Below, one piece after another: positions 1 to 64,000 of a stretch of 64,000 nucleotides of DNA (the stretch's first letter is position 1; every line of letters begins with the position of its first letter). This stretch comes from Herminiimonas contaminans. GTDB lineage: Bacteria; Pseudomonadota; Gammaproteobacteria; Burkholderiales; Burkholderiaceae_D. A program made the translations under genes and the position numbers. The notes under the pieces were generated by a model, which saw nothing but the letters and a program-made list of their open reading frames with translations, had not been told where the DNA came from and made no database searches. The stretch spans positions 124,001 to 188,000 of the forward strand of contig NZ_JADOEL010000004.1 in assembly GCF_015645465.1 (NCBI RefSeq). Direction: 5' to 3'.

Positions 1-213
<213 letters not shown>

Positions 214-315
214 ACTTTCCATAATGAAAATCAGTCAGCACCGGAAAAGCGATTTTCCAGTGCTAAAATAACCGACCCATATTTATAAACCCTTACTACA
301 CTCTGGAGCATACAC

Positions 316-639
316 GTGTTTATTTCCAACGCTTACGCTGCAACTGCCGCCGGCGGCGTCATGGGCAATCTGGCCCAATTCGTTCCTATCATCCTGATGT
401 TCGTTGTGCTGTACTTCCTGATGATACGTCCACAGATGAAACGTCAAAAAGAACACAAGGCCATGATCGAAGCCGTAACACGTGGCGATGAAGTCGTAAC
501 AGCAGGCGGCGTCCTGGGCAAGATCACCAAGGTTTCCGATGTCTACTTGTCGCTGGAAGTACAAGACGGTACCGAGATCGTGATTCAAAAAAGCGCAGTC
601 ACTACCTTGTTGCCTAAGGGTACGATCAAATCGCTGTAA
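316..639 (+). CDS. yajC: Sec translocase accessory protein YajC
   Basis: YajC is the small single-span membrane subunit that associates with SecDF and YidC at the SecYEG translocon. The 107-aa length is typical. A hydrophobic segment (about residues 20-40, ending YFLMIRPQMKRQKEH) is followed by a basic cytoplasmic domain with GDEVVTAGGVLGKI, a family hallmark. The start is GTG, preceded by a CTGGAG ribosome site at about 303. It lies between tgt and secD and is probably cotranscribed with secDF. Confidence 0.95.
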   Translation: MFISNAYAATAAGGVMGNLAQFVPIILMFVVLYFLMIRPQMKRQKEHKAMIEAVTRGDEVVTAGGVLGKITKVSDVYLSLEVQDGTEIVIQKSAVTTLLPKGTIKSL

Positions 640-718
640 TGGGTTAAACGCCCCACCTCCGCCAGGCGGACGTGGGGTTGATTTTTGTCTGACGTTCCAC
701 CCCGAACCCTGAATCAAT

Positions 719-2578
719 ATGAATCGCTATCCCCTCTGGAAGTACATAATTATCGCTGTCGCACTCCTGTTGGGTGTGTTGTATACGACGCCTAACTTTT
801 TCGGCGAATCGCCAGCGGTGCAAATCAGCAGTGCCAAAGCTACCATCAAGGTAGATAGTTCCCTGATCACTCAGGTTGAGCAGGCGCTGAAAAAAGACGG
901 TATCCAGTACGACGGGATAGTCTATGAAACGATAGGTACCCAGGGTACCGTCCGCGTGCGTTTCCCGAATACCGATATCCAGTTCAAAGCCAAAGGCATA
1001 CTGGAAAAAGACCTGAATACTGATCCGGAAGATCCGACCTACCTGGTCGCCTTCAATCTGTTGCCGAATACGCCATCGTGGTTGCAAAGCCTGAACGCTG
1101 CACCTATGTACCTTGGCCTCGATTTGCGCGGTGGTGTGCACTTCCTGATGCAGGTCGATATCAAGGCAGTGATGAACAAGCGCGTACTCGGCTTGCAAGC
1201 CAGCGCCCGCAGCATCTTGCGCGACAAGAACATTCGCCATGCCGGTATCGCACGTAGTGGCGACAATGTGGAAATCTCGTTCCGTGATGCCGATACCCGC
1301 AACAAGGCGCGTACCGTGCTGGGCAATGAATTGCGTGAACTGGTGCTGACTGATGCAGGCAGCGGTGAAGACCTGAAACTGGTTGGTAGCCTGAATCCGA
1401 CCGCATTGAAACAAACAGTAGAAGACGCGGTTCAGCAAAACATCACCACCTTGTCCAAGCGTGTCAATGAACTGGGCGTGACCGAGCCGCTGATCCAGCG
1501 TCAGGGTGCTGATCGTATCGTGGTGCAAATGCCTGGTGTGCAAGACGTTTCGCGCGCCAAGGACATCATCGGTAAAACCGCGACCCTGGAAGTCCGCCTG
1601 GTGGATGAATCGGTTACCCGCGGTACCGAAGAAACTGCTGCGATACCTTTCGGTTCCGAGCTGTTTAAAGTCGGCAAGAACGCACCTGTCGTTCTGTACA
1701 AAGATCCGATCATCACCGGTGAATACATCTCTAGCGCTTCGGCCAGCTTCGATCAAAACCATCAGCCATCGGTCAGTATCGACCTGAATGGTGACGGTGG
1801 TCGCCGCATGCGTGAAGCGACACGTACCCGTGTCGGCAAGGCGATGGCGATCGTGCTGTTTGAAAAGAACAAGGGTGAAGTCCTGACCGTTGCGACCATC
1901 CGTGATGAACTGGGTGCACGCTTCCAGATCACTGGCATGGGTTCGGCTGAAGCAGCCAGCGACCTCGCTTTGCTGTTGCGCGCCGGTTCGTTGGCAGCAC
2001 CGATGGAAATCATCGAAGAACGTACCATCGGACCTCAGCTCGGTGCGGAAAACATCAAGAAAGGTTTTGATGCGACGCTGTACGGCTTCATCGCCATCGG
2101 CATCTTCATGATCATTTACTACCGCGCATTTGGTTTCTTCAGTGTATTTGCGCTGGCAGTCAACCTGATGCTGCTGATTGCCTTGTTGTCCATGTTGCAG
2201 GCGACGCTGACCTTGCCGGGTATCGCCGCTATTGCGCTGACGCTCGGTATGGCGATTGACGCCAACGTGCTGATTAACGAGCGGATACGCGAAGAGTTAC
2301 GAGCCGGACATTCACCGCAGACGGCGATTGCGATGGGCTTTGAACGTGCGTGGGCAACCATTCTCGATTCCAACGTCACCACCATGATTGCCGGCCTGGC
2401 ACTGTTGATCTTCGGTTCCGGTGCGGTGCGCGGTTTCGCGGTAGTGCACTGTCTGGGTATCCTGACTTCGATTTTCTCTGCCGTGTTCGTATCGCGTGGC
2501 GTGGTCAACCTCTGGTATGGCCGCAAGAAGAAATTGACATCGGTATCCATCGGTCAGGTCTGGAAGCCGGCCGACTGA
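719..2578 (+). CDS. secD: Protein translocase subunit SecD
   Basis: SecD with SecF forms the RND-type, proton-driven unit that helps pull proteins out on the periplasmic side of SecYEG. The 619-aa length matches the family. It has an N-terminal membrane span (about residues 8-25), the YLGLDLRGGVHFLMQV signature (about 132-147), a large periplasmic P1 region, and a C-terminal bundle of five spans containing GMAIDANVLINERIREEL, the conserved proton-relay motif. It starts 79 nt after yajC and is followed by secF. Confidence 0.97.
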   Translation: MNRYPLWKYIIIAVALLLGVLYTTPNFFGESPAVQISSAKATIKVDSSLITQVEQALKKDGIQYDGIVYETIGTQGTVRVRFPNTDIQFKAKGILEKDLNTDPEDPTYLVAFNLLPNTPSWLQSLNAAPMYLGLDLRGGVHFLMQVDIKAVMNKRVLGLQASARSILRDKNIRHAGIARSGDNVEISFRDADTRNKARTVLGNELRELVLTDAGSGEDLKLVGSLNPTALKQTVEDAVQQNITTLSKRVNELGVTEPLIQRQGADRIVVQMPGVQDVSRAKDIIGKTATLEVRLVDESVTRGTEETAAIPFGSELFKVGKNAPVVLYKDPIITGEYISSASASFDQNHQPSVSIDLNGDGGRRMREATRTRVGKAMAIVLFEKNKGEVLTVATIRDELGARFQITGMGSAEAASDLALLLRAGSLAAPMEIIEERTIGPQLGAENIKKGFDATLYGFIAIGIFMIIYYRAFGFFSVFALAVNLMLLIALLSMLQATLTLPGIAAIALTLGMAIDANVLINERIREELRAGHSPQTAIAMGFERAWATILDSNVTTMIAGLALLIFGSGAVRGFAVVHCLGILTSIFSAVFVSRGVVNLWYGRKKKLTSVSIGQVWKPAD

Positions 2579-2588
2579 TATTGAAAAA

Positions 2589-2611
2589 TGAAGCGTCAGG
2601 TCGACGCTTCA
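2589..2611 (+). other. Hairpin between secD and secF
   Basis: TGAAGCGTC (2589-2597) and GACGCTTCA (2603-2611) are perfect 9-bp inverted arms around a 5-nt loop. No T-run follows, so it is more likely a processing or mRNA-stability structure within the secDF transcript than a terminator. Confidence 0.5.
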
Positions 2612-2688
2612 GCTGTAACTACTGAATTGTATTTAGACAGACCGCCTGCTGATATATACACAGCGGCGGTCGCACTGAGAGGGAAGTG

Positions 2689-3633
2689 ATGGAGTTTTTC
2701 CGCATCAAAAAAGATATCCCGTTCATGCGCCATGCGTTGATTTTCAACATCATCTCTGCGCTGACGTTTGTCGCTGCCGTATTCTTCCTGCTGCATCGGG
2801 GTTTGCATCTGTCGATTGAATTTACCGGTGGTACGGTAATGGAAGTCACCTATTCGCAGCCAGCCGATATTGAAGGCGTGCGCGGCAAGCTGACTGAGCT
2901 CGGCTATGTCGATATGCAAGTGCAAAGTTTCGGCACTGCACAAGACGTATTGATCCGTTTGCCGGCGCAAAAGAATGCAGACTCGGCGCAGATCAGCGAA
3001 CGCGTGATCGGTGCGTTGAAGGCGCAGGACAGTACGGTTGAACTGAAGCGCGTTGAATTCGTCGGTCCGCAAGTGGGCGAGGAGTTGACGCATGATGGTT
3101 TGATGGCGCTGGGCATGCTGGTGATCGGTATCGTGATTTACCTGGCGATACGCTTCGAATGGAAGTACGCGGTATCAGCGATCCTCGCCAACTTGCATGA
3201 CGTGGTGATTATTCTCGGTTTCTTTGCCTTCTTCCAGTGGGAATTCTCACTGACGGTATTGGCGGCGGTGCTGGCGGTACTTGGTTACTCGGTCAATGAA
3301 TCGGTGGTGGTGTTTGACCGGGTACGTGAAACCTTCCGGGATCGTCGTTTCGGCAAATTGCCAACCGCAGAAGTGCTGAACCATGCGATTACCCAGACTA
3401 TTTCGCGTACCGTGATTACTCACGGCTCGACCCAGTTGATGGTGTTGTCGATGCTGTTCTTTGGCGGTCCTACCCTGCATTACTTTGCATTGGCACTGAC
3501 CATCGGTATCTGTTTCGGTATTTACTCTTCGGTATTCGTTGCGGCAGCACTGGCGATGTGGCTGGGCGTGAAGCGCGAAGACTTGCTGAAGCCGGTCAAG
3601 GAAAAAGACGAACACGACGGTGCAGTCGTCTAA
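2689..3633 (+). CDS. secF: Protein translocase subunit SecF
   Basis: This is the partner of SecD in the Sec accessory complex of the inner membrane. It is 314 aa from the ATG at 2689. A GTG one codon earlier is possible, but the AGAGGG ribosome site at 2678-2683 is better spaced for the ATG. Features: the N-terminal span, SIEFTGGTVMEV (the FxGG-type signature), then a five-span C-terminal half with LGYSVNESVVVFDRVRE, the SecF version of the proton-relay motif. It closes the yajC-secDF operon. Confidence 0.96.
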   Translation: MEFFRIKKDIPFMRHALIFNIISALTFVAAVFFLLHRGLHLSIEFTGGTVMEVTYSQPADIEGVRGKLTELGYVDMQVQSFGTAQDVLIRLPAQKNADSAQISERVIGALKAQDSTVELKRVEFVGPQVGEELTHDGLMALGMLVIGIVIYLAIRFEWKYAVSAILANLHDVVIILGFFAFFQWEFSLTVLAAVLAVLGYSVNESVVVFDRVRETFRDRRFGKLPTAEVLNHAITQTISRTVITHGSTQLMVLSMLFFGGPTLHYFALALTIGICFGIYSSVFVAAALAMWLGVKREDLLKPVKEKDEHDGAVV

Positions 3634-3646
3634 GCACTGTAGCTAC

Positions 3647-3675
3647 AAAAAGCCGGCATATGCCGGCTTTTTTAT
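3647..3675 (+). terminator. Rho-independent terminator after secF
   Basis: AAGCCGGCA/TGCCGGCTT forms a tight hairpin followed by a T-run on the + strand. The A-run on its other side means it may also serve the convergent marR gene. Confidence 0.85.
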
Positions 3676-3696
3676 TGGCTGTCAGTGACTGTCAAT

Positions 3697-4146
3697 TCAG
3701 TACTTTTGTTTGGGTTCGCTGCCTGTCAGGTTGGCGTGCAGCTTGGTCAGCTCGCGATCCAAAGCATCAAAATCCTGCGCCTCATAGTTCACGAAGGATT
3801 GTTTGCCAAAAGCGATTTGCTGGCTGAATACGCGATGGAATTCGGCATCACCGGCAGCGGTCAGTTTGACCAGCGTGCTGCGGCGGTCTTCGACCTGGGT
3901 GACGCGTGTTACCAGGCCTTTCTCTTCCAGACGGTCGATCACGCCAGTCAGGGTGCCCTTGGTAATCAGTGTTCTTTCTCCCAGTTCCTTGAAGCTCATG
4001 CCGCAGGTATTGCCCAGCGTGGCAATGATGTCGAACTGTGATGGTGTCAAGCCGGTACGGCAGCGTATATTGGCGCCCGACTGGCGTTCGAATGCATGAA
4101 AGCACTCAGCCAGGAGACGGATGCTGCGGAGATATCGTTCAGCCAT
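3697..4146 (-). CDS. MarR family transcriptional regulator
   Basis: A winged-helix DNA-binding protein of 149 aa from the chosen start MAERYLRS. The frame stays open upstream for 23 codons, but that part crosses the yceI terminator hairpin at 4172-4203, so the later start is preferred. The region LTPSQFDIIATL is the MarR helix 2-3 entry, ITKGTLTGVIDRLEEKGLV is the recognition helix, and VEDRRSTLVKLT is the wing with its D-R-R-S pattern. It lies downstream of yceI-yceI-cytochrome b561 on the same strand and is the likely ligand of the palindrome at 5991-6010. The inducer is unknown. Confidence 0.88.
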   Translation of the reverse strand: MAERYLRSIRLLAECFHAFERQSGANIRCRTGLTPSQFDIIATLGNTCGMSFKELGERTLITKGTLTGVIDRLEEKGLVTRVTQVEDRRSTLVKLTAAGDAEFHRVFSQQIAFGKQSFVNYEAQDFDALDRELTKLHANLTGSEPKQKY

Positions 4147-4171
4147 AAACCCAGTTACTGTCCATAAAAAT

Positions 4172-4203
4172 AAAAAAGCCGACGGAGTATAACGTCGGCT
4201 TTC
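4172..4203 (-). terminator. Rho-independent terminator after the yceI operon
   Basis: AGCCGAC/GTCGGCT arms with a T-rich tract on the minus strand, 26 bp upstream of the chosen marR start. marR is therefore expressed by readthrough or from a promoter of its own. Confidence 0.8.
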
Positions 4204-4228
4204 AGGATTACACAATCGCTACGCTTAC

Positions 4229-4798
4229 TCAGTCTGCTTTGACTGCTTCAACCTGGATCGCCAGTTTGACGTCAGGCGAGAAGCCATAGTTCAAAGCGTA
4301 ATTCAGGCCGAAATCGCTGCGTTTGAATTCAGCAGATGCATCGGCGCCGCACACTTCGCGTTTCAGCATAGGGTGCTGGATACATTTGAATTTGTTGATG
4401 GTCAGGGTCACTGGTTTGGTGACGCCCAGCAGGGTCAATTCACCATCAACCGAAACTGGCTTGTCGCCATCGAACTTGATCGATTTGCTTTTGTAGGTCG
4501 CGGTAGGGAATTTCTCTACGTTGAACAAGTCCTTGCCTTTGGCGTGTTCATTCATCTTGGCATGGCCGAAGTCGATCGAGTTTGCATCGATGACGATGTC
4601 CAGCGAACCGGTTTTTGCTGCACGGTCGAGCACTACAGTGCCGCTGGTTTTTTCGAACTTGCCGCGCCAGAACGAGATGCCCATGTGGTCAGCTTCGAAG
4701 CTAGGGTAGGTGTGGCTAGGATCGATGGTGTAGGTTTGTGCAAATGCGGAGCTCGCGCCAGCGGCCAGCAAACAGATCAGTGCAAGTTTGGATTTCAT
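4229..4798 (-). CDS. YceI family periplasmic protein (copy 1)
   Basis: YceI proteins are lipocalin-like beta-barrels that bind long isoprenoids or amphiphiles in the periplasm. This one is 189 aa with a clear Sec signal peptide ([20 protein letters not shown], cleavage after residue 20) and the YceI opening [18 protein letters not shown]. Later motifs include the [16 protein letters not shown] strand. It is the third gene of the cytochrome b561-yceI-yceI group. The exact ligand cannot be told from sequence. Confidence 0.9.
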
Positions 4799-4846
4799 TC
4801 AAATGACTCCTGTGTGGGTTAATTAATTTTTTGTTACCGGAACTGC

Positions 4847-5422
4847 TTATTGCGCCGCGACGACACGGAATTTAATCGTGACTTCGTCGGCTACCATGCT
4901 GGTGTCTTTCCATTCACCTTCACCGATGTTGTAGGTCAGGCGTTTGATTGGTAATACACCTTCAAAGACTTGGTTGCTGCCTTCTTTTTTGACTGTGAGC
5001 GGGAAGCTGACGTCAGTGGTTTTGCCCTTGATGGTGAGCTTGCCGGTGACATCCAGTTTGCCTGCTGCACCAGCTTTGATCTGGCTGGAAACGAAAGTCG
5101 CTTTCGGGAATTGTGCTGCGTTAAACCATTCTTTTTTCAATACTTCGCGGTTGTATTCAGGGTCGCCCAGATCGAAGCCGTTGACGTCGATCTCGACGTT
5201 GGCTTTGGAGGTGTCTGGCTTGGCTGCGTCATAGGTGATCTGTGCGTTGAATTTTTTGAAGGTCGCTTCGACCGGTACATTCAGTTGCTTGAAGGTGATG
5301 CTGACTTTGCTTTTGGCCGGATCTGTCTTCAGTGCGGTAGCGGCGAGTGCCGGTAGCGCCAGCGCGATACCGGCAATGGCCAGCCAGCGGGTGGTTTGGC
5401 TGGAGAGGGAACGAACGAACAT
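4847..5422 (-). CDS. YceI family periplasmic protein (copy 2)
   Basis: A second, divergent YceI-type lipocalin of 191 aa. It has an N-terminal signal peptide ending at ALPALAATA (about residue 28) and the family core GKLTIKGKTTDVSFPLTV. It lacks the His-rich opening of copy 1 and starts instead with LKTDPAKSKVSITFKQLNVP. It lies 48 bp upstream of copy 1 and 26 bp downstream of the cytochrome b561 gene, so all three are probably one transcript. Tandem YceI pairs with a b561 cytochrome suggest a membrane electron-transfer role involving a quinone-like ligand, which is inference. Confidence 0.87.
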   Translation of the reverse strand: MFVRSLSSQTTRWLAIAGIALALPALAATALKTDPAKSKVSITFKQLNVPVEATFKKFNAQITYDAAKPDTSKANVEIDVNGFDLGDPEYNREVLKKEWFNAAQFPKATFVSSQIKAGAAGKLDVTGKLTIKGKTTDVSFPLTVKKEGSNQVFEGVLPIKRLTYNIGEGEWKDTSMVADEVTIKFRVVAAQ

Positions 5423-5448
5423 GGGTAATCCTTTCGGTAAAAATATAT

Positions 5449-5973
5449 TTACGGCAGCATGCGTTGCAGCGTGCGGTCGCGGTCTATGAGCTGGTGTTTG
5501 ATGACAGCCAGTATATGCAGGAAAAAAACGATAAGCAGAACGACATTGCAGGCGTAATGCACTTGCTTGAGCAAGGCCTTCAATTCAGGATCCGGGCCGA
5601 TGAATACCGGCAGTGGCACGATGCCGAGATAGACCACGGGTACGCCTGCAGCCAGGCTGTAGAAGTAGCCGGACAGCGGTACCGCAAAGATTAATACATA
5701 CATCAGGCCGTGCGAGACACGTGCAGCTTTCTTTTGCCAGTCAGCCATGCCAGGTGGATGTGCCGGCGCCGGATGGCCCAGCGCCCAGAGCAAACGCAGA
5801 CAGGCGAGGCCGAACACGGTCACTCCCAGCCATTTATGCCAGGAAAAATATTTGAGTTTGGTAGGAGTCAGGCCGGGAATATCGACCATGGTCAGGCCCA
5901 GCCAGAAGGCGGCGATGATCAGGATCGCCATGAGCCAGTGCAGCGCAATTGCAGTCAGGGTGTAGCGGCGCAT
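5449..5973 (-). CDS. Cytochrome b561 family protein
   Basis: A 174-aa four-helix membrane cytochrome of the CybB type. Haem-ligand histidines are visible in the expected helices: ALHWLMAILI (helix 1), SWHKWLGV (helix 2), RVSHGLMYVLIF (helix 3) and KQVHYACNVVLLIVFFLHILAV (helix 4, two His). It probably moves electrons between ubiquinone and a periplasmic partner. It is the first gene of the group read towards marR and is preceded by the palindrome at 5991-6010. Confidence 0.9.
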   Translation of the reverse strand: MRRYTLTAIALHWLMAILIIAAFWLGLTMVDIPGLTPTKLKYFSWHKWLGVTVFGLACLRLLWALGHPAPAHPPGMADWQKKAARVSHGLMYVLIFAVPLSGYFYSLAAGVPVVYLGIVPLPVFIGPDPELKALLKQVHYACNVVLLIVFFLHILAVIKHQLIDRDRTLQRMLP

Positions 5974-5990
5974 AGATAGTGTTTTGCTTA

Positions 5991-6010
5991 TTAGTTCAAA
6001 TTAGAACTAA
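5991..6010. promoter_or_regulatory. Palindromic operator, candidate MarR site
   Basis: TTAGTTC and GAACTAA are perfect 7-bp arms around a 6-bp AT-only spacer. The site sits 18 bp upstream of the cytochrome b561 start codon. Its size and AT-rich centre fit MarR-family operators, and a marR gene ends the same gene group. Confidence 0.6.
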
Positions 6011-6026
6011 TATAGCAAAATAAATC

Positions 6027-6068
6027 CCAGCGTGCTGAAGCCTGTTTTAATAGGCTTCAGTGGCTGGG
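6027..6068 (-). terminator. Rho-independent terminator after purB
   Basis: A long two-part stem: CCCAGC...GCTGGG outside and CTGAAGCC...GGCTTCAG inside, followed on the minus strand by a T-rich stretch. It lies just beyond the purB stop codon. Confidence 0.8.
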
Positions 6069-6075
6069 ACACTAA

Positions 6076-7455
<1,380 letters not shown>

Positions 7456-7642
7456 CTAGCGCTGTGACGTGATTGAAAAAGCTGCCGGAAATACAAAAAC
7501 GGCATAAATTGAGGAAGCCGACATTCTACCACTTCAGCGCCACATATAGCCTGAAAGCGACATCTGGGTGGGGGCGGAGATGGCGGGTTTTAGCTCGGGG
7601 CCGATGTTATAATCGCCTTCCGATTTTAGAAGTAAAGCGTCT

Positions 7643-8254
7643 ATGAAACTGATTGGTTCTCTCGCCAGCCCTTACGTACGTAAAGTACGTGTTGTCATGT
7701 TGGAAAAAAAGATCGATTACGATTTCGTTCTTGAAAACGTGTGGGGTGCTGAAACCACGATACAAGAATCCAATCCGCTCGGCAAAGTGCCGTGCCTGGT
7801 GATGGAAGATGGCGGCGCGATGTTTGATTCTCGCGTGATCGTCGAATACCTGGATACTCTGACGCCAGTCGGCAAACTGATACCGCCGAATGGCCGTGAA
7901 CGTGCTGAAGTCAAATGCTGGGAAGCGCTGGCTGATGGTGTGGCGGATGCTGCCATGTTGTTGCGCCTCGAACATACTTTGCGTCCGGCAGAACAACGTA
8001 GCCAGGCCTGGATAGATCGTCAGACCCGCAAGGTGCATGACGGCTTGAAAGCGATGTCGGTAGGCTTGAAGGATACTGCTTTCTGCGCTGGCAACCAGTA
8101 CACGCTGGCCGATGTGGCAGTGGGTTGCGTGCTGGAGTGGCTGACTTTCCGTTTCCCGGAAATCAGCTGGCGCACTGAATATCCTAACCTGGAAAAATTG
8201 CTGGAAAAATTGTCGGAGCGTCCTTCATTCAAGGAAACCGTACCGACCAAATAA
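7643..8254 (+). CDS. Glutathione S-transferase family protein
   Basis: A 203-aa GST with an N-terminal thioredoxin-like domain (MKLIGSLASPYVRKVRVVML; the Ser-Pro-Tyr stretch is the catalytic-Ser region) and the cis-Pro element NPLGKVPCLV followed by the GSH-binding DSRVIVEYLD. A helical C-terminal domain contains YTLADVAVGCVLEWLTFR. The family conjugates or reduces substrates with glutathione; the substrate here is unknown. Similar small GSTs are common near purB in betaproteobacteria. Confidence 0.9.
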   Translation: MKLIGSLASPYVRKVRVVMLEKKIDYDFVLENVWGAETTIQESNPLGKVPCLVMEDGGAMFDSRVIVEYLDTLTPVGKLIPPNGRERAEVKCWEALADGVADAAMLLRLEHTLRPAEQRSQAWIDRQTRKVHDGLKAMSVGLKDTAFCAGNQYTLADVAVGCVLEWLTFRFPEISWRTEYPNLEKLLEKLSERPSFKETVPTK

Positions 8255-8269
8255 GCTGGTATTGCATCA

Positions 8270-8300
8270 AAAAAAGGGACGCCTTGCGTCCCTTTTTGTT
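8270..8300. terminator. Bidirectional terminator between gst and bfr1
   Basis: GGGACGC-CTT-GCGTCCC flanked by an A-run on the left and a T-run on the right. It can serve both the GST gene (+) and the convergent bacterioferritin gene (-). Confidence 0.85.
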
Positions 8301-8324
8301 TTTGTAAGCAACTGCTTACTTCTA

Positions 8325-8798
8325 CTATTCGGCGCTTAATTGGGCGCGCAAATAGTTTTGCAGACCTATGGTGGTAATTAAGCCGAGTTGCGTTTCCAGC
8401 CAGTCGATATGTTCTTCGGTATCTTCCAGGATGTAATGGAACAGTTCGCGCGACAAATAATCGCTGCAGGCTTCCGACGCCGCGATGCCTTCCTTCACCG
8501 TCGCTTGCGCCGCCTTCTCCAGCCTTAAATCGCTGTTCAGCATTTCCTCGATGTTTTCGCCTATGCCCAGCTTATGCAGTGCCTGCAGATTAGGTAAGCC
8601 ATCCAGCATCAGGATGCGGTCTATCAATTTGTCCGCATGCTTCATTTCGCCTATGGATTCTTCGTATTCCTTCTTCGCTATCTTTTCAAAGCCCCAGTGC
8701 TGATACATACGCGCATGCAGGAAGTATTGATTGATAGCGGTCAGTTCGTTGGTGAGCTGCGCATTCAGCAGCCGGATGATATTGCTGTCACCTTGCAT
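8325..8798 (-). CDS. bfr: Bacterioferritin (copy 1)
   Basis: A 157-aa iron-storage protein forming 24-mer haem-containing cages. By E. coli numbering the ferroxidase residues Glu18, Glu51, His54, Glu94 and His130 are present, as is the haem ligand Met52 (GEMKHADKLI). The position of Glu127 is Thr in this protein (LEDTEEHIDW). It is next to a second copy on the same strand with about 180 bp between them, and near a bfd/tonB iron operon. Iron-regulated expression is likely but no clear operator is seen just upstream. Confidence 0.94.
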   Translation of the reverse strand: MQGDSNIIRLLNAQLTNELTAINQYFLHARMYQHWGFEKIAKKEYEESIGEMKHADKLIDRILMLDGLPNLQALHKLGIGENIEEMLNSDLRLEKAAQATVKEGIAASEACSDYLSRELFHYILEDTEEHIDWLETQLGLITTIGLQNYLRAQLSAE

Positions 8799-8934
8799 AG
8801 GTATTCCAAAAAAGAATTAAAGGGCAGGGTGTCGACGTCGCGGTATGTTTGGTCGAGCCCGATTCGTAGGGCGTCGATCATAGCGTGAGAAGAGTGGGTT
8901 TGGAGTGGTGCAGCAGGGCGGATAAGTCTGGAAT

Positions 8935-8964
8935 AAAAAAGGGCGCTGTGCGCGCCCTTTTTTG
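8935..8964 (-). terminator. Terminator after bfr2
   Basis: GGGCGC/GCGCCC hairpin flanked by A6 and T6. On the minus strand it follows the second bacterioferritin gene, so the two copies are separate transcription units. Confidence 0.8.
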
Positions 8965-8985
8965 TAGTTGATGCCAACAGCAGTA

Positions 8986-9459
8986 TTACTCGTTGATCAT
9001 CTGTGCTTGCAGGTAGTTCTGGATGCCGACTTTTTCGATCAGGTCGAGTTGTGTTTCCAGCCAGTCTATGTGTTCTTCGGTGTCGTCCAGAATGTACTGG
9101 AACAGTTCACGCGATACATAGTCACCGCTGGCTTCACATGCTGCGATGCCTTCTTTGACGGTTTTTTGCGCGAGCTTTTCCAGTTTCAAATCGCAGCCCA
9201 GCATTTCCGGTGTGTTTTCACCGATCATCAACTTGTGCAGTGCTTGCAGGTTAGGCAAGCCGTCCAGCATCAGGATGCGGTCTATCAGTTTGTCGGCATG
9301 TTTCATTTCGCCGATGGATTCTTCGTATTCTTTCTTGGCAATCTTTTCAAAGCCCCAGTGCTTGTACATGCGTGCATGCAGGAAATACTGGTTGATTGCG
9401 GTCAGTTCGTTGGTAAGCTGCGCATTGAGCAGCTTGATGATATTGGCGTCACCTTTCAT
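8986..9459 (-). CDS. bfr: Bacterioferritin (copy 2)
   Basis: A close paralogue of the gene at 8325-8798, of the same 157-aa length, with Glu18, Glu51/Met52/His54, Glu94 and His130 in register. Again Thr occupies the Glu127 position (LDDTEEHIDW). The first 77 residues of the two copies are almost identical, indicating recent duplication or gene conversion. The upstream region has a weak Fur-like sequence at 9597-9613. The two could form mixed cages, as known for paired Bfr subunits in other bacteria. Confidence 0.94.
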   Translation of the reverse strand: MKGDANIIKLLNAQLTNELTAINQYFLHARMYKHWGFEKIAKKEYEESIGEMKHADKLIDRILMLDGLPNLQALHKLMIGENTPEMLGCDLKLEKLAQKTVKEGIAACEASGDYVSRELFQYILDDTEEHIDWLETQLDLIEKVGIQNYLQAQMINE

Positions 9460-9771
9460 GGGATCCTCGAAAGTGATGTGGAAAACGGGCTGCTGCGCAT
9501 CTGGCTATCGTTACTCCAGATGCTCGGTCAGCAAAGAACGCACATGATAGCTCAGTAAGTCCAAAATATGATCAATTTGGCTTCATTTTGCTAACTGGAA
9601 TCATTCGTGTTTCGATTGCCAAAGTGAGACTGGGCGCGGCTTTGCGCGGGGTTGGGCGGTTCGGCTCGAACGTGGAATCGGGCAAGAAAAAACGCGCTGC
9701 AGCGAGTTGCTGAGCGCGTTATTTTCAGGTCTTAAGGGCAGGATTGGGACTGCCCGCAAAACCATTGCTAC
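9460..9771. other. Gene-free stretch upstream of bfr2
   Basis: About 310 bp with no credible gene. It holds the bfr2 promoter region, a weak Fur-like sequence GGAATCATTCGTGTTTC at 9597-9613, and the exbD terminator at 9685-9725. Confidence 0.5.
9685..9725 (-). terminator. Terminator after exbD
   Basis: AACGCGCT...AGCGCGTT arms (9691-9698 and 9713-9720) with a T6 tract on the minus strand. It ends the hemP-to-exbD operon. Confidence 0.8.
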
Positions 9772-10185
9772 TTACTTCGGTGCCTCGGTGACGAAGCCCA
9801 TTTTGGTCAGTCCGCCTGACTGTGCTGCTGCCATGACTTGCGCGACTTTCTCATAAGGTGTGAGGCGGTCTGCACGCAAATGCAATTCTGGTTGTGGTGT
9901 TACTTTGGCTGCATCCGCAATGCGTGACAGCATTTGCGATTGATCCAGCACTTCGTTGTTCCAGTAAACCTGGCCAGCAGCATCGATCGATACGTTGATG
10001 GTTTCCGGTTTGGTTTCGTTAGGTTGGTTCGCTGCGTGCGGCAGATCGAGCTTCACCGCATGATTCATCACCGGGATGGTCATGATGAAGATGATCAGCA
10101 ATACCAGCATCACGTCGACTAGCGGCGTGGTGTTGATTTCTGGATTGAAGTCGTCTTCTTCCGACAGGGATCCCATTGCCATCAT
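9772..10185 (-). CDS. exbD: Biopolymer transport protein ExbD
   Basis: A 137-aa subunit of the TonB-ExbB-ExbD motor that energises outer-membrane receptors with the proton gradient. It has a short cytoplasmic tail, one membrane span with the essential Asp in TTPLVDVMLVLLIIFI, and a periplasmic domain ending GLTKMGFVTEAPK. Its start overlaps the end of exbB by 4 bp, so translation is coupled. It is the last gene of the operon. Confidence 0.95.
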   Translation of the reverse strand: MMAMGSLSEEDDFNPEINTTPLVDVMLVLLIIFIMTIPVMNHAVKLDLPHAANQPNETKPETINVSIDAAGQVYWNNEVLDQSQMLSRIADAAKVTPQPELHLRADRLTPYEKVAQVMAAAQSGGLTKMGFVTEAPK

Positions 10186-10910
10186 GCACCTCCGACGGCA
10201 ACCAGTTTGGCGCCGCTTGCACCTGGTGTATTGGTGTCGTTGGCACGAGCGCCGGTGACGAACAATGCATGCAGGTCGAAGCCGAATTTATTCAATTTGG
10301 CGATGACTGTCTTGTTACCGCGAACCAGGGCGTTGTAGCCGAAGGTTGCCGGAATCGCGACTGCCAGACCGAGCGCCGTCATGATCAGCGCTTCACCGAC
10401 CGGACCAGCAACTTTATCGATACTCGCCTGACCGGAAGTACCAATCGCGACCAGCGCGTGATAGATGCCCCAAACGGTACCAAACAGACCAACGAACGGT
10501 GCGGTAGAACCAACCGACGCCAGCACTGCCATGCCGCTTTGCAGCTTGGCCGAAGTTTCATCAATAGCCTGGCGCAGGGACAGGGTGATCCAGTCGCTGA
10601 CCGACAGTTGATCGTGCAGATGGCCTTTGTGTGCTTCGTGGTGACGCATGGCGATTACGCCAGCATCAGCGATTGCTGCGAATGGATTGGCTTCGCCCAG
10701 GGTTGCTACACCTTCTGGCAAGCTGGTTGCATCCCAGAATTCGTGACCAGCTGCGCGTGCAGCGCGGCGGTACTGCATCAATTGCAGTGCTTTGGTGGCG
10801 ATGACGTACCACGATGCGATCGACATAGCGACCAGCAATATTGCGACGCCCTTGGTGACAAAGTCACCTTGTGCCCACAAACTTTCTAAACCGTACGGAC
10901 TGACTTCCAT
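10182..10910 (-). CDS. exbB: Biopolymer transport protein ExbB (MotA/TolQ/ExbB family)
   Basis: A 242-aa three-span inner-membrane channel subunit. The first span is near residues 15-38. The conserved pair of C-terminal spans contains LASVGSTAPFVGLFGTVWGI and VGEALIMTALGLAVAIPATF, the family signatures. It pairs with ExbD in a proton-driven rotary motor for TonB. It is 12 bp downstream of tonB and overlaps exbD. Confidence 0.96.
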   Translation of the reverse strand: MEVSPYGLESLWAQGDFVTKGVAILLVAMSIASWYVIATKALQLMQYRRAARAAGHEFWDATSLPEGVATLGEANPFAAIADAGVIAMRHHEAHKGHLHDQLSVSDWITLSLRQAIDETSAKLQSGMAVLASVGSTAPFVGLFGTVWGIYHALVAIGTSGQASIDKVAGPVGEALIMTALGLAVAIPATFGYNALVRGNKTVIAKLNKFGFDLHALFVTGARANDTNTPGASGAKLVAVGGA

Positions 10911-10922
10911 GATGATTCCTTC

Positions 10923-11609
10923 TTATCTATTTAGCGTGAAATTAATTGGTACGATAGCAAAGGCAGGAGCTGGTCTCCCGTCTTCCAAATAAGGCTTGAA
11001 TAATGCGCGCATCACGGCATCCCGTGCTGCATCGTCCATGCGCAATGAGCCTGAAGATTTTTGTACTTCAACTTTCTCGGCGCGGCCTTTTTCATTGATC
11101 AACACACGCAAGGTCACAGTACCTTCGTTACCCATGCGCGCATCGAGCGGCGGGTATACCGGGCGTGGTGGATTGATGTATGAAACACCTGAAATCAGTT
11201 TAGGCGTTGCAGGAACCGATGGTGCTGCTGGCGCGGAAGGCGTTGGTGGCGATGGCGGCTCATTCGATGGCGGCGCCGGGGCAACGTTTTCGGTAATGGC
11301 TTGTGGTGACGGTGCTTCTGTCACTACCGGACGCGGTGTCGGACGCGTGACTTGTTTCTTCACGACCGGAACGGTTTTTGGTTCGGCTGGCTTCGGGGCT
11401 GGAGCAGGCGCAGGTTGTTCAGTAATGAAGTCAGCAAAGATTTCGCGCGGCAAGACTTTAGCGACCTGATGTACCAGGCCACTGCGAAGTGCGTAAAACA
11501 AAGCGATGTGGATCGCAATGATAGCGATCAGGGGCCCGAATCGTCTGAGTTGCTGTGATATGTGAGGCGGTAATAGCGGTGCTGACGACTGGGTTGTTGT
11601 TACGTTCAT
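10923..11609 (-). CDS. tonB: Energy transducer TonB
   Basis: A 228-aa TonB. It has an N-terminal span (about residues 25-45; the motif GPLIAIIAIHIALFY carries the conserved His), a Pro/Ala-rich periplasmic spacer (about 65-145), and a C-terminal TonB domain with NPPRPVYPPLDARMGNEGTV and VEKSSGSLRMDDAA-type sequence. It couples ExbBD to siderophore and haem receptors. It sits between bfd and exbB with very short gaps. Confidence 0.95.
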   Translation of the reverse strand: MNVTTTQSSAPLLPPHISQQLRRFGPLIAIIAIHIALFYALRSGLVHQVAKVLPREIFADFITEQPAPAPAPKPAEPKTVPVVKKQVTRPTPRPVVTEAPSPQAITENVAPAPPSNEPPSPPTPSAPAAPSVPATPKLISGVSYINPPRPVYPPLDARMGNEGTVTLRVLINEKGRAEKVEVQKSSGSLRMDDAARDAVMRALFKPYLEDGRPAPAFAIVPINFTLNR

Positions 11610-11620
11610 AAAGAAATTGC

Positions 11621-11836
11621 TTATGCGGCCAATGCGTTAGGGTGAAACATTATAGGTTGAGTTGGGCGAACCTCTGCAAGGCATTCGCGCAGCACACGTT
11701 TTGCACAGGAGTGGCATTTGCCACAGCAGGTGCCCAAATCCAGCTCATTGCGCAATTGCGACATCGAGGTCGTGCCAGTATCAACCGCCTGGCGTATGTT
11801 CCGCTCGGAAATATTTCTGCAAACACAAACAATCAT
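11621..11836 (-). CDS. bfd: Bacterioferritin-associated ferredoxin
   Basis: A 71-aa Bfd with a [2Fe-2S] cluster that reduces bacterioferritin to release iron. The start MIVCVCRNISE was chosen because the family begins there; 21 upstream codons are open but unlike Bfd. The ligands are C-V-C near residue 4 and C-C-G-K-C near residues 38-42. It lies immediately upstream of tonB, and its partner bacterioferritins are 2-3 kb away. Confidence 0.94.
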   Translation of the reverse strand: MIVCVCRNISERNIRQAVDTGTTSMSQLRNELDLGTCCGKCHSCAKRVLRECLAEVRPTQPIMFHPNALAA

Positions 11837-11901
11837 CGATGCCTCGTGTGACTTTCTTTGTAGGTTAAAAATACAAAAAACGACAGTGCTTTTATACATT
11901 T

Positions 11902-11921
11902 AATGCCGGTTTCCCGGCATT
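11902..11921. other. Hairpin between the 107-aa gene and bfd
   Basis: AATGCCGG-TTTC-CCGGCATT, perfect arms. The T-run lies on the + strand while the genes run on the minus strand, so it is not a standard terminator for them; a processing site in the operon mRNA is possible. Confidence 0.4.
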
Positions 11922-11927
11922 TTTACT

Positions 11928-12248
11928 TCAATTCACACGCGCTCCAGCTACCAGGCGCGTAAACAACTTAAATTTCTCCGGTGGTGGCATAGCTCGTTCA
12001 ACCACCGTTGCCCATTGTTCCGATAACTGTTGGCAGGTTGCGCGTAACACTGGTGCCAGATCGGGCAGATCGGCCAGTGCTTTCAAGTGTCGCTCTATGA
12101 CCGAGGCCAGCTTGATGCACGAACTGCTTTCCTGATTATTCGCGGTGTAATGCGACATCAAGTGTAAAACTGCTGAAACTAATAATTCCGGTTGTGCCGG
12201 TGCTGCGTTAGGCTCCCGTAGTGCCTGCTCCGCTTTTTCGATTGCCAT
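11928..12248 (-). CDS. Hypothetical protein in the hemP-bfd-tonB operon
   Basis: A 106-aa unrecognised protein. The start MAIEKAEQALRE is preceded by a good AAGGAGAG ribosome site, so the 13 open upstream codons are left out. It is soluble and mostly helical by composition, with an SAVLHLMSHYTANNQ segment and a C-terminal basic end. There is no signal peptide or cofactor motif. The operon context between hemP and bfd suggests a role in haem or iron handling, which is inference. Confidence 0.7.
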   Translation of the reverse strand: MAIEKAEQALREPNAAPAQPELLVSAVLHLMSHYTANNQESSSCIKLASVIERHLKALADLPDLAPVLRATCQQLSEQWATVVERAMPPPEKFKLFTRLVAGARVN

Positions 12249-12329
12249 CAAACTCTCCTTTTGGGTTGGTTTGGCTGGCTGGTGCAAAGTGGCGCACGGG
12301 CTGGCTCAGTTGCAAATCGATGCTGCTAG

Positions 12330-12524
12330 TTATGCCGTCAAAATCAATTTATTCAACTGCGTTAAACGGAGGCGATAAATTCGCCCTTCGTGTGCTATTT
12401 CTACTTCGCGCATTTGCCGGAACAGGTCGCGGCTGTTAATGCGTGTTATTGGCTGTTCCATTGCAGCGTTATTACGTAGAGCAGGAACATTTTCCAGTGC
12501 TACACGTGGTGCCGAGATCGCCAT
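12330..12524 (-). CDS. hemP: Hemin uptake protein HemP
   Basis: A 64-aa protein with the HemP pattern at its C-terminus: ITRINSRDLFRQMREVEI then GRIYRLRLTQLNKLILTA. In other betaproteobacteria HemP/HmuP is needed for expression of the haem receptor. The start at 12524 has an AAAAGG ribosome site; an ATG five codons earlier (12539) is an alternative. It is the first gene of the TonB operon, just downstream of the Fur-like box. Confidence 0.85.
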   Translation of the reverse strand: MAISAPRVALENVPALRNNAAMEQPITRINSRDLFRQMREVEIAHEGRIYRLRLTQLNKLILTA

Positions 12525-12540
12525 GATCAACCTTTTCATG

Positions 12541-12563
12541 TAAATGAGAACAATTCGTGTTTA
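12541..12563 (-). promoter_or_regulatory. Fur-like box upstream of hemP
   Basis: AAATGAGAACAATTCGTGTTT closely resembles betaproteobacterial Fur sites (GAGAA-N-ATTC core) and lies directly upstream of hemP. It predicts iron repression of hemP-orf-bfd-tonB-exbB-exbD. Confidence 0.65.
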
Positions 12564-12715
12564 GATTATTCGACATTTGGCGATGGATTGCAAGTTTTTT
12601 CGCTCGGCTTTGCATCGTCGGGAGCTAAATAAATCGGATTTGTGGTGATACGGACAAGGAAAGTTGCCCGAGGGGCATTTCAGCGCCGGAATTGAATGGT
12701 TTCTTAACGCTGGAG

Positions 12716-12749
12716 ATATATACGGCAACCCTGTGGGGTGCCGTATATG
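12716..12749 (-). terminator. Terminator-like hairpin after the GltB-like gene
   Basis: ATATACGGCA and TGCCGTATAT are 10-bp perfect arms around an 11-nt loop, just beyond the stop codon of the minus-strand gene (coordinates may be off by one). The T-tract is poor. Confidence 0.5.
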
Positions 12750-12759
12750 AGGGGGCTTT

Positions 12760-14388
12760 TTAATGGATGGGGCTGAAGGATTCAGCTTGCGCGATAGGCC
12801 AGTATTTACCAAAGACTTCCGGCAATTCACGCTCAGGATTTGCTTCGCTGAGTAATTGGCCGGACTCTAAATAAGGCAGCAGTGCGGAAGCGAGTTTGAC
12901 CTGATTCGCCGAGACGCGGCGTACCAGGTGATGTGGTCGCAGTTCGGAAGGATGATGCAAGCCTGCGGCTGCGATCAGTTCAGCGAGCGCTTTTAATGTA
13001 TTGCGATGGAAATTGGCGACGCGTTCGGCTTTGTCCGGCACAACCAGCGCGCGCTGGCGCAGATTGTCTTGGGTAGCGATGCCGGTAGGGCAGCGATCTG
13101 TATGGCAGCTCTGTGATTGTATGCAGCCGAGGGCAAACATAAAGCCACGTGCCGAGTTGCACCAGTCTGCACCGAGTGCCAGTGTGCGCACGATATCAAA
13201 TGCAGTAACGATTTTGCCGGACGCGCCTATCTTGACCTTGTCGCGTAGCTTGGCACCTACTAGCGTGTTATGCGCGAGCAAGAGCGCTTCCTGCAGCGGT
13301 ACGCCGACATGATCGGTGAACTCGACAGGTGCTGCGCCAGTGCCGCCTTCGCCGCCGTCTATTACGATGAAGTCAGGTGTGATGCCGGTCGCCAGCATGG
13401 CTTTCACGATGCCGAAGAATTCCCATGGATGGCCGACTGCCAGCTTGAAGCCCGTTGGTTTGCCGCTGGAGAGCGTGCGCAGTTGTTCTATGAATTGCAG
13501 CAAACCTATAGGTGAGTCAAACGCGGAATGCGACGAAGGGGAGACGCAATCCACGCCCAGTGGCACACCACGTGCAGCGGCGATCTCGGGTGACACTTTC
13601 GCACCAGGCAACACGCCGCCATGACCGGGTTTGGCACCCTGCGATAACTTCACTTCTATCATCTTGACCTGAGGCAGTTGCGCATTCAGCGCAAATTTTT
13701 CCGGCGAAAAACTACCGTCGTCATTGCGACAGCCGAAGTAACCAGAGCCTATCTCCCACACCAAATCACCACCTGCTTCGTTCGCATTCTCCGGGCGATG
13801 GTAGCGGCTGATACTGCCCTCGCCAGTGTCGTGCATGAAGCCGCCTTTTTGCGCGCCTTGATTCAGTGCGCGTATCGCATTCGCTGACAGTGCGCCAAAG
13901 CTCATCGCAGAGATATTGAATATGCTGGCCGAATACGGTTGAGCACGATCCTCGCCTATCGTGATGCGGAAGTCGTGCGCCCCGACTTTCGCAGGTGCGA
14001 TCGAATGGTTGATCCATTCATAGTCGCTTTGGTAGACATCCATCTGTGTGCCAAAAGGGCGCTTGTCGATTGCTTGTTTGGCGCGCTGATACACCAGCGA
14101 GCGCTGGTTGCGCGAGAACGGATTGGGTGCGGCGTCGTCTTCCAGGAAATACTGGCGTATCTCCGGACGCACCGATTCAAACATATAGCGGAAGTGCCCG
14201 AGAATGGGGTAATTGCGCAGCACCGCGCGCTTGGTTTGCAATACGTCGCCAATGCCGACGACAGTGAGGAAACCAAACAGTGCAACCAGCCACCAGGCGC
14301 CATCGAAATGTGGGGTGCAGAAGAGGGAGGCGATGAAGAGCAAGGCGGATGCGACGAGAGCCAGGTAACCGATGGGGAACAAACGCAT
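12760..14388 (-). CDS. FMN-binding glutamate synthase-like protein with membrane anchor
   Basis: A 542-aa single-domain relative of the FMN/glutamate-synthase domain of GltB. The start MRLFPIGYLALVASALL begins two predicted membrane spans (about residues 5-55); 19 upstream open codons are ignored. The TIM-barrel region has SAMSFGALSANAIRALN, VIDGGEGGTGAAP (phosphate-binding glycines) and the cluster motif C-x5-C-x4-C in GCIQSQSCHTDRCPTG, matching the [3Fe-4S] ligands of GltB. No glutaminase domain is present, so the true reaction is unknown. It stands alone, ended by the hairpin at 12716-12749. Confidence 0.85.
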   Translation of the reverse strand: MRLFPIGYLALVASALLFIASLFCTPHFDGAWWLVALFGFLTVVGIGDVLQTKRAVLRNYPILGHFRYMFESVRPEIRQYFLEDDAAPNPFSRNQRSLVYQRAKQAIDKRPFGTQMDVYQSDYEWINHSIAPAKVGAHDFRITIGEDRAQPYSASIFNISAMSFGALSANAIRALNQGAQKGGFMHDTGEGSISRYHRPENANEAGGDLVWEIGSGYFGCRNDDGSFSPEKFALNAQLPQVKMIEVKLSQGAKPGHGGVLPGAKVSPEIAAARGVPLGVDCVSPSSHSAFDSPIGLLQFIEQLRTLSSGKPTGFKLAVGHPWEFFGIVKAMLATGITPDFIVIDGGEGGTGAAPVEFTDHVGVPLQEALLLAHNTLVGAKLRDKVKIGASGKIVTAFDIVRTLALGADWCNSARGFMFALGCIQSQSCHTDRCPTGIATQDNLRQRALVVPDKAERVANFHRNTLKALAELIAAAGLHHPSELRPHHLVRRVSANQVKLASALLPYLESGQLLSEANPERELPEVFGKYWPIAQAESFSPIH

Positions 14389-14745
14389 TTTTTCTCCGAA
14401 CAAAATGGCAGTGCATGCCGATGAATTGCGAGACAGTGTACACAAGGACCAATGAAATGACTTTGCCGACGTTTTCTAGAGAACTATCTGGATTCATAAG
14501 GCATTCACGCTACTTTTTGTCTATCCCATAAAAATGGCATTGTATTTTGGAAACTATCTGGATAGTCTTCGTTAGTAAAAATATGTGGCCTCCGTGCCGC
14601 AAACTATAAAAAACGCTAGCTATAGCAAAGGGAAGAGCACGTGTTCTATCTGCGAATTTATTCAATGCACGCCAGCTAAGCGCTGTCGACCGCTTGACGC
14701 CGGGCTACCGGTATCCATTTCTACTCCTTCAATTCTGGATTTTTT
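14389..14745. other. Gene-free region upstream of the lipoprotein operon, with a direct repeat
   Basis: About 360 bp without a believable gene. The 12-mer AACTATCTGGAT occurs twice, at 14482-14493 and 14552-14563, exactly 70 bp apart. It probably contains the divergent promoters for the GltB-like gene and the CsgG-like operon. Confidence 0.5.
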
Positions 14746-15705
14746 ATGTCAATTAAATGGCTTTTTATAGCGTCGCCGATATTTCTTGGCGCGTGTGCAG
14801 TGACATCTACCCCAACTCAGCCAGTTGAGGCACCCGTAAGTCGCGCACAACAGATCGAAGCGCAAAAACAGGTGGCCGCACCTCAAGTGAAGACGCTGAA
14901 GCGAAAAATTGCGATCGGTCGCTTTACTAACGAAACCCGCTACGGCAAGACCTTCCAGGTTGATGCCAACCTGGATCCATTGGGCAAACAAGCGTCGGAT
15001 ATGTTGAATAGCCGCCTTATCAGCTCAAACAAATTCCTGACCTTTGAGCGTTCTGATCTCGAAAAAATCAAAAATGAACAAGCGTTGCTGAAAGAAGGAA
15101 ACTTGATCGGCGTAGATACATTGATTCTTGGTTCTGTTACTGAGTTTGGTCGTAGCACGACCGGGAAATCCGGATTCCTGAGCGCGACAAAAATACAGAC
15201 TGCACGCGCAAAAATCGAAATTCGTTTGGTTGATGCACGTACCGGTTTTTTGTTCTTTACGGCAACAGGAACGGGTGAGGCGACTAGTGAGTCGGGTGAG
15301 ATTGCCGGTTTCGGTAGCAAGGCTGATTACGACGGTACGTTGAATGATCGGGCGATCGGCGCCGCGATCTCGGATGTACAGAATGCGTTGATCGCCAAGC
15401 TTGAGGAGCGCCCTTGGCGCACTGACATTCTCAAAGTGAATGGCAAGCAGGTCTTTGTTTCTGGTGGCGCCCGTCAAGGTTTGAAGGTTGGTGACACCTT
15501 GGCCGTGATGCAGCAGGGTGAAACGGTAAGTAGCAAACAAACCGGCTTTGCCATCACTTTGCCACCGACCAAGGTCGGTACTTTGCGCATTACTGGCTTG
15601 TTCGGAGATAACGAAACAAATGAAGGTGCAATCGCTGATCTCGTTTCGGGTAGCGCAGTTCCGGCCAAAGGTTCGACGATATTTGTTGCTGAAAACAAGG
15701 ATTAA
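14746..15705 (+). CDS. CsgG/HfaB-like outer-membrane lipoprotein
   Basis: A 319-aa lipoprotein with signal peptide and lipobox FLGAC (Cys17). The CsgG-like core has KRKIAIGRFTNETRYGK, SNKFLTFERSDLEKI and GVDTLILGSVTEFGRS, as in CsgG-family proteins, which in curli secretion form an outer-membrane pore; here there are no curli genes. The C-terminal part (from about residue 225, ILKVNGKQVFVSGGARQGLK) is an added beta domain. It is the first of four lipoprotein genes, so an envelope complex is likely. Confidence 0.85.
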   Translation: MSIKWLFIASPIFLGACAVTSTPTQPVEAPVSRAQQIEAQKQVAAPQVKTLKRKIAIGRFTNETRYGKTFQVDANLDPLGKQASDMLNSRLISSNKFLTFERSDLEKIKNEQALLKEGNLIGVDTLILGSVTEFGRSTTGKSGFLSATKIQTARAKIEIRLVDARTGFLFFTATGTGEATSESGEIAGFGSKADYDGTLNDRAIGAAISDVQNALIAKLEERPWRTDILKVNGKQVFVSGGARQGLKVGDTLAVMQQGETVSSKQTGFAITLPPTKVGTLRITGLFGDNETNEGAIADLVSGSAVPAKGSTIFVAENKD

Positions 15706-15710
15706 TAGAG

Positions 15711-16022
15711 ATGAAAACTTATTTTGTAATGGCGCTCGCCTTGATGCTGAGCGCATGTGCGCTACCCGAAACCTCAGTTAAAACTGGTTCGCCACGTCCT
15801 ACCCTGATTATTAAAGGTGCACCAGTTGGTTCAGTTCTGGTGGTCGATGGTTTGGTGATGGGGCAGGCGGAACAATTCAATGGCGCACCTAACGAGCTGA
15901 TAGTCGAAGAGGGCTTGCATCAAGTGGAGATCAAGCAGGGTAATGTCACTTTGCATGCCGAGAAAGCTGTCGTCAGCAATGGTGAATCTCGCACGGTAAC
16001 GGTTAATGCGGGAGGTCGATAA
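15711..16022 (+). CDS. Small lipoprotein with PEGA-like fold
   Basis: A 103-aa predicted lipoprotein; the lipobox is LSAC (Cys16). The mature part, LIIKGAPVGSVLVVDGLVMG then ELIVEEGLHQVEIKQG, has the spacing of PEGA-type beta domains. The function is not known. It starts 5 bp after the CsgG-like gene, and its stop codon overlaps the start of the next gene (TAATG), implying coupled translation. Confidence 0.8.
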   Translation: MKTYFVMALALMLSACALPETSVKTGSPRPTLIIKGAPVGSVLVVDGLVMGQAEQFNGAPNELIVEEGLHQVEIKQGNVTLHAEKAVVSNGESRTVTVNAGGR

Positions 16023-16393
16023 TGCGTCTGCACTCATTGCTGGCTTTATCTGTTTCCTTGCTTTTGACTGCTTGCGCTGCGCCTGCCAAATATAACTGGG
16101 GCAATTACGAAGGCTCTTTGTATTCGTATTACAAGGACACGTCCAAATCGGCGGAGCATGCGGCCGAATTGCAGCGCACGATTGCGGATTCTGAGGCGAC
16201 CGGGAAACCGATTGCGCCGGGACTCTATGCTGAATATGGTTTTCTGATGCTGCAGGAAGGCAAGTCCAAGGATGCGATATCGCAGTTTGAAAAAGAAAAG
16301 GCAAAGTGGCCGGAATCGACGTATCTGATGGATAACCTGATTCGCATCGCTTCAAATTCCGCAACTCAACAATCTGCTGCACGTAAGGAGTAA
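16022..16393 (+). CDS. DUF4810-like lipoprotein
   Basis: A 123-aa lipoprotein with lipobox LTAC (Cys18). The mature protein begins YNWGNYEGSLYSYYKD and has the helix-turn-helix pattern PGLYAEYGFLMLQEGKSKDA of TPR-like repeats, characteristic of the DUF4810 family. It is always found next to CsgG-like and DUF799 genes in this type of operon. It is preceded by a GGAGGT ribosome site. Confidence 0.82.
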   Translation: MRLHSLLALSVSLLLTACAAPAKYNWGNYEGSLYSYYKDTSKSAEHAAELQRTIADSEATGKPIAPGLYAEYGFLMLQEGKSKDAISQFEKEKAKWPESTYLMDNLIRIASNSATQQSAARKE

Positions 16394-16399
16394 CCGGAG

Positions 16400-17068
16400 A
16401 TGTCACGAAATATTAAAGCGTTGTTGCTGTGTGTGTTGGTTTTAGGCTTGAGCGGTTGCGCGACGCAAATGAGCAAAAAGAAGGATTACACCGATTTGCG
16501 CACGGAAGCGCCTCGTTCGATCCTGGTAGTGCCTGCGATTAATCGCAGTGTGGAGGTGAATGCTCCTGACTACTTCCTGTCCACTATTTCTCGTCCTCTG
16601 GCTGAACGTGGCTATTACGTTTTCCCGGTGCATCTGGTTAAGCGCATGATGGAGGACGACGGCCTGAACGACGCGGATATGGTGCATGCAGGTGATCCGC
16701 AAAGAATGGGCAAGATGTTTGGTTCTGACGCGGTCATGTACATCACGATCGAGCGTTGGGATGCGCAATACGTGGTCTTCTCAACGACTGTTACGGTCGA
16801 AATGAACTATGTACTGAAGAGTACTTCAAGTGGTCAGACCTTGTGGAGCAATACCCAGAAACTGGTCTATCAACCGCAAAACAATAATTCCGGTGGCGGG
16901 ATAGCCGGCTTGATTGCGCAGGCGGTGGTGGCGGCGGTTGCGAAGGCTGCACCCAACTATGTGCCTTTGGCACAGCAGGCAAATGCGCTTGCGGTAACTA
17001 CCAAAGGGCAGGGCTTACCAGCAGGGCCATATATCGACTTGTATCAAAAGGATCAGGCTGACTTCTGA
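16400..17068 (+). CDS. DUF799 family lipoprotein (GNA1162-like)
   Basis: A 222-aa lipoprotein with lipobox LSGC (Cys20). The motifs SILVVPAINRSVEVNAPDYF and LAERGYYVFPVHLVKRMM, and a Gly/Ala-rich segment GGGIAGLIAQAVVAAVAKA, match the DUF799 family, which includes the Neisseria surface lipoprotein GNA1162. It is the last gene of the operon; with its neighbours it may form an outer-membrane assembly. The function is unproven. Confidence 0.85.
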   Translation: MSRNIKALLLCVLVLGLSGCATQMSKKKDYTDLRTEAPRSILVVPAINRSVEVNAPDYFLSTISRPLAERGYYVFPVHLVKRMMEDDGLNDADMVHAGDPQRMGKMFGSDAVMYITIERWDAQYVVFSTTVTVEMNYVLKSTSSGQTLWSNTQKLVYQPQNNNSGGGIAGLIAQAVVAAVAKAAPNYVPLAQQANALAVTTKGQGLPAGPYIDLYQKDQADF

Positions 17069-17079
17069 TTTGTTCGGAT

Positions 17080-17117
17080 ATCGAATAGTGATCAGCGAAC
17101 CGGTCACTATTCGATAG
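17080..17117. terminator. Inverted repeat between DUF799 and mnmA
   Basis: ATCGAATAGTGA (17080-17091) and TCACTATTCGAT (17104-17115) are perfect 12-bp arms at the meeting point of two convergent genes. It probably acts as a shared terminator despite weak T-runs. Confidence 0.65.
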
Positions 17118-17118
17118 T

Positions 17119-18237
17119 TTAGGCGGGGATGGAAGAAGTATTGATGATGCCGCCGCCCAGGCAAACATCACCTTGATACAGCACTGCCGATTGTCCGGGT
17201 GTGACCGCCCATTGTGGTGTGGCGAAGGCGAGGGAGAAGCCTTCGGCATCGCTGCGCTGTTCGCAGGCGACGTCGGCCTGGCGATAGCGCGTTTTGGCTG
17301 ATACTGATATCTCGCTAGGTGGAGCACCCGCGATCCAGCTTATCTGGCCGGCGCTCAGCTCGGACGACAGCAGCCATGGATGATCATGGCCTTGCACTAT
17401 ATATAGAGTGTTGGTCGCGACATCTTTGCGCGCCACATACCAGGGCTCACTATTGCCATCAGTATTTTTGTGCGACTTCATGCCGCCCAGGCCTATGCCT
17501 TTGCGTTGCCCCAGCGTGTAGAAGCTCAATCCTACGTGTTCGCCAACGGTGACGCCGTCCGGTGTCTTCATCGGCCCTGGCTGATACGACAGGTAGCGAT
17601 TCAGGAATTCGCGGAACGGGCGTTCGCCGATGAAGCAGATGCCGGTCGAATCCTTTTTGGTGGCGTTCGGCAATTTCAATTGTTCCGCGATCTTGCGTAC
17701 TTCGGTTTTACGGATTTCGCCGAGCGGGAACAGGGTCTTCGATAGCTGCGCCTGATTCAGACGGTGCAAGAAGTAGCTTTGATCCTTGCTGGCATCGACT
17801 GCTTTCAGCAGTTCGACGCGACCGGCATCCGGACCTGATGTCACTTCGCGCACGCGCGCGTAATGGCCGGTGGCGATCATGTCGGCACCGAGCAGCATGG
17901 CGTGGTCGAGGAAAGCCTTGAATTTGATTTCGGCGTTGCACAGTACGTCCGGATTCGGAGTACGACCAGCCTGGTATTCGCGCAGGAATTCGGCGAAGAC
18001 ACGGTCTTTGTATTCGGAAGCGAAATTCACTGCTTCGATATCGACGCCGACGACGTCAGCCACGCTGGCAGCATCTATCCAGTCCTGGCGTGTCGAGCAA
18101 TATTCGGAATCGTCGTCATCTTCCCAGTTCTTCATGAAGAGACCGATGACTTCATACCCTTGTTCTTTTAACAGCCAGGCAGAAACGGACGAGTCGACAC
18201 CACCGGACATACCGATGACGACACGTTTTTTAGCCAT
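17119..18237 (-). CDS. mnmA: tRNA 2-thiouridine(34) synthase MnmA
   Basis: A 372-aa ATP-dependent thiolase that makes 2-thiouridine at the wobble position of Lys, Glu and Gln tRNAs. It has the PP-loop [17 protein letters not shown] near the N-terminus, the catalytic Cys pair in [12 protein letters not shown] and [12 protein letters not shown], and the family closing region. It overlaps the upstream Nudix gene by 8 bp, so the two are cotranscribed. Confidence 0.97.
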
Positions 18238-18718
18238 TATTTACTACCTCGTAGATGGATGGGTGCGTGATGAGCAGCGACAGCGGCGCGCGCTTGCCAG
18301 CCAGATAGTCATCAACGCGTTGTAATACCGAAGGGCTGCGATGCTTTTCCCGGGTCGCGACCAGTTCGTCGTAGCTCATCCAGACCGCGCGCAGGATGCC
18401 GACATCTAGCGCCTGGTCGTGTTTGGCGCCGACTTCGCCGCAAAAGGTAAAGCTTAGATAAGTGACATCATGTCCGGTGCGGGCAGAGACATAGCGCGAC
18501 ATATACATGCCAACCAGGGCGGTAGGGGTGAAATCGTGAGCGGTTTCCTCCAGCGTTTCCCGGACGACGGCTTCTTCCAGCGATTCATGCGGGTCCAGAT
18601 GACCGGCAGGCTGGTTAAAGCGTACGCCTTCACTGGTCTCTTCTTCTACCAGCAGGAAATGCCCATTACGCTCGGCGACGGCAGCAACAGTGACAGATGG
18701 TTTCCAGATATCAGGCAT
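18230..18718 (-). CDS. Nudix hydrolase (NudJ-like)
   Basis: A 162-aa Nudix protein. The Nudix box reads [20 protein letters not shown] with the expected G-x5-E-x7-RE-x2-EE pattern; the Gly late in the box is Ala. In E. coli NudJ acts on thiamine pyrophosphate precursors and nucleoside di/triphosphates; the substrate here is unknown. It is the first gene of a two-gene unit with mnmA, an arrangement common in proteobacteria. Confidence 0.9.
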
Positions 18719-18870
18719 AGGGTCCCTCGGAATAACCCGCTATTTTAGCGCGCACCAAGGAAAGTTGCCCGCAATGTTTCCCCGACTGAAAATATTGTAA
18801 TAAAATGAGTCAGGTCAAGATTGCTCAACTTTTGTCTTTGCTATGCTGGGCATTTGGCCTTATGCTTATC

Positions 18871-19013
18871 AGTTCGCTTCCTTGTAAAACCCCTACGGAA
18901 GTTGGCAGGTGCTAGCCCGACCCGGGTAAATACCCTGCCGCTGAGCGGAAATTTCGCTGCAGGAACATATGGTTGACTGCCTCACATACCGTGGAAGCGC
19001 AGCGCCAGGAACT
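18871..19013 (+). ncRNA. Candidate structured leader RNA upstream of panD
   Basis: The segment has several mutually exclusive pairings. AGTTC-GCTTCC (18871-18881) can pair with GGAAGC (18993-18998) plus GAACT (19009-19013), closing the whole domain; GGCAGG (18904-18909) pairs with CCTGCC; and CCTGC with GCAGG around an AGCG...CGCT hairpin. CTTCC can alternatively pair with GGAAG at 18897-18901. I do not recognise a known riboswitch or 6S RNA consensus. It could be a novel cis-regulatory element or a small RNA. Confidence 0.4.
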
Positions 19014-19026
19014 ACACATTAATTGA

Positions 19027-19068
19027 TTTGCCTTCGCCGGGCTTTGGCGTCGAGGCAAAGTTTTAAGT
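19027..19068 (+). terminator. Terminator-like hairpin just before panD
   Basis: TTTGCCT/AGGCAAA outer arms and CGCC/GGCG inner arms are followed by GTTTTAAG. Because only about 20 bp separate it from the panD start, it would act as an attenuator of panD rather than as an end of another gene. Confidence 0.5.
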
Positions 19069-19085
19069 AACGAAACGGAATAAAA

Positions 19086-19445
19086 ATGCAACGTATCATG
19101 CTCAGGTCAAAAATCCACCGTGTAACGGTGACTCAGGCTGACCTGCATTACGAGGGTTCGTGCGGTATCGACGAAGACCTGCTGACCGCCGCTGACATCC
19201 GTGTTGGCGAAAAAATTGAGCTGTACAACATTAATAACGGCAAACGCTTCTCCACCTACGCCATCAAGGGCGCCAAGGGTAGTGGCGAGATTTCGCTCAA
19301 CGGTGCTGCCGCACGCTGCGCACAACTGGGCGATTTGCTGATTATTTGCACTTACGGTTCCATGACAGACGAAGAAGTCGAAACGTATGTACCGAAGATT
19401 GTCTTCGTTGATGAAAAGAATAAATTCGCCGGTCTGAAGAAATAG
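19086..19445 (+). CDS. panD: Aspartate 1-decarboxylase precursor
   Basis: PanD makes beta-alanine for pantothenate and CoA. It is 119 aa. The self-cleavage site Gly24-Ser25 lies in YEGSCGID; Ser25 becomes the pyruvoyl cofactor. Other conserved parts are [27 protein letters not shown] and [10 protein letters not shown]. It follows a long structured leader. Its position near the CoA-dependent oxalate genes fits a need for CoA, which is inference. Confidence 0.96.
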
Positions 19446-19470
19446 CGATTAGTAGTCGTAACAATTTAGA

Positions 19471-19512
19471 AACCCGGTCGCGCCATACAGGGCAGCTAGA
19501 ACCGGGTTTTTA
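19471..19512 (+). terminator. Terminator after panD
   Basis: AACCCGGT (19471-19478) and ACCGGGTT (19501-19508) followed by a T-run. The 22-nt loop is long. Confidence 0.7.
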
Positions 19513-19566
19513 TCCATTTGTTGATCGCGGCGATACAGAATTTAAACAAACTATGAGAGATGTTAT

Positions 19567-21165
19567 ATGTCTTTAGTTATAGGGGTGCCACGGGAGTCAT
19601 TTCCCGGGGAAAAACGGGTGGCCACTGTGCCAGAAGTCGTCGAAAAGCTAATCAAACTTGGCTTTTCAGTCAGTGTGGAATCTGGTGCAGGTGACGAAGC
19701 CAACTTCAGCGACGATACCTACCGCGCAGCTGGTGCACAGATCGTGCAAGGCGCTGCTAACTTGTGGTCCACGTCCGATATCGTCTTTAAGGTACGTGCT
19801 CCAAGCGCCGAAGAAGTCGGCCTGATTCGCGAAGGCAGCACTCTGATCGGCTTCATCTGGCCAGCACAGAATCCTGAATTGATGCAGCAGCTTGCCGCCA
19901 AACGCGTTACCGTTTTGGCGATGGACTCGCTGCCGCGCACGCTTTCGCGCGCGCAGAAGATGGATGCTTTGACCTCCACCGCCGGTGTCAGTGGCTATCG
20001 CGCCGTCATCGAGGCTGCCAATGCTTTTGGTCGTTTCTTCAACGGCCAGATCACGGCTGCAGGTAAGGTTGCTCCGGCTAAAGTGTTTATCGCAGGTGCT
20101 GGCGTGGCCGGTCTGGCTGCGATCGGTACGGCTGCCAGCCTGGGCGCCATCGTGCGCGCCAACGATACTCGTGCCGAAGTGGCCGATCAAGTTGTATCGC
20201 TGGGCGGCGAATTTGTTAAGGTCGATTATGACGAAGAAGGTTCGGGCGGCGGCGGCTATGCCAAGGTCATGTCCGAAGGTTTCCAGGCTGCGCAGCGTGA
20301 GATGTACGCTCAGCAAGCCAAGGAATGCGACATTATCATCACCACCGCACTGATCCCTGGTAAACCAGCTCCGAAACTGATTACCGCTGAAATGGTTCAG
20401 TCCATGAAACCTGGCAGCGTGATCGTCGATATGGCGGCTGAGCAGGGCGGTAACTGCGAACTGACCGAACCTGGCAAGGTTGTGGTGAAACATGGTGTGA
20501 CTATCGTTGGTTACACCGATCTGCCGAGCCGTTTGCCTAAACAGGCGAGTACGCTGTACTCGACCAACTTGCTGCGCCTGACTGAAGAACTGTGCAAGGA
20601 CGCTGAAGGTAAAAAGACGACTGACGGCATTATCAACGTCAATATGGAAGACGAAGCCATTCGTGGCCTGACCGTCATCAAGGAAGGCAACATCACTTGG
20701 CCGCCTCCACCGCCGAAACCAGTAGCTGCTCCAGCTGCCAAGCCAGCGCCGGCAGCTGCGCCTGCGCACGGTCATGGCCCAAGCACCACTGTTTCCTCAC
20801 CTAAGCGTGTAGTCACAATGTTTGTCTTCGCAACGCTGTTGTTTGCGTTGATAGGCATGGGTGCGCCTACCGCTTTCCTCGGTCACTTGACCGTGTTCGT
20901 ACTGGGTTGCTTCATTGGTTACATGGTGGTCTGGAATGTTACCCCGGCATTGCACACGCCTCTGATGAGCGTTACCAACTCCATCTCGTCGATCATCGTG
21001 ATCGGTGCGCTGGTACAGGTTGCTCCTCCGTTGGCTGATGGTATGGCGCGTCCCGAGTTGCTGATTAAGTGCCTCGCCGCTGCTGGTATCGCTTTGACCG
21101 CAATCAACATGTTCGGTGGCTTCGCTGTCACCCGTCGCATGCTTGATATGTTCCGTAAGAATTAA
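19567..21165 (+). CDS. pntA: NAD(P) transhydrogenase subunit alpha
   Basis: A 532-aa alpha subunit of the proton-translocating transhydrogenase, which makes NADPH from NADH using the proton gradient. The N-terminal NAD(H) domain has [18 protein letters not shown] and the Rossmann motif [18 protein letters not shown] (about residues 175-192). A Pro/Ala-rich linker (about 378-400) leads to four C-terminal membrane spans. The two PntA halves are fused as in E. coli. pntB begins 10 bp downstream. Confidence 0.96.
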
Positions 21166-21175
21166 GGAGACCCCT

Positions 21176-22588
21176 ATGTCTGCAAATTTGGCTACTGTCT
21201 CCTACATCGGAGCAACCATTCTCTTCATCCTCAGTCTGGGCGGCTTGTCGCATCCAGAAACTTCGCGTCGCGGTAACTTGTACGGCATGATCGGTATGGG
21301 CATTGCGGTGCTCGCTACCATCTTTGGCCCACGCGTTACTGCAGACGGCTATGCATGGATCATTCTGGCGCTGCTGGTCGGCGGTGTGATTGGTCTGTAC
21401 GCTGCTAAGAAGGTCAAAATGACCGAAATGCCGGAGCTGGTTGCATTGATGCACAGCTTCGTCGGTCTGGCTGCTGCACTGGTTGGTTTTGCCAGCTACA
21501 TCGATCCGTCGATCCATCTGGAAGGCGCTGAGAAGGCAATTCATCAAGTTGAAATTTACGTCGGTATCTTCATCGGTGCGGTAACTTTCTCGGGTTCTCT
21601 GATTGCGTTTGGCAAACTGAACGGCAAAATCGGTGGTAAGCCATTGATGCTGCCGGCACGTCACTTCATCAACCTGATCGGCTTGCTGCTCGTGATCTGG
21701 TTCGGTCGTGAATTCATGAATGCACCAGACGTTGCTAGCGGTATGACACCGTTGATCATCATGACCATCATCGCCTTGCTGTTCGGCGTACACATGGTGA
21801 TGGCGATCGGTGGTGCTGATATGCCGGTCGTGGTTTCGATGCTCAACAGCTACTCTGGCTGGGCGGCTTCGGCTACCGGTTTCATGCTCGGTAACGATCT
21901 GCTGATCGTGACAGGTGCGCTGGTTGGTTCTTCGGGTGCGATTCTGTCGTACATCATGTGCCAGGCGATGAACCGTAACTTCTTCAGTGTTATCGCCGGT
22001 GGTTTCGGTGGCGGTGCTCCGAAGGCGGGCGGCGCTGCGAAAGAACAGGTTGGCGAAGCTACTCCTGTTAGCGCACAAGAAACTGCAGAACTGCTGCGCG
22101 AAGCAAAAAGCGTGGTCATCGTTCCAGGTTACGGTATGGCAGTGGCGCAAGCTCAGCACACCGTGAACGAAATCACCAAGTTGTTGCGTGCTAAAGGTAC
22201 CAATGTGCGTTTCGCGATTCACCCGGTTGCCGGTCGTATGCCTGGTCATATGAACGTGCTGCTGGCTGAAGCGAAAGTACCGTACGACATCGTGCTGGAA
22301 ATGGACGAAATCAACGAAGACTTCCCTGATACCGACGTAGTCATGGTTATTGGTGCGAATGACATCGTCAACCCGGACGCGCAGGACGATCCGGACAGCC
22401 CGATCGCTGGTATGCCAGTGTTGGAAGTCTGGAAAGCAGAAACGTCTATCGTCATGAAGCGTTCGATGGCATCCGGTTATGCTGGTGTTGATAATCCATT
22501 GTTCTACAAAGAAAACAACCGCATGTTGTTTGGCGATGCGAAGAAGATGCTGGACGACGTCCTGACAACTTTGAAAGCTGCTGCCTGA
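21176..22588 (+). CDS. pntB: NAD(P) transhydrogenase subunit beta
   Basis: A 470-aa beta subunit with the membrane channel (about eight to nine spans in residues 1-260) and the NADP(H) domain (from [33 protein letters not shown] near 400). The start [12 protein letters not shown] has an AAGGAG ribosome site; the 20 open codons upstream lie inside pntA. A link with formate-derived NADH is metabolically sensible, since NADPH is needed to reduce oxalyl-CoA or glyoxylate in oxalotrophs. Confidence 0.96.
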
Positions 22589-22606
22589 TAGCAAGCTGAT
22601 GTTGAT

Positions 22607-22636
22607 AAAAAAGCCCGCTGCTGCGGGCTTTTTTTA
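22607..22636 (+). terminator. Terminator after pntB
   Basis: AAGCCCGC-TGCT-GCGGGCTT with a T7 tract. Confidence 0.9.
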
Positions 22637-22685
22637 TGGGTTTTTAAAGGACTTGATAATGCTTGCGGCGTAAGTCAGTGTGCGC

Positions 22686-23591
22686 TTACCTGCTCCAATA
22701 ACCCGGCTGGCTATACATGGCCTTCAAATGCGAAATGAAAAGACGCACCTTGGCCGGTACATTCCGCTGCTGCGGATAGACCGCCATGATGTCGTACTCA
22801 GGGATCGCATAATCGTCGAGGACAGTTTCCAGCATGCCGCTCTCCAGCTGGCTTTGGATCTCCCATACGGAGCGCCAGGCGATACCCAGGCCTTCGGTCA
22901 TCCAGCGATGCAGCAATTCACCGTCATTGCAATCCAGGCTGCCCTGCGCGCGTACTGAGACGGTTTTGCCGCGGTAGTTGAAGTACCAGCCGCGTTGCTG
23001 CCCGCCTTGTAGGTTGAAAGCAAGGCAATTGTGATTGGCAAGGTCGTCCAACGTCTTGGGTTTGCCGTGTTTTTTGAAGTATTCCCGGGTGCCGCAGACT
23101 ACCCGCTTATTGGCCGCCAGTTTGATAGCAACGAAATTGGGGTCGATATTGCCGCCAATACGTATGCCCATGTCATAACCTTCTTGCACCAGGTCCACCA
23201 CGCGGTCAGTCAGGTTGAAAGACATTTTGAGGCCGGGATGCTGGTCCAGGAATTCCTGCGCATAGGGTGCGACGTGCTGGCGGCCGAAGGAAGCGGGGGC
23301 GGACACGATCAAGTGCCCGGTGACCTTGTTATTGCCGGCGGACAATGCGCTTTCAGCATGTTCCAGTTCACTGAGCATTTTACGGCAGTGTTCGAGGTAT
23401 ACTGAGCCCTCTTCCGTCAGGGCCAGGCGCCGTGTAGAGCGATGCAGCAGGCGGACGCCCAGGCGTTTTTCCAGGGTATCGATGCGACGCCCGACCATCA
23501 CAGGTGTGACCTGCAGGGCTAAGGCCGCAGCGGCAAAGCTATTATGCTCGACCGCCATCACAAATGCCTCGATCTGTTTGAGCTTGTCCAT
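22686..23591 (-). CDS. LysR family regulator, divergent from gcl
   Basis: A 301-aa LysR-type regulator with the N-terminal HTH LKQIEAFVMAVEHNSFAAAA and RRIDTLEKRLGVRLLHRSTR, and a substrate-binding domain from about residue 90. It is transcribed away from gcl with 107 bp between, and a perfect palindrome lies in that gap (23639-23658). It is the likely local controller of glyoxylate carboligase genes; an effector such as glyoxylate or an intermediate is a guess. Confidence 0.92.
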   Translation of the reverse strand: MDKLKQIEAFVMAVEHNSFAAAALALQVTPVMVGRRIDTLEKRLGVRLLHRSTRRLALTEEGSVYLEHCRKMLSELEHAESALSAGNNKVTGHLIVSAPASFGRQHVAPYAQEFLDQHPGLKMSFNLTDRVVDLVQEGYDMGIRIGGNIDPNFVAIKLAANKRVVCGTREYFKKHGKPKTLDDLANHNCLAFNLQGGQQRGWYFNYRGKTVSVRAQGSLDCNDGELLHRWMTEGLGIAWRSVWEIQSQLESGMLETVLDDYAIPEYDIMAVYPQQRNVPAKVRLFISHLKAMYSQPGYWSR

Positions 23592-23638
23592 TCGATACCT
23601 GAAGTATTTAATTGGTTAATTAATAGTCCTATTCTAAA

Positions 23639-23658
23639 AGTAATCCATATGAATTACT
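23639..23658. promoter_or_regulatory. Palindrome in the lysR-gcl promoter region
   Basis: AGTAAT-CCATATGA-ATTACT, 6-bp perfect arms 40 bp upstream of gcl. It contains a T-N11-A core as expected for LysR regulators and lies between the divergent genes. Confidence 0.5.
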
Positions 23659-23698
23659 ATGCAGCGTAGGAAAATTTCATTTCAATGGAGATTATGTA

Positions 23699-25447
23699 AT
23701 GGCAAAGATGACAGCAGCCCAGGCAGCAGTTTGGGTAATGCAGAAAGAAGGTATTGATCAGGCCTTCGGCGTTCCAGGCGCAGCGATCAATCCGTTTTAC
23801 TCCGCCATGCAAAAGCAAGGCACCATCAAACACATTCTGGCGCGTCACGTAGAAGGCGCGACACACATGGCTGAGGGTTACACCCGCGCCAAATCCGGCA
23901 ATATCGGTGTTGCTCTGGCTACCTCGGGTCCAGGCGGCACAGACATGGTTACCGGTCTGTACTCGGCTATCGCTGACTCGATTCCTATCTTGTGCGTTAC
24001 CGGCCAGGCTCCACGTGCACGTTTGCACAAAGAAGACTTCCAGGCTGTTGATATCGAATCGATCTCGAAACCAGTAACCAAATGGTCGGTTATGGTTCGT
24101 GAACCAGCATTGGTTCCACAAGTATTCCAACAAGCATTCCACATCATGCGCTCCGGCCGTCCAGGTCCTGTGCTGATCGATTTGCCGTTCGACGTACAAG
24201 TTGCTGAAATCGAATTCGATCCAGATCTGTACGAGCCATTGCCAGTGTACAAACCACAGGCAACTCGCAAGCAAATCGAAGCTGCAATCACAATGTTGAA
24301 CGCTGCAGAGCGTCCATTGCTGATTTCCGGCGGCGGCGTTATCAATGCAAACGCAACCCCATTGATGCTCGAATTCGCTGAGCTGGTAAACGTTCCTGTC
24401 GTTCCAACCCTGATGGGCTGGGGCACCGTACCTGACGATCACCCGCTGATGGTTGGTATGGTTGGTCTGCAAACATCGCATCGCTACGGTAACGCGACCA
24501 TGTTGGCTTCGGACTTCGCATTCGGTATCGGTAACCGTTGGGCTAACCGTTTCACCGGTTCGATCGACGTGTTCACCAAAGATCGTAAATTCGTACACAT
24601 CGACATCGAACCGACACAAATCGGTCGCGTGTTTGGTCCAGACCTCGGTATCACTTCCGACGCTGGCGCAGCACTGAAACTGATGATCGAAGTAGCGAAA
24701 GAATTGAAAGCTGCTGGCAAACTGAAAAACCGTGATGCATGGTTGGCTGAGTGCCAAGAACGCAAACGCACCATGTTGCGTAAAACGGATTTCGACGTAA
24801 CCCCGATCAAACCACAACGTGTTTACCAAGAAATGAATGCAGTGTTCGGCAAAACCGCACGCTACATTTCGAACATCGGTTTGTCGCAAATCGCTGCGGG
24901 TCAATTCCTGCACGTGTACAAAGAACGTAACTGGATCAACTGCGGTCAAGCAGGTCCATTGGGCTGGACTATCCCAGCTGCTCTGGGTGTCCGGGCTGCC
25001 GATCCAACCAGCGAAATCGTTGCTATCACAGGCGATTACGACTTCCAGTTCCTGATCGAAGAATTGGCTGCAGGCGCGCAATTCAACCTGCCTTACATCC
25101 ACGTTCTGGTGAACAACTCGTACCTGGGCCTGATCCGTCAAGCACAACGTATGTTCACAATGGACTACTGTGTATCGCTGGCTTTCGACAACATCAACTC
25201 GACCGAAAACGCTTCGTACGGTGTTGATCACGTTAAAGTTACCGAAGGTTTGGGCTGCAAAGCAATTCGCGTCTACAACCCTGACGACATCGCTCCTGCA
25301 CTGAAAAAAGCGCAAGAGTGGATCAAAGAATTCAAAGTACCAGTCGTTGTTGAAATCATCCTCGAACGCGTAACCAACATCGCGATGGGTACCGAAATCA
25401 ACGCGATCAACGAATTCGAAGAAATCATCGACGTTAAGGGTGCTTAA
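23699..25447 (+). CDS. gcl: Glyoxylate carboligase
   Basis: A 582-aa ThDP enzyme that joins two glyoxylates into tartronate semialdehyde and CO2. Residue 51 is Val in [15 protein letters not shown], where almost all other ThDP enzymes have Glu; this Val is the hallmark of Gcl. The ThDP/Mg motif begins ITGDYDFQF near residue 440. Codon use is strongly biased (CCA for Pro, GCA for Ala), as in the oxc/frc genes, suggesting high expression. It begins the gcl-hyi-glxR-ttuD series. Confidence 0.97.
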
Positions 25448-25448
25448 G

Positions 25449-26228
25449 ATGACGAAACTTGCTGCTAATCTGACGATGCTGTTCAATGAGGTTCCATTCA
25501 TGGACCGCTTTGAACAAGCTGCAAAGAATGGCTTCAAAGGCGTTGAATTCCTGTTCCCATACGATTTCCCTGCGGCTGATGTCGCAGCGAAATTGAAAGA
25601 GAACAACCTGGAAATGGTTTTGCACAATCTGCCAGCCGGTAACTGGGCTGGTGGTGAGCGCGGTATTGCTTGCCACCCTGATCGTGTAGAAGAGTTCAAA
25701 GCTGGCGTGGACAAAGCAATTGAATACGTCAAAGTGCTCGGCACCAAACAGGTCAACATCCTGTCCGGTATCGTGCCTGCAGGCGTAACGCATGAACAAG
25801 CAGAAGCAACCTTGGTTGCGAACTTGAAATATGCGGCTGCTAAATTGAAAGCTGAAGGTATCCCACTGTTGATCGAAGCGATCAACACATTCGATATCCC
25901 AGGTTTCTTCCTGACTGGCACGAAACAGACTCTGGACATCATTGCCAAAGTCGGTTCCGACAACCTGTTCTTCCAATACGACATCTATCACATGCAACGC
26001 ATGGAAGGTGAGTTGGCCAACACGATGAAGAACAACCTCGCGGTTATTCCTCATCTGCAGCTGGCAGACAATCCAGGTCGTTTTGAACCAGGTACAGGCG
26101 AAATCAACTACACCTACCTGTTCAAGTTCCTGGACGAAATTGGTTACAAGGGCTGGATCGGTTGTGAGTACAAGCCTAAAGCTGGTACGGTAGAAGGATT
26201 GGGCTGGCGCGCAGCGCACGGCCTATAA
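25449..26228 (+). CDS. hyi: Hydroxypyruvate isomerase
   Basis: A 259-aa TIM-barrel enzyme interconverting hydroxypyruvate and tartronate semialdehyde. The start ATG at 25449 is one base beyond the gcl stop codon; a GTG at 25440 inside gcl is possible but less likely. It has the metal-binding features of xylose-isomerase-like barrels (LIEAINTFDIPGFFLT, QYDIYHMQRMEG and HLQLADNPGRFEPGTGEI). It is translated directly after gcl. Confidence 0.95.
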   Translation: MTKLAANLTMLFNEVPFMDRFEQAAKNGFKGVEFLFPYDFPAADVAAKLKENNLEMVLHNLPAGNWAGGERGIACHPDRVEEFKAGVDKAIEYVKVLGTKQVNILSGIVPAGVTHEQAEATLVANLKYAAAKLKAEGIPLLIEAINTFDIPGFFLTGTKQTLDIIAKVGSDNLFFQYDIYHMQRMEGELANTMKNNLAVIPHLQLADNPGRFEPGTGEINYTYLFKFLDEIGYKGWIGCEYKPKAGTVEGLGWRAAHGL

Positions 26229-26244
26229 TGTAGCGTCTCTAAGC

Positions 26245-26283
26245 ATACTGAGCGGTCCGACATCGGGCCGCTTAGTATTTTTA
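26245..26283 (+). terminator. Terminator between hyi and glxR
   Basis: ATACT-G-AGCGG (26245-26255) pairs with CCGCT-T-AGTAT (26268-26278), then a T5 tract. glxR would be expressed by readthrough or from its own promoter. Confidence 0.75.
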
Positions 26284-26325
26284 CTGAGTACGTAGTTCAC
26301 ACTTAAATATAATCAGGAGTCAGTC

Positions 26326-27213
26326 ATGGCAAAAGTTGGATTTATTGGTTTGGGTATCATGGGCGCACCAATGGCGCTGAACCTGCAAAAGGGTGGTCAC
26401 CAACTGTTTTTGCATGATCAAAAAGCACCAGCCCAAGAATTGATCGACGGCGGCGCAACAGTTTGCAAATCGGGCGCTGAAGTTGCCAAGAGCGCAGACA
26501 TCATCATCACCATGGTGCCGGATACCCCGCACGTGGACGCAGTTCTGTTCGCAGAAAACGGCGTTGCAGCTGGTCTGGCTAAAGGCAAAATTGTGGTCGA
26601 CATGAGCTCGATCTCGCCTATCGCTACCAAAGAATTCGCGAAAAAAGTAAATGCACTGGGTTGCGAATACCTGGATGCACCAGTATCCGGCGGCGAAGTC
26701 GGTGCTAAAGCAGCTTCGCTGACCATCATGGTTGGTGGTTCGGAAGCAGCGTTCAACACAGTCAAGCCATTGTTTGAACTGATGGGTAAAAACATCACCC
26801 TGGTTGGCGGCAACGGCGACGGTCAAACCACCAAAGTAGCAAACCAAATCATCGTTGCATTGAACATCCAGGCTGTTTCCGAAGCCCTGTTGTTTGCATC
26901 GAAAGCAGGCGCAGATCCAGCAAAAGTTCGTCAAGCTCTGATGGGCGGCTTTGCTAACTCGCGTATTCTGGAAGTACACGGTGAACGTATGGTTAAACGT
27001 ACTTTCAACCCAGGCTTCCGTATCGAACTGCATCAAAAAGATTTGAACCTGGCATTGCAAGGTGCAAAAGCAATGGGCGTATCGTTGCCTAACACTGCAA
27101 ACACCCAGGAATTGATGAACGCATGCGCAGCAAATGGCATGAGCGGTCTGGATCACTCGGCACTGTGCCGCGCGATCGAAATCATGTCGAACCACGAAAT
27201 CGCCAAGGCGTAA
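26326..27213 (+). CDS. glxR: Tartronate semialdehyde reductase
   Basis: A 295-aa beta-hydroxyacid dehydrogenase that reduces tartronate semialdehyde to D-glycerate with NAD(P)H. It has the Rossmann motif GFIGLGIMGAPMALNL at the start, the substrate-binding DAPVSGGEVGAKAASL near residue 123 and the catalytic Lys in GDGQTTKVANQI near 170. It lies after hyi with an AGGAG ribosome site. Codon bias is the same as in gcl. Confidence 0.95.
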   Translation: MAKVGFIGLGIMGAPMALNLQKGGHQLFLHDQKAPAQELIDGGATVCKSGAEVAKSADIIITMVPDTPHVDAVLFAENGVAAGLAKGKIVVDMSSISPIATKEFAKKVNALGCEYLDAPVSGGEVGAKAASLTIMVGGSEAAFNTVKPLFELMGKNITLVGGNGDGQTTKVANQIIVALNIQAVSEALLFASKAGADPAKVRQALMGGFANSRILEVHGERMVKRTFNPGFRIELHQKDLNLALQGAKAMGVSLPNTANTQELMNACAANGMSGLDHSALCRAIEIMSNHEIAKA

Positions 27214-27240
27214 TTCGTTCGACTGATTTAAGTACTGCTG

Positions 27241-27270
27241 CCGGCATTGCACTCAGGTGCAATGCCGGTT
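27241..27270 (+). terminator. Terminator after glxR
   Basis: CCGGCATTGCAC-TCAG-GTGCAATGCCGG, a 12-bp perfect stem with a short T-tract. Confidence 0.75.
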
Positions 27271-27301
27271 TGATTCAAAATTTTTAAAAGTAGCTTGCCC
27301 C

Positions 27302-28567
27302 ATGTCGATAGATCCACGTCAGTTTTTGAATGACCTGTATGCCACCGCAGTTGAGGCCGTGAGCGCACAGAAGTGCATGCCCGCCTATCTGCCCAAGCAA
27401 TCTGCCAAGGGTCGCACCCTGGTGATCGGTGCCGGTAAAGGTGCTGCAGCTATGGCCAAGGTAGTTGAAGATACGTGGCCAGGCAAAGTAGAAGGCTTGA
27501 TCGTGACGCGTTATGGTCACGGCGCTGACTGCAAACAAATTGAAGTAGTAGAAGCGGCACATCCGGTACCGGATGAAGCTGGCCGTCAGGCAGCTGGCCG
27601 TATGCTGGAACTGGTCAAGGGTTTGACCGAAGATGATCTGGTGCTGTGCCTGATCACTGGCGGTGGTTCCGCCTTGCTGAGCTTGCCGGGTGAAGGCATC
27701 ACGCTTGAGCAAAAACAAGCATTGAACAAAGCCCTGCTGAAAAGCGGCGCAACGATTTCCGAAATGAACTGCGTGCGTAAGCACCTGTCCGCTATCAAGG
27801 GTGGTCGCCTGGCGTTGGCATGTGCCCCGGCACGTGTCGTGACGCTGCTGATCTCCGATGTGCCGGGTGATGATCCTGGTGTGATTGCCAGCGGTCCTAC
27901 CTTGCCAGATCCGACCACTTGCGCAGAATCGCTCGCGATCCTGAAAAAGTACGGCATTGATATTCCAGAAAACATCCTGAAGCATCTCGAATCCGGCGCT
28001 GGTGAAACACCGAAGCCGGGTGACCCGCGTTTCGCGCGCAATGAGCACCATGTAATGGCAACAGCACAGCATGCGCTGGAAGCCGCTGCGGCTAAAGCAC
28101 GCGCTGCCGGTATCACGCCTTACATCCTGTCCAATGATCTCGAAGGTGAGTCGCGTGACGTTGGTATGGTACATGCAGCATTGGCGAAGCAAGTCGCTAA
28201 GTATGGCCAGCCATTTGCGAAACCATGCGTCATCCTGTCCGGTGGCGAAACGACTGTTACCGTCCGCGGCAAAGGTCGTGGCGGTCGCAATGCAGAATTC
28301 CTGTTGAGCCTGGCAGTATCCCTGCAAGGTACCGCTGGTATCCATGCATTGGCATGCGACACCGATGGTATCGATGGTTCGGAAGACAACGCTGGCGCCA
28401 TCTATCAGCCCGATTCATGGACACGCGCCGCTGAGCAAGGCCTGAATGCCAAAGCCATGTTGGAGAACAACGATGGTTATGGTTTCTTCAGCGCACTCGG
28501 CGACCTGATCGTCAGTGGTCCGACACGTACCAACGTGAATGACTTCCGCGCCATCCTGATTTTGTAA
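27302..28567 (+). CDS. ttuD: Glycerate 2-kinase / hydroxypyruvate reductase (TtuD, MOFRL family)
   Basis: A 421-aa MOFRL-family protein. Members annotated as hydroxypyruvate reductase TtuD are mostly glycerate 2-kinases making 2-phosphoglycerate. Motifs: LVIGAGKGAAAMAK, CLITGGGSALLSLPGEG and TDGIDGSEDNAGA. The start MSIDPRQFLNDL has a weak ribosome site; an ATG 15 codons earlier lies before the family domain. It stands between glxR and pyk, completing glycerate to pyruvate with Pyk (plus enolase elsewhere). Confidence 0.92.
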   Translation: MSIDPRQFLNDLYATAVEAVSAQKCMPAYLPKQSAKGRTLVIGAGKGAAAMAKVVEDTWPGKVEGLIVTRYGHGADCKQIEVVEAAHPVPDEAGRQAAGRMLELVKGLTEDDLVLCLITGGGSALLSLPGEGITLEQKQALNKALLKSGATISEMNCVRKHLSAIKGGRLALACAPARVVTLLISDVPGDDPGVIASGPTLPDPTTCAESLAILKKYGIDIPENILKHLESGAGETPKPGDPRFARNEHHVMATAQHALEAAAAKARAAGITPYILSNDLEGESRDVGMVHAALAKQVAKYGQPFAKPCVILSGGETTVTVRGKGRGGRNAEFLLSLAVSLQGTAGIHALACDTDGIDGSEDNAGAIYQPDSWTRAAEQGLNAKAMLENNDGYGFFSALGDLIVSGPTRTNVNDFRAILIL

Positions 28568-28644
28568 TTTATTTTCCCGCTGTGTCTGTGATCCAGGCAT
28601 AGCGGTATTCATTTTTCATTTTTCATTTAAGAAGAAGATCTGTC

Positions 28645-30063
28645 ATGAGACGTAATCGCAAAGCAAAAATCGTTGCTACCCTGGGCCCAGCAAGTGGTGA
28701 TCTGGAAACCATCAGCGCATTGTTTGAAGCTGGTGTGGACATGTTCCGCTTCAACTTCAGCCATGGTTCGCACGAAGATCACCGCGCACGTCACGAAATC
28801 GTGCGTAGCCTGGAAACCAAATATGGCCGTCCAGTTGCCATCCTCTGTGATCTGCAAGGTCCGAAGATTCGTCTGGGTACCTTCAACGGCGATTCCGCGG
28901 TGTTGACTGAAGGTTCGCAATTCGTGCTCGACCGCGATCAGACGCCAGGTGATGCAACACGCGTTTACCTGCCACATCCTGAGTTGTTTGCAGTTGTCAA
29001 AGCTGGTCAAAACCTGTTGTTCGATGACGGCAAAATTCGTGTTTCGATCGAAAGCAACTCGGGTGACCGCATCGTCACACGTGTGACTACAGGCGGCAAG
29101 ATTTCGAACCGCAAAGGCGTCAACGTACCAGACGCAATTCTGCCTATCCCTGCAATGACACCGAAAGATCTGGTTGATCTGGAATTTGCATTGTCGTTGG
29201 GCGTGGACTGGGTAGCTCTGTCGTTCGTGCAACAAGTTTCCGATATCGAAGATGCACGCAAGATCATCGGCGACCGCGCTCTGATCCAATCGAAGATCGA
29301 AAAACCAGCAGCAATGCTCGACATCGATGCGATTTGTAAAGCTTCTGACTCCGTCATGGTTGCTCGTGGTGATCTGGGTGTTGAACTGCCGATCTCGCAA
29401 GTACCGCGCGCTCAAAAAGAAATCATCCGTGTATCGCGTAAATACGGCCGTCCAACCATCGTTGCAACACACATGTTGGAATCGATGACCGAATCGCCTA
29501 TGCCTACCCGTGCAGAAGCATCGGACGTTGCCAACGCCATATACGAAGGCGCAGATGCCGTGATGTTGTCCGCAGAATCGGCCAGCGGCAAGAACCCTGT
29601 TCGTGCTGTGCAAATGATGGACAGCATCATCAAGGAAGTGGAAAACGATCCGGTCTACCGCACACTGCTGGATGCACAGCAAGTGGCACCACGTCCAACG
29701 CCGGAAGATGCAATCTGCAACGCCTTGCGTGACACCACCGCTGCGATCAAAGCTGTCGCTACTGTGACATACACCAAATCCGGTAGCACCAGCATGAGCG
29801 CTGCGCGTGTACGTCCGACCACATCGATCCTGAGCATCACTCCAGAACTGAAGACTGCACGTCGTCTGGCATGGGTCTGGGGTATCCACTCGATCGTTGG
29901 TGGCCAGGATGTTAAGTCTGTTGATGACATGGTCAGCGAAGCAGTGGCGGCCGCCGTGCATGAAGGTTTTGCCACGAAGGGTGATTACATCGCTATCTCG
30001 GCTGGCTTGCCATTCGGTGAATCGGGTACAACCAACTTGTTGCACATCGCAACAGTTAAGTAA
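28645..30063 (+). CDS. pyk: Pyruvate kinase
   Basis: A 472-aa pyruvate kinase with the start motif RKAKIVATLGPAS, the ADP/Mg site MFRFNFSHGSHEDH, the catalytic-Lys region LIQSKIEKPAAMLDID (near residue 220) and GDLGVELPISQVPRAQK. The C-terminal part includes TKSGSTSMSAARVRP. In Burkholderiales a pyk copy often follows ttuD in the glyoxylate/tartrate pathway, and a second general pyk is expected elsewhere. The leader has a short TTCATTTT-type repeat at about 28608-28628. Confidence 0.95.
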   Translation: MRRNRKAKIVATLGPASGDLETISALFEAGVDMFRFNFSHGSHEDHRARHEIVRSLETKYGRPVAILCDLQGPKIRLGTFNGDSAVLTEGSQFVLDRDQTPGDATRVYLPHPELFAVVKAGQNLLFDDGKIRVSIESNSGDRIVTRVTTGGKISNRKGVNVPDAILPIPAMTPKDLVDLEFALSLGVDWVALSFVQQVSDIEDARKIIGDRALIQSKIEKPAAMLDIDAICKASDSVMVARGDLGVELPISQVPRAQKEIIRVSRKYGRPTIVATHMLESMTESPMPTRAEASDVANAIYEGADAVMLSAESASGKNPVRAVQMMDSIIKEVENDPVYRTLLDAQQVAPRPTPEDAICNALRDTTAAIKAVATVTYTKSGSTSMSAARVRPTTSILSITPELKTARRLAWVWGIHSIVGGQDVKSVDDMVSEAVAAAVHEGFATKGDYIAISAGLPFGESGTTNLLHIATVK

Positions 30064-30082
30064 TACCTGAGTTGTAACAGTT

Positions 30083-30165
30083 TCTGGAAAACAGCATGCT
30101 TGCCGTTTTCCAGAACTGACATGAATGGTTTGTTTTCCGGTAGGCAAGCAAGCCATTCATGTCAG
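30083..30165. repeat. Two successive perfect inverted repeats after pyk
   Basis: First: TCTGGAAAAC (30083-30092) and GTTTTCCAGA (30105-30114). Second: CTGACATGAATGG (30116-30128) and CCATTCATGTCAG (30153-30165), 13-bp arms. GCTTGCC near 30099 can also pair with GGCAAGC inside the second loop. No T-run follows, so it is a double-hairpin 3' end or barrier, not a classical terminator. Confidence 0.7.
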
Positions 30166-30189
30166 ATGTAAAAGTTTGATCCGGGTCAA

Positions 30190-30217
30190 TTGACATAGTC
30201 GTTTTATTGCATAGACT
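30190..30217 (+). promoter_or_regulatory. Sigma-70 promoter for the thi operon
   Basis: TTGACA (30190-30195), a 16-bp spacer and TAGACT (30212-30217). A start near 30224 would put the TPP riboswitch about 30 nt into the transcript. Confidence 0.75.
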
Positions 30218-30253
30218 CGCGTTGTAGTTTGTTGCACCCGTTGTAGAAGTAAA

Positions 30254-30343
30254 AAGCTAGGGGTCCTAGGCAGATGCATACCGCATCCCGCCGGGTGAGA
30301 AAAACCCTTGAACCTGATCTGGATAATGCCAGCGAAGGGAAGC
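30254..30343 (+). ncRNA. TPP riboswitch (THI element)
   Basis: The conserved THI-box blocks are present in order: AAGCTAGGGGTCC near the start, GGTGAGA, ACCCTTGAACCTGATCTGG, ATAATGCCAGCGAAGGGAAGCT. The aptamer is about 90 nt. Downstream, CTCCTT (30431-30436) and GGCTCC (30441-30446) can each pair with the AAGGAG/GGAGCC ribosome-site region at 30465-30472, so TPP probably controls translation of thiC. Confidence 0.93.
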
Positions 30344-30409
30344 TAACGAAGACCAGTTGTATCGCATCAAGATTTGAATTGCATCGTCCTCGCTGCAACT
30401 CCTTTTTGA

Positions 30410-32592
<2,183 letters not shown>

Positions 32593-32605
32593 ACCATCTG
32601 TAAGC

Positions 32606-32630
32606 AGCGAGGCAGGCTACTTGCCTCGCT
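32606..32630 (+). other. Hairpin between thiS and thiG
   Basis: AGCGAGGCA (32606-32614) and TGCCTCGCT (32622-32630), perfect 9-bp arms, followed by a weak ATTCTTCTT tract. Possible partial terminator or processing site. Confidence 0.45.
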
Positions 32631-32654
32631 ATTCTTCTTAAACAGGAGTGACCC

Positions 32655-33452
32655 ATGAGCAGTATCTATTTCCCTGACGACCAATTGACGATCGCAGGCA
32701 CCACTTACCGTTCCCGCCTCCTGGTAGGCAGCGGCAAATACAAAGACCTCGAGCAAACACGTGCTGCCAGCGAAGCAAGTGGTGCACAAATCGTCACCGT
32801 TGCTATCCGTCGCGTCAACATCGGCCAGGATCCGAATGCGCCTAGCCTGCTTGATGTACTGCCACCATCCGAATACACCTTGCTGCCGAACTCGGCTGGT
32901 TGCTACAACGCAGCTGATGCGGTCTACACCTTGCAACTGGGTCGTGAAATCCTCGGCGGTCACAAGTTGTGCAAGCTGGAAGTACTGGGCGATGAAAAGA
33001 CCCTGTTCCCGAACATGCCGGAAACCCTGAAAGCAGCAGAAACGCTGGTCAAGGATGGTTTTGATGTCATGGTCTATTGCAGCGATGATCCTATCCAGGC
33101 GCGCATGCTGGAAGACATCGGTTGCGCCGCCATCATGCCGCTGGCTTCATTGATCGGCTCGGGCATGGGCATCCTCAACCCTTGGAACCTGTCGCTCATC
33201 ATCGAACAAAGCAAAGTCCCGGTCATCGTCGATGCTGGTGTTGGTACGGCTTCGGATGCAGCGATTGCAATGGAACTGGGTTGCGACGGTGTGCTGATGA
33301 ACACAGCCATTGCTGGTGCGCAAGATCCGGTGCGTATGGCGCATGCAATGAAACTGGGCATAGAAGCCGGGCGCAATGCTTACCTGGCAGGTCGTATCGC
33401 CCGTAAATTCGCCGCATCCCCATCGTCACCTATGGCTGGGCGTGTGGTTTAA
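32655..33452 (+). CDS. thiG: Thiazole synthase ThiG
   Basis: A 265-aa TIM-barrel enzyme that builds the thiazole phosphate ring from DXP, ThiS-thiocarboxylate and an imine. The catalytic Lys lies in [18 protein letters not shown]. Phosphate-binding motifs are GSGMGILNP and [12 protein letters not shown]. The start follows an AACAGGAGTG ribosome site. It completes thiCSG; ThDP is the cofactor of Gcl and Oxc in the same region. Confidence 0.96.
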
Positions 33453-33554
33453 GCTGTTGGCAGCGGCAGGGTCATTTATGTGTGGGATTGGCAGATAAAG
33501 CGATTATCGAATATCCTTGCTGCCTTCAATGTCTACACAATTAAAGGATTTACC

Positions 33555-34532
33555 ATGCGCGCGATCGAGATTACTCAGCCAGGCCCACCAGATGTCTTGA
33601 AGCTGTGCGAGCGTCCCATGCCCGAGCCTAAGGCTGGCGAAGTATTGATCAAAGTGCATGCGGCGGGTATTAACCGTCCTGACGTGCTGCAACGTACGGG
33701 TAATTATCCGGTGCCTAAAGGCGCATCGGATTTGCCAGGCCTCGAAGTAGCCGGTGAAATCGTCGGCGGCGACCTGGCTGGTACCGATTTCAAGCTGGGC
33801 GATATGATTTGCGCACTGGCGCAGGGCGGTGGCTACGCCGAGTACTGCACCGCACCGGTCGAGCAATGCCTGCCTATTCCTAAAGGCCTGGATGCGGTGG
33901 AAGCGGCGTCACTGCCGGAAACATTCTTCACAGTCTGGAGCAATGTATTTGATCGTGTCGGTTTGAGCGGCGATGAAACCTTGTTGGTACAAGGTGGTAC
34001 GTCCGGCATCGGCGTCACAGCGATCCAGATCGCCAAGGCACTTGGTCATCGCGTGTTTGCAACCGCTGGTAGCGACGACAAGGCTCGTGCTTGCGAGGTG
34101 ATGGGGGCCGAACGCGGCATCAATTACAAGACTGAAGATTTTGTCGAAGTAGTCAAAGCCGCAACCGGCGGCAAGGGTGTGGACGTTATCCTCGATATGG
34201 TTGGTGGTGATTACGTATCGCGTGAAATTCGTTGTCTCGCAGATGATGGCCGTCTCGTTTTCATCGCGCTGTTGGGTGGTAATAAGGCCGAAGTCAGCCT
34301 GGGTCAAATCCTTTTGCGTCGTCTGACAATTACCGGTTCAACTTTGCGTCCGCGTCCGGTCGCATTCAAGGCTGCGATTGCGAAACAGTTGCGCGAGCGT
34401 GTCTGGCCATTGATCGAAGCAGGCAAGATCAAACCGGTGATCTACCAGACCTTCCCGTTGGAAGAGGCAGCACAAGCGCATGCGCTGATGGAAACCAGCA
34501 CACACATCGGCAAAATTATCCTGAAGGTATAA
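33555..34532 (+). CDS. NAD(P)H quinone oxidoreductase (zeta-crystallin/PIG3 type)
   Basis: A 325-aa zinc-independent medium-chain dehydrogenase. The start MRAIEITQPGPPDVL was chosen by family start; the open 25 codons before it are not homologous. It has the NADPH motif VQGGTSGIGVTAIQIAKALG near residue 143 and the quinone-reductase context LPGLEVAGEIVGGDL. The electron acceptor is unknown. It lies between thiG and a convergent LysR gene. Confidence 0.9.
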   Translation: MRAIEITQPGPPDVLKLCERPMPEPKAGEVLIKVHAAGINRPDVLQRTGNYPVPKGASDLPGLEVAGEIVGGDLAGTDFKLGDMICALAQGGGYAEYCTAPVEQCLPIPKGLDAVEAASLPETFFTVWSNVFDRVGLSGDETLLVQGGTSGIGVTAIQIAKALGHRVFATAGSDDKARACEVMGAERGINYKTEDFVEVVKAATGGKGVDVILDMVGGDYVSREIRCLADDGRLVFIALLGGNKAEVSLGQILLRRLTITGSTLRPRPVAFKAAIAKQLRERVWPLIEAGKIKPVIYQTFPLEEAAQAHALMETSTHIGKIILKV

Positions 34533-34550
34533 GCACCGCTCGATGCAATA

Positions 34551-34587
34551 AAAAAGCCCGCCAGTCTCTGCAGACTGGCGGGCTTTT
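34551..34587. terminator. Bidirectional terminator, quinone oxidoreductase / LysR
   Basis: GCCCGCCAGTCT-CTGC-AGACTGGCGGGC, a 12-bp perfect stem between A5 and T5, at the junction of two convergent genes. Confidence 0.92.
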
Positions 34588-34606
34588 TGTTGGGAGAAGA
34601 GCAGAA

Positions 34607-35587
34607 TTATTTTTTGCTCTTGCCCAATGCTTTCGCTGGCAAGTCGCTCAACTGCTTGCCCGGTTTCGGGTTGTAACGCACCAGGCGTTCTATCAACTCA
34701 GGGCCTTCTTCCAGCAGGAAGTCTTTAAAGGCTTGCGCAACTGGTGGCAGGCGCTTGTTCTTCCGGTGCACGATATACCAATTCAGCATGACCGGGAAGC
34801 CTTCGACATCCAGCACAGCCAGGCTGCCTGCCTGCAGTTCCAGGCTGATGGTATGTGCGGATAGAAAGCTCACGCCCATGCCCGCAATCACCGCCTGCTT
34901 GATGGTTTCGGTACTACGGATTTCCATTGCGACATTGATGTCGTTGATGCGATCGCCGAAACCGTCTTCCATCGAGTGCCAGGTATCCGAACCTTTTTCG
35001 CGCACGACGAAGGGTTCCTGCATCAGCCTGCTCATCGGGATATTTTTTTGCGCTACCAGTGGATGGTCAGGTGCGGCCACGATCACGTAAGGATGCGGTG
35101 CAAATGCTTCGTTGATGGTATCCATATCGGTCGGCGGCCGCACCATAATCGCGATGTCGGTCAGATTGCTGGTCATCTGGTTCAGCAAGCCTTCGCGATT
35201 GTGTACTGACAGATTCAGCGTCACGCCCTGATGGCTGCGCGCAAATTCCACCAGCAGGCGCGGGAAGAAGTAATCGCCTGCGCTGATAACCGCAACGTTC
35301 AGCTTGCCTCCGGTGATGCCCTTGAACTGCGTCATCGCATCTTCCGCTTCCTGGAACTGCTGGATGATGGTGCGACTGTAGTGCAGCAGTTCGGAGCCGC
35401 CGGGCGTGAGATAGATTTTCTTCCCTAATTGTTCGAACAGGGCAAGGCCGGCATGCTCCTCCAGCTTCTTGACCTGGGTGGAAACCGCGGGTTGGGTGAG
35501 GTGCAATTCTTCTGCAGCCCGCGAAAAGCTTAGGTGGCGGGCAACCGTCTCAAAAACCTTCAGTTGCCGGAGTGTTGCGTTCTTCAT
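34607..35587 (-). CDS. LysR family regulator (CbbR-like)
   Basis: A 326-aa LysR protein; HTH LKVFETVARHLSFSRAAEEL and LTQPAVSTQVKKLEEHAGLA. The effector domain starts GGKLNVAVISAGDYFFPRLL, close to CbbR-type regulators, and a basic C-terminal tail (KALGKSKK) is present. It is divergent from a 111-aa gene; the palindrome between them at 35627-35656 recurs upstream of that gene's paralogue at 60905. No cbb genes are present, so the signal is probably a carbon metabolite. Confidence 0.92.
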   Translation of the reverse strand: MKNATLRQLKVFETVARHLSFSRAAEELHLTQPAVSTQVKKLEEHAGLALFEQLGKKIYLTPGGSELLHYSRTIIQQFQEAEDAMTQFKGITGGKLNVAVISAGDYFFPRLLVEFARSHQGVTLNLSVHNREGLLNQMTSNLTDIAIMVRPPTDMDTINEAFAPHPYVIVAAPDHPLVAQKNIPMSRLMQEPFVVREKGSDTWHSMEDGFGDRINDINVAMEIRSTETIKQAVIAGMGVSFLSAHTISLELQAGSLAVLDVEGFPVMLNWYIVHRKNKRLPPVAQAFKDFLLEEGPELIERLVRYNPKPGKQLSDLPAKALGKSKK

Positions 35588-35626
35588 GGCAGGAATAGTC
35601 GATGTATAAGCTTAAAGGAATCATTA

Positions 35627-35656
35627 TGATTAAATACTTTAACTATGCCTAATCAT
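35627..35656. promoter_or_regulatory. Palindromic operator upstream of the first 111-aa gene
   Basis: ATGATTA (35627-35633) and TAATCAT (35650-35656). The sequence between them, AATACTTTAACTAT, is repeated almost exactly at 60780-60816. It is a candidate site for the adjacent LysR regulator. Confidence 0.6.
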
Positions 35657-35731
35657 TTTTTGCCCCTAAGATGCATTTAAGTTTAGAAAACAACGCTAAA
35701 TGAGTACCAAAATCTAGACAGGAGACTTACT

Positions 35732-36067
35732 ATGTTCACAGCCGCGTTGGATCAATATTCTGCAGATGATGCAGCGGATCTACATCGTAACGCTTATAAC
35801 GCAGCGTTTTACGAACTCGGCTTGAGCTGGTATTGGGATGCGAACACCGACGATGATCTTGCCGTCGCCGCAGGTGGTCGCAAGCGTCTTCAACATTATC
35901 TGGAAACTTGCCAACAGCATCTCCTGAAAGTGTATGAAGCCGATTTCCTGATTGAAGCAATTCAAGCCGCCAAAGCACGCTGCTATGAAACCATGACTGC
36001 CTCTGGAACCCGCGTAACACGCTCGGTGAACTGGGCTGAGTTTCAACGGGGCGAAGTAGGCGTTTGA
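35732..36067 (+). CDS. Conserved 111-aa protein of unknown function (copy 1)
   Basis: A soluble 111-aa protein with no recognised domain. Its signature is YNAAFYELGLSWYWD (residues 23-37), then LLKVYEADFLIEAIQAAK (about 69-86), RCYETM and a C-terminal VNWAEFQRGEVGV. It is predicted helical, without signal peptide or membrane segment. A paralogue of equal length is encoded at 60905-61240. It is divergent from a LysR gene and precedes sucCD. A role tied to oxalate growth is inferred from location only. Confidence 0.8.
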   Translation: MFTAALDQYSADDAADLHRNAYNAAFYELGLSWYWDANTDDDLAVAAGGRKRLQHYLETCQQHLLKVYEADFLIEAIQAAKARCYETMTASGTRVTRSVNWAEFQRGEVGV

Positions 36068-36477
36068 GCACGGTATCCTTGTGGATTGTGTCATGACCTG
36101 ACGCAATCGCAGTGGATGCAAGGCAATTTGACTGTGTACATCAATCTATCGGTTCGATGTTGCGCCGCGTCAAATTTGCAGCTCACTCCATTTGTTGTAA
36201 CTGATGCGAATTAATCCTCGCGCGATAGCCGTTTTCTTCATCGATTTTTGCATAAGTATGATCGATTAAGGTGCGGCAAGTATCGAATCTTAACCGTGGT
36301 CAAGGATATCGGGATACTCTTCTCGGACAATCCACGTCACCGTTAATTTCGATATAGCAGCAGTTAAAATAGCAGCTTTTTTGCTGGGAGCATCGACGGT
36401 TTTTGCGTGGATTCAAGCAAAAGAAAATTTATCGCAGCATAAAGCTGCCAAAAAATTGATTATCAACAAGGACGATC
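36068..36477. other. Long sucC leader without gene
   Basis: About 410 bp with no gene. It contains TTAACC-GT-GGTCAA (36290-36303), one mismatch from the palindrome found before oxc, followed 22 bp later by GACAAT, a possible -10. Confidence 0.4.
36290..36331 (+). promoter_or_regulatory. Degenerate Crp/Fnr-type site upstream of sucC
   Basis: TTAACCGTGGTCAA differs from the TTGACC-NN-GGTCAA palindrome at one base and has the same 22-bp distance to a -10-like GACAAT (36326-36331). Confidence 0.35.
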
Positions 36478-37644
36478 ATGAATATCCACGAGTATCAAGG
36501 AAAAGAAATACTGCGTAAGTATGGTGTTACGACACCAAAAGGTTTCCCCTGTTTTTCCGTAGATGAAGCTGTTCAGGCTGCAGAAAAACTCGGCGGCAAA
36601 GTTTGGGTTGTTAAGGCTCAGATTCACGCAGGTGGCCGTGGCAAAGGCGGCGGTGTCAAGGTCGCAAAATCGCTGGATGAAGTGCGTAAATACGCAAACG
36701 ACATCCTCGGCATGACGCTGGTAACACACCAAACCGGTCCTGAAGGCCGTCTGGTTAAGCGTTTGCTGATCGAAGAAGGCGCGGACATCAAAAAAGAACT
36801 GTACGTCGGCATGGTCGTTGACCGTGGTAGCCAACGCGTTGCACTGATGGCATCCAGCGAAGGCGGCATGGACATCGAACACGTTGCTGAACACACTCCT
36901 GAGAAAATTCACAAGGTATTCATCGATCCAGTTACAGGTTTGCTCGATAGCGAGGCTGATGACATCGCCCGCAAAATCGGCGTACCAGAAGGTTCGATCG
37001 GCCAGGCACGTGCATTCATGCAAGGCCTGTACAAAGCATTCGACGAAACCGATGCATCGCTGGCAGAGATCAATCCATTGATCGTGACTGGCGACGACCG
37101 TATCGTTGCACTCGACGCGAAATTTAACTTCGATTCGAACGCCATGTACCGTCATCCTGAAATCCAGGAAATGCGCGATCTGGACGAAGAAGATCCAGCA
37201 GAAATCGAAGCATCGAAATTTGACCTGACCTACATCTCGCTCGACGGCAACATCGGCTGCCTGGTTAACGGCGCTGGTCTGGCTATGGCAACCATGGACG
37301 TCATCAAGCTGTACGGCGGTTCGCCAGCTAACTTCCTCGACGTAGGCGGCGGTGCTACGACTGAGAAAGTAACTGAAGCATTCAAGATCATGTTGAAGAA
37401 CCCGGACATCAAGGCGATCCTGGTTAACATCTTCGGCGGCATCATGAAGTGCGACGTGATTGCGCAAGGCGTGATCGCTGCAGCAAAACAAGTTGATCTG
37501 ACAGTTCCACTGGTCGTTCGTATGGCTGGTACCAATGAAGAACTGGGCAAGAAGATCCTGGCTGAATCGGGTCTTCCTATCATCACGGCAAACAACATGG
37601 CTGAAGCGGCTGAAAAAGTCGTCAACGCAGCACAGGGGAAATAA
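36478..37644 (+). CDS. sucC: Succinyl-CoA synthetase, beta subunit
   Basis: A 388-aa ADP-forming beta subunit, the exact length of E. coli SucC. It has [17 protein letters not shown], the ATP-grasp loop [32 protein letters not shown] and the C-terminal [17 protein letters not shown]. It converts succinyl-CoA and ADP to succinate and ATP or the reverse. It is found without sucAB, beside oxalate genes, where it could feed a succinyl-CoA:oxalate CoA-transferase. Malate thiokinase is a homologous alternative, but the length and motifs fit SucC. Confidence 0.93.
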
Positions 37645-37646
37645 GC

Positions 37647-38522
37647 ATGTCAATCCTGATCAATAAAGACACTAAAGTTATCACCCAAGGTATCACTGGT
37701 AAAACCGGTCAGTTCCATACCAAGATGTGTATCGAATACGCAAACGGTAAAAACTGTTTCGTAGCTGGCGTGAACCCTAAAAAAGCAGGCGAATCGTTCG
37801 AAGGCGTGCCTATCTACGGTTCCGTCGCTGAAGCGAAAGCTGAAACAGGTGCAACCGTTTCGGTTATCTATGTTCCGCCTCCGTTCGCTGCTGCTGCAAT
37901 CGACGAAGCTGTTGATGCTGGCGTTGATCTGGTTATCTGCATTACCGAAGGTATCCCAGTTCGCGACATGATCCGCACCAAGCAACGCATGGAAGGCAAG
38001 AAAACCCTGTTGCTCGGACCTAACTGCCCAGGTTTGATTACACCTGATGAAATCAAGATCGGCATCATGCCAGGTCACATCCACAAGAAAGGCCGTATCG
38101 GCGTGGTTTCGCGTTCCGGTACTTTGACCTACGAAGCAGCTGGTCAACTGGCTGAATTCGGCCTGGGTCAATCGACCGTGGTTGGTATCGGTGGTGATCC
38201 AGTCAGCGGCTTGAAGCACATCGACGTGCTGCGCATGTTCAATGACGATCCTGATACCGACGCAGTCATCATGGTTGGTGAAATCGGTGGCGACGCAGAA
38301 GAAACCTGCGCACGCTGGATCAAAGACAACATGAAAAAACCAGTTGTCGGCTTCATCGCTGGTGTTACCGCTCCTGCAGGCAAACGTATGGGCCACGCTG
38401 GCGCGATCATCTCCGGCGGCAAAGGTACAGCACAAGAGAAACTGGCTGTGATGGAAGCGTGCGGCATCAAAGTAACGCGCAATCCAGCTGAAATGGGCCG
38501 TTTGTTGAAATCGGTTCTGTAA
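37647..38522 (+). CDS. sucD: Succinyl-CoA synthetase, alpha subunit
   Basis: A 291-aa alpha subunit with the active-site His in [17 protein letters not shown] and the CoA-binding [38 protein letters not shown] is another SucD signature. It starts 2 bp after the sucC stop codon; two hairpins follow it. It functions with SucC. Confidence 0.95.
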
Positions 38523-38534
38523 TAAGTAGTCCTG

Positions 38535-38592
38535 ACACTCCCCATGCATGGGGAGTGTTATCCCTACAGCAAATACCCAGTGTTTGCTGTAG
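38535..38592 (+). terminator. Double hairpin after sucD
   Basis: First stem ACACTCCCC (38535-38543) with GGGGAGTGT (38550-38558). Second stem CTACAGCAAA (38564-38573) with TTTGCTGTAG (38583-38592). Both are perfect; T-runs are short, so termination may be partial. Confidence 0.6.
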
Positions 38593-38739
38593 AGATAGTT
38601 AGCAAATGCAAATGAAGTAGATGTCGCAAGTGCGCGTATGCGCACCGGAATGTGATCGCGCCATAGCGCTGGTCTGCCGTCGGTTCTGCTGCTTGCCTTT
38701 GCTAACAGTACAAGTTTCGAAATCTTAAGAAAGCAAAAA

Positions 38740-39507
38740 ATGTCAAAACGTTGGGTACGGTTTAGTCACGCAGGTAACACACAGTTCGGTACGCTTGAAG
38801 GCGACAACATTCAAGTTCACACCGGCGATATGTACGCTAACCCGGTTAAAACAGACACCGTGTTGAACATCAATGACGTCAAAGTCTTGATGCCAGCACA
38901 ACCAACCAAAATCATCGCTATGTGGAACAATTTCCACGAACTGGCGAAGAAATTGAACCTGGCAGATCCAGCAGAACCGCTGTACCTGATCAAGGCACCT
39001 AATTCCTACCTGAACCCAGGTGAAACCATCCAGAAGCCGCCGACAGACGACAAAGTCGTGTTCGAAGGCGAGCTCGGTATCGTTATCGGCAAAACTGCTA
39101 AAGCAGTGTCGGAAGCGGACGCGATGGACTATGTATTTGGTTACACCGTTGCAAACGACGTTACCGTTGCAACTATCCTGAATCGTGATGAATCGTTTGC
39201 ACAATGGGTGCGCGCTAAAGGTCTGGATACCTTCTGCCCGTTCGGCCCGACGATTGCTACCGATCTGGATCCGACCACATTGGTTGTTAAAACTGTCCTC
39301 AACGGCGATGTTCGTCAAAACTATCCAATTAGCGATATGCGTTTCTCCACGCAGCAATTGGTAAGCATGATTTCCGCCGATATGACGCTGTTCCCAGGCG
39401 ACATCATCCTGTGCGGCACCTCGGTAGGTGTCGGCTCGATGAAGCCAGGTAGCGTCGTGGAAGTTGAGATTGCTGGTATCGGCAAGCTCACAAATGATTT
39501 TAAATAA
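38740..39507 (+). CDS. Fumarylacetoacetate hydrolase family protein
   Basis: A 255-aa FAH-fold enzyme. Metal-binding residues are in FEGELGIVIGKTAKAVS (E-x-E pattern) and FGYTVANDVTVATIL. The C-terminal GDIILCGTSVGVGSMKPG is the family signature. The family includes hydratases, acylpyruvases and oxaloacetate decarboxylases, so the substrate is open. Codon bias is like oxc/gcl. It is followed 19 bp later by a PanE-like gene. Location between sucCD and the transporter suggests an organic-acid role. Confidence 0.88.
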   Translation: MSKRWVRFSHAGNTQFGTLEGDNIQVHTGDMYANPVKTDTVLNINDVKVLMPAQPTKIIAMWNNFHELAKKLNLADPAEPLYLIKAPNSYLNPGETIQKPPTDDKVVFEGELGIVIGKTAKAVSEADAMDYVFGYTVANDVTVATILNRDESFAQWVRAKGLDTFCPFGPTIATDLDPTTLVVKTVLNGDVRQNYPISDMRFSTQQLVSMISADMTLFPGDIILCGTSVGVGSMKPGSVVEVEIAGIGKLTNDFK

Positions 39508-39526
39508 TAGTGGCGAGGTAAATAGT

Positions 39527-40537
39527 ATGAAAATTGCAATTATTGGTGCAGGTGCTATCGGCGGTTACGTTGGCGTCAAATTGGCGCTGGCTGGTGAAGA
39601 CGTAACTTTCATCGTACGTGGTGCGAATCTGGAAGCTATCCGTAAAAACGGCGCTAAATTGATCATGCACGACGGTTCCGAACACGTCGCTGCAAACGTC
39701 AAGGCAACCAACAACTACGACGAAGCTGGTCCGCAAGACATCATCGTCCTGGCAATGAAAGCGCATCAACTCGAAGCGATTGCTGACGACCTGCCTAAGC
39801 TGATCGGCCCAGAAACTGTCATCGTCACGATGCAAAACGGTATTCCTTTCTGGTACTTCCACAACCACGGCGGCAAACTGGCTGGCACACGCGTAGAAAG
39901 CGTAGACCCAACCGGCAAGATTACTTCCAAGATCCCTGCTGATCGCGTTTTGGGTTGTGTTGTATACCCTGCGTCGGAATTGATCGCTCCAGGCGTCATC
40001 AAACACATCGAAGGCGACCGTTTCCCTATCGGCGAACTGGACGGCTCGACCAGCGAACGCGCAACCCGTGTTTCGGAATGCTTCACCAACGCTGGCTTCA
40101 AATCGCCAGTATTGGACAACATCCGTTCGGAAATCTGGCTGAAATTGTGGGGCAACCTGACATTCAACCCGATCAGCGCGCTGTCGCACTCGACCCTGCA
40201 AGACATCTGCCAATACCCGCTGTCGCGTGAACTGGCTGCTGCAATGATGACCGAAGCGCAAACCATCGCGCACAAACTGGGCATCGAATTCCGCGTTACG
40301 CTCGAGAAGCGTATCGCTGGTGCAGAAAAAGTCGGCAAACACAAAACATCGATGTTGCAAGACGTTGAAGCCGGTCGTGATCCTGAGATCGACGCATTGG
40401 TAGGTTCGGTAGCAGAACTCGGCCGCCTGACAGAAACACCTACGCCACATATCGATACAGTGTACGCACTGGTCAAATTGCTGGCGAAGACCATGAATGA
40501 AGAGACTGGCCAAGTCAAACTGCAAAAAGTCGCTTAA
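39527..40537 (+). CDS. Ketopantoate reductase-like protein (ApbA/PanE family)
   Basis: A 336-aa ApbA/PanE-family oxidoreductase with NADPH motif IAIIGAGAIGGYVGVKLA. The conserved Lys in LKLWGNLTFNPISAL is the catalytic region of the family. PanE makes pantoate for CoA, but longer paralogues act on other 2-keto acids. The start MKIAIIGAG has a GAGGT ribosome site. It is operonic with the FAH-family gene. A true PanE role would support CoA supply; an organic-acid reductase is an equal possibility. Confidence 0.85.
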   Translation: MKIAIIGAGAIGGYVGVKLALAGEDVTFIVRGANLEAIRKNGAKLIMHDGSEHVAANVKATNNYDEAGPQDIIVLAMKAHQLEAIADDLPKLIGPETVIVTMQNGIPFWYFHNHGGKLAGTRVESVDPTGKITSKIPADRVLGCVVYPASELIAPGVIKHIEGDRFPIGELDGSTSERATRVSECFTNAGFKSPVLDNIRSEIWLKLWGNLTFNPISALSHSTLQDICQYPLSRELAAAMMTEAQTIAHKLGIEFRVTLEKRIAGAEKVGKHKTSMLQDVEAGRDPEIDALVGSVAELGRLTETPTPHIDTVYALVKLLAKTMNEETGQVKLQKVA

Positions 40538-40567
40538 TTCAGCGTTCTTGGCATCGATAAGATGATG

Positions 40568-40606
40568 AAGCCCATGAAGATATTCTTATCTTCATGGGCT
40601 TTTTTC
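40568..40606 (+). terminator. Terminator after the PanE-like gene
   Basis: AAGCCCATGAAGAT and ATCTTCATGGGCTT, a 14-bp perfect stem with a T6 tract. Confidence 0.9.
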
Positions 40607-40750
40607 TTGTCTGTCCGTGCTGATCGCGTGCAATTGACGGTATGACGCGGGTTTGCACCAGGATGGTGACTTATCGATCAAAGATGGAAATTCTTAACCA
40701 GCATCAAGGAAAGCTGAGAAGAGTTCTCGCAAACTCAAGAAAATGAAAAG

Positions 40751-40770
40751 AAATACGTATAAATACGTAT
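40751..40770. repeat. Tandem ATACGTAT palindromes
   Basis: The 10-mer AAATACGTAT occurs twice in a row, giving two identical 8-bp palindromes exactly one helical turn apart. This looks like an operator for a dimeric regulator. Confidence 0.5.
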
Positions 40771-40959
40771 ATAAATTTTTCACCAACATATGCCCTAAGG
40801 ATGGCACACTGATGCAAAGCGATAAATTAATGTCGCATTGCAATCAAAATGCAGTGTTTGGATTTGAGTAAAGAGACATCGTTCACTGATAGCCGTAAAT
40901 AAACAGGCACGTTGAAAGATGGATCGTTGTGACGCAGGTATGGTTAAAGGAGGCCGTAT

Positions 40960-40995
40960 ATGTATCCCAGTAACTCGCAAGGGTGGCTCAGGTAA
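40960..40995 (+). CDS. Possible 11-aa leader peptide
   Basis: A strong AAAGGAGG ribosome site at 40946-40953 is followed 6 bp later by ATG and an 11-codon frame (MYPSNSQGWLR) ending in TAA. A second AAAGGAGG at about 41015 has no start codon. It is upstream of the palindrome at 41038, so it would need its own promoter. No homology is claimed. Confidence 0.2.
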   Translation: MYPSNSQGWLR

Positions 40996-41037
40996 CAAAC
41001 AAGAGGCGCGATCAAAGGAGGTCGCCGTCCCGAAAAC

Positions 41038-41082
41038 TTGACCTAGGTCAAGAAGTTTTTGGAGGAATGGTCACACTATCCT
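41038..41082 (+). promoter_or_regulatory. Crp/Fnr-type palindrome upstream of tctC
   Basis: CTTGACCT-AGGTCAAG is a perfect 16-bp palindrome. It shares TTGACC-NN-GGTCAA with the sites before oxc, frc2 and fdh. The -10 is less certain: CACTAT (41074), ACTATC or TATCCT are candidates. Confidence 0.6.
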
Positions 41083-41208
41083 CGGAAAACAAAAGTAACT
41101 TTAAGTTACGTAGAAGGCATCGTTGGCCGCACGGTGCTAGTGCTCACAAGGCACCCTGACGCGGCAAGTAGCACCGTAGTTAAAATTATTATTAACAGGA
41201 GACAAGCA

Positions 41209-42237
41209 ATGATCAAGGATTTCATTTCGCATTCGAAAAGCGGCATGGCAATGGCAACAGCCGGTGCATTTGCTGCAGTAGCTCTCGCTGCAACTCCAGC
41301 ATTCGCCGCTTGGGAACCAACCAAGCCAGTCGAATTTGTGGTTCCAGCAGGTACAGGCGGTGGCGCTGACCAAATGGCTCGTCTGATCCAAGGCGTGATC
41401 ATCAAAAACAAATTGATGAAAGAACCGCTGATCGTCGTCAATAAATCGGGTGGTGCCGGTGCTGAGGGCTTCCTTGGCATTAAAAATGACAAAGGCGATC
41501 CACACAAAATCATTATCACCTTGTCGAACCTGTTCACCACGCCTATGGCTACCGGTGTTCCGTTCAACTGGCGTGACATGACTCCAGTTGCGATGTTGGC
41601 GCTGGATCAATTCGTTCTGTGGACCAATGCAGAACAGCCATACAAATCCGCAAAAGAGTACATCGATGCGGTAAAAGCAGCCGGCCCTAACAAATTCAAA
41701 ATGGGCGGCACAGGCTCCAAACAGGAAGATCAGATCATCACTGTTGGCCTGGAAAAAGCAACCGGCACCAAGTTCATCTACATCCCATTCAAAGGCGGTG
41801 GTGAAGTTGCAGTGCAGTTGGTTGGTAACCACTTGCAATCAACGGTTAACAATCCTATCGAAGCAGTTTCGCAATGGCGCGCAGGTAAACTGAAAGCGCA
41901 ATGCGTATTCGATCATGAGCGTATGCCGTACAAAACCAAGGTTACCGAAACTCAATCGTGGAACGACATCCCAACATGTAAAGAAGCCGGTATCCCTACC
42001 GACTACACCATGTTGCGCGGCATCTTTATGCCTGCAGGTGTAACTCCTGATCAGCTGGCATTCTACGTTGACCTGTTCAAAAAGGTACGTGAAACAGCTG
42101 AATGGAAGGACTACATGGAAAAAGGCGCGTTCAACACGACCTTCAAAACTGGTAACGACTTCAAAGTCTGGCTGGAAGCAGCAGAGAAGCAACACGCTAC
42201 TCTGATGCAAGAAGCAGGCTTCATGGCGAAGAAGTAA
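41209..42237 (+). CDS. tctC: TctC-type periplasmic substrate-binding protein
   Basis: A 342-aa solute receptor of the tripartite tricarboxylate transporter (TTT/Bug) family. It has a long signal peptide (MIKDFISHSKSGMAMATAGA onward, cleavage after TPAFA). The mature protein begins AWEPTKPVEFVVPAGTGGGA, the family opening, and contains PFKGGGEVAVQLVGNHLQST. The start has AGGAG; the frame is open further upstream but without a signal. It is the first gene of tctCBA. The ligand could be a di- or tricarboxylate; oxalate is suggested only by context. Confidence 0.93.
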   Translation: MIKDFISHSKSGMAMATAGAFAAVALAATPAFAAWEPTKPVEFVVPAGTGGGADQMARLIQGVIIKNKLMKEPLIVVNKSGGAGAEGFLGIKNDKGDPHKIIITLSNLFTTPMATGVPFNWRDMTPVAMLALDQFVLWTNAEQPYKSAKEYIDAVKAAGPNKFKMGGTGSKQEDQIITVGLEKATGTKFIYIPFKGGGEVAVQLVGNHLQSTVNNPIEAVSQWRAGKLKAQCVFDHERMPYKTKVTETQSWNDIPTCKEAGIPTDYTMLRGIFMPAGVTPDQLAFYVDLFKKVRETAEWKDYMEKGAFNTTFKTGNDFKVWLEAAEKQHATLMQEAGFMAKK

Positions 42238-42342
42238 TCAACATCGGGATATAGGCAGTAAGCAGCACTACCGGCTCACGGTAGTGCTGGCTTCTGCGCG
42301 CCTATCCCAACTACATTGCAAAAATTTTCAGGAGCATTCCTC

Positions 42343-42864
42343 ATGGATCAGAATTCAGAATCCAGCGGTGGCGTTCGCACTGGCGTGGCCACTTATGTTG
42401 TCGAGGCAGTTGTAGCTGCTCTGCTGCTGTTGCTGGGTATTACAGTTGTTATTTCCAGTTGGAACCTGGGTGCAGAGTGGACCACCGACGGTCCAGGCTC
42501 AGGGTACTTCCCGTTCTATATCGGTCTCGTTATCTGTATATCGGGCGCGGGCACACTTTTTCAATCCCTTTTTGGTAAAGAAAAAAACACAGAAGTATTT
42601 GTCGATGGCGAGCAACTGAAGCGCGTACTGCAAGTCCTGATCCCAGCAATCATTTATGTTGGTGCGATCCAGGTCTTTGGTATCTACGTTTCGTCCGCTG
42701 TCTACATCGCACTGTTCATGATCTTGCTCGGCAAGTTCTCACCTATCAAAGCGGTTATCGCTGCAGTAGGCGTCAACACAGTCTTCTTCCTGATGTTTGA
42801 AGTGTGGTTCAAAGTGCCCCTGTACAAAGGGTCCATAGATCTTTTGAGCTTCCTCGGTTACTAG
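42343..42864 (+). CDS. tctB: TctB-type small membrane subunit
   Basis: A 173-aa four-span membrane protein of the TTT family; the start MDQNSESSGG follows an AGGAG site. Spans include VEAVVAALLLLLGITVVI and the paired C-terminal helices. The motif GPGSGYFPFYIGLVICISGAG (quoted here in part as GSGYFPFYIG) is typical of TctB. It lies between tctC and tctA. Confidence 0.9.
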   Translation: MDQNSESSGGVRTGVATYVVEAVVAALLLLLGITVVISSWNLGAEWTTDGPGSGYFPFYIGLVICISGAGTLFQSLFGKEKNTEVFVDGEQLKRVLQVLIPAIIYVGAIQVFGIYVSSAVYIALFMILLGKFSPIKAVIAAVGVNTVFFLMFEVWFKVPLYKGSIDLLSFLGY

Positions 42865-42936
42865 AGCCTGTGCGTGTCGATCATATCGATGTGCTAGCTA
42901 ACGAGTTAGATTGGAATTCAAGGAGTTATAAGTAAA

Positions 42937-44466
42937 ATGGAAGAAATCAATTCATTATTTCACGGGTTCGCGGTCATTATGACCCCCATGAATTTCTTGC
43001 TGATGGTCATCGGCATTGTATTGGGGGTTTTGATTGGCGTGTTGCCTGGTCTGGGTGGCGCAAACGGCGTAGCGATTCTGCTGCCGCTTACGTTCTCGAT
43101 GTCTCCGACATCTGCAATTATCATGTTGTCCTGTATCTACTGGGGTGCATTGTTCGGCGGTGCTATTACATCCGTCCTGTTCAATATTCCCGGGGAGCCG
43201 TGGTCAGTCGCGACGACCTTCGACGGTTATCCGATGGCACAAAAAGGCAATGCTGGTGAAGCACTGACCGGCGCGTTCACATCATCGTTTATCGGTGCGT
43301 TCGTTGCGGTTGTCATGATCACCTTCATGGCGCCACTGGTTGCTAAGTTCGCGTTGCGTTTCGGTCCTCCGGAATTCTTCTCGGTGTACCTGCTGACCTT
43401 CTGTAGCTTCGTTGGTATGGGTAAAGGTTCGCCGTTCAAGATCCTGGCTTCGATGGCTCTCGGTTTCGCGTTGGCTTCGGTCGGCATGGATACTGTGACT
43501 GGCCAATTGCGTCTGACCTTCGGTTTCGAAGAGTTCATGCGTGGCTTCGACTTCCTGATCGCTGTTATCGGTTTGTTCGGTATTGGTGAGATCCTGTTGT
43601 CGATGGAAGAAGGTCTGGCGTTCTCCGGTAAATCTGCGAAGATCGATCCAAAAGTCGTTTTCCAAACATGGAAAAAACTGCCGGCATACTGGGTTACTTC
43701 GGTACGCAGCTCGCTGGTTGGTATCTGGATGGGTGTTACACCAGGCGGCGCAACTCCAGCATCGTTCATGGCTTATGGTCTGGCCAAGAAGATGTCGAAA
43801 AACGGTTCCAAGTTCGGTACCGGTGAGCTCGAAGGTGTGGTCGCTCCTGAAACCGCAGCGCATGCTGCAGGTACAGCTGCATTGCTGCCTATGCTGGCAC
43901 TGGGTATCCCAGGTTCGCCAACAGCAGCGGTCTTGCTCGGCGGCTTGCTGATCTGGGGTCTGCAACCTGGTCCATTGCTCTTCGTTGAGCAAAAAGACTT
44001 CGTTTGGGGCCTGATCGCCAGTATGTATCTGGGTAACCTGGTTGGTCTGCTGGTTGTGTTGACCACAGTGCCACTGTTTGCTTCGATCCTGCGTATTCCA
44101 TTCTCGATCATTGCACCAGTGATTATCGTGATCTGTGCGATCGGTGCTTACACCGTTCACAACGCGATGTTCGATATCTGGCTGATGGTTGTGTTTGGTG
44201 TGGTTGGTTATCTGTTCAAGAAACTCGACTACCCACTGGCACCGCTGGTTCTGGCATTGGTTCTGGGCGACAAGGCAGAAGATTCGTTCCGTCAAGCGAT
44301 GTTGACATCGCAAGGCGACGTATCGGTCATGTTCTCCAACCCGCTGGTTGGTAGCATCACTGGCCTGGCATTGATCATGTTGTTCTGGCCACTGATCTCG
44401 CGTCTGATCGCAAAAGTTCGTCCACCAAAAGTTGACGAGTTTGCTGATGAGCGTCCAGTAGATTGA
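42937..44466 (+). CDS. tctA: TctA-type large membrane subunit
   Basis: A 509-aa, about 12-span transport subunit of the TTT family. It has the TctA opening GVLIGVLPGLGGANGVAILLP, given here as VLPGLGGANGVAILLP, and ALGIPGSPTAAVLLGGLLIW in the second half, both hallmark repeats. An AAGGAG ribosome site precedes it. With TctB and TctC it forms a secondary, binding-protein-dependent importer. Codon bias is high, as in the oxalate genes. Confidence 0.94.
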   Translation: MEEINSLFHGFAVIMTPMNFLLMVIGIVLGVLIGVLPGLGGANGVAILLPLTFSMSPTSAIIMLSCIYWGALFGGAITSVLFNIPGEPWSVATTFDGYPMAQKGNAGEALTGAFTSSFIGAFVAVVMITFMAPLVAKFALRFGPPEFFSVYLLTFCSFVGMGKGSPFKILASMALGFALASVGMDTVTGQLRLTFGFEEFMRGFDFLIAVIGLFGIGEILLSMEEGLAFSGKSAKIDPKVVFQTWKKLPAYWVTSVRSSLVGIWMGVTPGGATPASFMAYGLAKKMSKNGSKFGTGELEGVVAPETAAHAAGTAALLPMLALGIPGSPTAAVLLGGLLIWGLQPGPLLFVEQKDFVWGLIASMYLGNLVGLLVVLTTVPLFASILRIPFSIIAPVIIVICAIGAYTVHNAMFDIWLMVVFGVVGYLFKKLDYPLAPLVLALVLGDKAEDSFRQAMLTSQGDVSVMFSNPLVGSITGLALIMLFWPLISRLIAKVRPPKVDEFADERPVD

Positions 44467-44547
44467 TAAACCTGCTCATGTTTTTGATCCGATGTCCTGC
44501 ACAACGGGATGTCGTATGATCAGGCTACAGTACTGATCTGATCTTGA

Positions 44548-44592
44548 ATGCCCCACGCGGTGAATAGCCGCGTGGGGCATCGGTGTTTTTGG
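44548..44592 (+). terminator. Terminator after tctA
   Basis: ATGCCCCACGCGG (44548-44560) and CCGCGTGGGGCAT (44568-44580), 13-bp perfect arms; a T-run follows after six bases. Confidence 0.75.
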
Positions 44593-44696
44593 GCTCGAAT
44601 TTTGGTGGTATGGTTACCCGCAGAGCAGGGTAGTCGGACTTAAAGGTAGTGTTGATTGATTTGCCGTGCATGTATTCCATAACCAAGGAGATAGCT

Positions 44697-45530
44697 ATGC
44701 CAGTAATCGCAATGACGCAAGAGATGGGTTCCCTCGCCAAAGATGTCGCCATGCATCTTGCTCAGACACAAAACCTGACGGTGATGCGACATGAGGTGAT
44801 AGAGCATCTGGCCGAGAAATTGGACATGAGCAAGAGCGTGATACGTCGCTTGCGCGAAGGTAAAGCCGGCTTTGTCGATCGCCTGACGGCGGATGACGAG
44901 GGCATGGCGATCTATACCGCGGAAGAAGTGTTCGAGCTGGCCAACAAAGGGAATGTAGTGTTGCGCGGTTGGGGTGCGACCTGCCTGTTGCGTTCGGTAC
45001 CGCATGTGGTGACGGTGCGGATTACGCGCTCAATGAAAAATCGTGTTGAGTGGCTGATGGGGCATCTGGAAACGGATGATGCTGACTTTGCCGAAGCAGA
45101 AATTCGTCGTAGCGATGCTGCCCATGCTGCGCGCATGCATCAACAATTCGGCGTTACCTGGGGTGATCCTGTGCTGTATGACCTGGTGTTGAATACGGAT
45201 CGCTTGTCTATCGATAGTTGCGTTGCGCAGATTTTGAATCTGGCTGGGCGTCCTGAATTCAAGGAAACCAAGGCATCGCAGACAGCGCTGCAAAACATGA
45301 CGCTGGAAGCGCATGTTCGTGCTGCATTGCGCAGTTCGCCGACAACCAGCGATGTCAGGGTGACGATAGAAGCAGATGCGGGACGTGTGGTGCTAAGTGG
45401 CATCGTGCTGCATGCAGATGAACACGTTGCGGCGGAGAAAGTTGCTGCCGGGGTGTCAGGAGTGAAGAGTGTTGATAACCAGTTGCGCTTGATGGCCAAC
45501 TCTAAACTCTATTCTTCCGGTAAGTATTGA
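44697..45530 (+). CDS. Cytidylate kinase-like protein fused to a BON domain
   Basis: A 277-aa protein. Residues 1-190 resemble the cytidylate-kinase-like family: the start PVIAMTQEMGSLAKDVAMHL occupies the nucleotide-loop position, and GNVVLRGWGATCLLRSVPHV is another family block. Residues about 205-270 form a BON domain (RVTIEADAGRVVLSGIVLHA, then VSGVKSVDNQL). A kinase-like fold with BON is unusual. The start MPVIAMTQ has an AAGGAG site. It lies between tctA and the Crp/Fnr gene. A signal-sensing role is a guess. Confidence 0.75.
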   Translation: MPVIAMTQEMGSLAKDVAMHLAQTQNLTVMRHEVIEHLAEKLDMSKSVIRRLREGKAGFVDRLTADDEGMAIYTAEEVFELANKGNVVLRGWGATCLLRSVPHVVTVRITRSMKNRVEWLMGHLETDDADFAEAEIRRSDAAHAARMHQQFGVTWGDPVLYDLVLNTDRLSIDSCVAQILNLAGRPEFKETKASQTALQNMTLEAHVRAALRSSPTTSDVRVTIEADAGRVVLSGIVLHADEHVAAEKVAAGVSGVKSVDNQLRLMANSKLYSSGKY

Positions 45531-45586
45531 TTTTACGGTTTTCTAGTATAGAGTGACTGCAGCTCTGGCCTCATTGCAAGATGAGG

Positions 45587-46195
45587 TCAGATTTTGCCTT
45601 GATGCTTCAGTCGGCTCAGTGTTTCAGGCGAAAGATTCAGGTAAGACGCCAACTCTTTCTTCGGAATACGGTCAAACAGTTCCGGATGCTTGCGTACGAA
45701 GCGTTGTACGCGGCCAGGAGCGTCGAGCAAGTGCAAGGTGATGGTGTGAGCCATGATCTCGCTCATCAGGTGCATGACGTCATGCTCGAAGGCTTGCTTG
45801 ATGTGCTCATGCTTGTCGATGAAAGCGATCCATTGCAGTAAAGGCAACTTCACTACACGCGCTTTTGTCACACAGATAATGCTGTAAGGAGTCGGGGTTT
45901 TCAGTCGCCACGCCGCATAACTAGTCTCCATGCTACGTTCATCAGCAAAACGCAAAATCATTTCCTTTGCTTGCTGATTAGTAACTACGCGCTTCAGGAT
46001 ACCGTCAAGAATGAAATATTGCTCCATTTCATGTACGCCCTGATGCAGCAGGAAGTCGCCTTTAGGGCAATCTACGACGAGCAAATGCGGTTCCAGCTCC
46101 GCCCATTCGCTCTCAGTCATGTCTTTTAAGACAAGATTTTGCTTGAGCTGAACGCGAATGACATTTCGTTCTGGGTGGTTATCTACGGTCGGCAT
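45587..46195 (-). CDS. Crp/Fnr family transcriptional regulator
   Basis: A 202-aa regulator: N-terminal cyclic-nucleotide-binding-like beta-roll (CPKGDFLLHQGVHEMEQYFI at 43-62) and a C-terminal HTH (DRIPKKELASYLNLSPETLS then RLKHQGKI). The recognition helix has E-T-L-S-R, matching the E-x-x-S-R of FNR, which reads TTGA half-sites. No N-terminal cysteine cluster is present, so it is not an oxygen-sensing Fe-S FNR. It is divergent from oxc and is the best candidate to bind the TTGACC-NN-GGTCAA sites. The effector is unknown. Confidence 0.92.
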   Translation of the reverse strand: MPTVDNHPERNVIRVQLKQNLVLKDMTESEWAELEPHLLVVDCPKGDFLLHQGVHEMEQYFILDGILKRVVTNQQAKEMILRFADERSMETSYAAWRLKTPTPYSIICVTKARVVKLPLLQWIAFIDKHEHIKQAFEHDVMHLMSEIMAHTITLHLLDAPGRVQRFVRKHPELFDRIPKKELASYLNLSPETLSRLKHQGKI

Positions 46196-46257
46196 TTACA
46201 AGATATATAGATATAAAAGACAGAAGGGTGGGCGGGGTCGATATCATGCGATGAAAA

Positions 46258-46300
46258 TTGACCGGGGTCAATGATCGAAGCGCAGGCAGATCGATATGAT
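46258..46300 (+). promoter_or_regulatory. Crp/Fnr-type operator and -10 for oxc
   Basis: ATTGACC-GG-GGTCAAT (core 46258-46271), then 23 bp, then TATGAT (46295-46300). The palindrome centre is about 42 bp upstream of the expected start near 46307, the class II activator position. No -35 hexamer is visible. Confidence 0.75.
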
Positions 46301-46347
46301 ACGCCCACTTGGATGGTCTATGCATAAAAGCGTTGACTGAAGGGTAT

Positions 46348-46378
46348 CTCTAAAAACCAACCGGTCTGGTTTTTAGAG
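46348..46378 (+). other. Leader hairpin of oxc
   Basis: CTCTAAAAACCA (46348-46359) and TGGTTTTTAGAG (46367-46378) form a perfect 12-bp stem about 40 nt into the predicted oxc transcript. A degenerate copy is in the frc2 leader. Confidence 0.55.
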
Positions 46379-46481
46379 GTGCCTTACAAGTGTAGCAACA
46401 GCCGCAGCAAGAGCACGGCAACCACGGTATTGAGCAAGACTGCTCAACCTTTATTGAAATTAACGAAGAGAACATTTCATT

Positions 46482-48194
46482 ATGAAAAACGACATTCAAG
46501 AAGTAGCAGAAGGCGTAGAGCTGACAGACGGCTTCCATCTGCTGATGGAAGCGCTGGAAATGAACGGCATCACCAACATCTATGGTCTGCTCGGCATCCC
46601 AGTTACCGAAATCGGTCGTATGTGGCAAGCCCGTGGTAACAAGTTCTTCAGCTTCCGTAACGAGCAAAATGCAGGTTACGCAGCTTCGGTAGCCGGCTAC
46701 TTGACCAAAAAACCAGGCGTTTGCGTGACTGTTTCCGCACCTGGCTTCCTGAACGGTTTGACCGCACTGGCTAACGCGACCACCAACTGCTTCCCAATGA
46801 TTCTGATTTCCGGTTCTTCGGAACGTGAAATCGTCGACCTGCAACAAGGCGACTACGAAGAAATGGATCAGTTGAACATCGCTCGTCCACATTGCAAAGC
46901 TTCGTTCCGTATCAACCGTACTGAAGACATCGGCGTTGCAGTTGTTCGCGCAATCCGTACCGCATTGTCGGGTCGTCCAGGCGGCGTATATCTGGACATC
47001 CCAGCACGTCTGTTCAGCACCACCATGAGCGCTGAAGAAGGCCAAAAATCGTTGTTCGTTCCAGTTGATCCAGCTCCAGCACAACTGCCAGCACCATCGG
47101 CTGTTTCGCGCGCTGTTGACCTGATCAAAGGCGCTAAAAAGCCATTGATCTTGCTCGGCAAAGGTGCTGCTTACGCTCAATGCGACGCAGACATCAAAGC
47201 ACTGATCGAAGAAACCGGTATCCCATTCACACCTATGTCGATGGCAAAAGGTCTGGTATCCGATACTCACCCACAATGCGCAGCTGCTGCTCGTTCGATG
47301 GTCTTGCAAGAGTCCGACGTTGTTATCCTGATCGGTGCACGTCTGAACTGGTTGCTGGCACACGGCAAAGGCAAAACATGGGGCGGCGCGAAGAAATTCG
47401 TACAAATCGATATCCAAGCTAACGAAATCGACAGCAACGTACCTATCGCTGCACCATTGATCGGTGACATCGAGTCTTGCGTCAACGCATTGCGCGCTGG
47501 CCTGAAAGGTGCTGCTAAGCCAACAGAATGGATGAGCGCTATTGCTGAACGTGCTAACGGCACCAAAGCTAAACTGGCTACCAAACTGACCACAGCTACT
47601 CCAGTCATGAACTACTTCAACTCGCTCGGCGCAATCCGTGACGTGTTGAAAAACTACCCAGACATCACCCTGGTTAACGAAGGTGCAAACACCCTCGACA
47701 ACGCACGTATGGTCATCGACCAATACCTGCCACGCAAACGTGTAGATACAGGTACATGGGGCGTAATGGGTATCGGTATGGGTTCGGCTGTTGCAGCTGC
47801 AGTAGAAACCGGCAAACCAGTCGTTGCAATTTGCGGCGACAGCGCATTCGGTTTCAGCGCAATGGAATACGAAACAATCACACGTTACAACCTGCCAGTA
47901 ACCGTCATCATCATGAACAACGGCGGTATCTACCGCGGTGACGAAGCGAACCCAGAACACCAAGTATCGTGCATGATTTTCAATCCGAAAACCAAGTACG
48001 ACCAATTCAGTATCGCTCTGGGCGGTGAAGGTGTTCGTGCTGAAACTCCAGAAGCGTTGGCAAAAGCACTGGAAGCTTCCCTGAAATCGGGCAAGCCAAC
48101 CATCATCGACGCGATCATCGATCCAGCAGCTGGTGTTGAATCCGGCCGTATCGGTAACCTGAACATCGTCAGCACGATCGGTAAAAAGAAGTAA
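46482..48194 (+). CDS. oxc: Oxalyl-CoA decarboxylase
   Basis: A 570-aa ThDP enzyme converting oxalyl-CoA to formyl-CoA and CO2, close in length to the Oxalobacter formigenes enzyme. The catalytic Glu61 is in [16 protein letters not shown]; the ThDP/Mg motif is [16 protein letters not shown] with NNGGIYRG. Codon use is strongly optimised. It is the central gene of oxalate catabolism and is followed by frc1 after a terminator. Expression is predicted to depend on the Crp/Fnr site at 46258. Confidence 0.97.
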
Positions 48195-48353
48195 TACTGG
48201 GATAGAGCCAAGGCGCAAGTCATGGCTTTGTGTGGCACGGTCAGAGTAGGGCGACCGTGCCATGCACTTGACACTGCTTGTGCCACCGCACTAGACTAGA
48301 ACGTTAAAGAACTCCAAGTAGTATTGGATTAAAGCCATGTAAATGGCGCGATT

Positions 48354-48381
48354 CCACTCAGAGCTCTCTGAGTGGTTTTTC
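48354..48381 (+). terminator. Terminator between oxc and frc1
   Basis: CCACTCAGAG-CT-CTCTGAGTGG with a T5 tract. A second inverted repeat, TTCCTGAA/TTCAGGAA (48384-48391, 48402-48409), follows in the frc1 leader. Confidence 0.85.
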
Positions 48382-48444
48382 ACTTCCTGAAGTATTCAAA
48401 TTTCAGGAATCAAGTTAAACGATTGATAAGGAAATCTACCAATC

Positions 48445-49704
48445 ATGAGTCAAACATTACCATTAGCAGGCGTTAAGATCATCGATTTCACCCACGTACA
48501 AGCTGGTCCTGCATGTACACAGCTGTTGGCTTGGTTCGGTGCTGACGTTATCAAAGTAGAGCGTCCAGGTTCGGGCGACGTTACCCGTTCGCAATTGCGC
48601 GACATCCCAGGTAAAGACGCTCTGTACTTCACAATGCTGAACAGCAACAAGCGTTCGCTGACACTGGATACCAAAACTCAAGAAGGTAAAGAAGTTTTGG
48701 AAAAGCTGATCAAAGAATCCGACGTTATGGTTGAGAACTTTGGTCCTGGCGCTTTGGATCGTATGGGCTTCTCTTGGGCACGCGTTCAAGAATTGAACCC
48801 AGGCATGATCATGGCATCGGTTAAAGGCTTCAGCGATGGTCACCACTACGAAGACTTGAAAGTCTACGAAAACGTTGCTCAATGTGCTGGCGGCGCTGCT
48901 TCGACCACTGGTTTCTGGGACGGCCCACCAACTGTTTCGGCAGCTGCTTTGGGTGACTCCAACACCGGTATGCACCTGGCAATCGGTATCTTGACAGCTC
49001 TGATGGGTCGTCAAAAAACCGGTAAAGGTCAAAAAGTTGCGGTATCGATGCAAGATGCTGTTCTGAACCTGTGCCGCGTTAAACTGCGCGATCAACAACG
49101 TCTGGACAAAATCGGTTACCTGGAAGAGTACCCACAATACCCACACGGCAAATTCACTGACGTAGTACCACGCGGCGGTAACGCTGGCGGTGGCGGTCAA
49201 CCAGGTTGGGTTCTGAAATGTAAAGGTTGGGAAACCGATCCTAACGCATACATCTACTTCACCATCCAAGGTCACGCTTGGGCGCCTATCTGTAAAGCAT
49301 TGGGTAAAGAAGAGTGGATTGAAGATCCTGCATACAACACTGCAGAAGCTCGTCAAGACAAGATTTTCGACATCTTCGCAACTATCGAAGAATGGCTCAA
49401 AGACAAAACCAAATTTGAAGCTGTCGACATTCTGCGTAAGTACGACATCCCATGCGCACCAGTTCTGTCGATGAAAGAATTGGCTGCAGACAAATCGTTG
49501 CGCGAAAGCGGTTCGATCGTTGAAGTTGAGCACAAAGACCGTGGTGAAAAATACCTCACCGTTGGTAGCCCAATCAAATTCTCCGATATGAAACCAGAAA
49601 TCGTTGGTTCGCCAACTCTGGGTGAGCACACCGATGAAGTTCTGGCTCAACTGGGTTACACCAAAGAGCAGATCGCTGCATTGCACGCTGCTAAAGCAGT
49701 TTAA
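48445..49704 (+). CDS. frc: Formyl-CoA:oxalate CoA-transferase (copy 1)
   Basis: A 419-aa family III CoA-transferase moving CoA from formyl-CoA to oxalate. The catalytic Asp171 (Asp169 in O. formigenes) is in [15 protein letters not shown]. The glycine loop is [11 protein letters not shown], identical to the characterised enzyme. The N-terminus is [17 protein letters not shown]. It follows oxc, completing the oxalyl-CoA cycle. It is about two thirds identical by eye to copy 2. Confidence 0.96.
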
Positions 49705-49734
49705 GAATTTCTTAAACTCGTTTTAGTCAGTAAG

Positions 49735-49767
49735 AACGGCGCCCGATTCGGGCGCCGTTTTTTTTCG
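49735..49767 (+). terminator. Terminator after frc1
   Basis: AACGGCGCC-CGATTCG-GGCGCCGTT followed by T8. Confidence 0.92.
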
Positions 49768-49978
49768 TCTTTGCTGTCCTTAAGCCATGTTGCGTTGCAA
49801 GAATTGCTTGTGAATGATTGTCTATTTGCTCACGACTACCTGGCAAAAATCTCGTCTTGCCGTGCGTTGATAAGTTGACTAAAAAATGCCGGAAATGAGG
49901 TGTGGCAACGGATGAAATGGCCGCAAAAAACGGGGTGGGCAGAGAAGCATCGATGGGGCGAATATCATGCTGTGAAAA

Positions 49979-50021
49979 TTGACCGGGGTCAATGATGGAA
50001 GCGCGAGCAGGTCGATATGAT
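49979..50021 (+). promoter_or_regulatory. Crp/Fnr-type operator and -10 upstream of frc2
   Basis: ATTGACC-GG-GGTCAAT (core 49979-49992), 23 bp, then TATGAT (50016-50021); the same spacing as at oxc, within a region that aligns to the oxc promoter from about 46244 to 46388. Confidence 0.7.
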
Positions 50022-50744
50022 ACGGCCACTTGTATTAGCTATAGCTAATGCGGAGTTGGCAGGGTATCTCTAAAAGCCTATAGCAAAAGACTTTCAAAGA
50101 TGCCTTACGCAGAAAGGCGGCACGCGTAAGAAATTGCCGGAATCGCCAGAGGGCATGTTGATTCAGAATAAGGCGTGGCTGGTGCCTGAGCCCGCGTACA
50201 GAAATGGTCCGGTAAGGAAAACGTGCTGTCAGTTTGGACTGCTTGCTGGTCCGGATGCTATCCTTGCGGATTGCGCTGCAAGCAAAGCGCAGAGTATGGA
50301 TCGTAGCCCTGCTGGTAGTAACAGCGGGGTAGTCGGAGAGGTTGAAGCGGCTGTTCCGGCCGCTCCCCGATGCATCCATATGCGTAGCGTATGTAATGAA
50401 TGAATTCCCCGGCAAAGACACTATCTACATCGGTGATGGTGGTGATGTCGTGACGATATCGGCACAAGCGGTTCGTCCACGTAATCCGGGAAAAGGAAGT
50501 TGCGTGTTATCAAGTGGTGGCGAGCAAGTCCTCGATCCATCATGCACTGCAGGCGCGTTACAGCGTGCCCCTGAGGCAGTGCAGAAACACGTATATCCGC
50601 AGTCATCTCTATCCGGGTAGATCCTGAATGTGTATGCCCCGGCTACGATGACTCTGACGATATATAAATAATTTTTTATTGGCTAGGTACTGCGCGAGTC
50701 GGCATGACTTGCTCGCGTTTTATTGCAAAAGATAGGAGTAGTTG
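50022..50744 (+). other. Long gene-free leader of frc2
   Basis: About 720 bp from the predicted start to frc2, with no recognisable gene in any frame. It holds ATTAGCTATAGCTAAT (50034-50049, perfect palindrome), a degenerate copy of the oxc leader hairpin (50066-50101) and a terminator-like hairpin just before frc2. It could be an RNA leader or the remains of a deleted gene. Confidence 0.5.
50693..50724 (+). terminator. Terminator-like hairpin just before frc2
   Basis: CGCGAG (50693-50698) and CTCGCG (50712-50717) followed by TTTTATT, only about 20 bp before the frc2 start codon. It could attenuate frc2. Confidence 0.6.
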
Positions 50745-51995
50745 ATGAGTAAGGCATTAAGCGGCTATCGCATTCTTGATTTCACACACGTGCAATCAGG
50801 CCCGACATGTACCCAGTTGCTGGCATGGTTTGGCGCGGATGTTATCAAGGTTGAGCGTGCAGGTGAAGGCGATGCAACACGCGGTCAACTGCGTGACATC
50901 CCTGAGGCAGACAGTCTCTACTTCACCATGTTGAACCACAACAAGCGTTCGATCACTCTGGATACCAAAAACCCGAAAGGGAAAGCAGTTCTGGAAACAT
51001 TGATCAAGGAATGTGACGTACTGGTAGAGAACTTCGCACCAGGCGCGCTGGATCGCATGGGCTTCACCTGGGAACGCATCAATGAACTCAACCCACGCAT
51101 GATCGTTGCATCGGTTAAAGGTTTTGGTCCTGGCCCATACGAGCACTGCAAAGTGTACGAAAACGTTGCGCAATGCGCAGGCGGTTCGGCCTCCACCACC
51201 GGTTTCGATGACGGCCCACCAATGGTAACCGGCGCACAAATCGGCGACAGCGGTACCGGCTTGCATCTGGCGCTGGGTATCCTGGCTGCGCTGTTGCAAC
51301 GTCACGCAAGTGGCCGTGGTCAAAAAGTTCTGGCTCCTATGCAAGATGCCGTGTTGAACCTGTGCCGCGTCAAGCTGCGCGATCAACAACGTCTGGAACG
51401 CACTGGCGTCATGAAAGAGTACCCACAATATCCGGACGTACCATTTGGCGACTCCGTACCACGTGCAGGTAATGCATCGGGTGGCGGTCAACCAGGTTCT
51501 ATCCTGAAATGTAAAGGTTGGGAAACGGATCCTAACGCCTACATCTACTTCATCGCTCAAGGTGCAGTATGGGCGCCGATCTGCAAAGTGATCGGTAAGG
51601 AAGAGTGGCTGACAGATCCAGAGTACGCAACGCCAGCATCGCGCTTGCCACACTTGAAAAACATCTTCGCAACGGTCGAAGAGTGGACCAAGACCATGAC
51701 CAAGTTCGAAGCTATGGACATCCTCAACAAGTTCGACATCCCTTGCGGCCCGATCTTGTCGATGAAAGAAATTGCTGAAGAGCCATCGCTGCGTGAAACC
51801 GGTACCATCGTTGAAGTGGATCATCCAGTACGCGGCAAGTACCTGACAGTCGGTAACCCGATCAAACTGTCGGACAGCCCTACAGATGTGACACGTTCGC
51901 CATTGCTGGGTGAGCACACAGAAGAAGTTCTGGGTCAGCTCGGTTACAGTGCGGAAGACATCGCAGCTTTGCGTGCAGAAAAAGTCATTTCGTAA
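50745..51995 (+). CDS. frc: Formyl-CoA:oxalate CoA-transferase-like protein (copy 2)
   Basis: A 416-aa family III CoA-transferase paralogous to copy 1. The catalytic Asp is present in [14 protein letters not shown]. The glycine loop reads [10 protein letters not shown], so the first Gly of GGGG is Ser. The start ATG at 50745 has a TAGGAG site (a TTG one codon earlier is less likely). It may use another CoA donor, for example succinyl-CoA given the nearby sucCD; this is inference. Confidence 0.92.
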
Positions 51996-52037
51996 TTACA
52001 CCAGTTAGCGGCCTGTAACCAGGCTCTCGCTGCAAAG

Positions 52038-52070
52038 AAGCCTCTCCCTAACGGGAGGGGCTTTTTTTAT
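52038..52070 (+). terminator. Terminator after frc2
   Basis: GCCTCTCCC-TAAC-GGGAGGGGC with a T7 tract. Confidence 0.92.
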
Positions 52071-52241
52071 TGGTGTTAGGGAATGGCGCGACTTTCGATG
52101 TGTGTGCAGAGAGTTCAGCTGACGTCGCAAGCAAACCCGACAGCTTAATATATGTTTATTTCAGCCGATAAAAGCCTGCTGTGGAGCGCGCGCCTGTTTT
52201 TTGCGCTAGCATATAGAAAGTGGCTAAAAAAACGCCCTCCC

Positions 52242-52260
52242 AAATGAGAATGATTCCTTT
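52242..52260. promoter_or_regulatory. Fur-like box upstream of fdh
   Basis: AAATGAGAATGATTCCTTT has the same first half as the hemP box (AAATGAGAA). It lies about 90 bp upstream of the Crp/Fnr palindrome. Confidence 0.35.
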
Positions 52261-52345
52261 TACGGTGGAAATAAAGGAAGAAGCGGGATTTTCCTATCGT
52301 TTTTGCTGGCGGCGGTGCCATATGTACTATAAATCATGTGGAAAA

Positions 52346-52387
52346 TTGACCTTGGTCAATGTAGGGGCTAGGGCGCGCCGATAAGAT
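52346..52387 (+). promoter_or_regulatory. Crp/Fnr-type operator and -10 for fdh
   Basis: ATTGACC-TT-GGTCAAT (core 52346-52359), 22 bp, TAAGAT (52382-52387). It is preceded, as at oxc and frc2, by an ATCATG...GAAAATTGACC stretch. The centre lies at about -41.5. Confidence 0.72.
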
Positions 52388-52410
52388 ACGCCCGTCCGAA
52401 AAGTGCTTGC

Positions 52411-52430
52411 ATATGCTAAAAAAAGCATAT
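52411..52430 (+). other. Leader hairpin of fdh
   Basis: ATATGCT (52411-52417) and AGCATAT (52424-52430) with an A-rich loop, soon after the predicted start. Confidence 0.45.
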
Positions 52431-52660
52431 ATATGGCGTCTGAGGCGCAGAATGCTATGCAAACATAAGCATATGAAGCGCTAAAAAGGGTAATGCCCTG
52501 ATGTCGGAACGAATTTATAAAAGCAATAAAGTTGGCGAGAGTTGAGCGGTCTGAAGTAGAAAGACGGACTTCGCAGTGCAGGAAAGCGTAGTAAAGCAAG
52601 AGCGACACAATGAGATGGCCCTGATAACTGTCGGGGTTTACAAGCTGATTAGGAACAATC

Positions 52661-54364
52661 ATGAACCACAAAGTCATTCCCATTGCAGTGCAAGAAGTAG
52701 TCAATACGAAGGAGCGCAAGCGCCAGGCGCCTAAAGGTCGTCGGGTTGATCCTGCTGCACTGGCTGAAGTACGTGAACTGTTGGGCGATGAGTCGCGTCA
52801 GGCAGATCTGCTGATTGAACATCTGCACAAAATCCAGGATAAATTCGGTCATCTGGCTTCCAGCCATCTGGCTGCTTTGGCGCAAGAAATGCGTCTGGCA
52901 CAAACCGAAGTATATGAAGTGGCGAGTTTCTACCACCACTTCGATATCGTTAAAGAAGGTGGCATTGCGCCGCAGGCATTGACCGTACGTGTATGCGACG
53001 GCTTGTCATGTGAAATGGCTGGTGCGAAAGATCTGCTGGCTAAATTGCCTAAAATTCTGGGCAAGGAAGTGCGCGTCATTGCAGCACCTTGCGTCGGTCG
53101 TTGCGAACAAGCTCCGGTTGCAGTGGTTGGTCAAAATCCTATCATCAATGCAACTTGCGAAGCGGTACAAACAGCAGTTGAGAAGAAAGAAATCGTGCAA
53201 GCTGAAGGCACGATTACTGACTTCAATGCATATCAAAGTGAAGGTGGCTACGCGCTGCTGAAAAAATGTGTTTCTGGTGAGCGCGATGTTGAGTCCGTCA
53301 TCAAAACCATGGAAGATTCCGGCCTGCGTGGTCTGGGTGGTGCAGGTTTCCCATCCGGTCGCAAATGGCGCATCGTACGTGGCGAAAAAGGCCCACGTTT
53401 GATGGCAGTCAATATTGATGAAGGCGAACCAGGTACATTCAAGGATCGCGTTTATCTGGAAAAAGATCCGCATCGTTTCCTCGAAGGCATGTTGATCGCC
53501 GCATGGGCGGTTGATATCCAGACCATCTATATCTACCTGCGTGACGAATATCACGGTTGCCGCACCATGCTGGAAGCGGAACTGGAGAAACTGAAAGCAA
53601 ATCCGCCTATCGCCAACATGCCGGAAATTTTCCTGCGTCGCGGTGCTGGCGCCTACATCTGCGGTGAAGAATCCGCGATGATCGAATCGATCGAAGGCAA
53701 GCGCGGTATGCCACGCCTGCGTCCACCATATGTGGCGCAAGTCGGTTTGTTTGGCCGTCCAACGCTGGAACACAACTTTGAAACCCTGTACTGGGTACGT
53801 GACATCCTGGAAAAAGGCGGTGAGTGGTTCACATCGCACGGCCGTAACGGTCGCAAAGGCTTGCGTTCGTACTCGGTCTCCGGTCGCGTTAAAAATCCTG
53901 GCGTCAAACTGGCTCCTGCCGGTATCTCGATTCAAGAGTTGATCGACGAGTACTGCGGCGGCATGCTGGATGGTCAAACCTTCTACGGTTACCTTCCAGG
54001 CGGGGCATCGGGCGGTATCTTGCCAGCTTCGATGAACACGATCCCTCTCGATTTCGATACCTTGCAACCATACGGCTGCTTTATCGGTTCCGCTGCGGTC
54101 ATCGTTTTGTCGGATAAAGATACAGCGGTTCAGGCAGCACGCAACATGATGGACTTCTTCAAGCATGAGTCATGTGGTCAATGCACACCGTGCCGCGTCG
54201 GTACTGCGAAGGCTGCAGATTTGATCAAAAAACCGAAGTGGGATGTCGGTCTGCTGGAAGATTTGTCGCAGGTAATGCGCGATTCGTCGATCTGTGGTTT
54301 GGGTCAGGCTGCGCCTAACCCTATCGACTGTGTCGTCAAGTACTTCCCGCATGAGTTGGCTTAA
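52661..54364 (+). CDS. fdhB: NAD-dependent formate dehydrogenase, diaphorase subunit (NuoE-NuoF fusion)
   Basis: A 567-aa fusion. Residues 1-160 are NuoE-like with the [2Fe-2S] cysteines in CDGLSCEMAG and CVGRCEQAP. Residues about 200-560 are NuoF-like: GLGGAGFPSGRKW (NADH/FMN site), GEPGTFKDR, and the [4Fe-4S] motif ESCGQCTPCRVG. The fused form resembles the beta subunit of the tungsten formate dehydrogenase 1 of Methylobacterium, rather than the separate FdsG and FdsB. It passes electrons from the catalytic subunit to NAD. It is followed by fdhA 31 bp later. Confidence 0.94.
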   Translation: MNHKVIPIAVQEVVNTKERKRQAPKGRRVDPAALAEVRELLGDESRQADLLIEHLHKIQDKFGHLASSHLAALAQEMRLAQTEVYEVASFYHHFDIVKEGGIAPQALTVRVCDGLSCEMAGAKDLLAKLPKILGKEVRVIAAPCVGRCEQAPVAVVGQNPIINATCEAVQTAVEKKEIVQAEGTITDFNAYQSEGGYALLKKCVSGERDVESVIKTMEDSGLRGLGGAGFPSGRKWRIVRGEKGPRLMAVNIDEGEPGTFKDRVYLEKDPHRFLEGMLIAAWAVDIQTIYIYLRDEYHGCRTMLEAELEKLKANPPIANMPEIFLRRGAGAYICGEESAMIESIEGKRGMPRLRPPYVAQVGLFGRPTLEHNFETLYWVRDILEKGGEWFTSHGRNGRKGLRSYSVSGRVKNPGVKLAPAGISIQELIDEYCGGMLDGQTFYGYLPGGASGGILPASMNTIPLDFDTLQPYGCFIGSAAVIVLSDKDTAVQAARNMMDFFKHESCGQCTPCRVGTAKAADLIKKPKWDVGLLEDLSQVMRDSSICGLGQAAPNPIDCVVKYFPHELA

Positions 54365-54395
54365 GCAGGTAGCCCCGGATTAAGGTGAAAAGATA

Positions 54396-57236
54396 ATGAA
54401 CGCAATTACCCGAAGCGAATTGGCACAGCTCGAAGTGCCTACAGTTACGTTTGAATTGAATGGTCGTGAAGTTACCGGCCGTGCAACCGACACGATCCTG
54501 ACCGTCGCCAAGCGCGAAGGCATAGAAATCCCGCACCTCTGCTTTAAAGAAGGTATGGACACTGCAGGTAACTGCCGCGCATGCGTCGTTGAAATCAACG
54601 GCGAACGCGTACTAGCACCATCCTGCTGCCGTAACCCGACCAACGGTATGAAAGTAAATACCGAAAGCGAACGTGCAGTGAAATCGCAGAAACTGGTATT
54701 GGAACTGTTGCAGTCCGATATGCCGGAAGCTGACTATACGCGCCACAATGAAGTGGACGACTGGGCAGAGAAAATGGGCGTAGGCAAACCACGTTTCACA
54801 GCACGTGAAAAAGTTGCCTATGACTACTCGCACCCTGCGATTGCGGTTAACCTCGACGCATGTATCCAATGTACACGTTGCGTACGTGCTTGCCGTGATG
54901 AGCAAGAAAACGACGTTATCGGCCTGGCATTCCGTGGTGATCACGCGAAGATCGTATTCGACATGGATGACCCTATGGGTGCATCGACCTGCGTAGCTTG
55001 CGGCGAGTGCGTACAAGCATGTCCTACCGGCGCGCTGATGCCAGCTCGTGACGTAGCATTGAACGTCCCTGACAAGCAAGTTGACTCCGTCTGCCCATAC
55101 TGCGGCGTCGGTTGCCAACTGACTTACAACATCAAAGACAACAAGATCCTCTACGTAGAAGGTCGCGATGGTCCCGCCAACCGTGAACGTCTGTGCGTTA
55201 AAGGTCGTTACGGTTTCGATTATGCAAACCATCCACACCGTCTGACCAAACCGTTGATCCGTCGCGCTGATGCACCGAAAACCGGTGACTTCATCATGGA
55301 TCCGGACCGTGTGATGGAAGTGTTCCGTGAAGCGACATGGGAAGAAGCGCTGGAAGCTGCCGGCGGTACTTTCGCAAAAATCCGCGACACACACGGCAAG
55401 AAATCGCTGGCTGGTTTCGGTTCGGCTAAAGGCAGCAACGAAGAAGCTTACCTGTTCCAGAAATTGGTACGTACCGGTTTCGGCAGCAACAACGTCGATC
55501 ACTGCACACGCTTGTGCCACGCATCGTCGGTTGTCGCTTTGCTCGAGGGTATCGGTTCGGGCGCAGTATCGAACCCTGTGATGGACGTGACCAAAGCAGA
55601 AGTTATCATCATCATCGGTGCTAACCCGACCGTGAACCATCCGGTTGCTGCAACCTGGATCAAAAATGCTGTCACCAACGGCAGCAAACTGATCGTTTGC
55701 GATCCACGTCGTACCGAAATGTCGCGTATCGCTCACCGCTTCATGCAATTCAAGGCGGATACCGACGTTGCTATGCTGAACGCGATGATGAACGTCATCG
55801 TGACTGAAGGTCTGGTCGACAAAGAGTTTATCGAAAGCCGTACCATCGGTTACGAAGAACTGCGTAAAAACGTTGAAGGTTACACACCTGAATTGATGGC
55901 GCCTATCTGCGGTATCGATGCAGAAACGCTGCGTTATGTTGCTCGTCTGTACGCAACTTCCAAAGCATCGATCATCCTGTGGGGCATGGGCGTATCGCAA
56001 CATATCCACGGTACCGACAATGCACGCTGCCTGATCGCTCTGGCATTGATGACTGGTCAAATCGGTCGTCCAGGTACAGGTCTGCACCCATTGCGCGGTC
56101 AAAACAACGTGCAAGGTGCTTCCGATGCTGGTCTGATCCCTATGGTGTATCCGGATTACCAAAGCGTGAGCGATCCGAAGATCCGTGCCAACTTCGCTAA
56201 AGCATGGAATATGTCGGAAGACTTGCTGGATCCGGAACCAGGTCTGACCGTGGTTGAGATCATGCACGCGATCACCGATGGCAAAATCCGCGGCTTGTAT
56301 GTCCAGGGCGAAAACCCTGCGATGTCCGATCCGGATGCTAACCATGCACGTGAAGCGTTGGCTACTTTGGATCATCTGGTCGTACAGGATATCTTCCTGA
56401 CCGAAACCGCTTACCTGGCCGACGTTATCTTGCCAGCAAGCGCATTCCCGGAAAAAACAGGTACCTTCACCAACACTGATCGTACTGTGCAAATGGGCCG
56501 TCAGGCATTGAACCCACCGGGTGAAGCCAAGCAGGATCTGTGGATCATCCAGCAAATGGCAAATCGCCTCGGTCTGGATTGGCAGTACAAGCATGTGTCG
56601 GAAGTATTCGACGAAATGCGCCACACCATGCCTAGCATCGCTGGTATCACATGGGAACGTCTGGAGCGTGAAGACTCCGTGACCTATCCATGCGAAAAAG
56701 AAGGCGATCCAGGTGAGCCAGTTGTGTTCGTTGACAGCTTCCCACGTGAATCCGGTCGTGCACGCTTTGTCCCTGCAGATATCATTCCTGCGGCTGAGCG
56801 TCCGGATCCAGAGTACCCGATGGTCCTGATCACAGGTCGCCAACTGGAACACTGGCATACCGGTAGTATGACCCGCCGTGCGACCGTGCTGGATTCGATC
56901 GAACCAGATCCTATTGCGCTGATCCACCCACTGGATCTGGCTGCTATGGGCGGCAAGCCAGGCGACATCATCACGCTGCAATCGCGTCGCGGTGAAGTTT
57001 CCCTGTACGCACGTGCTGATGATGGTTCGCCACGTGGCGCGGTATTCGTACCGTTCTGCTACTACGAAGCGGCGATTAACCGTCTGACGAATGCTGCGCT
57101 GGATCCGTTCGGTAAGATTCCAGAGTTCAAGTACTGCGCAATCCGCATTACCCTGGGTGGTACTGCTCCGGTTCAAACCAGCTACGGTGGCGGTCAGGCT
57201 TTGGTTAATCTGACGAATAGTCTGGCAACCAACTAA
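54396..57236 (+). CDS. fdhA: NAD-dependent formate dehydrogenase, catalytic molybdopterin subunit
   Basis: A 946-aa catalytic subunit oxidising formate to CO2. N-terminal NuoG-like [2Fe-2S] domain (HLCFKEGMDTAGNCRACVV), two [4Fe-4S] motifs (CIQCTRCVRACRDEQ and CVACGECVQACPTGAL), then the molybdopterin domain with CPYCGVGC. The metal-ligand residue is Cys in HCTRLCHASSV; the His that follows is also conserved. No selenocysteine codon is seen. The metal, Mo or W, cannot be told from sequence. Its maturation factor FdhD is encoded 1.2 kb downstream. Confidence 0.96.
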   Translation: MNAITRSELAQLEVPTVTFELNGREVTGRATDTILTVAKREGIEIPHLCFKEGMDTAGNCRACVVEINGERVLAPSCCRNPTNGMKVNTESERAVKSQKLVLELLQSDMPEADYTRHNEVDDWAEKMGVGKPRFTAREKVAYDYSHPAIAVNLDACIQCTRCVRACRDEQENDVIGLAFRGDHAKIVFDMDDPMGASTCVACGECVQACPTGALMPARDVALNVPDKQVDSVCPYCGVGCQLTYNIKDNKILYVEGRDGPANRERLCVKGRYGFDYANHPHRLTKPLIRRADAPKTGDFIMDPDRVMEVFREATWEEALEAAGGTFAKIRDTHGKKSLAGFGSAKGSNEEAYLFQKLVRTGFGSNNVDHCTRLCHASSVVALLEGIGSGAVSNPVMDVTKAEVIIIIGANPTVNHPVAATWIKNAVTNGSKLIVCDPRRTEMSRIAHRFMQFKADTDVAMLNAMMNVIVTEGLVDKEFIESRTIGYEELRKNVEGYTPELMAPICGIDAETLRYVARLYATSKASIILWGMGVSQHIHGTDNARCLIALALMTGQIGRPGTGLHPLRGQNNVQGASDAGLIPMVYPDYQSVSDPKIRANFAKAWNMSEDLLDPEPGLTVVEIMHAITDGKIRGLYVQGENPAMSDPDANHAREALATLDHLVVQDIFLTETAYLADVILPASAFPEKTGTFTNTDRTVQMGRQALNPPGEAKQDLWIIQQMANRLGLDWQYKHVSEVFDEMRHTMPSIAGITWERLEREDSVTYPCEKEGDPGEPVVFVDSFPRESGRARFVPADIIPAAERPDPEYPMVLITGRQLEHWHTGSMTRRATVLDSIEPDPIALIHPLDLAAMGGKPGDIITLQSRRGEVSLYARADDGSPRGAVFVPFCYYEAAINRLTNAALDPFGKIPEFKYCAIRITLGGTAPVQTSYGGGQALVNLTNSLATN

Positions 57237-57266
57237 GACTGATACGCCGACTACGGTAGGCGTAAC

Positions 57267-57308
57267 AAAAAACCGGCACTTGCTCTTGCAGCAAGTGCCG
57301 GTTTTTAT
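57267..57308 (+). terminator. Terminator after fdhA
   Basis: AACCGGCACTTGC and GCAAGTGCCGGTT, a 13-bp perfect stem with A and T runs on both sides; it may also serve the convergent EamA gene. Confidence 0.92.
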
Positions 57309-57340
57309 TTGGCTGCGCGTATTGTGACGATGCAGAAAAT

Positions 57341-58177
57341 TTACAGATGCAGGCTGAGTACGATGGCACCTATGGTAATCAGCAGGCAAGACCCTATGCG
57401 TCGTACGCTTAATTTCTCGCCGAGGAATAACCAGCCTATCAAGGCCGCGAACAAGACCGAGGTTTCGCGCAACGCGGAGACCGTACCCATAGGGGCGAGG
57501 GTGACGGCCCAGATCACGATGCCGTAGGCCAGCAGGGACATGGTGCCCCCGCCCAGCGCGGTCCAGACTTGCCCGGTCGTCATGGTGACAGGCAGGCGTC
57601 GGTGACGATAAAGATAGATCAGCAGCAGCGGTATGCTGTCGAGGACAAACAGCCAGCCGCAATAGGACAAGGCGTCGCCAGCTGCGCGCGCGCCCATGCC
57701 ATCGGTAATCGTGTAGGCAGCGATAAATGCACCGGTAGTGAATGCGGCGATTGGCCCGGCCAGGTTGCTGCGATTTTTGACATGGGCGAGGCTGATGATG
57801 CCGACTGAAATCAATATCACGCCCAGCAAGGTCATCAGGCTCATCTGTTCGCCTACGAAAAGGGCCGCACCCAGTGTCACCAGCAAAGGCGATGAGCCGC
57901 GTGCGATCGGATAGGACTGACTGAAGTCACCGATGCGATACGCACGTATCAGGAACAGGTTGTAGCCGGTATGCAGCACCGCCGACATGGCGATATAAGG
58001 CCAGCTGGCGGCCAAGGGCAGGGGCAGATAGATAATCAGCGGCAGGGCGCCCAGGCCTGCGCCTATGGTCATGACAGCTAGCGAGGCCAGTGGGTCAGCA
58101 CTGCTCTTCAATAAGGCATTCCAGGAGGCGTGTAATAGCGCGGCGCATAGCACCAGGACCAATACGAGAGTACTCAT
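57341..58177 (-). CDS. EamA family (DMT) membrane transporter
   Basis: A 278-aa, ten-span drug/metabolite-family permease with two EamA repeats. The start MSTLVLVLVLCAALLHASWN is the family opening; 19 upstream open codons are ignored. Motifs: LIRAYRIGDFSQSYPIARGS and ALRETSVLFAALIGWLFLGE, typical of the second-repeat helix ends. The substrate is unknown. It sits convergent to fdhA and between fdhA and fdhD; a link to formate metabolism is only positional. Confidence 0.88.
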   Translation of the reverse strand: MSTLVLVLVLCAALLHASWNALLKSSADPLASLAVMTIGAGLGALPLIIYLPLPLAASWPYIAMSAVLHTGYNLFLIRAYRIGDFSQSYPIARGSSPLLVTLGAALFVGEQMSLMTLLGVILISVGIISLAHVKNRSNLAGPIAAFTTGAFIAAYTITDGMGARAAGDALSYCGWLFVLDSIPLLLIYLYRHRRLPVTMTTGQVWTALGGGTMSLLAYGIVIWAVTLAPMGTVSALRETSVLFAALIGWLFLGEKLSVRRIGSCLLITIGAIVLSLHL

Positions 58178-58400
58178 GCGATATCGTGATCGGCAGGATA
58201 GTTCATGGAGGGAGTCAGAATGACAAGCGCTCATGATACCCGCACTGCGTTCTGCCTGCTGCGGCGAGCCAGCCTGGGTTTATGCATACGCTAACGCTGA
58301 CTGATGAGATAATGTGCACTATTGATTTTCATCCTATAGCCAGTGATTAGTTGTCATATCTGGTCACCTTGTTTATGCAGTTGCATCACGCTTACTTTTT

Positions 58401-59237
58401 ATGAACGCTCGTCCGCTTTTATCCAATGCCACTCGCAAGCTGACCCATGAGGTGGAAGTCATGGATGAGCGCGGTCGCGCCTCCACGATAGCCATTCCTG
58501 CGGAACAGCCGTTGACTATCTATGTCGATAAGCGTGAGCTGGTGACCCTGATGACTTTGGGCGGTGCACCGGAAGCATTGACGCTGGGCTATTTGCGTAA
58601 CCAACGCTTTATCAAGAACATAGAAGACATCCTGTCCGTGCAGGTTGATTGGGATGTGGATGCGGCCGCAGTGGTTACGCGCAACGGCATAGACAATATC
58701 GAAGAGCGTACCGCCACGCATACTGTGACGACGGGTAGTGGTGAAGGCACGGTATTCGGCGGACTGATGGATGAGGTGGATGGCATTTCCCTGCCTGCCG
58801 ATGCGCGCCTGAAACAAAGCACCTTGTACAAAATTATAGAAACCATACGTGTGCATCGTTCCGTGTACAAGCAAGCCGGCTCGGTTCATAGCTGCGCATT
58901 GTTTGCCGCGGATGGTGAGTTAATTCATTTTGTAGAAGATGTCGGGCGCCATAATGCGGTCGATGCGATTGCAGGAAAGATGTGGCTGGACGGTATGTCC
59001 GGTGCCGACAAGATTTTCTATACCACCGGGCGTCTGACCTCGGAGATGGTGATGAAGGGCGCGCAAATGGGCATCCCCTTTTTGCTGTCCCGTTCCGGTG
59101 CCACCCAGATGGGACATATGGTGGCCGAGCGGCTGCATATGTCCTTGCTCGCGCGTTGCAGCGGCAAACATTTCCTCTTGCTGAGTGGTGCAGACCGTAT
59201 CGTGTTTGATGACCTGGAAGTGGCGGAAAACGCCTGA
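58401..59237 (+). CDS. fdhD: Formate dehydrogenase accessory protein FdhD
   Basis: A 278-aa FdhD-family protein that in E. coli moves sulfur onto the molybdenum cofactor for formate dehydrogenase. It has the family blocks PAEQPLTIYVDKRE, SVHSCALFAADGELIHFVED and VGRHNAVDAIAGKMW, and RSGATQMGHMVAERL. The Cys-x2-Cys pair of E. coli FdhD is missing: the region TTGSGEGTVFGG has none. So it may act like FdsC-type cofactor chaperones. It serves the FdhAB upstream. Confidence 0.9.
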   Translation: MNARPLLSNATRKLTHEVEVMDERGRASTIAIPAEQPLTIYVDKRELVTLMTLGGAPEALTLGYLRNQRFIKNIEDILSVQVDWDVDAAAVVTRNGIDNIEERTATHTVTTGSGEGTVFGGLMDEVDGISLPADARLKQSTLYKIIETIRVHRSVYKQAGSVHSCALFAADGELIHFVEDVGRHNAVDAIAGKMWLDGMSGADKIFYTTGRLTSEMVMKGAQMGIPFLLSRSGATQMGHMVAERLHMSLLARCSGKHFLLLSGADRIVFDDLEVAENA

Positions 59238-59270
59238 ATATTGCTATTTTCTAGCTAGTTTTTGCTTTGC

Positions 59271-60587
59271 TTAAGCAGCACGATTAGACAGCGATGTCTG
59301 CACAACAGGATGTCGCATCGGCATGCCTGTAAAAGCAAAATTTACTTCAGGCTGCACGCCTGAAATGATGTCGGCAATCGCCCGTCCGGAACCGCAGCCC
59401 ATAGTCCATCCAAGCGAACCATGTCCGGTATTCAGGAATAAATTACTGAATTTGGTCTTGCCTATGTATGGCACATTCGACGGCGTCAACGGACGCAAAC
59501 CTGCCCAGTAAGCCGGGTTTGTATAGTCACAAGCTTCCGGAAAGAGTTCGCGTGTGCGGCGCGTAATTGCATCACAGCGGGTGGCATTCAACTCGCGTGA
59601 GTAACCGTTGAATTCACAGGTTCCTGCTACACGCAATTTATCCCCGAGGCGCGACAACACCAGTTTGTAGCCGTCATCTATGAGTGAGACTGTAGGTGCC
59701 AATTCTGGGTTGATGATTGGATAGGTCGCCGAGTATCCTTTGCCCGGATAGATCATCAGATTGATACCCAGCGGCTGCAGCATAGGTACCGAGAAACTGC
59801 CCATCGCCATTACGAACGCATCCGCATGCAGCGTCATATGGCGTCCTTCCGGATTGATGACTTCTACGCCAGTGATGCGGGCAGTAGCGCCCGTGCCTTC
59901 GGTGATCAGGCGTGTCACTGTGGTGTTGAACTGGAAGCGGACACCACGCTCTTGTGCCTTGCGCGCCAGGCCCGTGGTGAATTTATAGATGTCGCCTGAT
60001 TCATCGGTTTCGGTGAAGTCTGCACCGACTATCTGTTTGCGTATGTGTGCCAGTGCCGGCTCCAGTTGTACTGCTTGCTCGACCGTCAGCGGTTCGCGCG
60101 GACAGCCCAGGTCGCGCATGACAGCGGCTGATGCCAGGGATTCGTCGAAGTCTTTTTGTGCGGTATAGAAGTGCAGGATGCCGCGTGTCAGGCAGTCGTA
60201 ATCGATGTCGATTTCGGCGCGTACCGCCTGCAAAGTTTGTCGGCTGTACTCGGCGATCGCAACGATCTGATGGATGTTATGCACGGTGCGTTGCGGTGTG
60301 CATTCGCGCAGGAAATTCATGCCCCATTTCCATTGCAGCCATTCAGCGCGGAAGCGATAGAGCAGGGGCGCGTCCTCTTTTCCCAGTGCCTTGAGTATGG
60401 TCAGTGGCGCGCCTTTATTCGCCCACGGCGTCGCGTGCGAGACAGAGATCTGGCAGCCGTTGGCAAAACTGGTTTCCTGGGCGGCTCCGGGTTGACGCTC
60501 GATTACGGTGACTTCATGGCCTGCCTTGTTCAGGAACCAGGCAGTAGCGGTCCCTATGATGCCCGAACCCAATACGATGACTTTCAT
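59271..60587 (-). CDS. dadA: D-amino acid dehydrogenase small subunit
   Basis: A 438-aa FAD-dependent oxidoreductase of the DadA family that deaminates D-amino acids to 2-oxo acids, passing electrons to the respiratory chain. The start MKVIVLGSGIIGTATAWFL begins the Rossmann motif; 31 upstream open codons are ignored. The C-terminus has LNTGHGSLGWTMGCGSGRAI, the family signature. It is convergent to fdhD. Other glycine-oxidase-like deaminases are an alternative. Confidence 0.93.
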   Translation of the reverse strand: MKVIVLGSGIIGTATAWFLNKAGHEVTVIERQPGAAQETSFANGCQISVSHATPWANKGAPLTILKALGKEDAPLLYRFRAEWLQWKWGMNFLRECTPQRTVHNIHQIVAIAEYSRQTLQAVRAEIDIDYDCLTRGILHFYTAQKDFDESLASAAVMRDLGCPREPLTVEQAVQLEPALAHIRKQIVGADFTETDESGDIYKFTTGLARKAQERGVRFQFNTTVTRLITEGTGATARITGVEVINPEGRHMTLHADAFVMAMGSFSVPMLQPLGINLMIYPGKGYSATYPIINPELAPTVSLIDDGYKLVLSRLGDKLRVAGTCEFNGYSRELNATRCDAITRRTRELFPEACDYTNPAYWAGLRPLTPSNVPYIGKTKFSNLFLNTGHGSLGWTMGCGSGRAIADIISGVQPEVNFAFTGMPMRHPVVQTSLSNRAA

Positions 60588-60904
60588 GACGCGATCATTC
60601 CCGAGATATTGCTGTTGTATGCCTGCGAGCATGATTGCGACTGAGCGCTGCGGATTGCAGACCAGGCCATATTTGGCCAAGGCGTAACCATATCCTGTCT
60701 GGCCGGAATTTGCCTATGACGGCTGTCAAGAAAGCCTGGAAAGCAGGATTTTCACGCTCATAACCATAATCATTAAGTAATGATTGTTATTAAATACTTT
60801 AACTATACGTAATCATTTTTAGCGCTTACGATACGTTCGAAGTCTGCGAAAAGGTCGGCAGACTAAGTTCCGCAGTGACATGCAGATACAGAAGGAGAAG
60901 CGCA
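60588..60904. other. Intergenic region between dadA and the second 111-aa gene
   Basis: About 320 bp without a gene, holding the second copy of the LysR-type palindrome (60780-60816). Confidence 0.5.
60780..60816. promoter_or_regulatory. Second copy of the 111-aa gene operator
   Basis: ATGATT (60780-60785) with TAATCAT (60810-60816). The block ATTAAATACTTTAACTAT is identical to the one at 35630-35645, so both genes are probably controlled by one regulator, such as the LysR protein at 34607. Confidence 0.6.
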
Positions 60905-61240
60905 ATGATTAGTTCCGCACTCGAACAATGCCCGATTGGTGATGCAGTTAAATGCCATCTTGCTGCTTACAATGCAGCTTTCTATGAGCTCGGCTTGAGC
61001 TGGCACTGGGATGATGAAACATTCCATGCACTGCAACGCATGTCGTGCGAACGAGATCGCATCAAGGACTATATGCACTCGCATCAATCACATTTGCTGA
61101 AGGTCTACGATGCAGATTTCCTGATCGATGCTATCCAGACTACCAAAGCACGTTGCTTTGAAACCATGACAGATGGCGGTGCGAAAAAAGCGCCAACAGT
61201 GAACTGGGCAGAATTCCAGCGCGCCGAAGTAGGTGCCTGA
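60905..61240 (+). CDS. Conserved 111-aa protein of unknown function (copy 2)
   Basis: A paralogue of the 35732 gene, also 111 aa. Shared: AAYNAAFYELGLSWHWD (copy 1 has YWD), HLLKVYDADFLIDAIQ, TKARCFETM and VNWAEFQRAEVGA. The start ATG at 60905 follows an AAGGAGA site; 10 open upstream codons are ignored. The function is unknown; both copies stand alone behind a shared operator-like palindrome. It is soluble, without cysteine-rich or metal motif. Confidence 0.8.
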   Translation: MISSALEQCPIGDAVKCHLAAYNAAFYELGLSWHWDDETFHALQRMSCERDRIKDYMHSHQSHLLKVYDADFLIDAIQTTKARCFETMTDGGAKKAPTVNWAEFQRAEVGA

Positions 61241-61262
61241 TTAGCGTAGGTTGATCACATAG

Positions 61263-61292
61263 AAAAAAGCCCGCATATGCGGGCTTTTTTGT
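61263..61292 (+). terminator. Terminator after the 111-aa gene
   Basis: AAGCCCGCA-TA-TGCGGGCTT with A6 and T6 sides; also placed for the convergent PII-like gene. Confidence 0.9.
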
Positions 61293-61313
61293 TTTCATGT
61301 CTTCTATTTCGGC

Positions 61314-61637
61314 TCAGTCTTCTGGTTTCCAGATGTAGTCGAAGTTATCTATCGTATTCATCCACACGATGCCATCGCCAACATGTTTGGTAGACGCTAC
61401 GCGCTTGATGGTGTCGTACACGGCGAGTGCGTACTCGTCATCAATCACGATGTCGATACGCACTTTGGGCGAATAGTCGAGTAATTCTTCCTTATGACTT
61501 TGCGGCTGATGGCGTGCCGGAGAACTGCAACCGTCTACTTGGGTGATGGTCATGCCTGGAAAGCCTGTTACTTGTCCCAATGCTTCGCGCACATCGTCCA
61601 GGCGTACCGGACGGATGATGGCTTTGATTTCTTTCAT
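61314..61637 (-). CDS. PII-like protein adjacent to an RND heavy-metal pump
   Basis: A 107-aa PII-fold protein: MKEIKAIIRPVRLDDVREAL opening and the GDGIVWM C-terminal strand. The T-loop lacks the uridylylated Tyr of GlnB/GlnK, and carries DGCSSPARHQPQSHKEELL, so it is a PII-like family member tied to metal or efflux genes and not a nitrogen regulator. It is 3' of the CzcA-type gene on the same strand with a hairpin (61666-61697) between. Function is inferred from context. Confidence 0.82.
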   Translation of the reverse strand: MKEIKAIIRPVRLDDVREALGQVTGFPGMTITQVDGCSSPARHQPQSHKEELLDYSPKVRIDIVIDDEYALAVYDTIKRVASTKHVGDGIVWMNTIDNFDYIWKPED

Positions 61638-61665
61638 AATCTGACTCCTGTGTTCAGTATGGAAT

Positions 61666-61697
61666 GCCAGGCGTCACCACGATGGGTGACACCTGGC
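61666..61697 (-). other. Hairpin between the RND gene and the PII-like gene
   Basis: GCCAGG-C-GTCACC pairs with GGTGAC-A-CCTGGC around a short loop, followed by 20 bp to the PII-like leader. It may control how much transcript reaches the PII-like gene. Confidence 0.45.
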
Positions 61698-61710
61698 TCA
61701 CGATTGCGGA

Positions 61711-64000
61711 TCAGGCTTCGCCTTCCTCTTCATCGAACCAGCGATAGAGGGTAGGCAGTACCAGCAAGGTCAGCGCGGTACAGGTAATCAAGCCACCGAT
61801 TACTACTACGGCCAATGGGCGCTGTACTTCCGAGCCAGGGCCGGTCGCGAACAAGAAGGGCACCAGGCCCAGCATCGCTACCGTGGCGGTCATCATGACC
61901 GGACGGAAACGCATGGTCGCACCTTGTACCACGGCGTCTGCAATGCTCAGGCCTTCGGTGCGTAGCTTCCTGATATAGGAAACCATTACCACCCCGTTCA
62001 GCACAGCAATACCCCACAACGCGATGAAGCCTACCGATGCCGGTACCGACAGATATTCACCGGTAACGAAGAGGCCGATGATGCCGCCTATCGATGCGAA
62101 GGGCAGTACGGTGATGATGAGGGTTGCGTAACGTACCGATTTAAACAGCAGGAACAACAGGAAGAAAATCGCCGCTACAGTCGCCGGTACGATGACTGCA
62201 AGGTGACCCAGTGCGCGTTCCATGTTCTGGAACTGACCGCCCCATTCGAGATAGTAGCCAGATGGCAGCTGAATCTTGCTTTGCACGACTTGCTGCAGTT
62301 CTGCGACGAAGCCACCCAAATCACGATCCGCCACATTGATTGCCACCACGACACGACGCTTACCGCCTTCGCGGCTGACTTGCGCCGGGCCATCACGGAC
62401 TTCGATTTTGGCCAGGCTATCCAGCGGTACGCGTGCGCCGTTCGGTGTGGTCAGCATGATTTGCTTGATCGCCTGCACATCGCCACGGAAGCTTTGTGGC
62501 AAGCGGACGGCCGCCGAGAAGCGACGTTCGCCTTCGTAGATATCAGTCGCTGTTTTACCAGCGATCGCGACTTCGATCACATCATGCACGTCGGAGACGT
62601 TCAGGCCGTAACGTGCAATCGCTTGCCTATCAATATTGATAGACAGGTATTGCTGGCCACTGACGCGATCGACACGAATGTCGCGTGCACCTGTGACGGT
62701 TTCCGCTACTTTTGCAATTTGGTGGGCCTTCTCCAGCAGGCGGTCCAGGTCTTCACCGAATACCTTGACCGCAACGTCAGAACGTACACCCGTCACCATT
62801 TCATCCACACGATCCGAGATCGGTTGAGCCATGATGATCTGGGCGCTAGGAATCACTTCCAGACGTTTTTTGATTTCGCTAGCAATGGTGTCCTGGGTCC
62901 AGCCATCAGGCCAGTCATCCTGTGGTTTCAGGCTGACGATCGGTGTCGATTCATTCTGCGCTTGCGGATCGGCCGGGCTTTCACCGCGACCTACACCCGA
63001 AATCGCTGACTTTACGCCAGGCACTTTCATGATGATAGCCATCGCCTGTTTCTCCAGTGCGATGGATTCTTCCAGCGAGATGTTAGGCACGCGATTGATA
63101 CCTGGTACCAGTGAGCCTTCCTTCATTTCCGGAATGAAGGCGGTACCCAGCAGTGGCAACATACCGACTGCTGCGACGAACGCCAGCACGGAAAGCATGA
63201 CGGTTTTCTTGGCATTGGCCAATACCCAGTCGAGCATGCGCAGGTAGTGCTTTTTCAGGAAGCCAACCAGACGCGTGTCGTGTTCTGCGCCACCCTTGAG
63301 CATGTAAGAGGACAACACTGGTGTCAGTGTCAGCGACAACAGCAGGGAAATGGCCAGCGCGATCGCGATGGTGAATGCAAGCGGCGCAAACATTTTTCCT
63401 TCCATGCCTTGCAGCGTCATCAGCGGCAGGAACACCAGGATGATGATGCCGATACCGAACACGACAGGTGTGGCGACTTCGGTGACGGCTTTCAGGATGA
63501 TGTGGACTTTACGCTTGCCATACTTATTGGGTCGCCCCAAATGTCCGAAGGCATTTTCCACCACCACCACTGAGCCGTCGACCATGAGCCCGATCGCCAC
63601 CGCCAGGCCGCCTAGTGACATTAGGTTGGCTGATATGCCGAACTGGTTCATGACGAAGAAGGTCAGCAGCGGCGTGAGTATCAGCGTCGCAACCACAATC
63701 ACCGACGATCGTATATCACCAAGGAAGACCAGCAGGATGACGACCACCAGAGCCACACCTTCCAGCAAGACCTTGGCGACGGTCCACAAGGCTGCATCTA
63801 CCAGTTCGCTGCGATCGTAGTAGGGCACGATCTGCAAGCCATCCGGCAACATACCGGCCTTGTTGATTTCGGCAACGCGATCCTTGATGCGTGACACTAC
63901 TTCTTTGGCGTTACCGCCGCGCATCATCATCACGATACCGCCGACTGATTCAGTCACACCATTTTTCACCAGTGCGCCGTAACGCACATCGTGACCCAGG
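61711..64000 (-). CDS. czcA: RND heavy-metal efflux pump CzcA/CusA family (partial, 5' end outside window)
   Basis: The last 763 residues or so of an inner-membrane proton-driven metal pump; the start lies beyond the window's right edge (usual length about 1040 aa). The frame is open to the edge. Motifs: GLAVAIGLMVDGSVVVVENA (the transmembrane proton-relay Asp region), the N-terminal-like SVGGIVMMMRGGNAKEV and the C-terminal LVLPTLYRWFDEEEGEA. Metal specificity cannot be set from this part. It is upstream of the PII-like gene. Confidence 0.93.
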   Translation of the reverse strand, partial: LGHDVRYGALVKNGVTESVGGIVMMMRGGNAKEVVSRIKDRVAEINKAGMLPDGLQIVPYYDRSELVDAALWTVAKVLLEGVALVVVILLVFLGDIRSSVIVVATLILTPLLTFFVMNQFGISANLMSLGGLAVAIGLMVDGSVVVVENAFGHLGRPNKYGKRKVHIILKAVTEVATPVVFGIGIIILVFLPLMTLQGMEGKMFAPLAFTIAIALAISLLLSLTLTPVLSSYMLKGGAEHDTRLVGFLKKHYLRMLDWVLANAKKTVMLSVLAFVAAVGMLPLLGTAFIPEMKEGSLVPGINRVPNISLEESIALEKQAMAIIMKVPGVKSAISGVGRGESPADPQAQNESTPIVSLKPQDDWPDGWTQDTIASEIKKRLEVIPSAQIIMAQPISDRVDEMVTGVRSDVAVKVFGEDLDRLLEKAHQIAKVAETVTGARDIRVDRVSGQQYLSINIDRQAIARYGLNVSDVHDVIEVAIAGKTATDIYEGERRFSAAVRLPQSFRGDVQAIKQIMLTTPNGARVPLDSLAKIEVRDGPAQVSREGGKRRVVVAINVADRDLGGFVAELQQVVQSKIQLPSGYYLEWGGQFQNMERALGHLAVIVPATVAAIFFLLFLLFKSVRYATLIITVLPFASIGGIIGLFVTGEYLSVPASVGFIALWGIAVLNGVVMVSYIRKLRTEGLSIADAVVQGATMRFRPVMMTATVAMLGLVPFLFATGPGSEVQRPLAVVVIGGLITCTALTLLVLPTLYRWFDEEEGEA

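Follow-up and report, generated by a model that had tools for sequence, protein, structure and literature searches.

A Crp/Fnr-type regulator and a shared operator very probably activate the oxalate-degradation genes of Herminiimonas contaminans and many relatives

The oxalate locus and its palindromes

The DNA analysed here (the window) is a stretch of 64,000 nucleotides from Herminiimonas contaminans (contig NZ_JADOEL010000004.1, positions 124,001 to 188,000), in which a gene for a Crp/Fnr-type regulator (REG) lies back to back with oxc in a cluster of genes for oxalate catabolism (Table 1). Oxalate degraders shape the soil oxalate-carbonate cycle and the gut oxalate load, and Oxalobacter formigenes is a gut bacterium studied for kidney-stone prevention. 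The names tctB, tctA, and thiC are those we presume for these genes, as are the names of the four genes of the sucC unit, which were assigned from the translations.

Table 1: Features of the window, in order of position.
Feature	Position	Strand	Remarks
Operator-like TTGATCCGGGTCAA, ahead of thiC	30176..30189	.	
thiC predicted -10, TAGACT	30212-30217		22 nt past operator-like site
TPP riboswitch ahead of thiC	30249-30357		Rfam RF00059, 60.1 bits
Operator TTAACCGTGGTCAA, ahead of sucC	36290..36303	.	one mismatch
sucC predicted -10, GACAAT	36326-36331		22 nt past operator
sucC, sucD, FAH-family gene, ketopantoate-reductase-like gene	36478..40537	+	from translations; presumed succinyl-CoA supply
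Operator TTGACCTAGGTCAA, ahead of tctC	41038..41051	.	exact palindrome
tctC predicted -10, CACTAT (weak)	41074-41079		22 nt past operator
tctC, tctB, tctA, tripartite transporter	41206..44466	+	Pfam TctC; presumed oxalate importer
REG, Crp/Fnr-type regulator, 202 aa	45587..46195	-	recognition helix E191-T-L-S-R195
REG predicted -10, CATGAT	46243..46248	-	paired with operator as -35, 17-bp spacer
REG predicted -35, operator TTGACC	46271-46266	-	
Operator TTGACCGGGGTCAA, REG/oxc intergenic	46258..46271	.	exact palindrome
oxc predicted -10, TATGAT	46295..46300	+	23 nt past operator, class II spacing
oxc, oxalyl-CoA decarboxylase	46482..48194	+	NCBIfam TIGR03254, 885 bits (cut-off 739)
frc1, formyl-CoA transferase	48445..49704	+	3' of oxc; NCBIfam TIGR03253, 721 bits
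Operator TTGACCGGGGTCAA of (decayed TPP gene)-frc2 unit	49979..49992	.	exact palindrome
Predicted -10 of the same unit, TATGAT	50016-50021		23 nt past operator
TPP-enzyme gene remnants (HACL/OXC-like)	50279..50668	+	tblastn 61%/74 aa, 49%/57 aa
frc2, formyl-CoA transferase family	50742..51995	+	TIGR03253, 722 bits
Operator TTGACCTTGGTCAA, ahead of fdh	52346..52359	.	exact palindrome
fdh predicted -10, TAAGAT	52382-52387		22 nt past operator
Formate dehydrogenase	52661..57236	+	NuoE/NuoF-like fused subunit 52661-54364, alpha subunit 54396-57236; TIGR01591, 781 bits

A scan of the window confirmed the four exact palindromes TTGACC-NN-GGTCAA that the initial annotation had placed there. These are the only exact matches in the 4.04-Mb genome, all inside 11.3 kb at the oxalate cluster, and the reversed pattern, taken as control, had no exact match in the same genome. 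With up to two mismatches the window held 12 matches against 2.36 expected, a number reached in 0 of 100 shuffles. When 150 permuted palindromes were searched for upstream of the genes in relatives, the mean of exact matches was 0.013 at oxc and 0 at REG; the whole-genome count, the reversed pattern, and the permuted palindromes rule out chance as the source.

Eleven of the 19 one-mismatch matches of the genome were inspected: two are the sites of sucC and thiC, eight lie within ORFs, and one (L248) was left out, being 15 nt ahead of an ORF start with a -10-like hexamer (TATATT, 22 nt) on the other strand only, where it faces a gene running towards the site. A two-mismatch match at 21094 was dropped as well, since it sits inside a coding gene. 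The window scan gave no site with up to two mismatches from 21108 to 30175, and therefore none ahead of the gcl gene at 23699.

The initial annotation had also read a -10 hexamer 22-23 bp after the palindromes of oxc, frc2, and fdh, and the distances agree with ours. Its placing of one operator before frc2 is right as to position, but the site is about 750 bp from frc2 and the remnants of another gene lie between; this TPP-enzyme gene is decayed here and intact in a relative (G172, L067:4443-6194). As for fdh, its exact site holds in the window, but it was found in only 4 of 18 fdhB upstream regions, those of the window and three close relatives, so that at fdh the operator is confined to these as a local addition.

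The predicted regulon is wider than was stated at first, taking in sucCD, REG itself, and the second TPP enzyme. The sucC operator and its -10 were kept in 17 of 21 sucC rows (9 of 11 distinct genomes), all nine genomes being from the genus of the window. Upstream of thiC, the site had 0-1 mismatch in 4 of 7 regions and 2 mismatches in 3, and thiC probably belongs to the regulon too, less firmly than sucCD. The tct genes were repeatedly found beside REG in relatives; among 63 non-redundant regions upstream of tctC, 40 had the operator with at most one mismatch (3 of them with none), and a stringent test for the -10, which had not been claimed for tctC, was passed by 2 of 18 contexts.

The regulator and its known relatives

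The N-terminal domain of REG matched Pfam cNMP_binding (PF00027, 30 bits, cut-off 27.5) and was modelled by AlphaFold mostly with pLDDT above 90. The C-terminal part shows three helices in the model at a weak pLDDT (52-59 in the HTH region); Pfam reports no HTH domain for it, and REG was not among the matches of a PF13545 profile search of its own genome. By Foldseek, the model matched GlxR, Clr, DNR, and CRP with E of 3e-12 to 2e-10. The closest solved relative by sequence was 3dn7, a Crp-like protein of Cytophaga hutchinsonii (E 1.2e-12), whose alignment with REG stops no more than 4 residues short of either C-terminus, although it comes from another phylum. The recognition helix ETLSR had been read correctly, as REG ends in ..SPETLSRLKHQGKI; E191, T192, L193, S194, and R195 were invariant across 24 aligned REG sequences (alignment A1, with the wrong-frame row L128 left out).

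REG shares with CRP a cyclic-nucleotide-binding-like domain and a class II position near -41.5. It differs in its half-site (TTGA, against TGTGA in CRP), in having only 7 residues past R195, and at positions 92, 102, and 103, aligned with E72, R82, and S83 of CRP, which we take to be cAMP contacts; here they are replaced by S/T/A, T/A, and P/S. Like FNR of the E. coli type, REG has an E-x-x-S-R helix and a TTGA half-site, but the 24 aligned sequences hold no invariant or nearly invariant cysteine, unlike the conserved cluster expected for an FNR-type [4Fe-4S] centre. From these residues, sensing of cAMP and sensing through an Fe-S cluster both look unlikely.

The operator TTGACC-NN-GGTCAA also differs from the FNR site, TTGAT-N4-ATCAA, as given in PMC1274295. 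The initial claim that no regulator with such a site had been described was too strong: according to the same paper, HcpR of delta-proteobacteria and two cyanobacteria, also of the Crp/Fnr family, has the consensus TTGACnnnnGTCAA, that is TTGAC-N4-GTCAA, the same palindrome core (PMC1274295). Its regulon as described there is unrelated, with sites ahead of hcp and frdX, and of norB in a cyanobacterium, whereas those of REG are at oxc, frc, tct, and sucCD. Searches of open-licence PMC papers gave no Crp/Fnr-type protein that naturally regulates oxc or frc.

Co-occurrence and promoter geometry in relatives

REG went with oxc, as the initial annotation had anticipated. Among 399 genomes of the order, REG was found in 76, oxc in 75, and both in 67; among 245 of the family, REG was counted in 63 (the strong genomes of 65, the weak G143 and G040 being left out), oxc in 53, and both in 49. 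Since the genomes are related, Fisher p-values are overstated. Of the REG genomes, 9 of the 76 in the order and 14 of the 63 in the family had no oxc; several of those inspected have frc together with the second TPP enzyme in its stead.

Contexts of operator and -10 were de-duplicated at 80-85% identity because family and named loci overlap (e.g., G140 and Herminiimonas sp. KBW02). Upstream of oxc (n = 120, with 8 REG-less oxc loci left out and 4 REG-less Oxalobacter-like loci kept) the operator was exact in 81, had at most one mismatch in 111, and at most two in 119; upstream of REG (n = 139) the numbers were 84, 118, and 133. No operator was found at oxc in the 8 of 8 order-set oxc genomes that do without REG, the best matches there having 4-5 mismatches. 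Exact sites had a density of 0.543/Mb in the 63 genomes with REG versus 0.138/Mb in the 182 without it, with 0.052 and 0.089/Mb for the reversed control, which leaves a slight excess over the control in the genomes without REG. Among the 124 exact sites of REG-less genomes, we inspected 17 (loci L228-L242 and L144, from 8 genomes); all but one fall within an ORF, which is 148 aa or longer for 14 of them and a short one of 90-97 aa for 2. Four far-off exact sites of genomes with REG were also inspected; two (L243, L247) are inside ORFs, one (L244) has an frc gene on one side and a quinone-oxidoreductase-like gene on the other, and one (L245) is ahead of a quinone-oxidoreductase-like gene.

The distance to the predicted -10 is fixed across relatives: of 96 non-redundant oxc contexts, 87 (union over both offsets) have the hexamer 22 or 23 nt past the palindrome, as do 20 of 21 contexts of frc2, 9 of 9 of the second TPP enzyme, and 6 of 7 of frc1. 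The operator centre would thus be at about -41.5 or -42.5, the class II activator position. Towards REG, a -10-like hexamer at the offset seen in the window (17-bp spacer from the TTGACC of the operator) was present in only 35 of 99 REG contexts. It faced 19 of 55 operators near REG and 0 of 24 solo operators, which disfavours a mere operator flank. The REG promoter would often use the operator as its -35, and this predicts autorepression: as the operator covers the -35, REG should limit its own synthesis.

Proposed mechanism and alternatives

Taken together, we hold it highly likely that REG serves oxalate catabolism as its dedicated transcription activator, acting through TTGACC-NN-GGTCAA, and that it would limit its own synthesis. 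Operator, gene sets, spacing, and co-occurrence are computed results; binding, activation, and autorepression are what we infer. That REG activates the oxalate genes, as first suggested, is supported by the co-occurrence, the conservation of the oxc site, and the fixed -10 distance. A REG dimer would read the operator through its E-T-L-S-R helix and, centred in place of the -35 box, would recruit RNA polymerase. Its targets would provide oxalate uptake (tctCBA), succinyl-CoA supply (sucCD), CoA transfer (frc), and decarboxylation (oxc); in the lineage of the window, fdh would add formate oxidation, and thiC probably thiamine synthesis. The single REG/oxc operator would activate oxc while covering the -35 of REG. 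The signal may be oxalate or one of the CoA esters of the pathway, sensed through the cyclic-nucleotide-like domain.

Considering that HcpR sites (TTGACnnnnGTCAA) agree with the operator and that DNR is the second-best solved relative of REG (E 6.9e-7), REG could be an HcpR/DNR-like sensor of NO or redox state which controls oxalate genes by happenstance. We judge this unlikely, since 76 of the 80 named REG loci have an oxc, oxc-like, or frc match, and in the other four (L160, L161, L167, L169) the contig ends 163-514 bases upstream of REG. Slightly less likely still is a repressor of the oxalate genes that is relieved by oxalate. By geometry, repression is expected at least at REG, whose promoter the operator covers, but the promoters of oxc, frc2, frc1, and the second TPP gene have the operator where a -35 would stand, with the -10 kept 22-23 nt away, and a repressor would have no need of conserved spacing; it is this geometry that points to an activator. 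Least credible is that the oxygen-sensing FNR binds the palindrome, the cluster being an anaerobic regulon and REG a bystander: the FNR site has TTGA...TCAA in common with the operator, and this genome encodes, besides REG, an FNR-like protein that has both a cysteine cluster and an E-x-x-S-R helix, yet FNR-like proteins are present in 178 of 245 genomes while the sites are enriched where REG occurs, and 19 of 26 REG genomes without an FNR match at 1e-60 have exact sites.

The regulator encoded beside the oxalate-degradation genes thus very probably switches them on through the shared operator, and both recur in many relatives, O. formigenes among them. New here are sucCD and, less firmly, thiC in the predicted regulon, the predicted autorepression of REG, the four-operator oxc of O. 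formigenes, and the decayed TPP gene at the frc2 operator. With regulator, operator, and promoter geometry named, regulation of oxalate genes becomes directly testable; the pair could be built into an oxalate biosensor, and operators point to more genes of the pathway, that of the second TPP enzyme being one.

In O. formigenes, whose OXC is identical to 2c31 over 568 residues, oxc is 235 kb from REG and is preceded by four operators 24 bp apart, while frc, lying back to back with REG, is preceded by an operator too. Two Oxalobacter genomes carry the four tandem operators (G073, G049), and both belong to the 26 without an FNR match. It is conceivable, and we offer it tentatively, that REG is the first of a lineage of Crp/Fnr proteins in which the nucleotide-binding fold was turned into a direct sensor of oxalate or oxalyl-CoA, and that it governs oxalate breakdown in much of Burkholderiales including O. 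formigenes, where the 24-bp array would pack dimers end to end for an extreme oxc output. Four Oxalobacter-like genomes (G006, G124, G137, G158) gave no REG at E 0.01, and the oxc operator is still there in all four, with 0-1 mismatch.

Association of the palindrome with REG

The initial annotation had placed one palindrome, TTGACC-NN-GGTCAA, upstream of oxc, frc2, fdh and tctC. All four exact copies were found, and in the whole genome of 4,038,814 bases the exact palindrome occurs only there, while the reversed-pattern control gave 0 exact matches. Family scans confirmed oxc, two formyl-CoA transferases, TctC and formate dehydrogenase in the window. The proposed tie to the Crp/Fnr-type gene divergent to oxc (REG) was supported by the co-occurrence of REG with oxc and by site enrichment in genomes carrying REG. 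Among 245 genomes of the family, REG was matched in 65 (63 strong), oxc in 53 and both, counting strong REG matches only, in 49. Among 399 genomes of the order, with oxc counted above the curated cut-off, the figures were 76, 75 and 67, with a Fisher p of about 1e-56 that is overstated because the genomes are related. Exact sites per Mb amounted to 0.543 in REG-carrying genomes versus 0.138 in the others, and the reversed pattern to 0.052 versus 0.089. Exact sites thus slightly exceed reversed ones in REG-less genomes, where 14 of the 17 examined lay within long ORFs. FNR is not likely to be the partner of the palindrome: it is present in 178 of the 245 genomes, and 26 REG-carrying genomes had no FNR match at 1e-60, 19 of which still contain exact sites.

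Features and their positions
Feature	Position	Context
Palindrome before tctC	41038	window
Palindrome between REG and oxc	46258	window
Palindrome before frc2	49979	window
Palindrome before fdh	52346	window
REG	45587..46195 (-)	window
sucC operator	36290	window
Four-operator array before oxc	L129:9309-9394 and matching stretch of L130	two Oxalobacter genomes
Second TPP enzyme	50279-50668	window, remnants
Second TPP enzyme	L067:4443-6194; L080:10103-11869; L264:1687-3015	loci of relatives
Cytidylate-kinase-like/BON fusion	44649-45530	window, between tctA and REG
Glyoxylate carboligase and following genes	23699-28567	window
Quinone-oxidoreductase-like gene	33480-34532	window

In the family, an exact site lay within 450 bp of 48/63 REG loci and 44/54 oxc loci. 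In the named loci, which are the best 80 of 409 stretches found, 62 had it within 300 bp of REG and 16 more had one mismatch; the two missing it are L170, a contig end, and L162, with an exact copy further away, between frc1 and REG. The loci come from, among others, Herminiimonas, Oxalicibacterium, Lacisediminimonas, Collimonas, Polaromonas, Ramlibacter, Caenimonas, Massilia, Duganella, Noviherbaspirillum and Gallionella. Of these 80 loci, 76 also contain a match to oxc, an oxc-like gene or frc; in the other 4 the sequence stops 163-514 bases upstream of REG. After removal of near-identical sequences, the operator was exact in 81 of 120 oxc genes (119 within two mismatches) and in 84 of 139 REG genes (133 within two mismatches), and 150 palindromes with permuted half-sites gave mean exact counts of 0.013 and 0, respectively. 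All 8 genomes of the order with oxc and without REG lacked the operator: in the 450 bp before oxc, the best match had 4-5 mismatches. Counter to this pattern, four Oxalobacter-like genomes of the family showed no REG, even by profile at E 0.01, yet their oxc retains the operator with 0-1 mismatch, followed by a -10 like CATACT or CATAAT; loss may be the reason, or another regulator may have taken over. G006 has no REG in the 34-kb stretch that surrounds oxc and extends past it, the region in which the related genome G093 carries REG. A Collimonas-type genome (G143; L128, L316) has, at the same position beside an exact operator, a diverged REG copy (31%) with an internal stop.

The cNMP-binding domain of REG scored slightly over the Pfam cut-off, with no further Pfam match at E 0.001. 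Among named relatives, the closest found was Herminiimonas sp. KBW02, with a REG of 100% identity. The alignment showed no conserved cysteines, and the residues aligned with cAMP contacts are replaced; R82, E90, Y93, W96 and R113 are invariant and, speculatively, may form an anion pocket. The structure model is of good quality in the sensor domain and of low quality in the HTH.

Promoter geometry

The class II distance proposed for three sites was upheld, with TATGAT at 23 nt (oxc, frc2) and TAAGAT at 22 nt (fdh); the tctC palindrome has a weak CACTAT 22 nt behind. Counted over non-redundant contexts, a hexamer resembling a -10 (at least 4/6 matches, A2 and T6 fixed) followed at 22 or 23 nt in 87/96 for oxc, 20/21 for frc2, 9/9 for the second TPP gene and 6/7 for frc1, which places the palindrome centre at -41.5 or -42.5; for oxc, each other offset from 3 to 35 was used by at most 3 of the 96. 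Facing REG, the commonest offset was 9 nt (35/99 contexts), so that the operator TTGACC would serve as -35 with a 17-bp spacer. This REG-facing -10 accompanied 19/55 operators near REG versus 0/24 solo operators. Since the -35 would lie inside the operator, REG autorepression is predicted in the lineages with that geometry, not in all.

Oxalobacter and a second TPP enzyme

The OXC of G073 did not differ across 568 residues from structure 2c31 of O. formigenes. In this genome oxc lies 235 kb from REG and is preceded by four operators, each matching TTGAC-N4-GTCAA with 0-1 mismatch and spaced at strict 24-bp intervals, as is oxc of G049; outside Oxalobacter-like loci, 33/39 oxc upstream regions had one operator. 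In O. formigenes frc and REG diverge, and two operators with one mismatch each lie between them.

Opposite REG, most Collimonas loci have not oxc (G061, with oxc, is an exception) but the gene of a TPP enzyme that shares 24-25% identity with OXC, with an operator before it and frc genes after it. It shares 64-66% identity over 445 residues with an O. formigenes gene whose operator has one mismatch and is followed by TATGAT at 23 nt. Against the families listed at E 1e-80 the enzyme stayed under every cut-off, the nearest being 'acetolactate synthase' and 2-hydroxyacyl-CoA lyase; it is related to 2-hydroxyacyl-CoA lyase and OXC and is an operator-bearing regulon member. In the relative G172 it sits between the frc2 operator and frc2, where the window holds only remnants, and the window's frc2 operator was therefore probably built for the TPP gene. 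A search of the window's genome at E 1e-60 gave no intact copy. The gene carries an operator in Collimonas, in O. formigenes and in a single Herminiimonas relative; the window's copy has decayed.

Published regulation and a proposed wider regulon

The HcpR consensus is wyTTGACnnnnGTCAArw (PMC1274295), and the HcpR regulon has been described (PMC545781). According to PMC4764995, O. formigenes oxc and frc are among very highly expressed proteins and, with OxlT, unchanged between growth phases; the paper mentions neither Crp nor Fnr. PMC9068703 tabulates E. coli oxc where it deals with YbdO/CitR, which is a regulator of the LysR type, and PMC8899768 places O. formigenes genes behind an FNR-driven promoter in engineered E. 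coli, not natural regulation. Two matches were discarded: 'fnr' in PMC8498331 is a piece of a DOI, and cRP in PMC7817697 is rock phosphate. Among the open-licence PMC matches listed, no natural Crp/Fnr-type regulator of oxc or frc turned up, which does not prove absence from print.

Of 11 distinct genomes with a sucC upstream region, 9 (17/21 rows), all of the window's genus, have TTAACC-NN-GGTCAA there, followed at 22 nt by GACAAT or CACAAT as -10; succinyl-CoA could plausibly donate CoA to oxalate. OXC requires thiamine diphosphate; the operator before thiC was exact or had one mismatch in 4/7 genomes, followed by TAGACT at 22 nt, and had two mismatches in the other 3. The fdh operator was exact in 4/18 upstream regions. 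For tctC, 40/63 non-redundant upstream regions had the operator within one mismatch (3 exact) and 50/63 within two, mostly in the TTGAC-N4-GTCAA form, and only 2/18 contexts passed the -10 test.

No operator of the REG type was found in the window's glyoxylate carboligase (NCBIfam) region, whose following genes resemble those of the glycerate pathway. Four relatives (L194, L226, L244, L245) have an exact operator in front of a quinone-oxidoreductase-like gene, three of them with frc on the other side; the window's counterpart has no upstream site within two mismatches. Homologues (48-95%) of the cytidylate-kinase-like/BON fusion recur at the same position in many loci.
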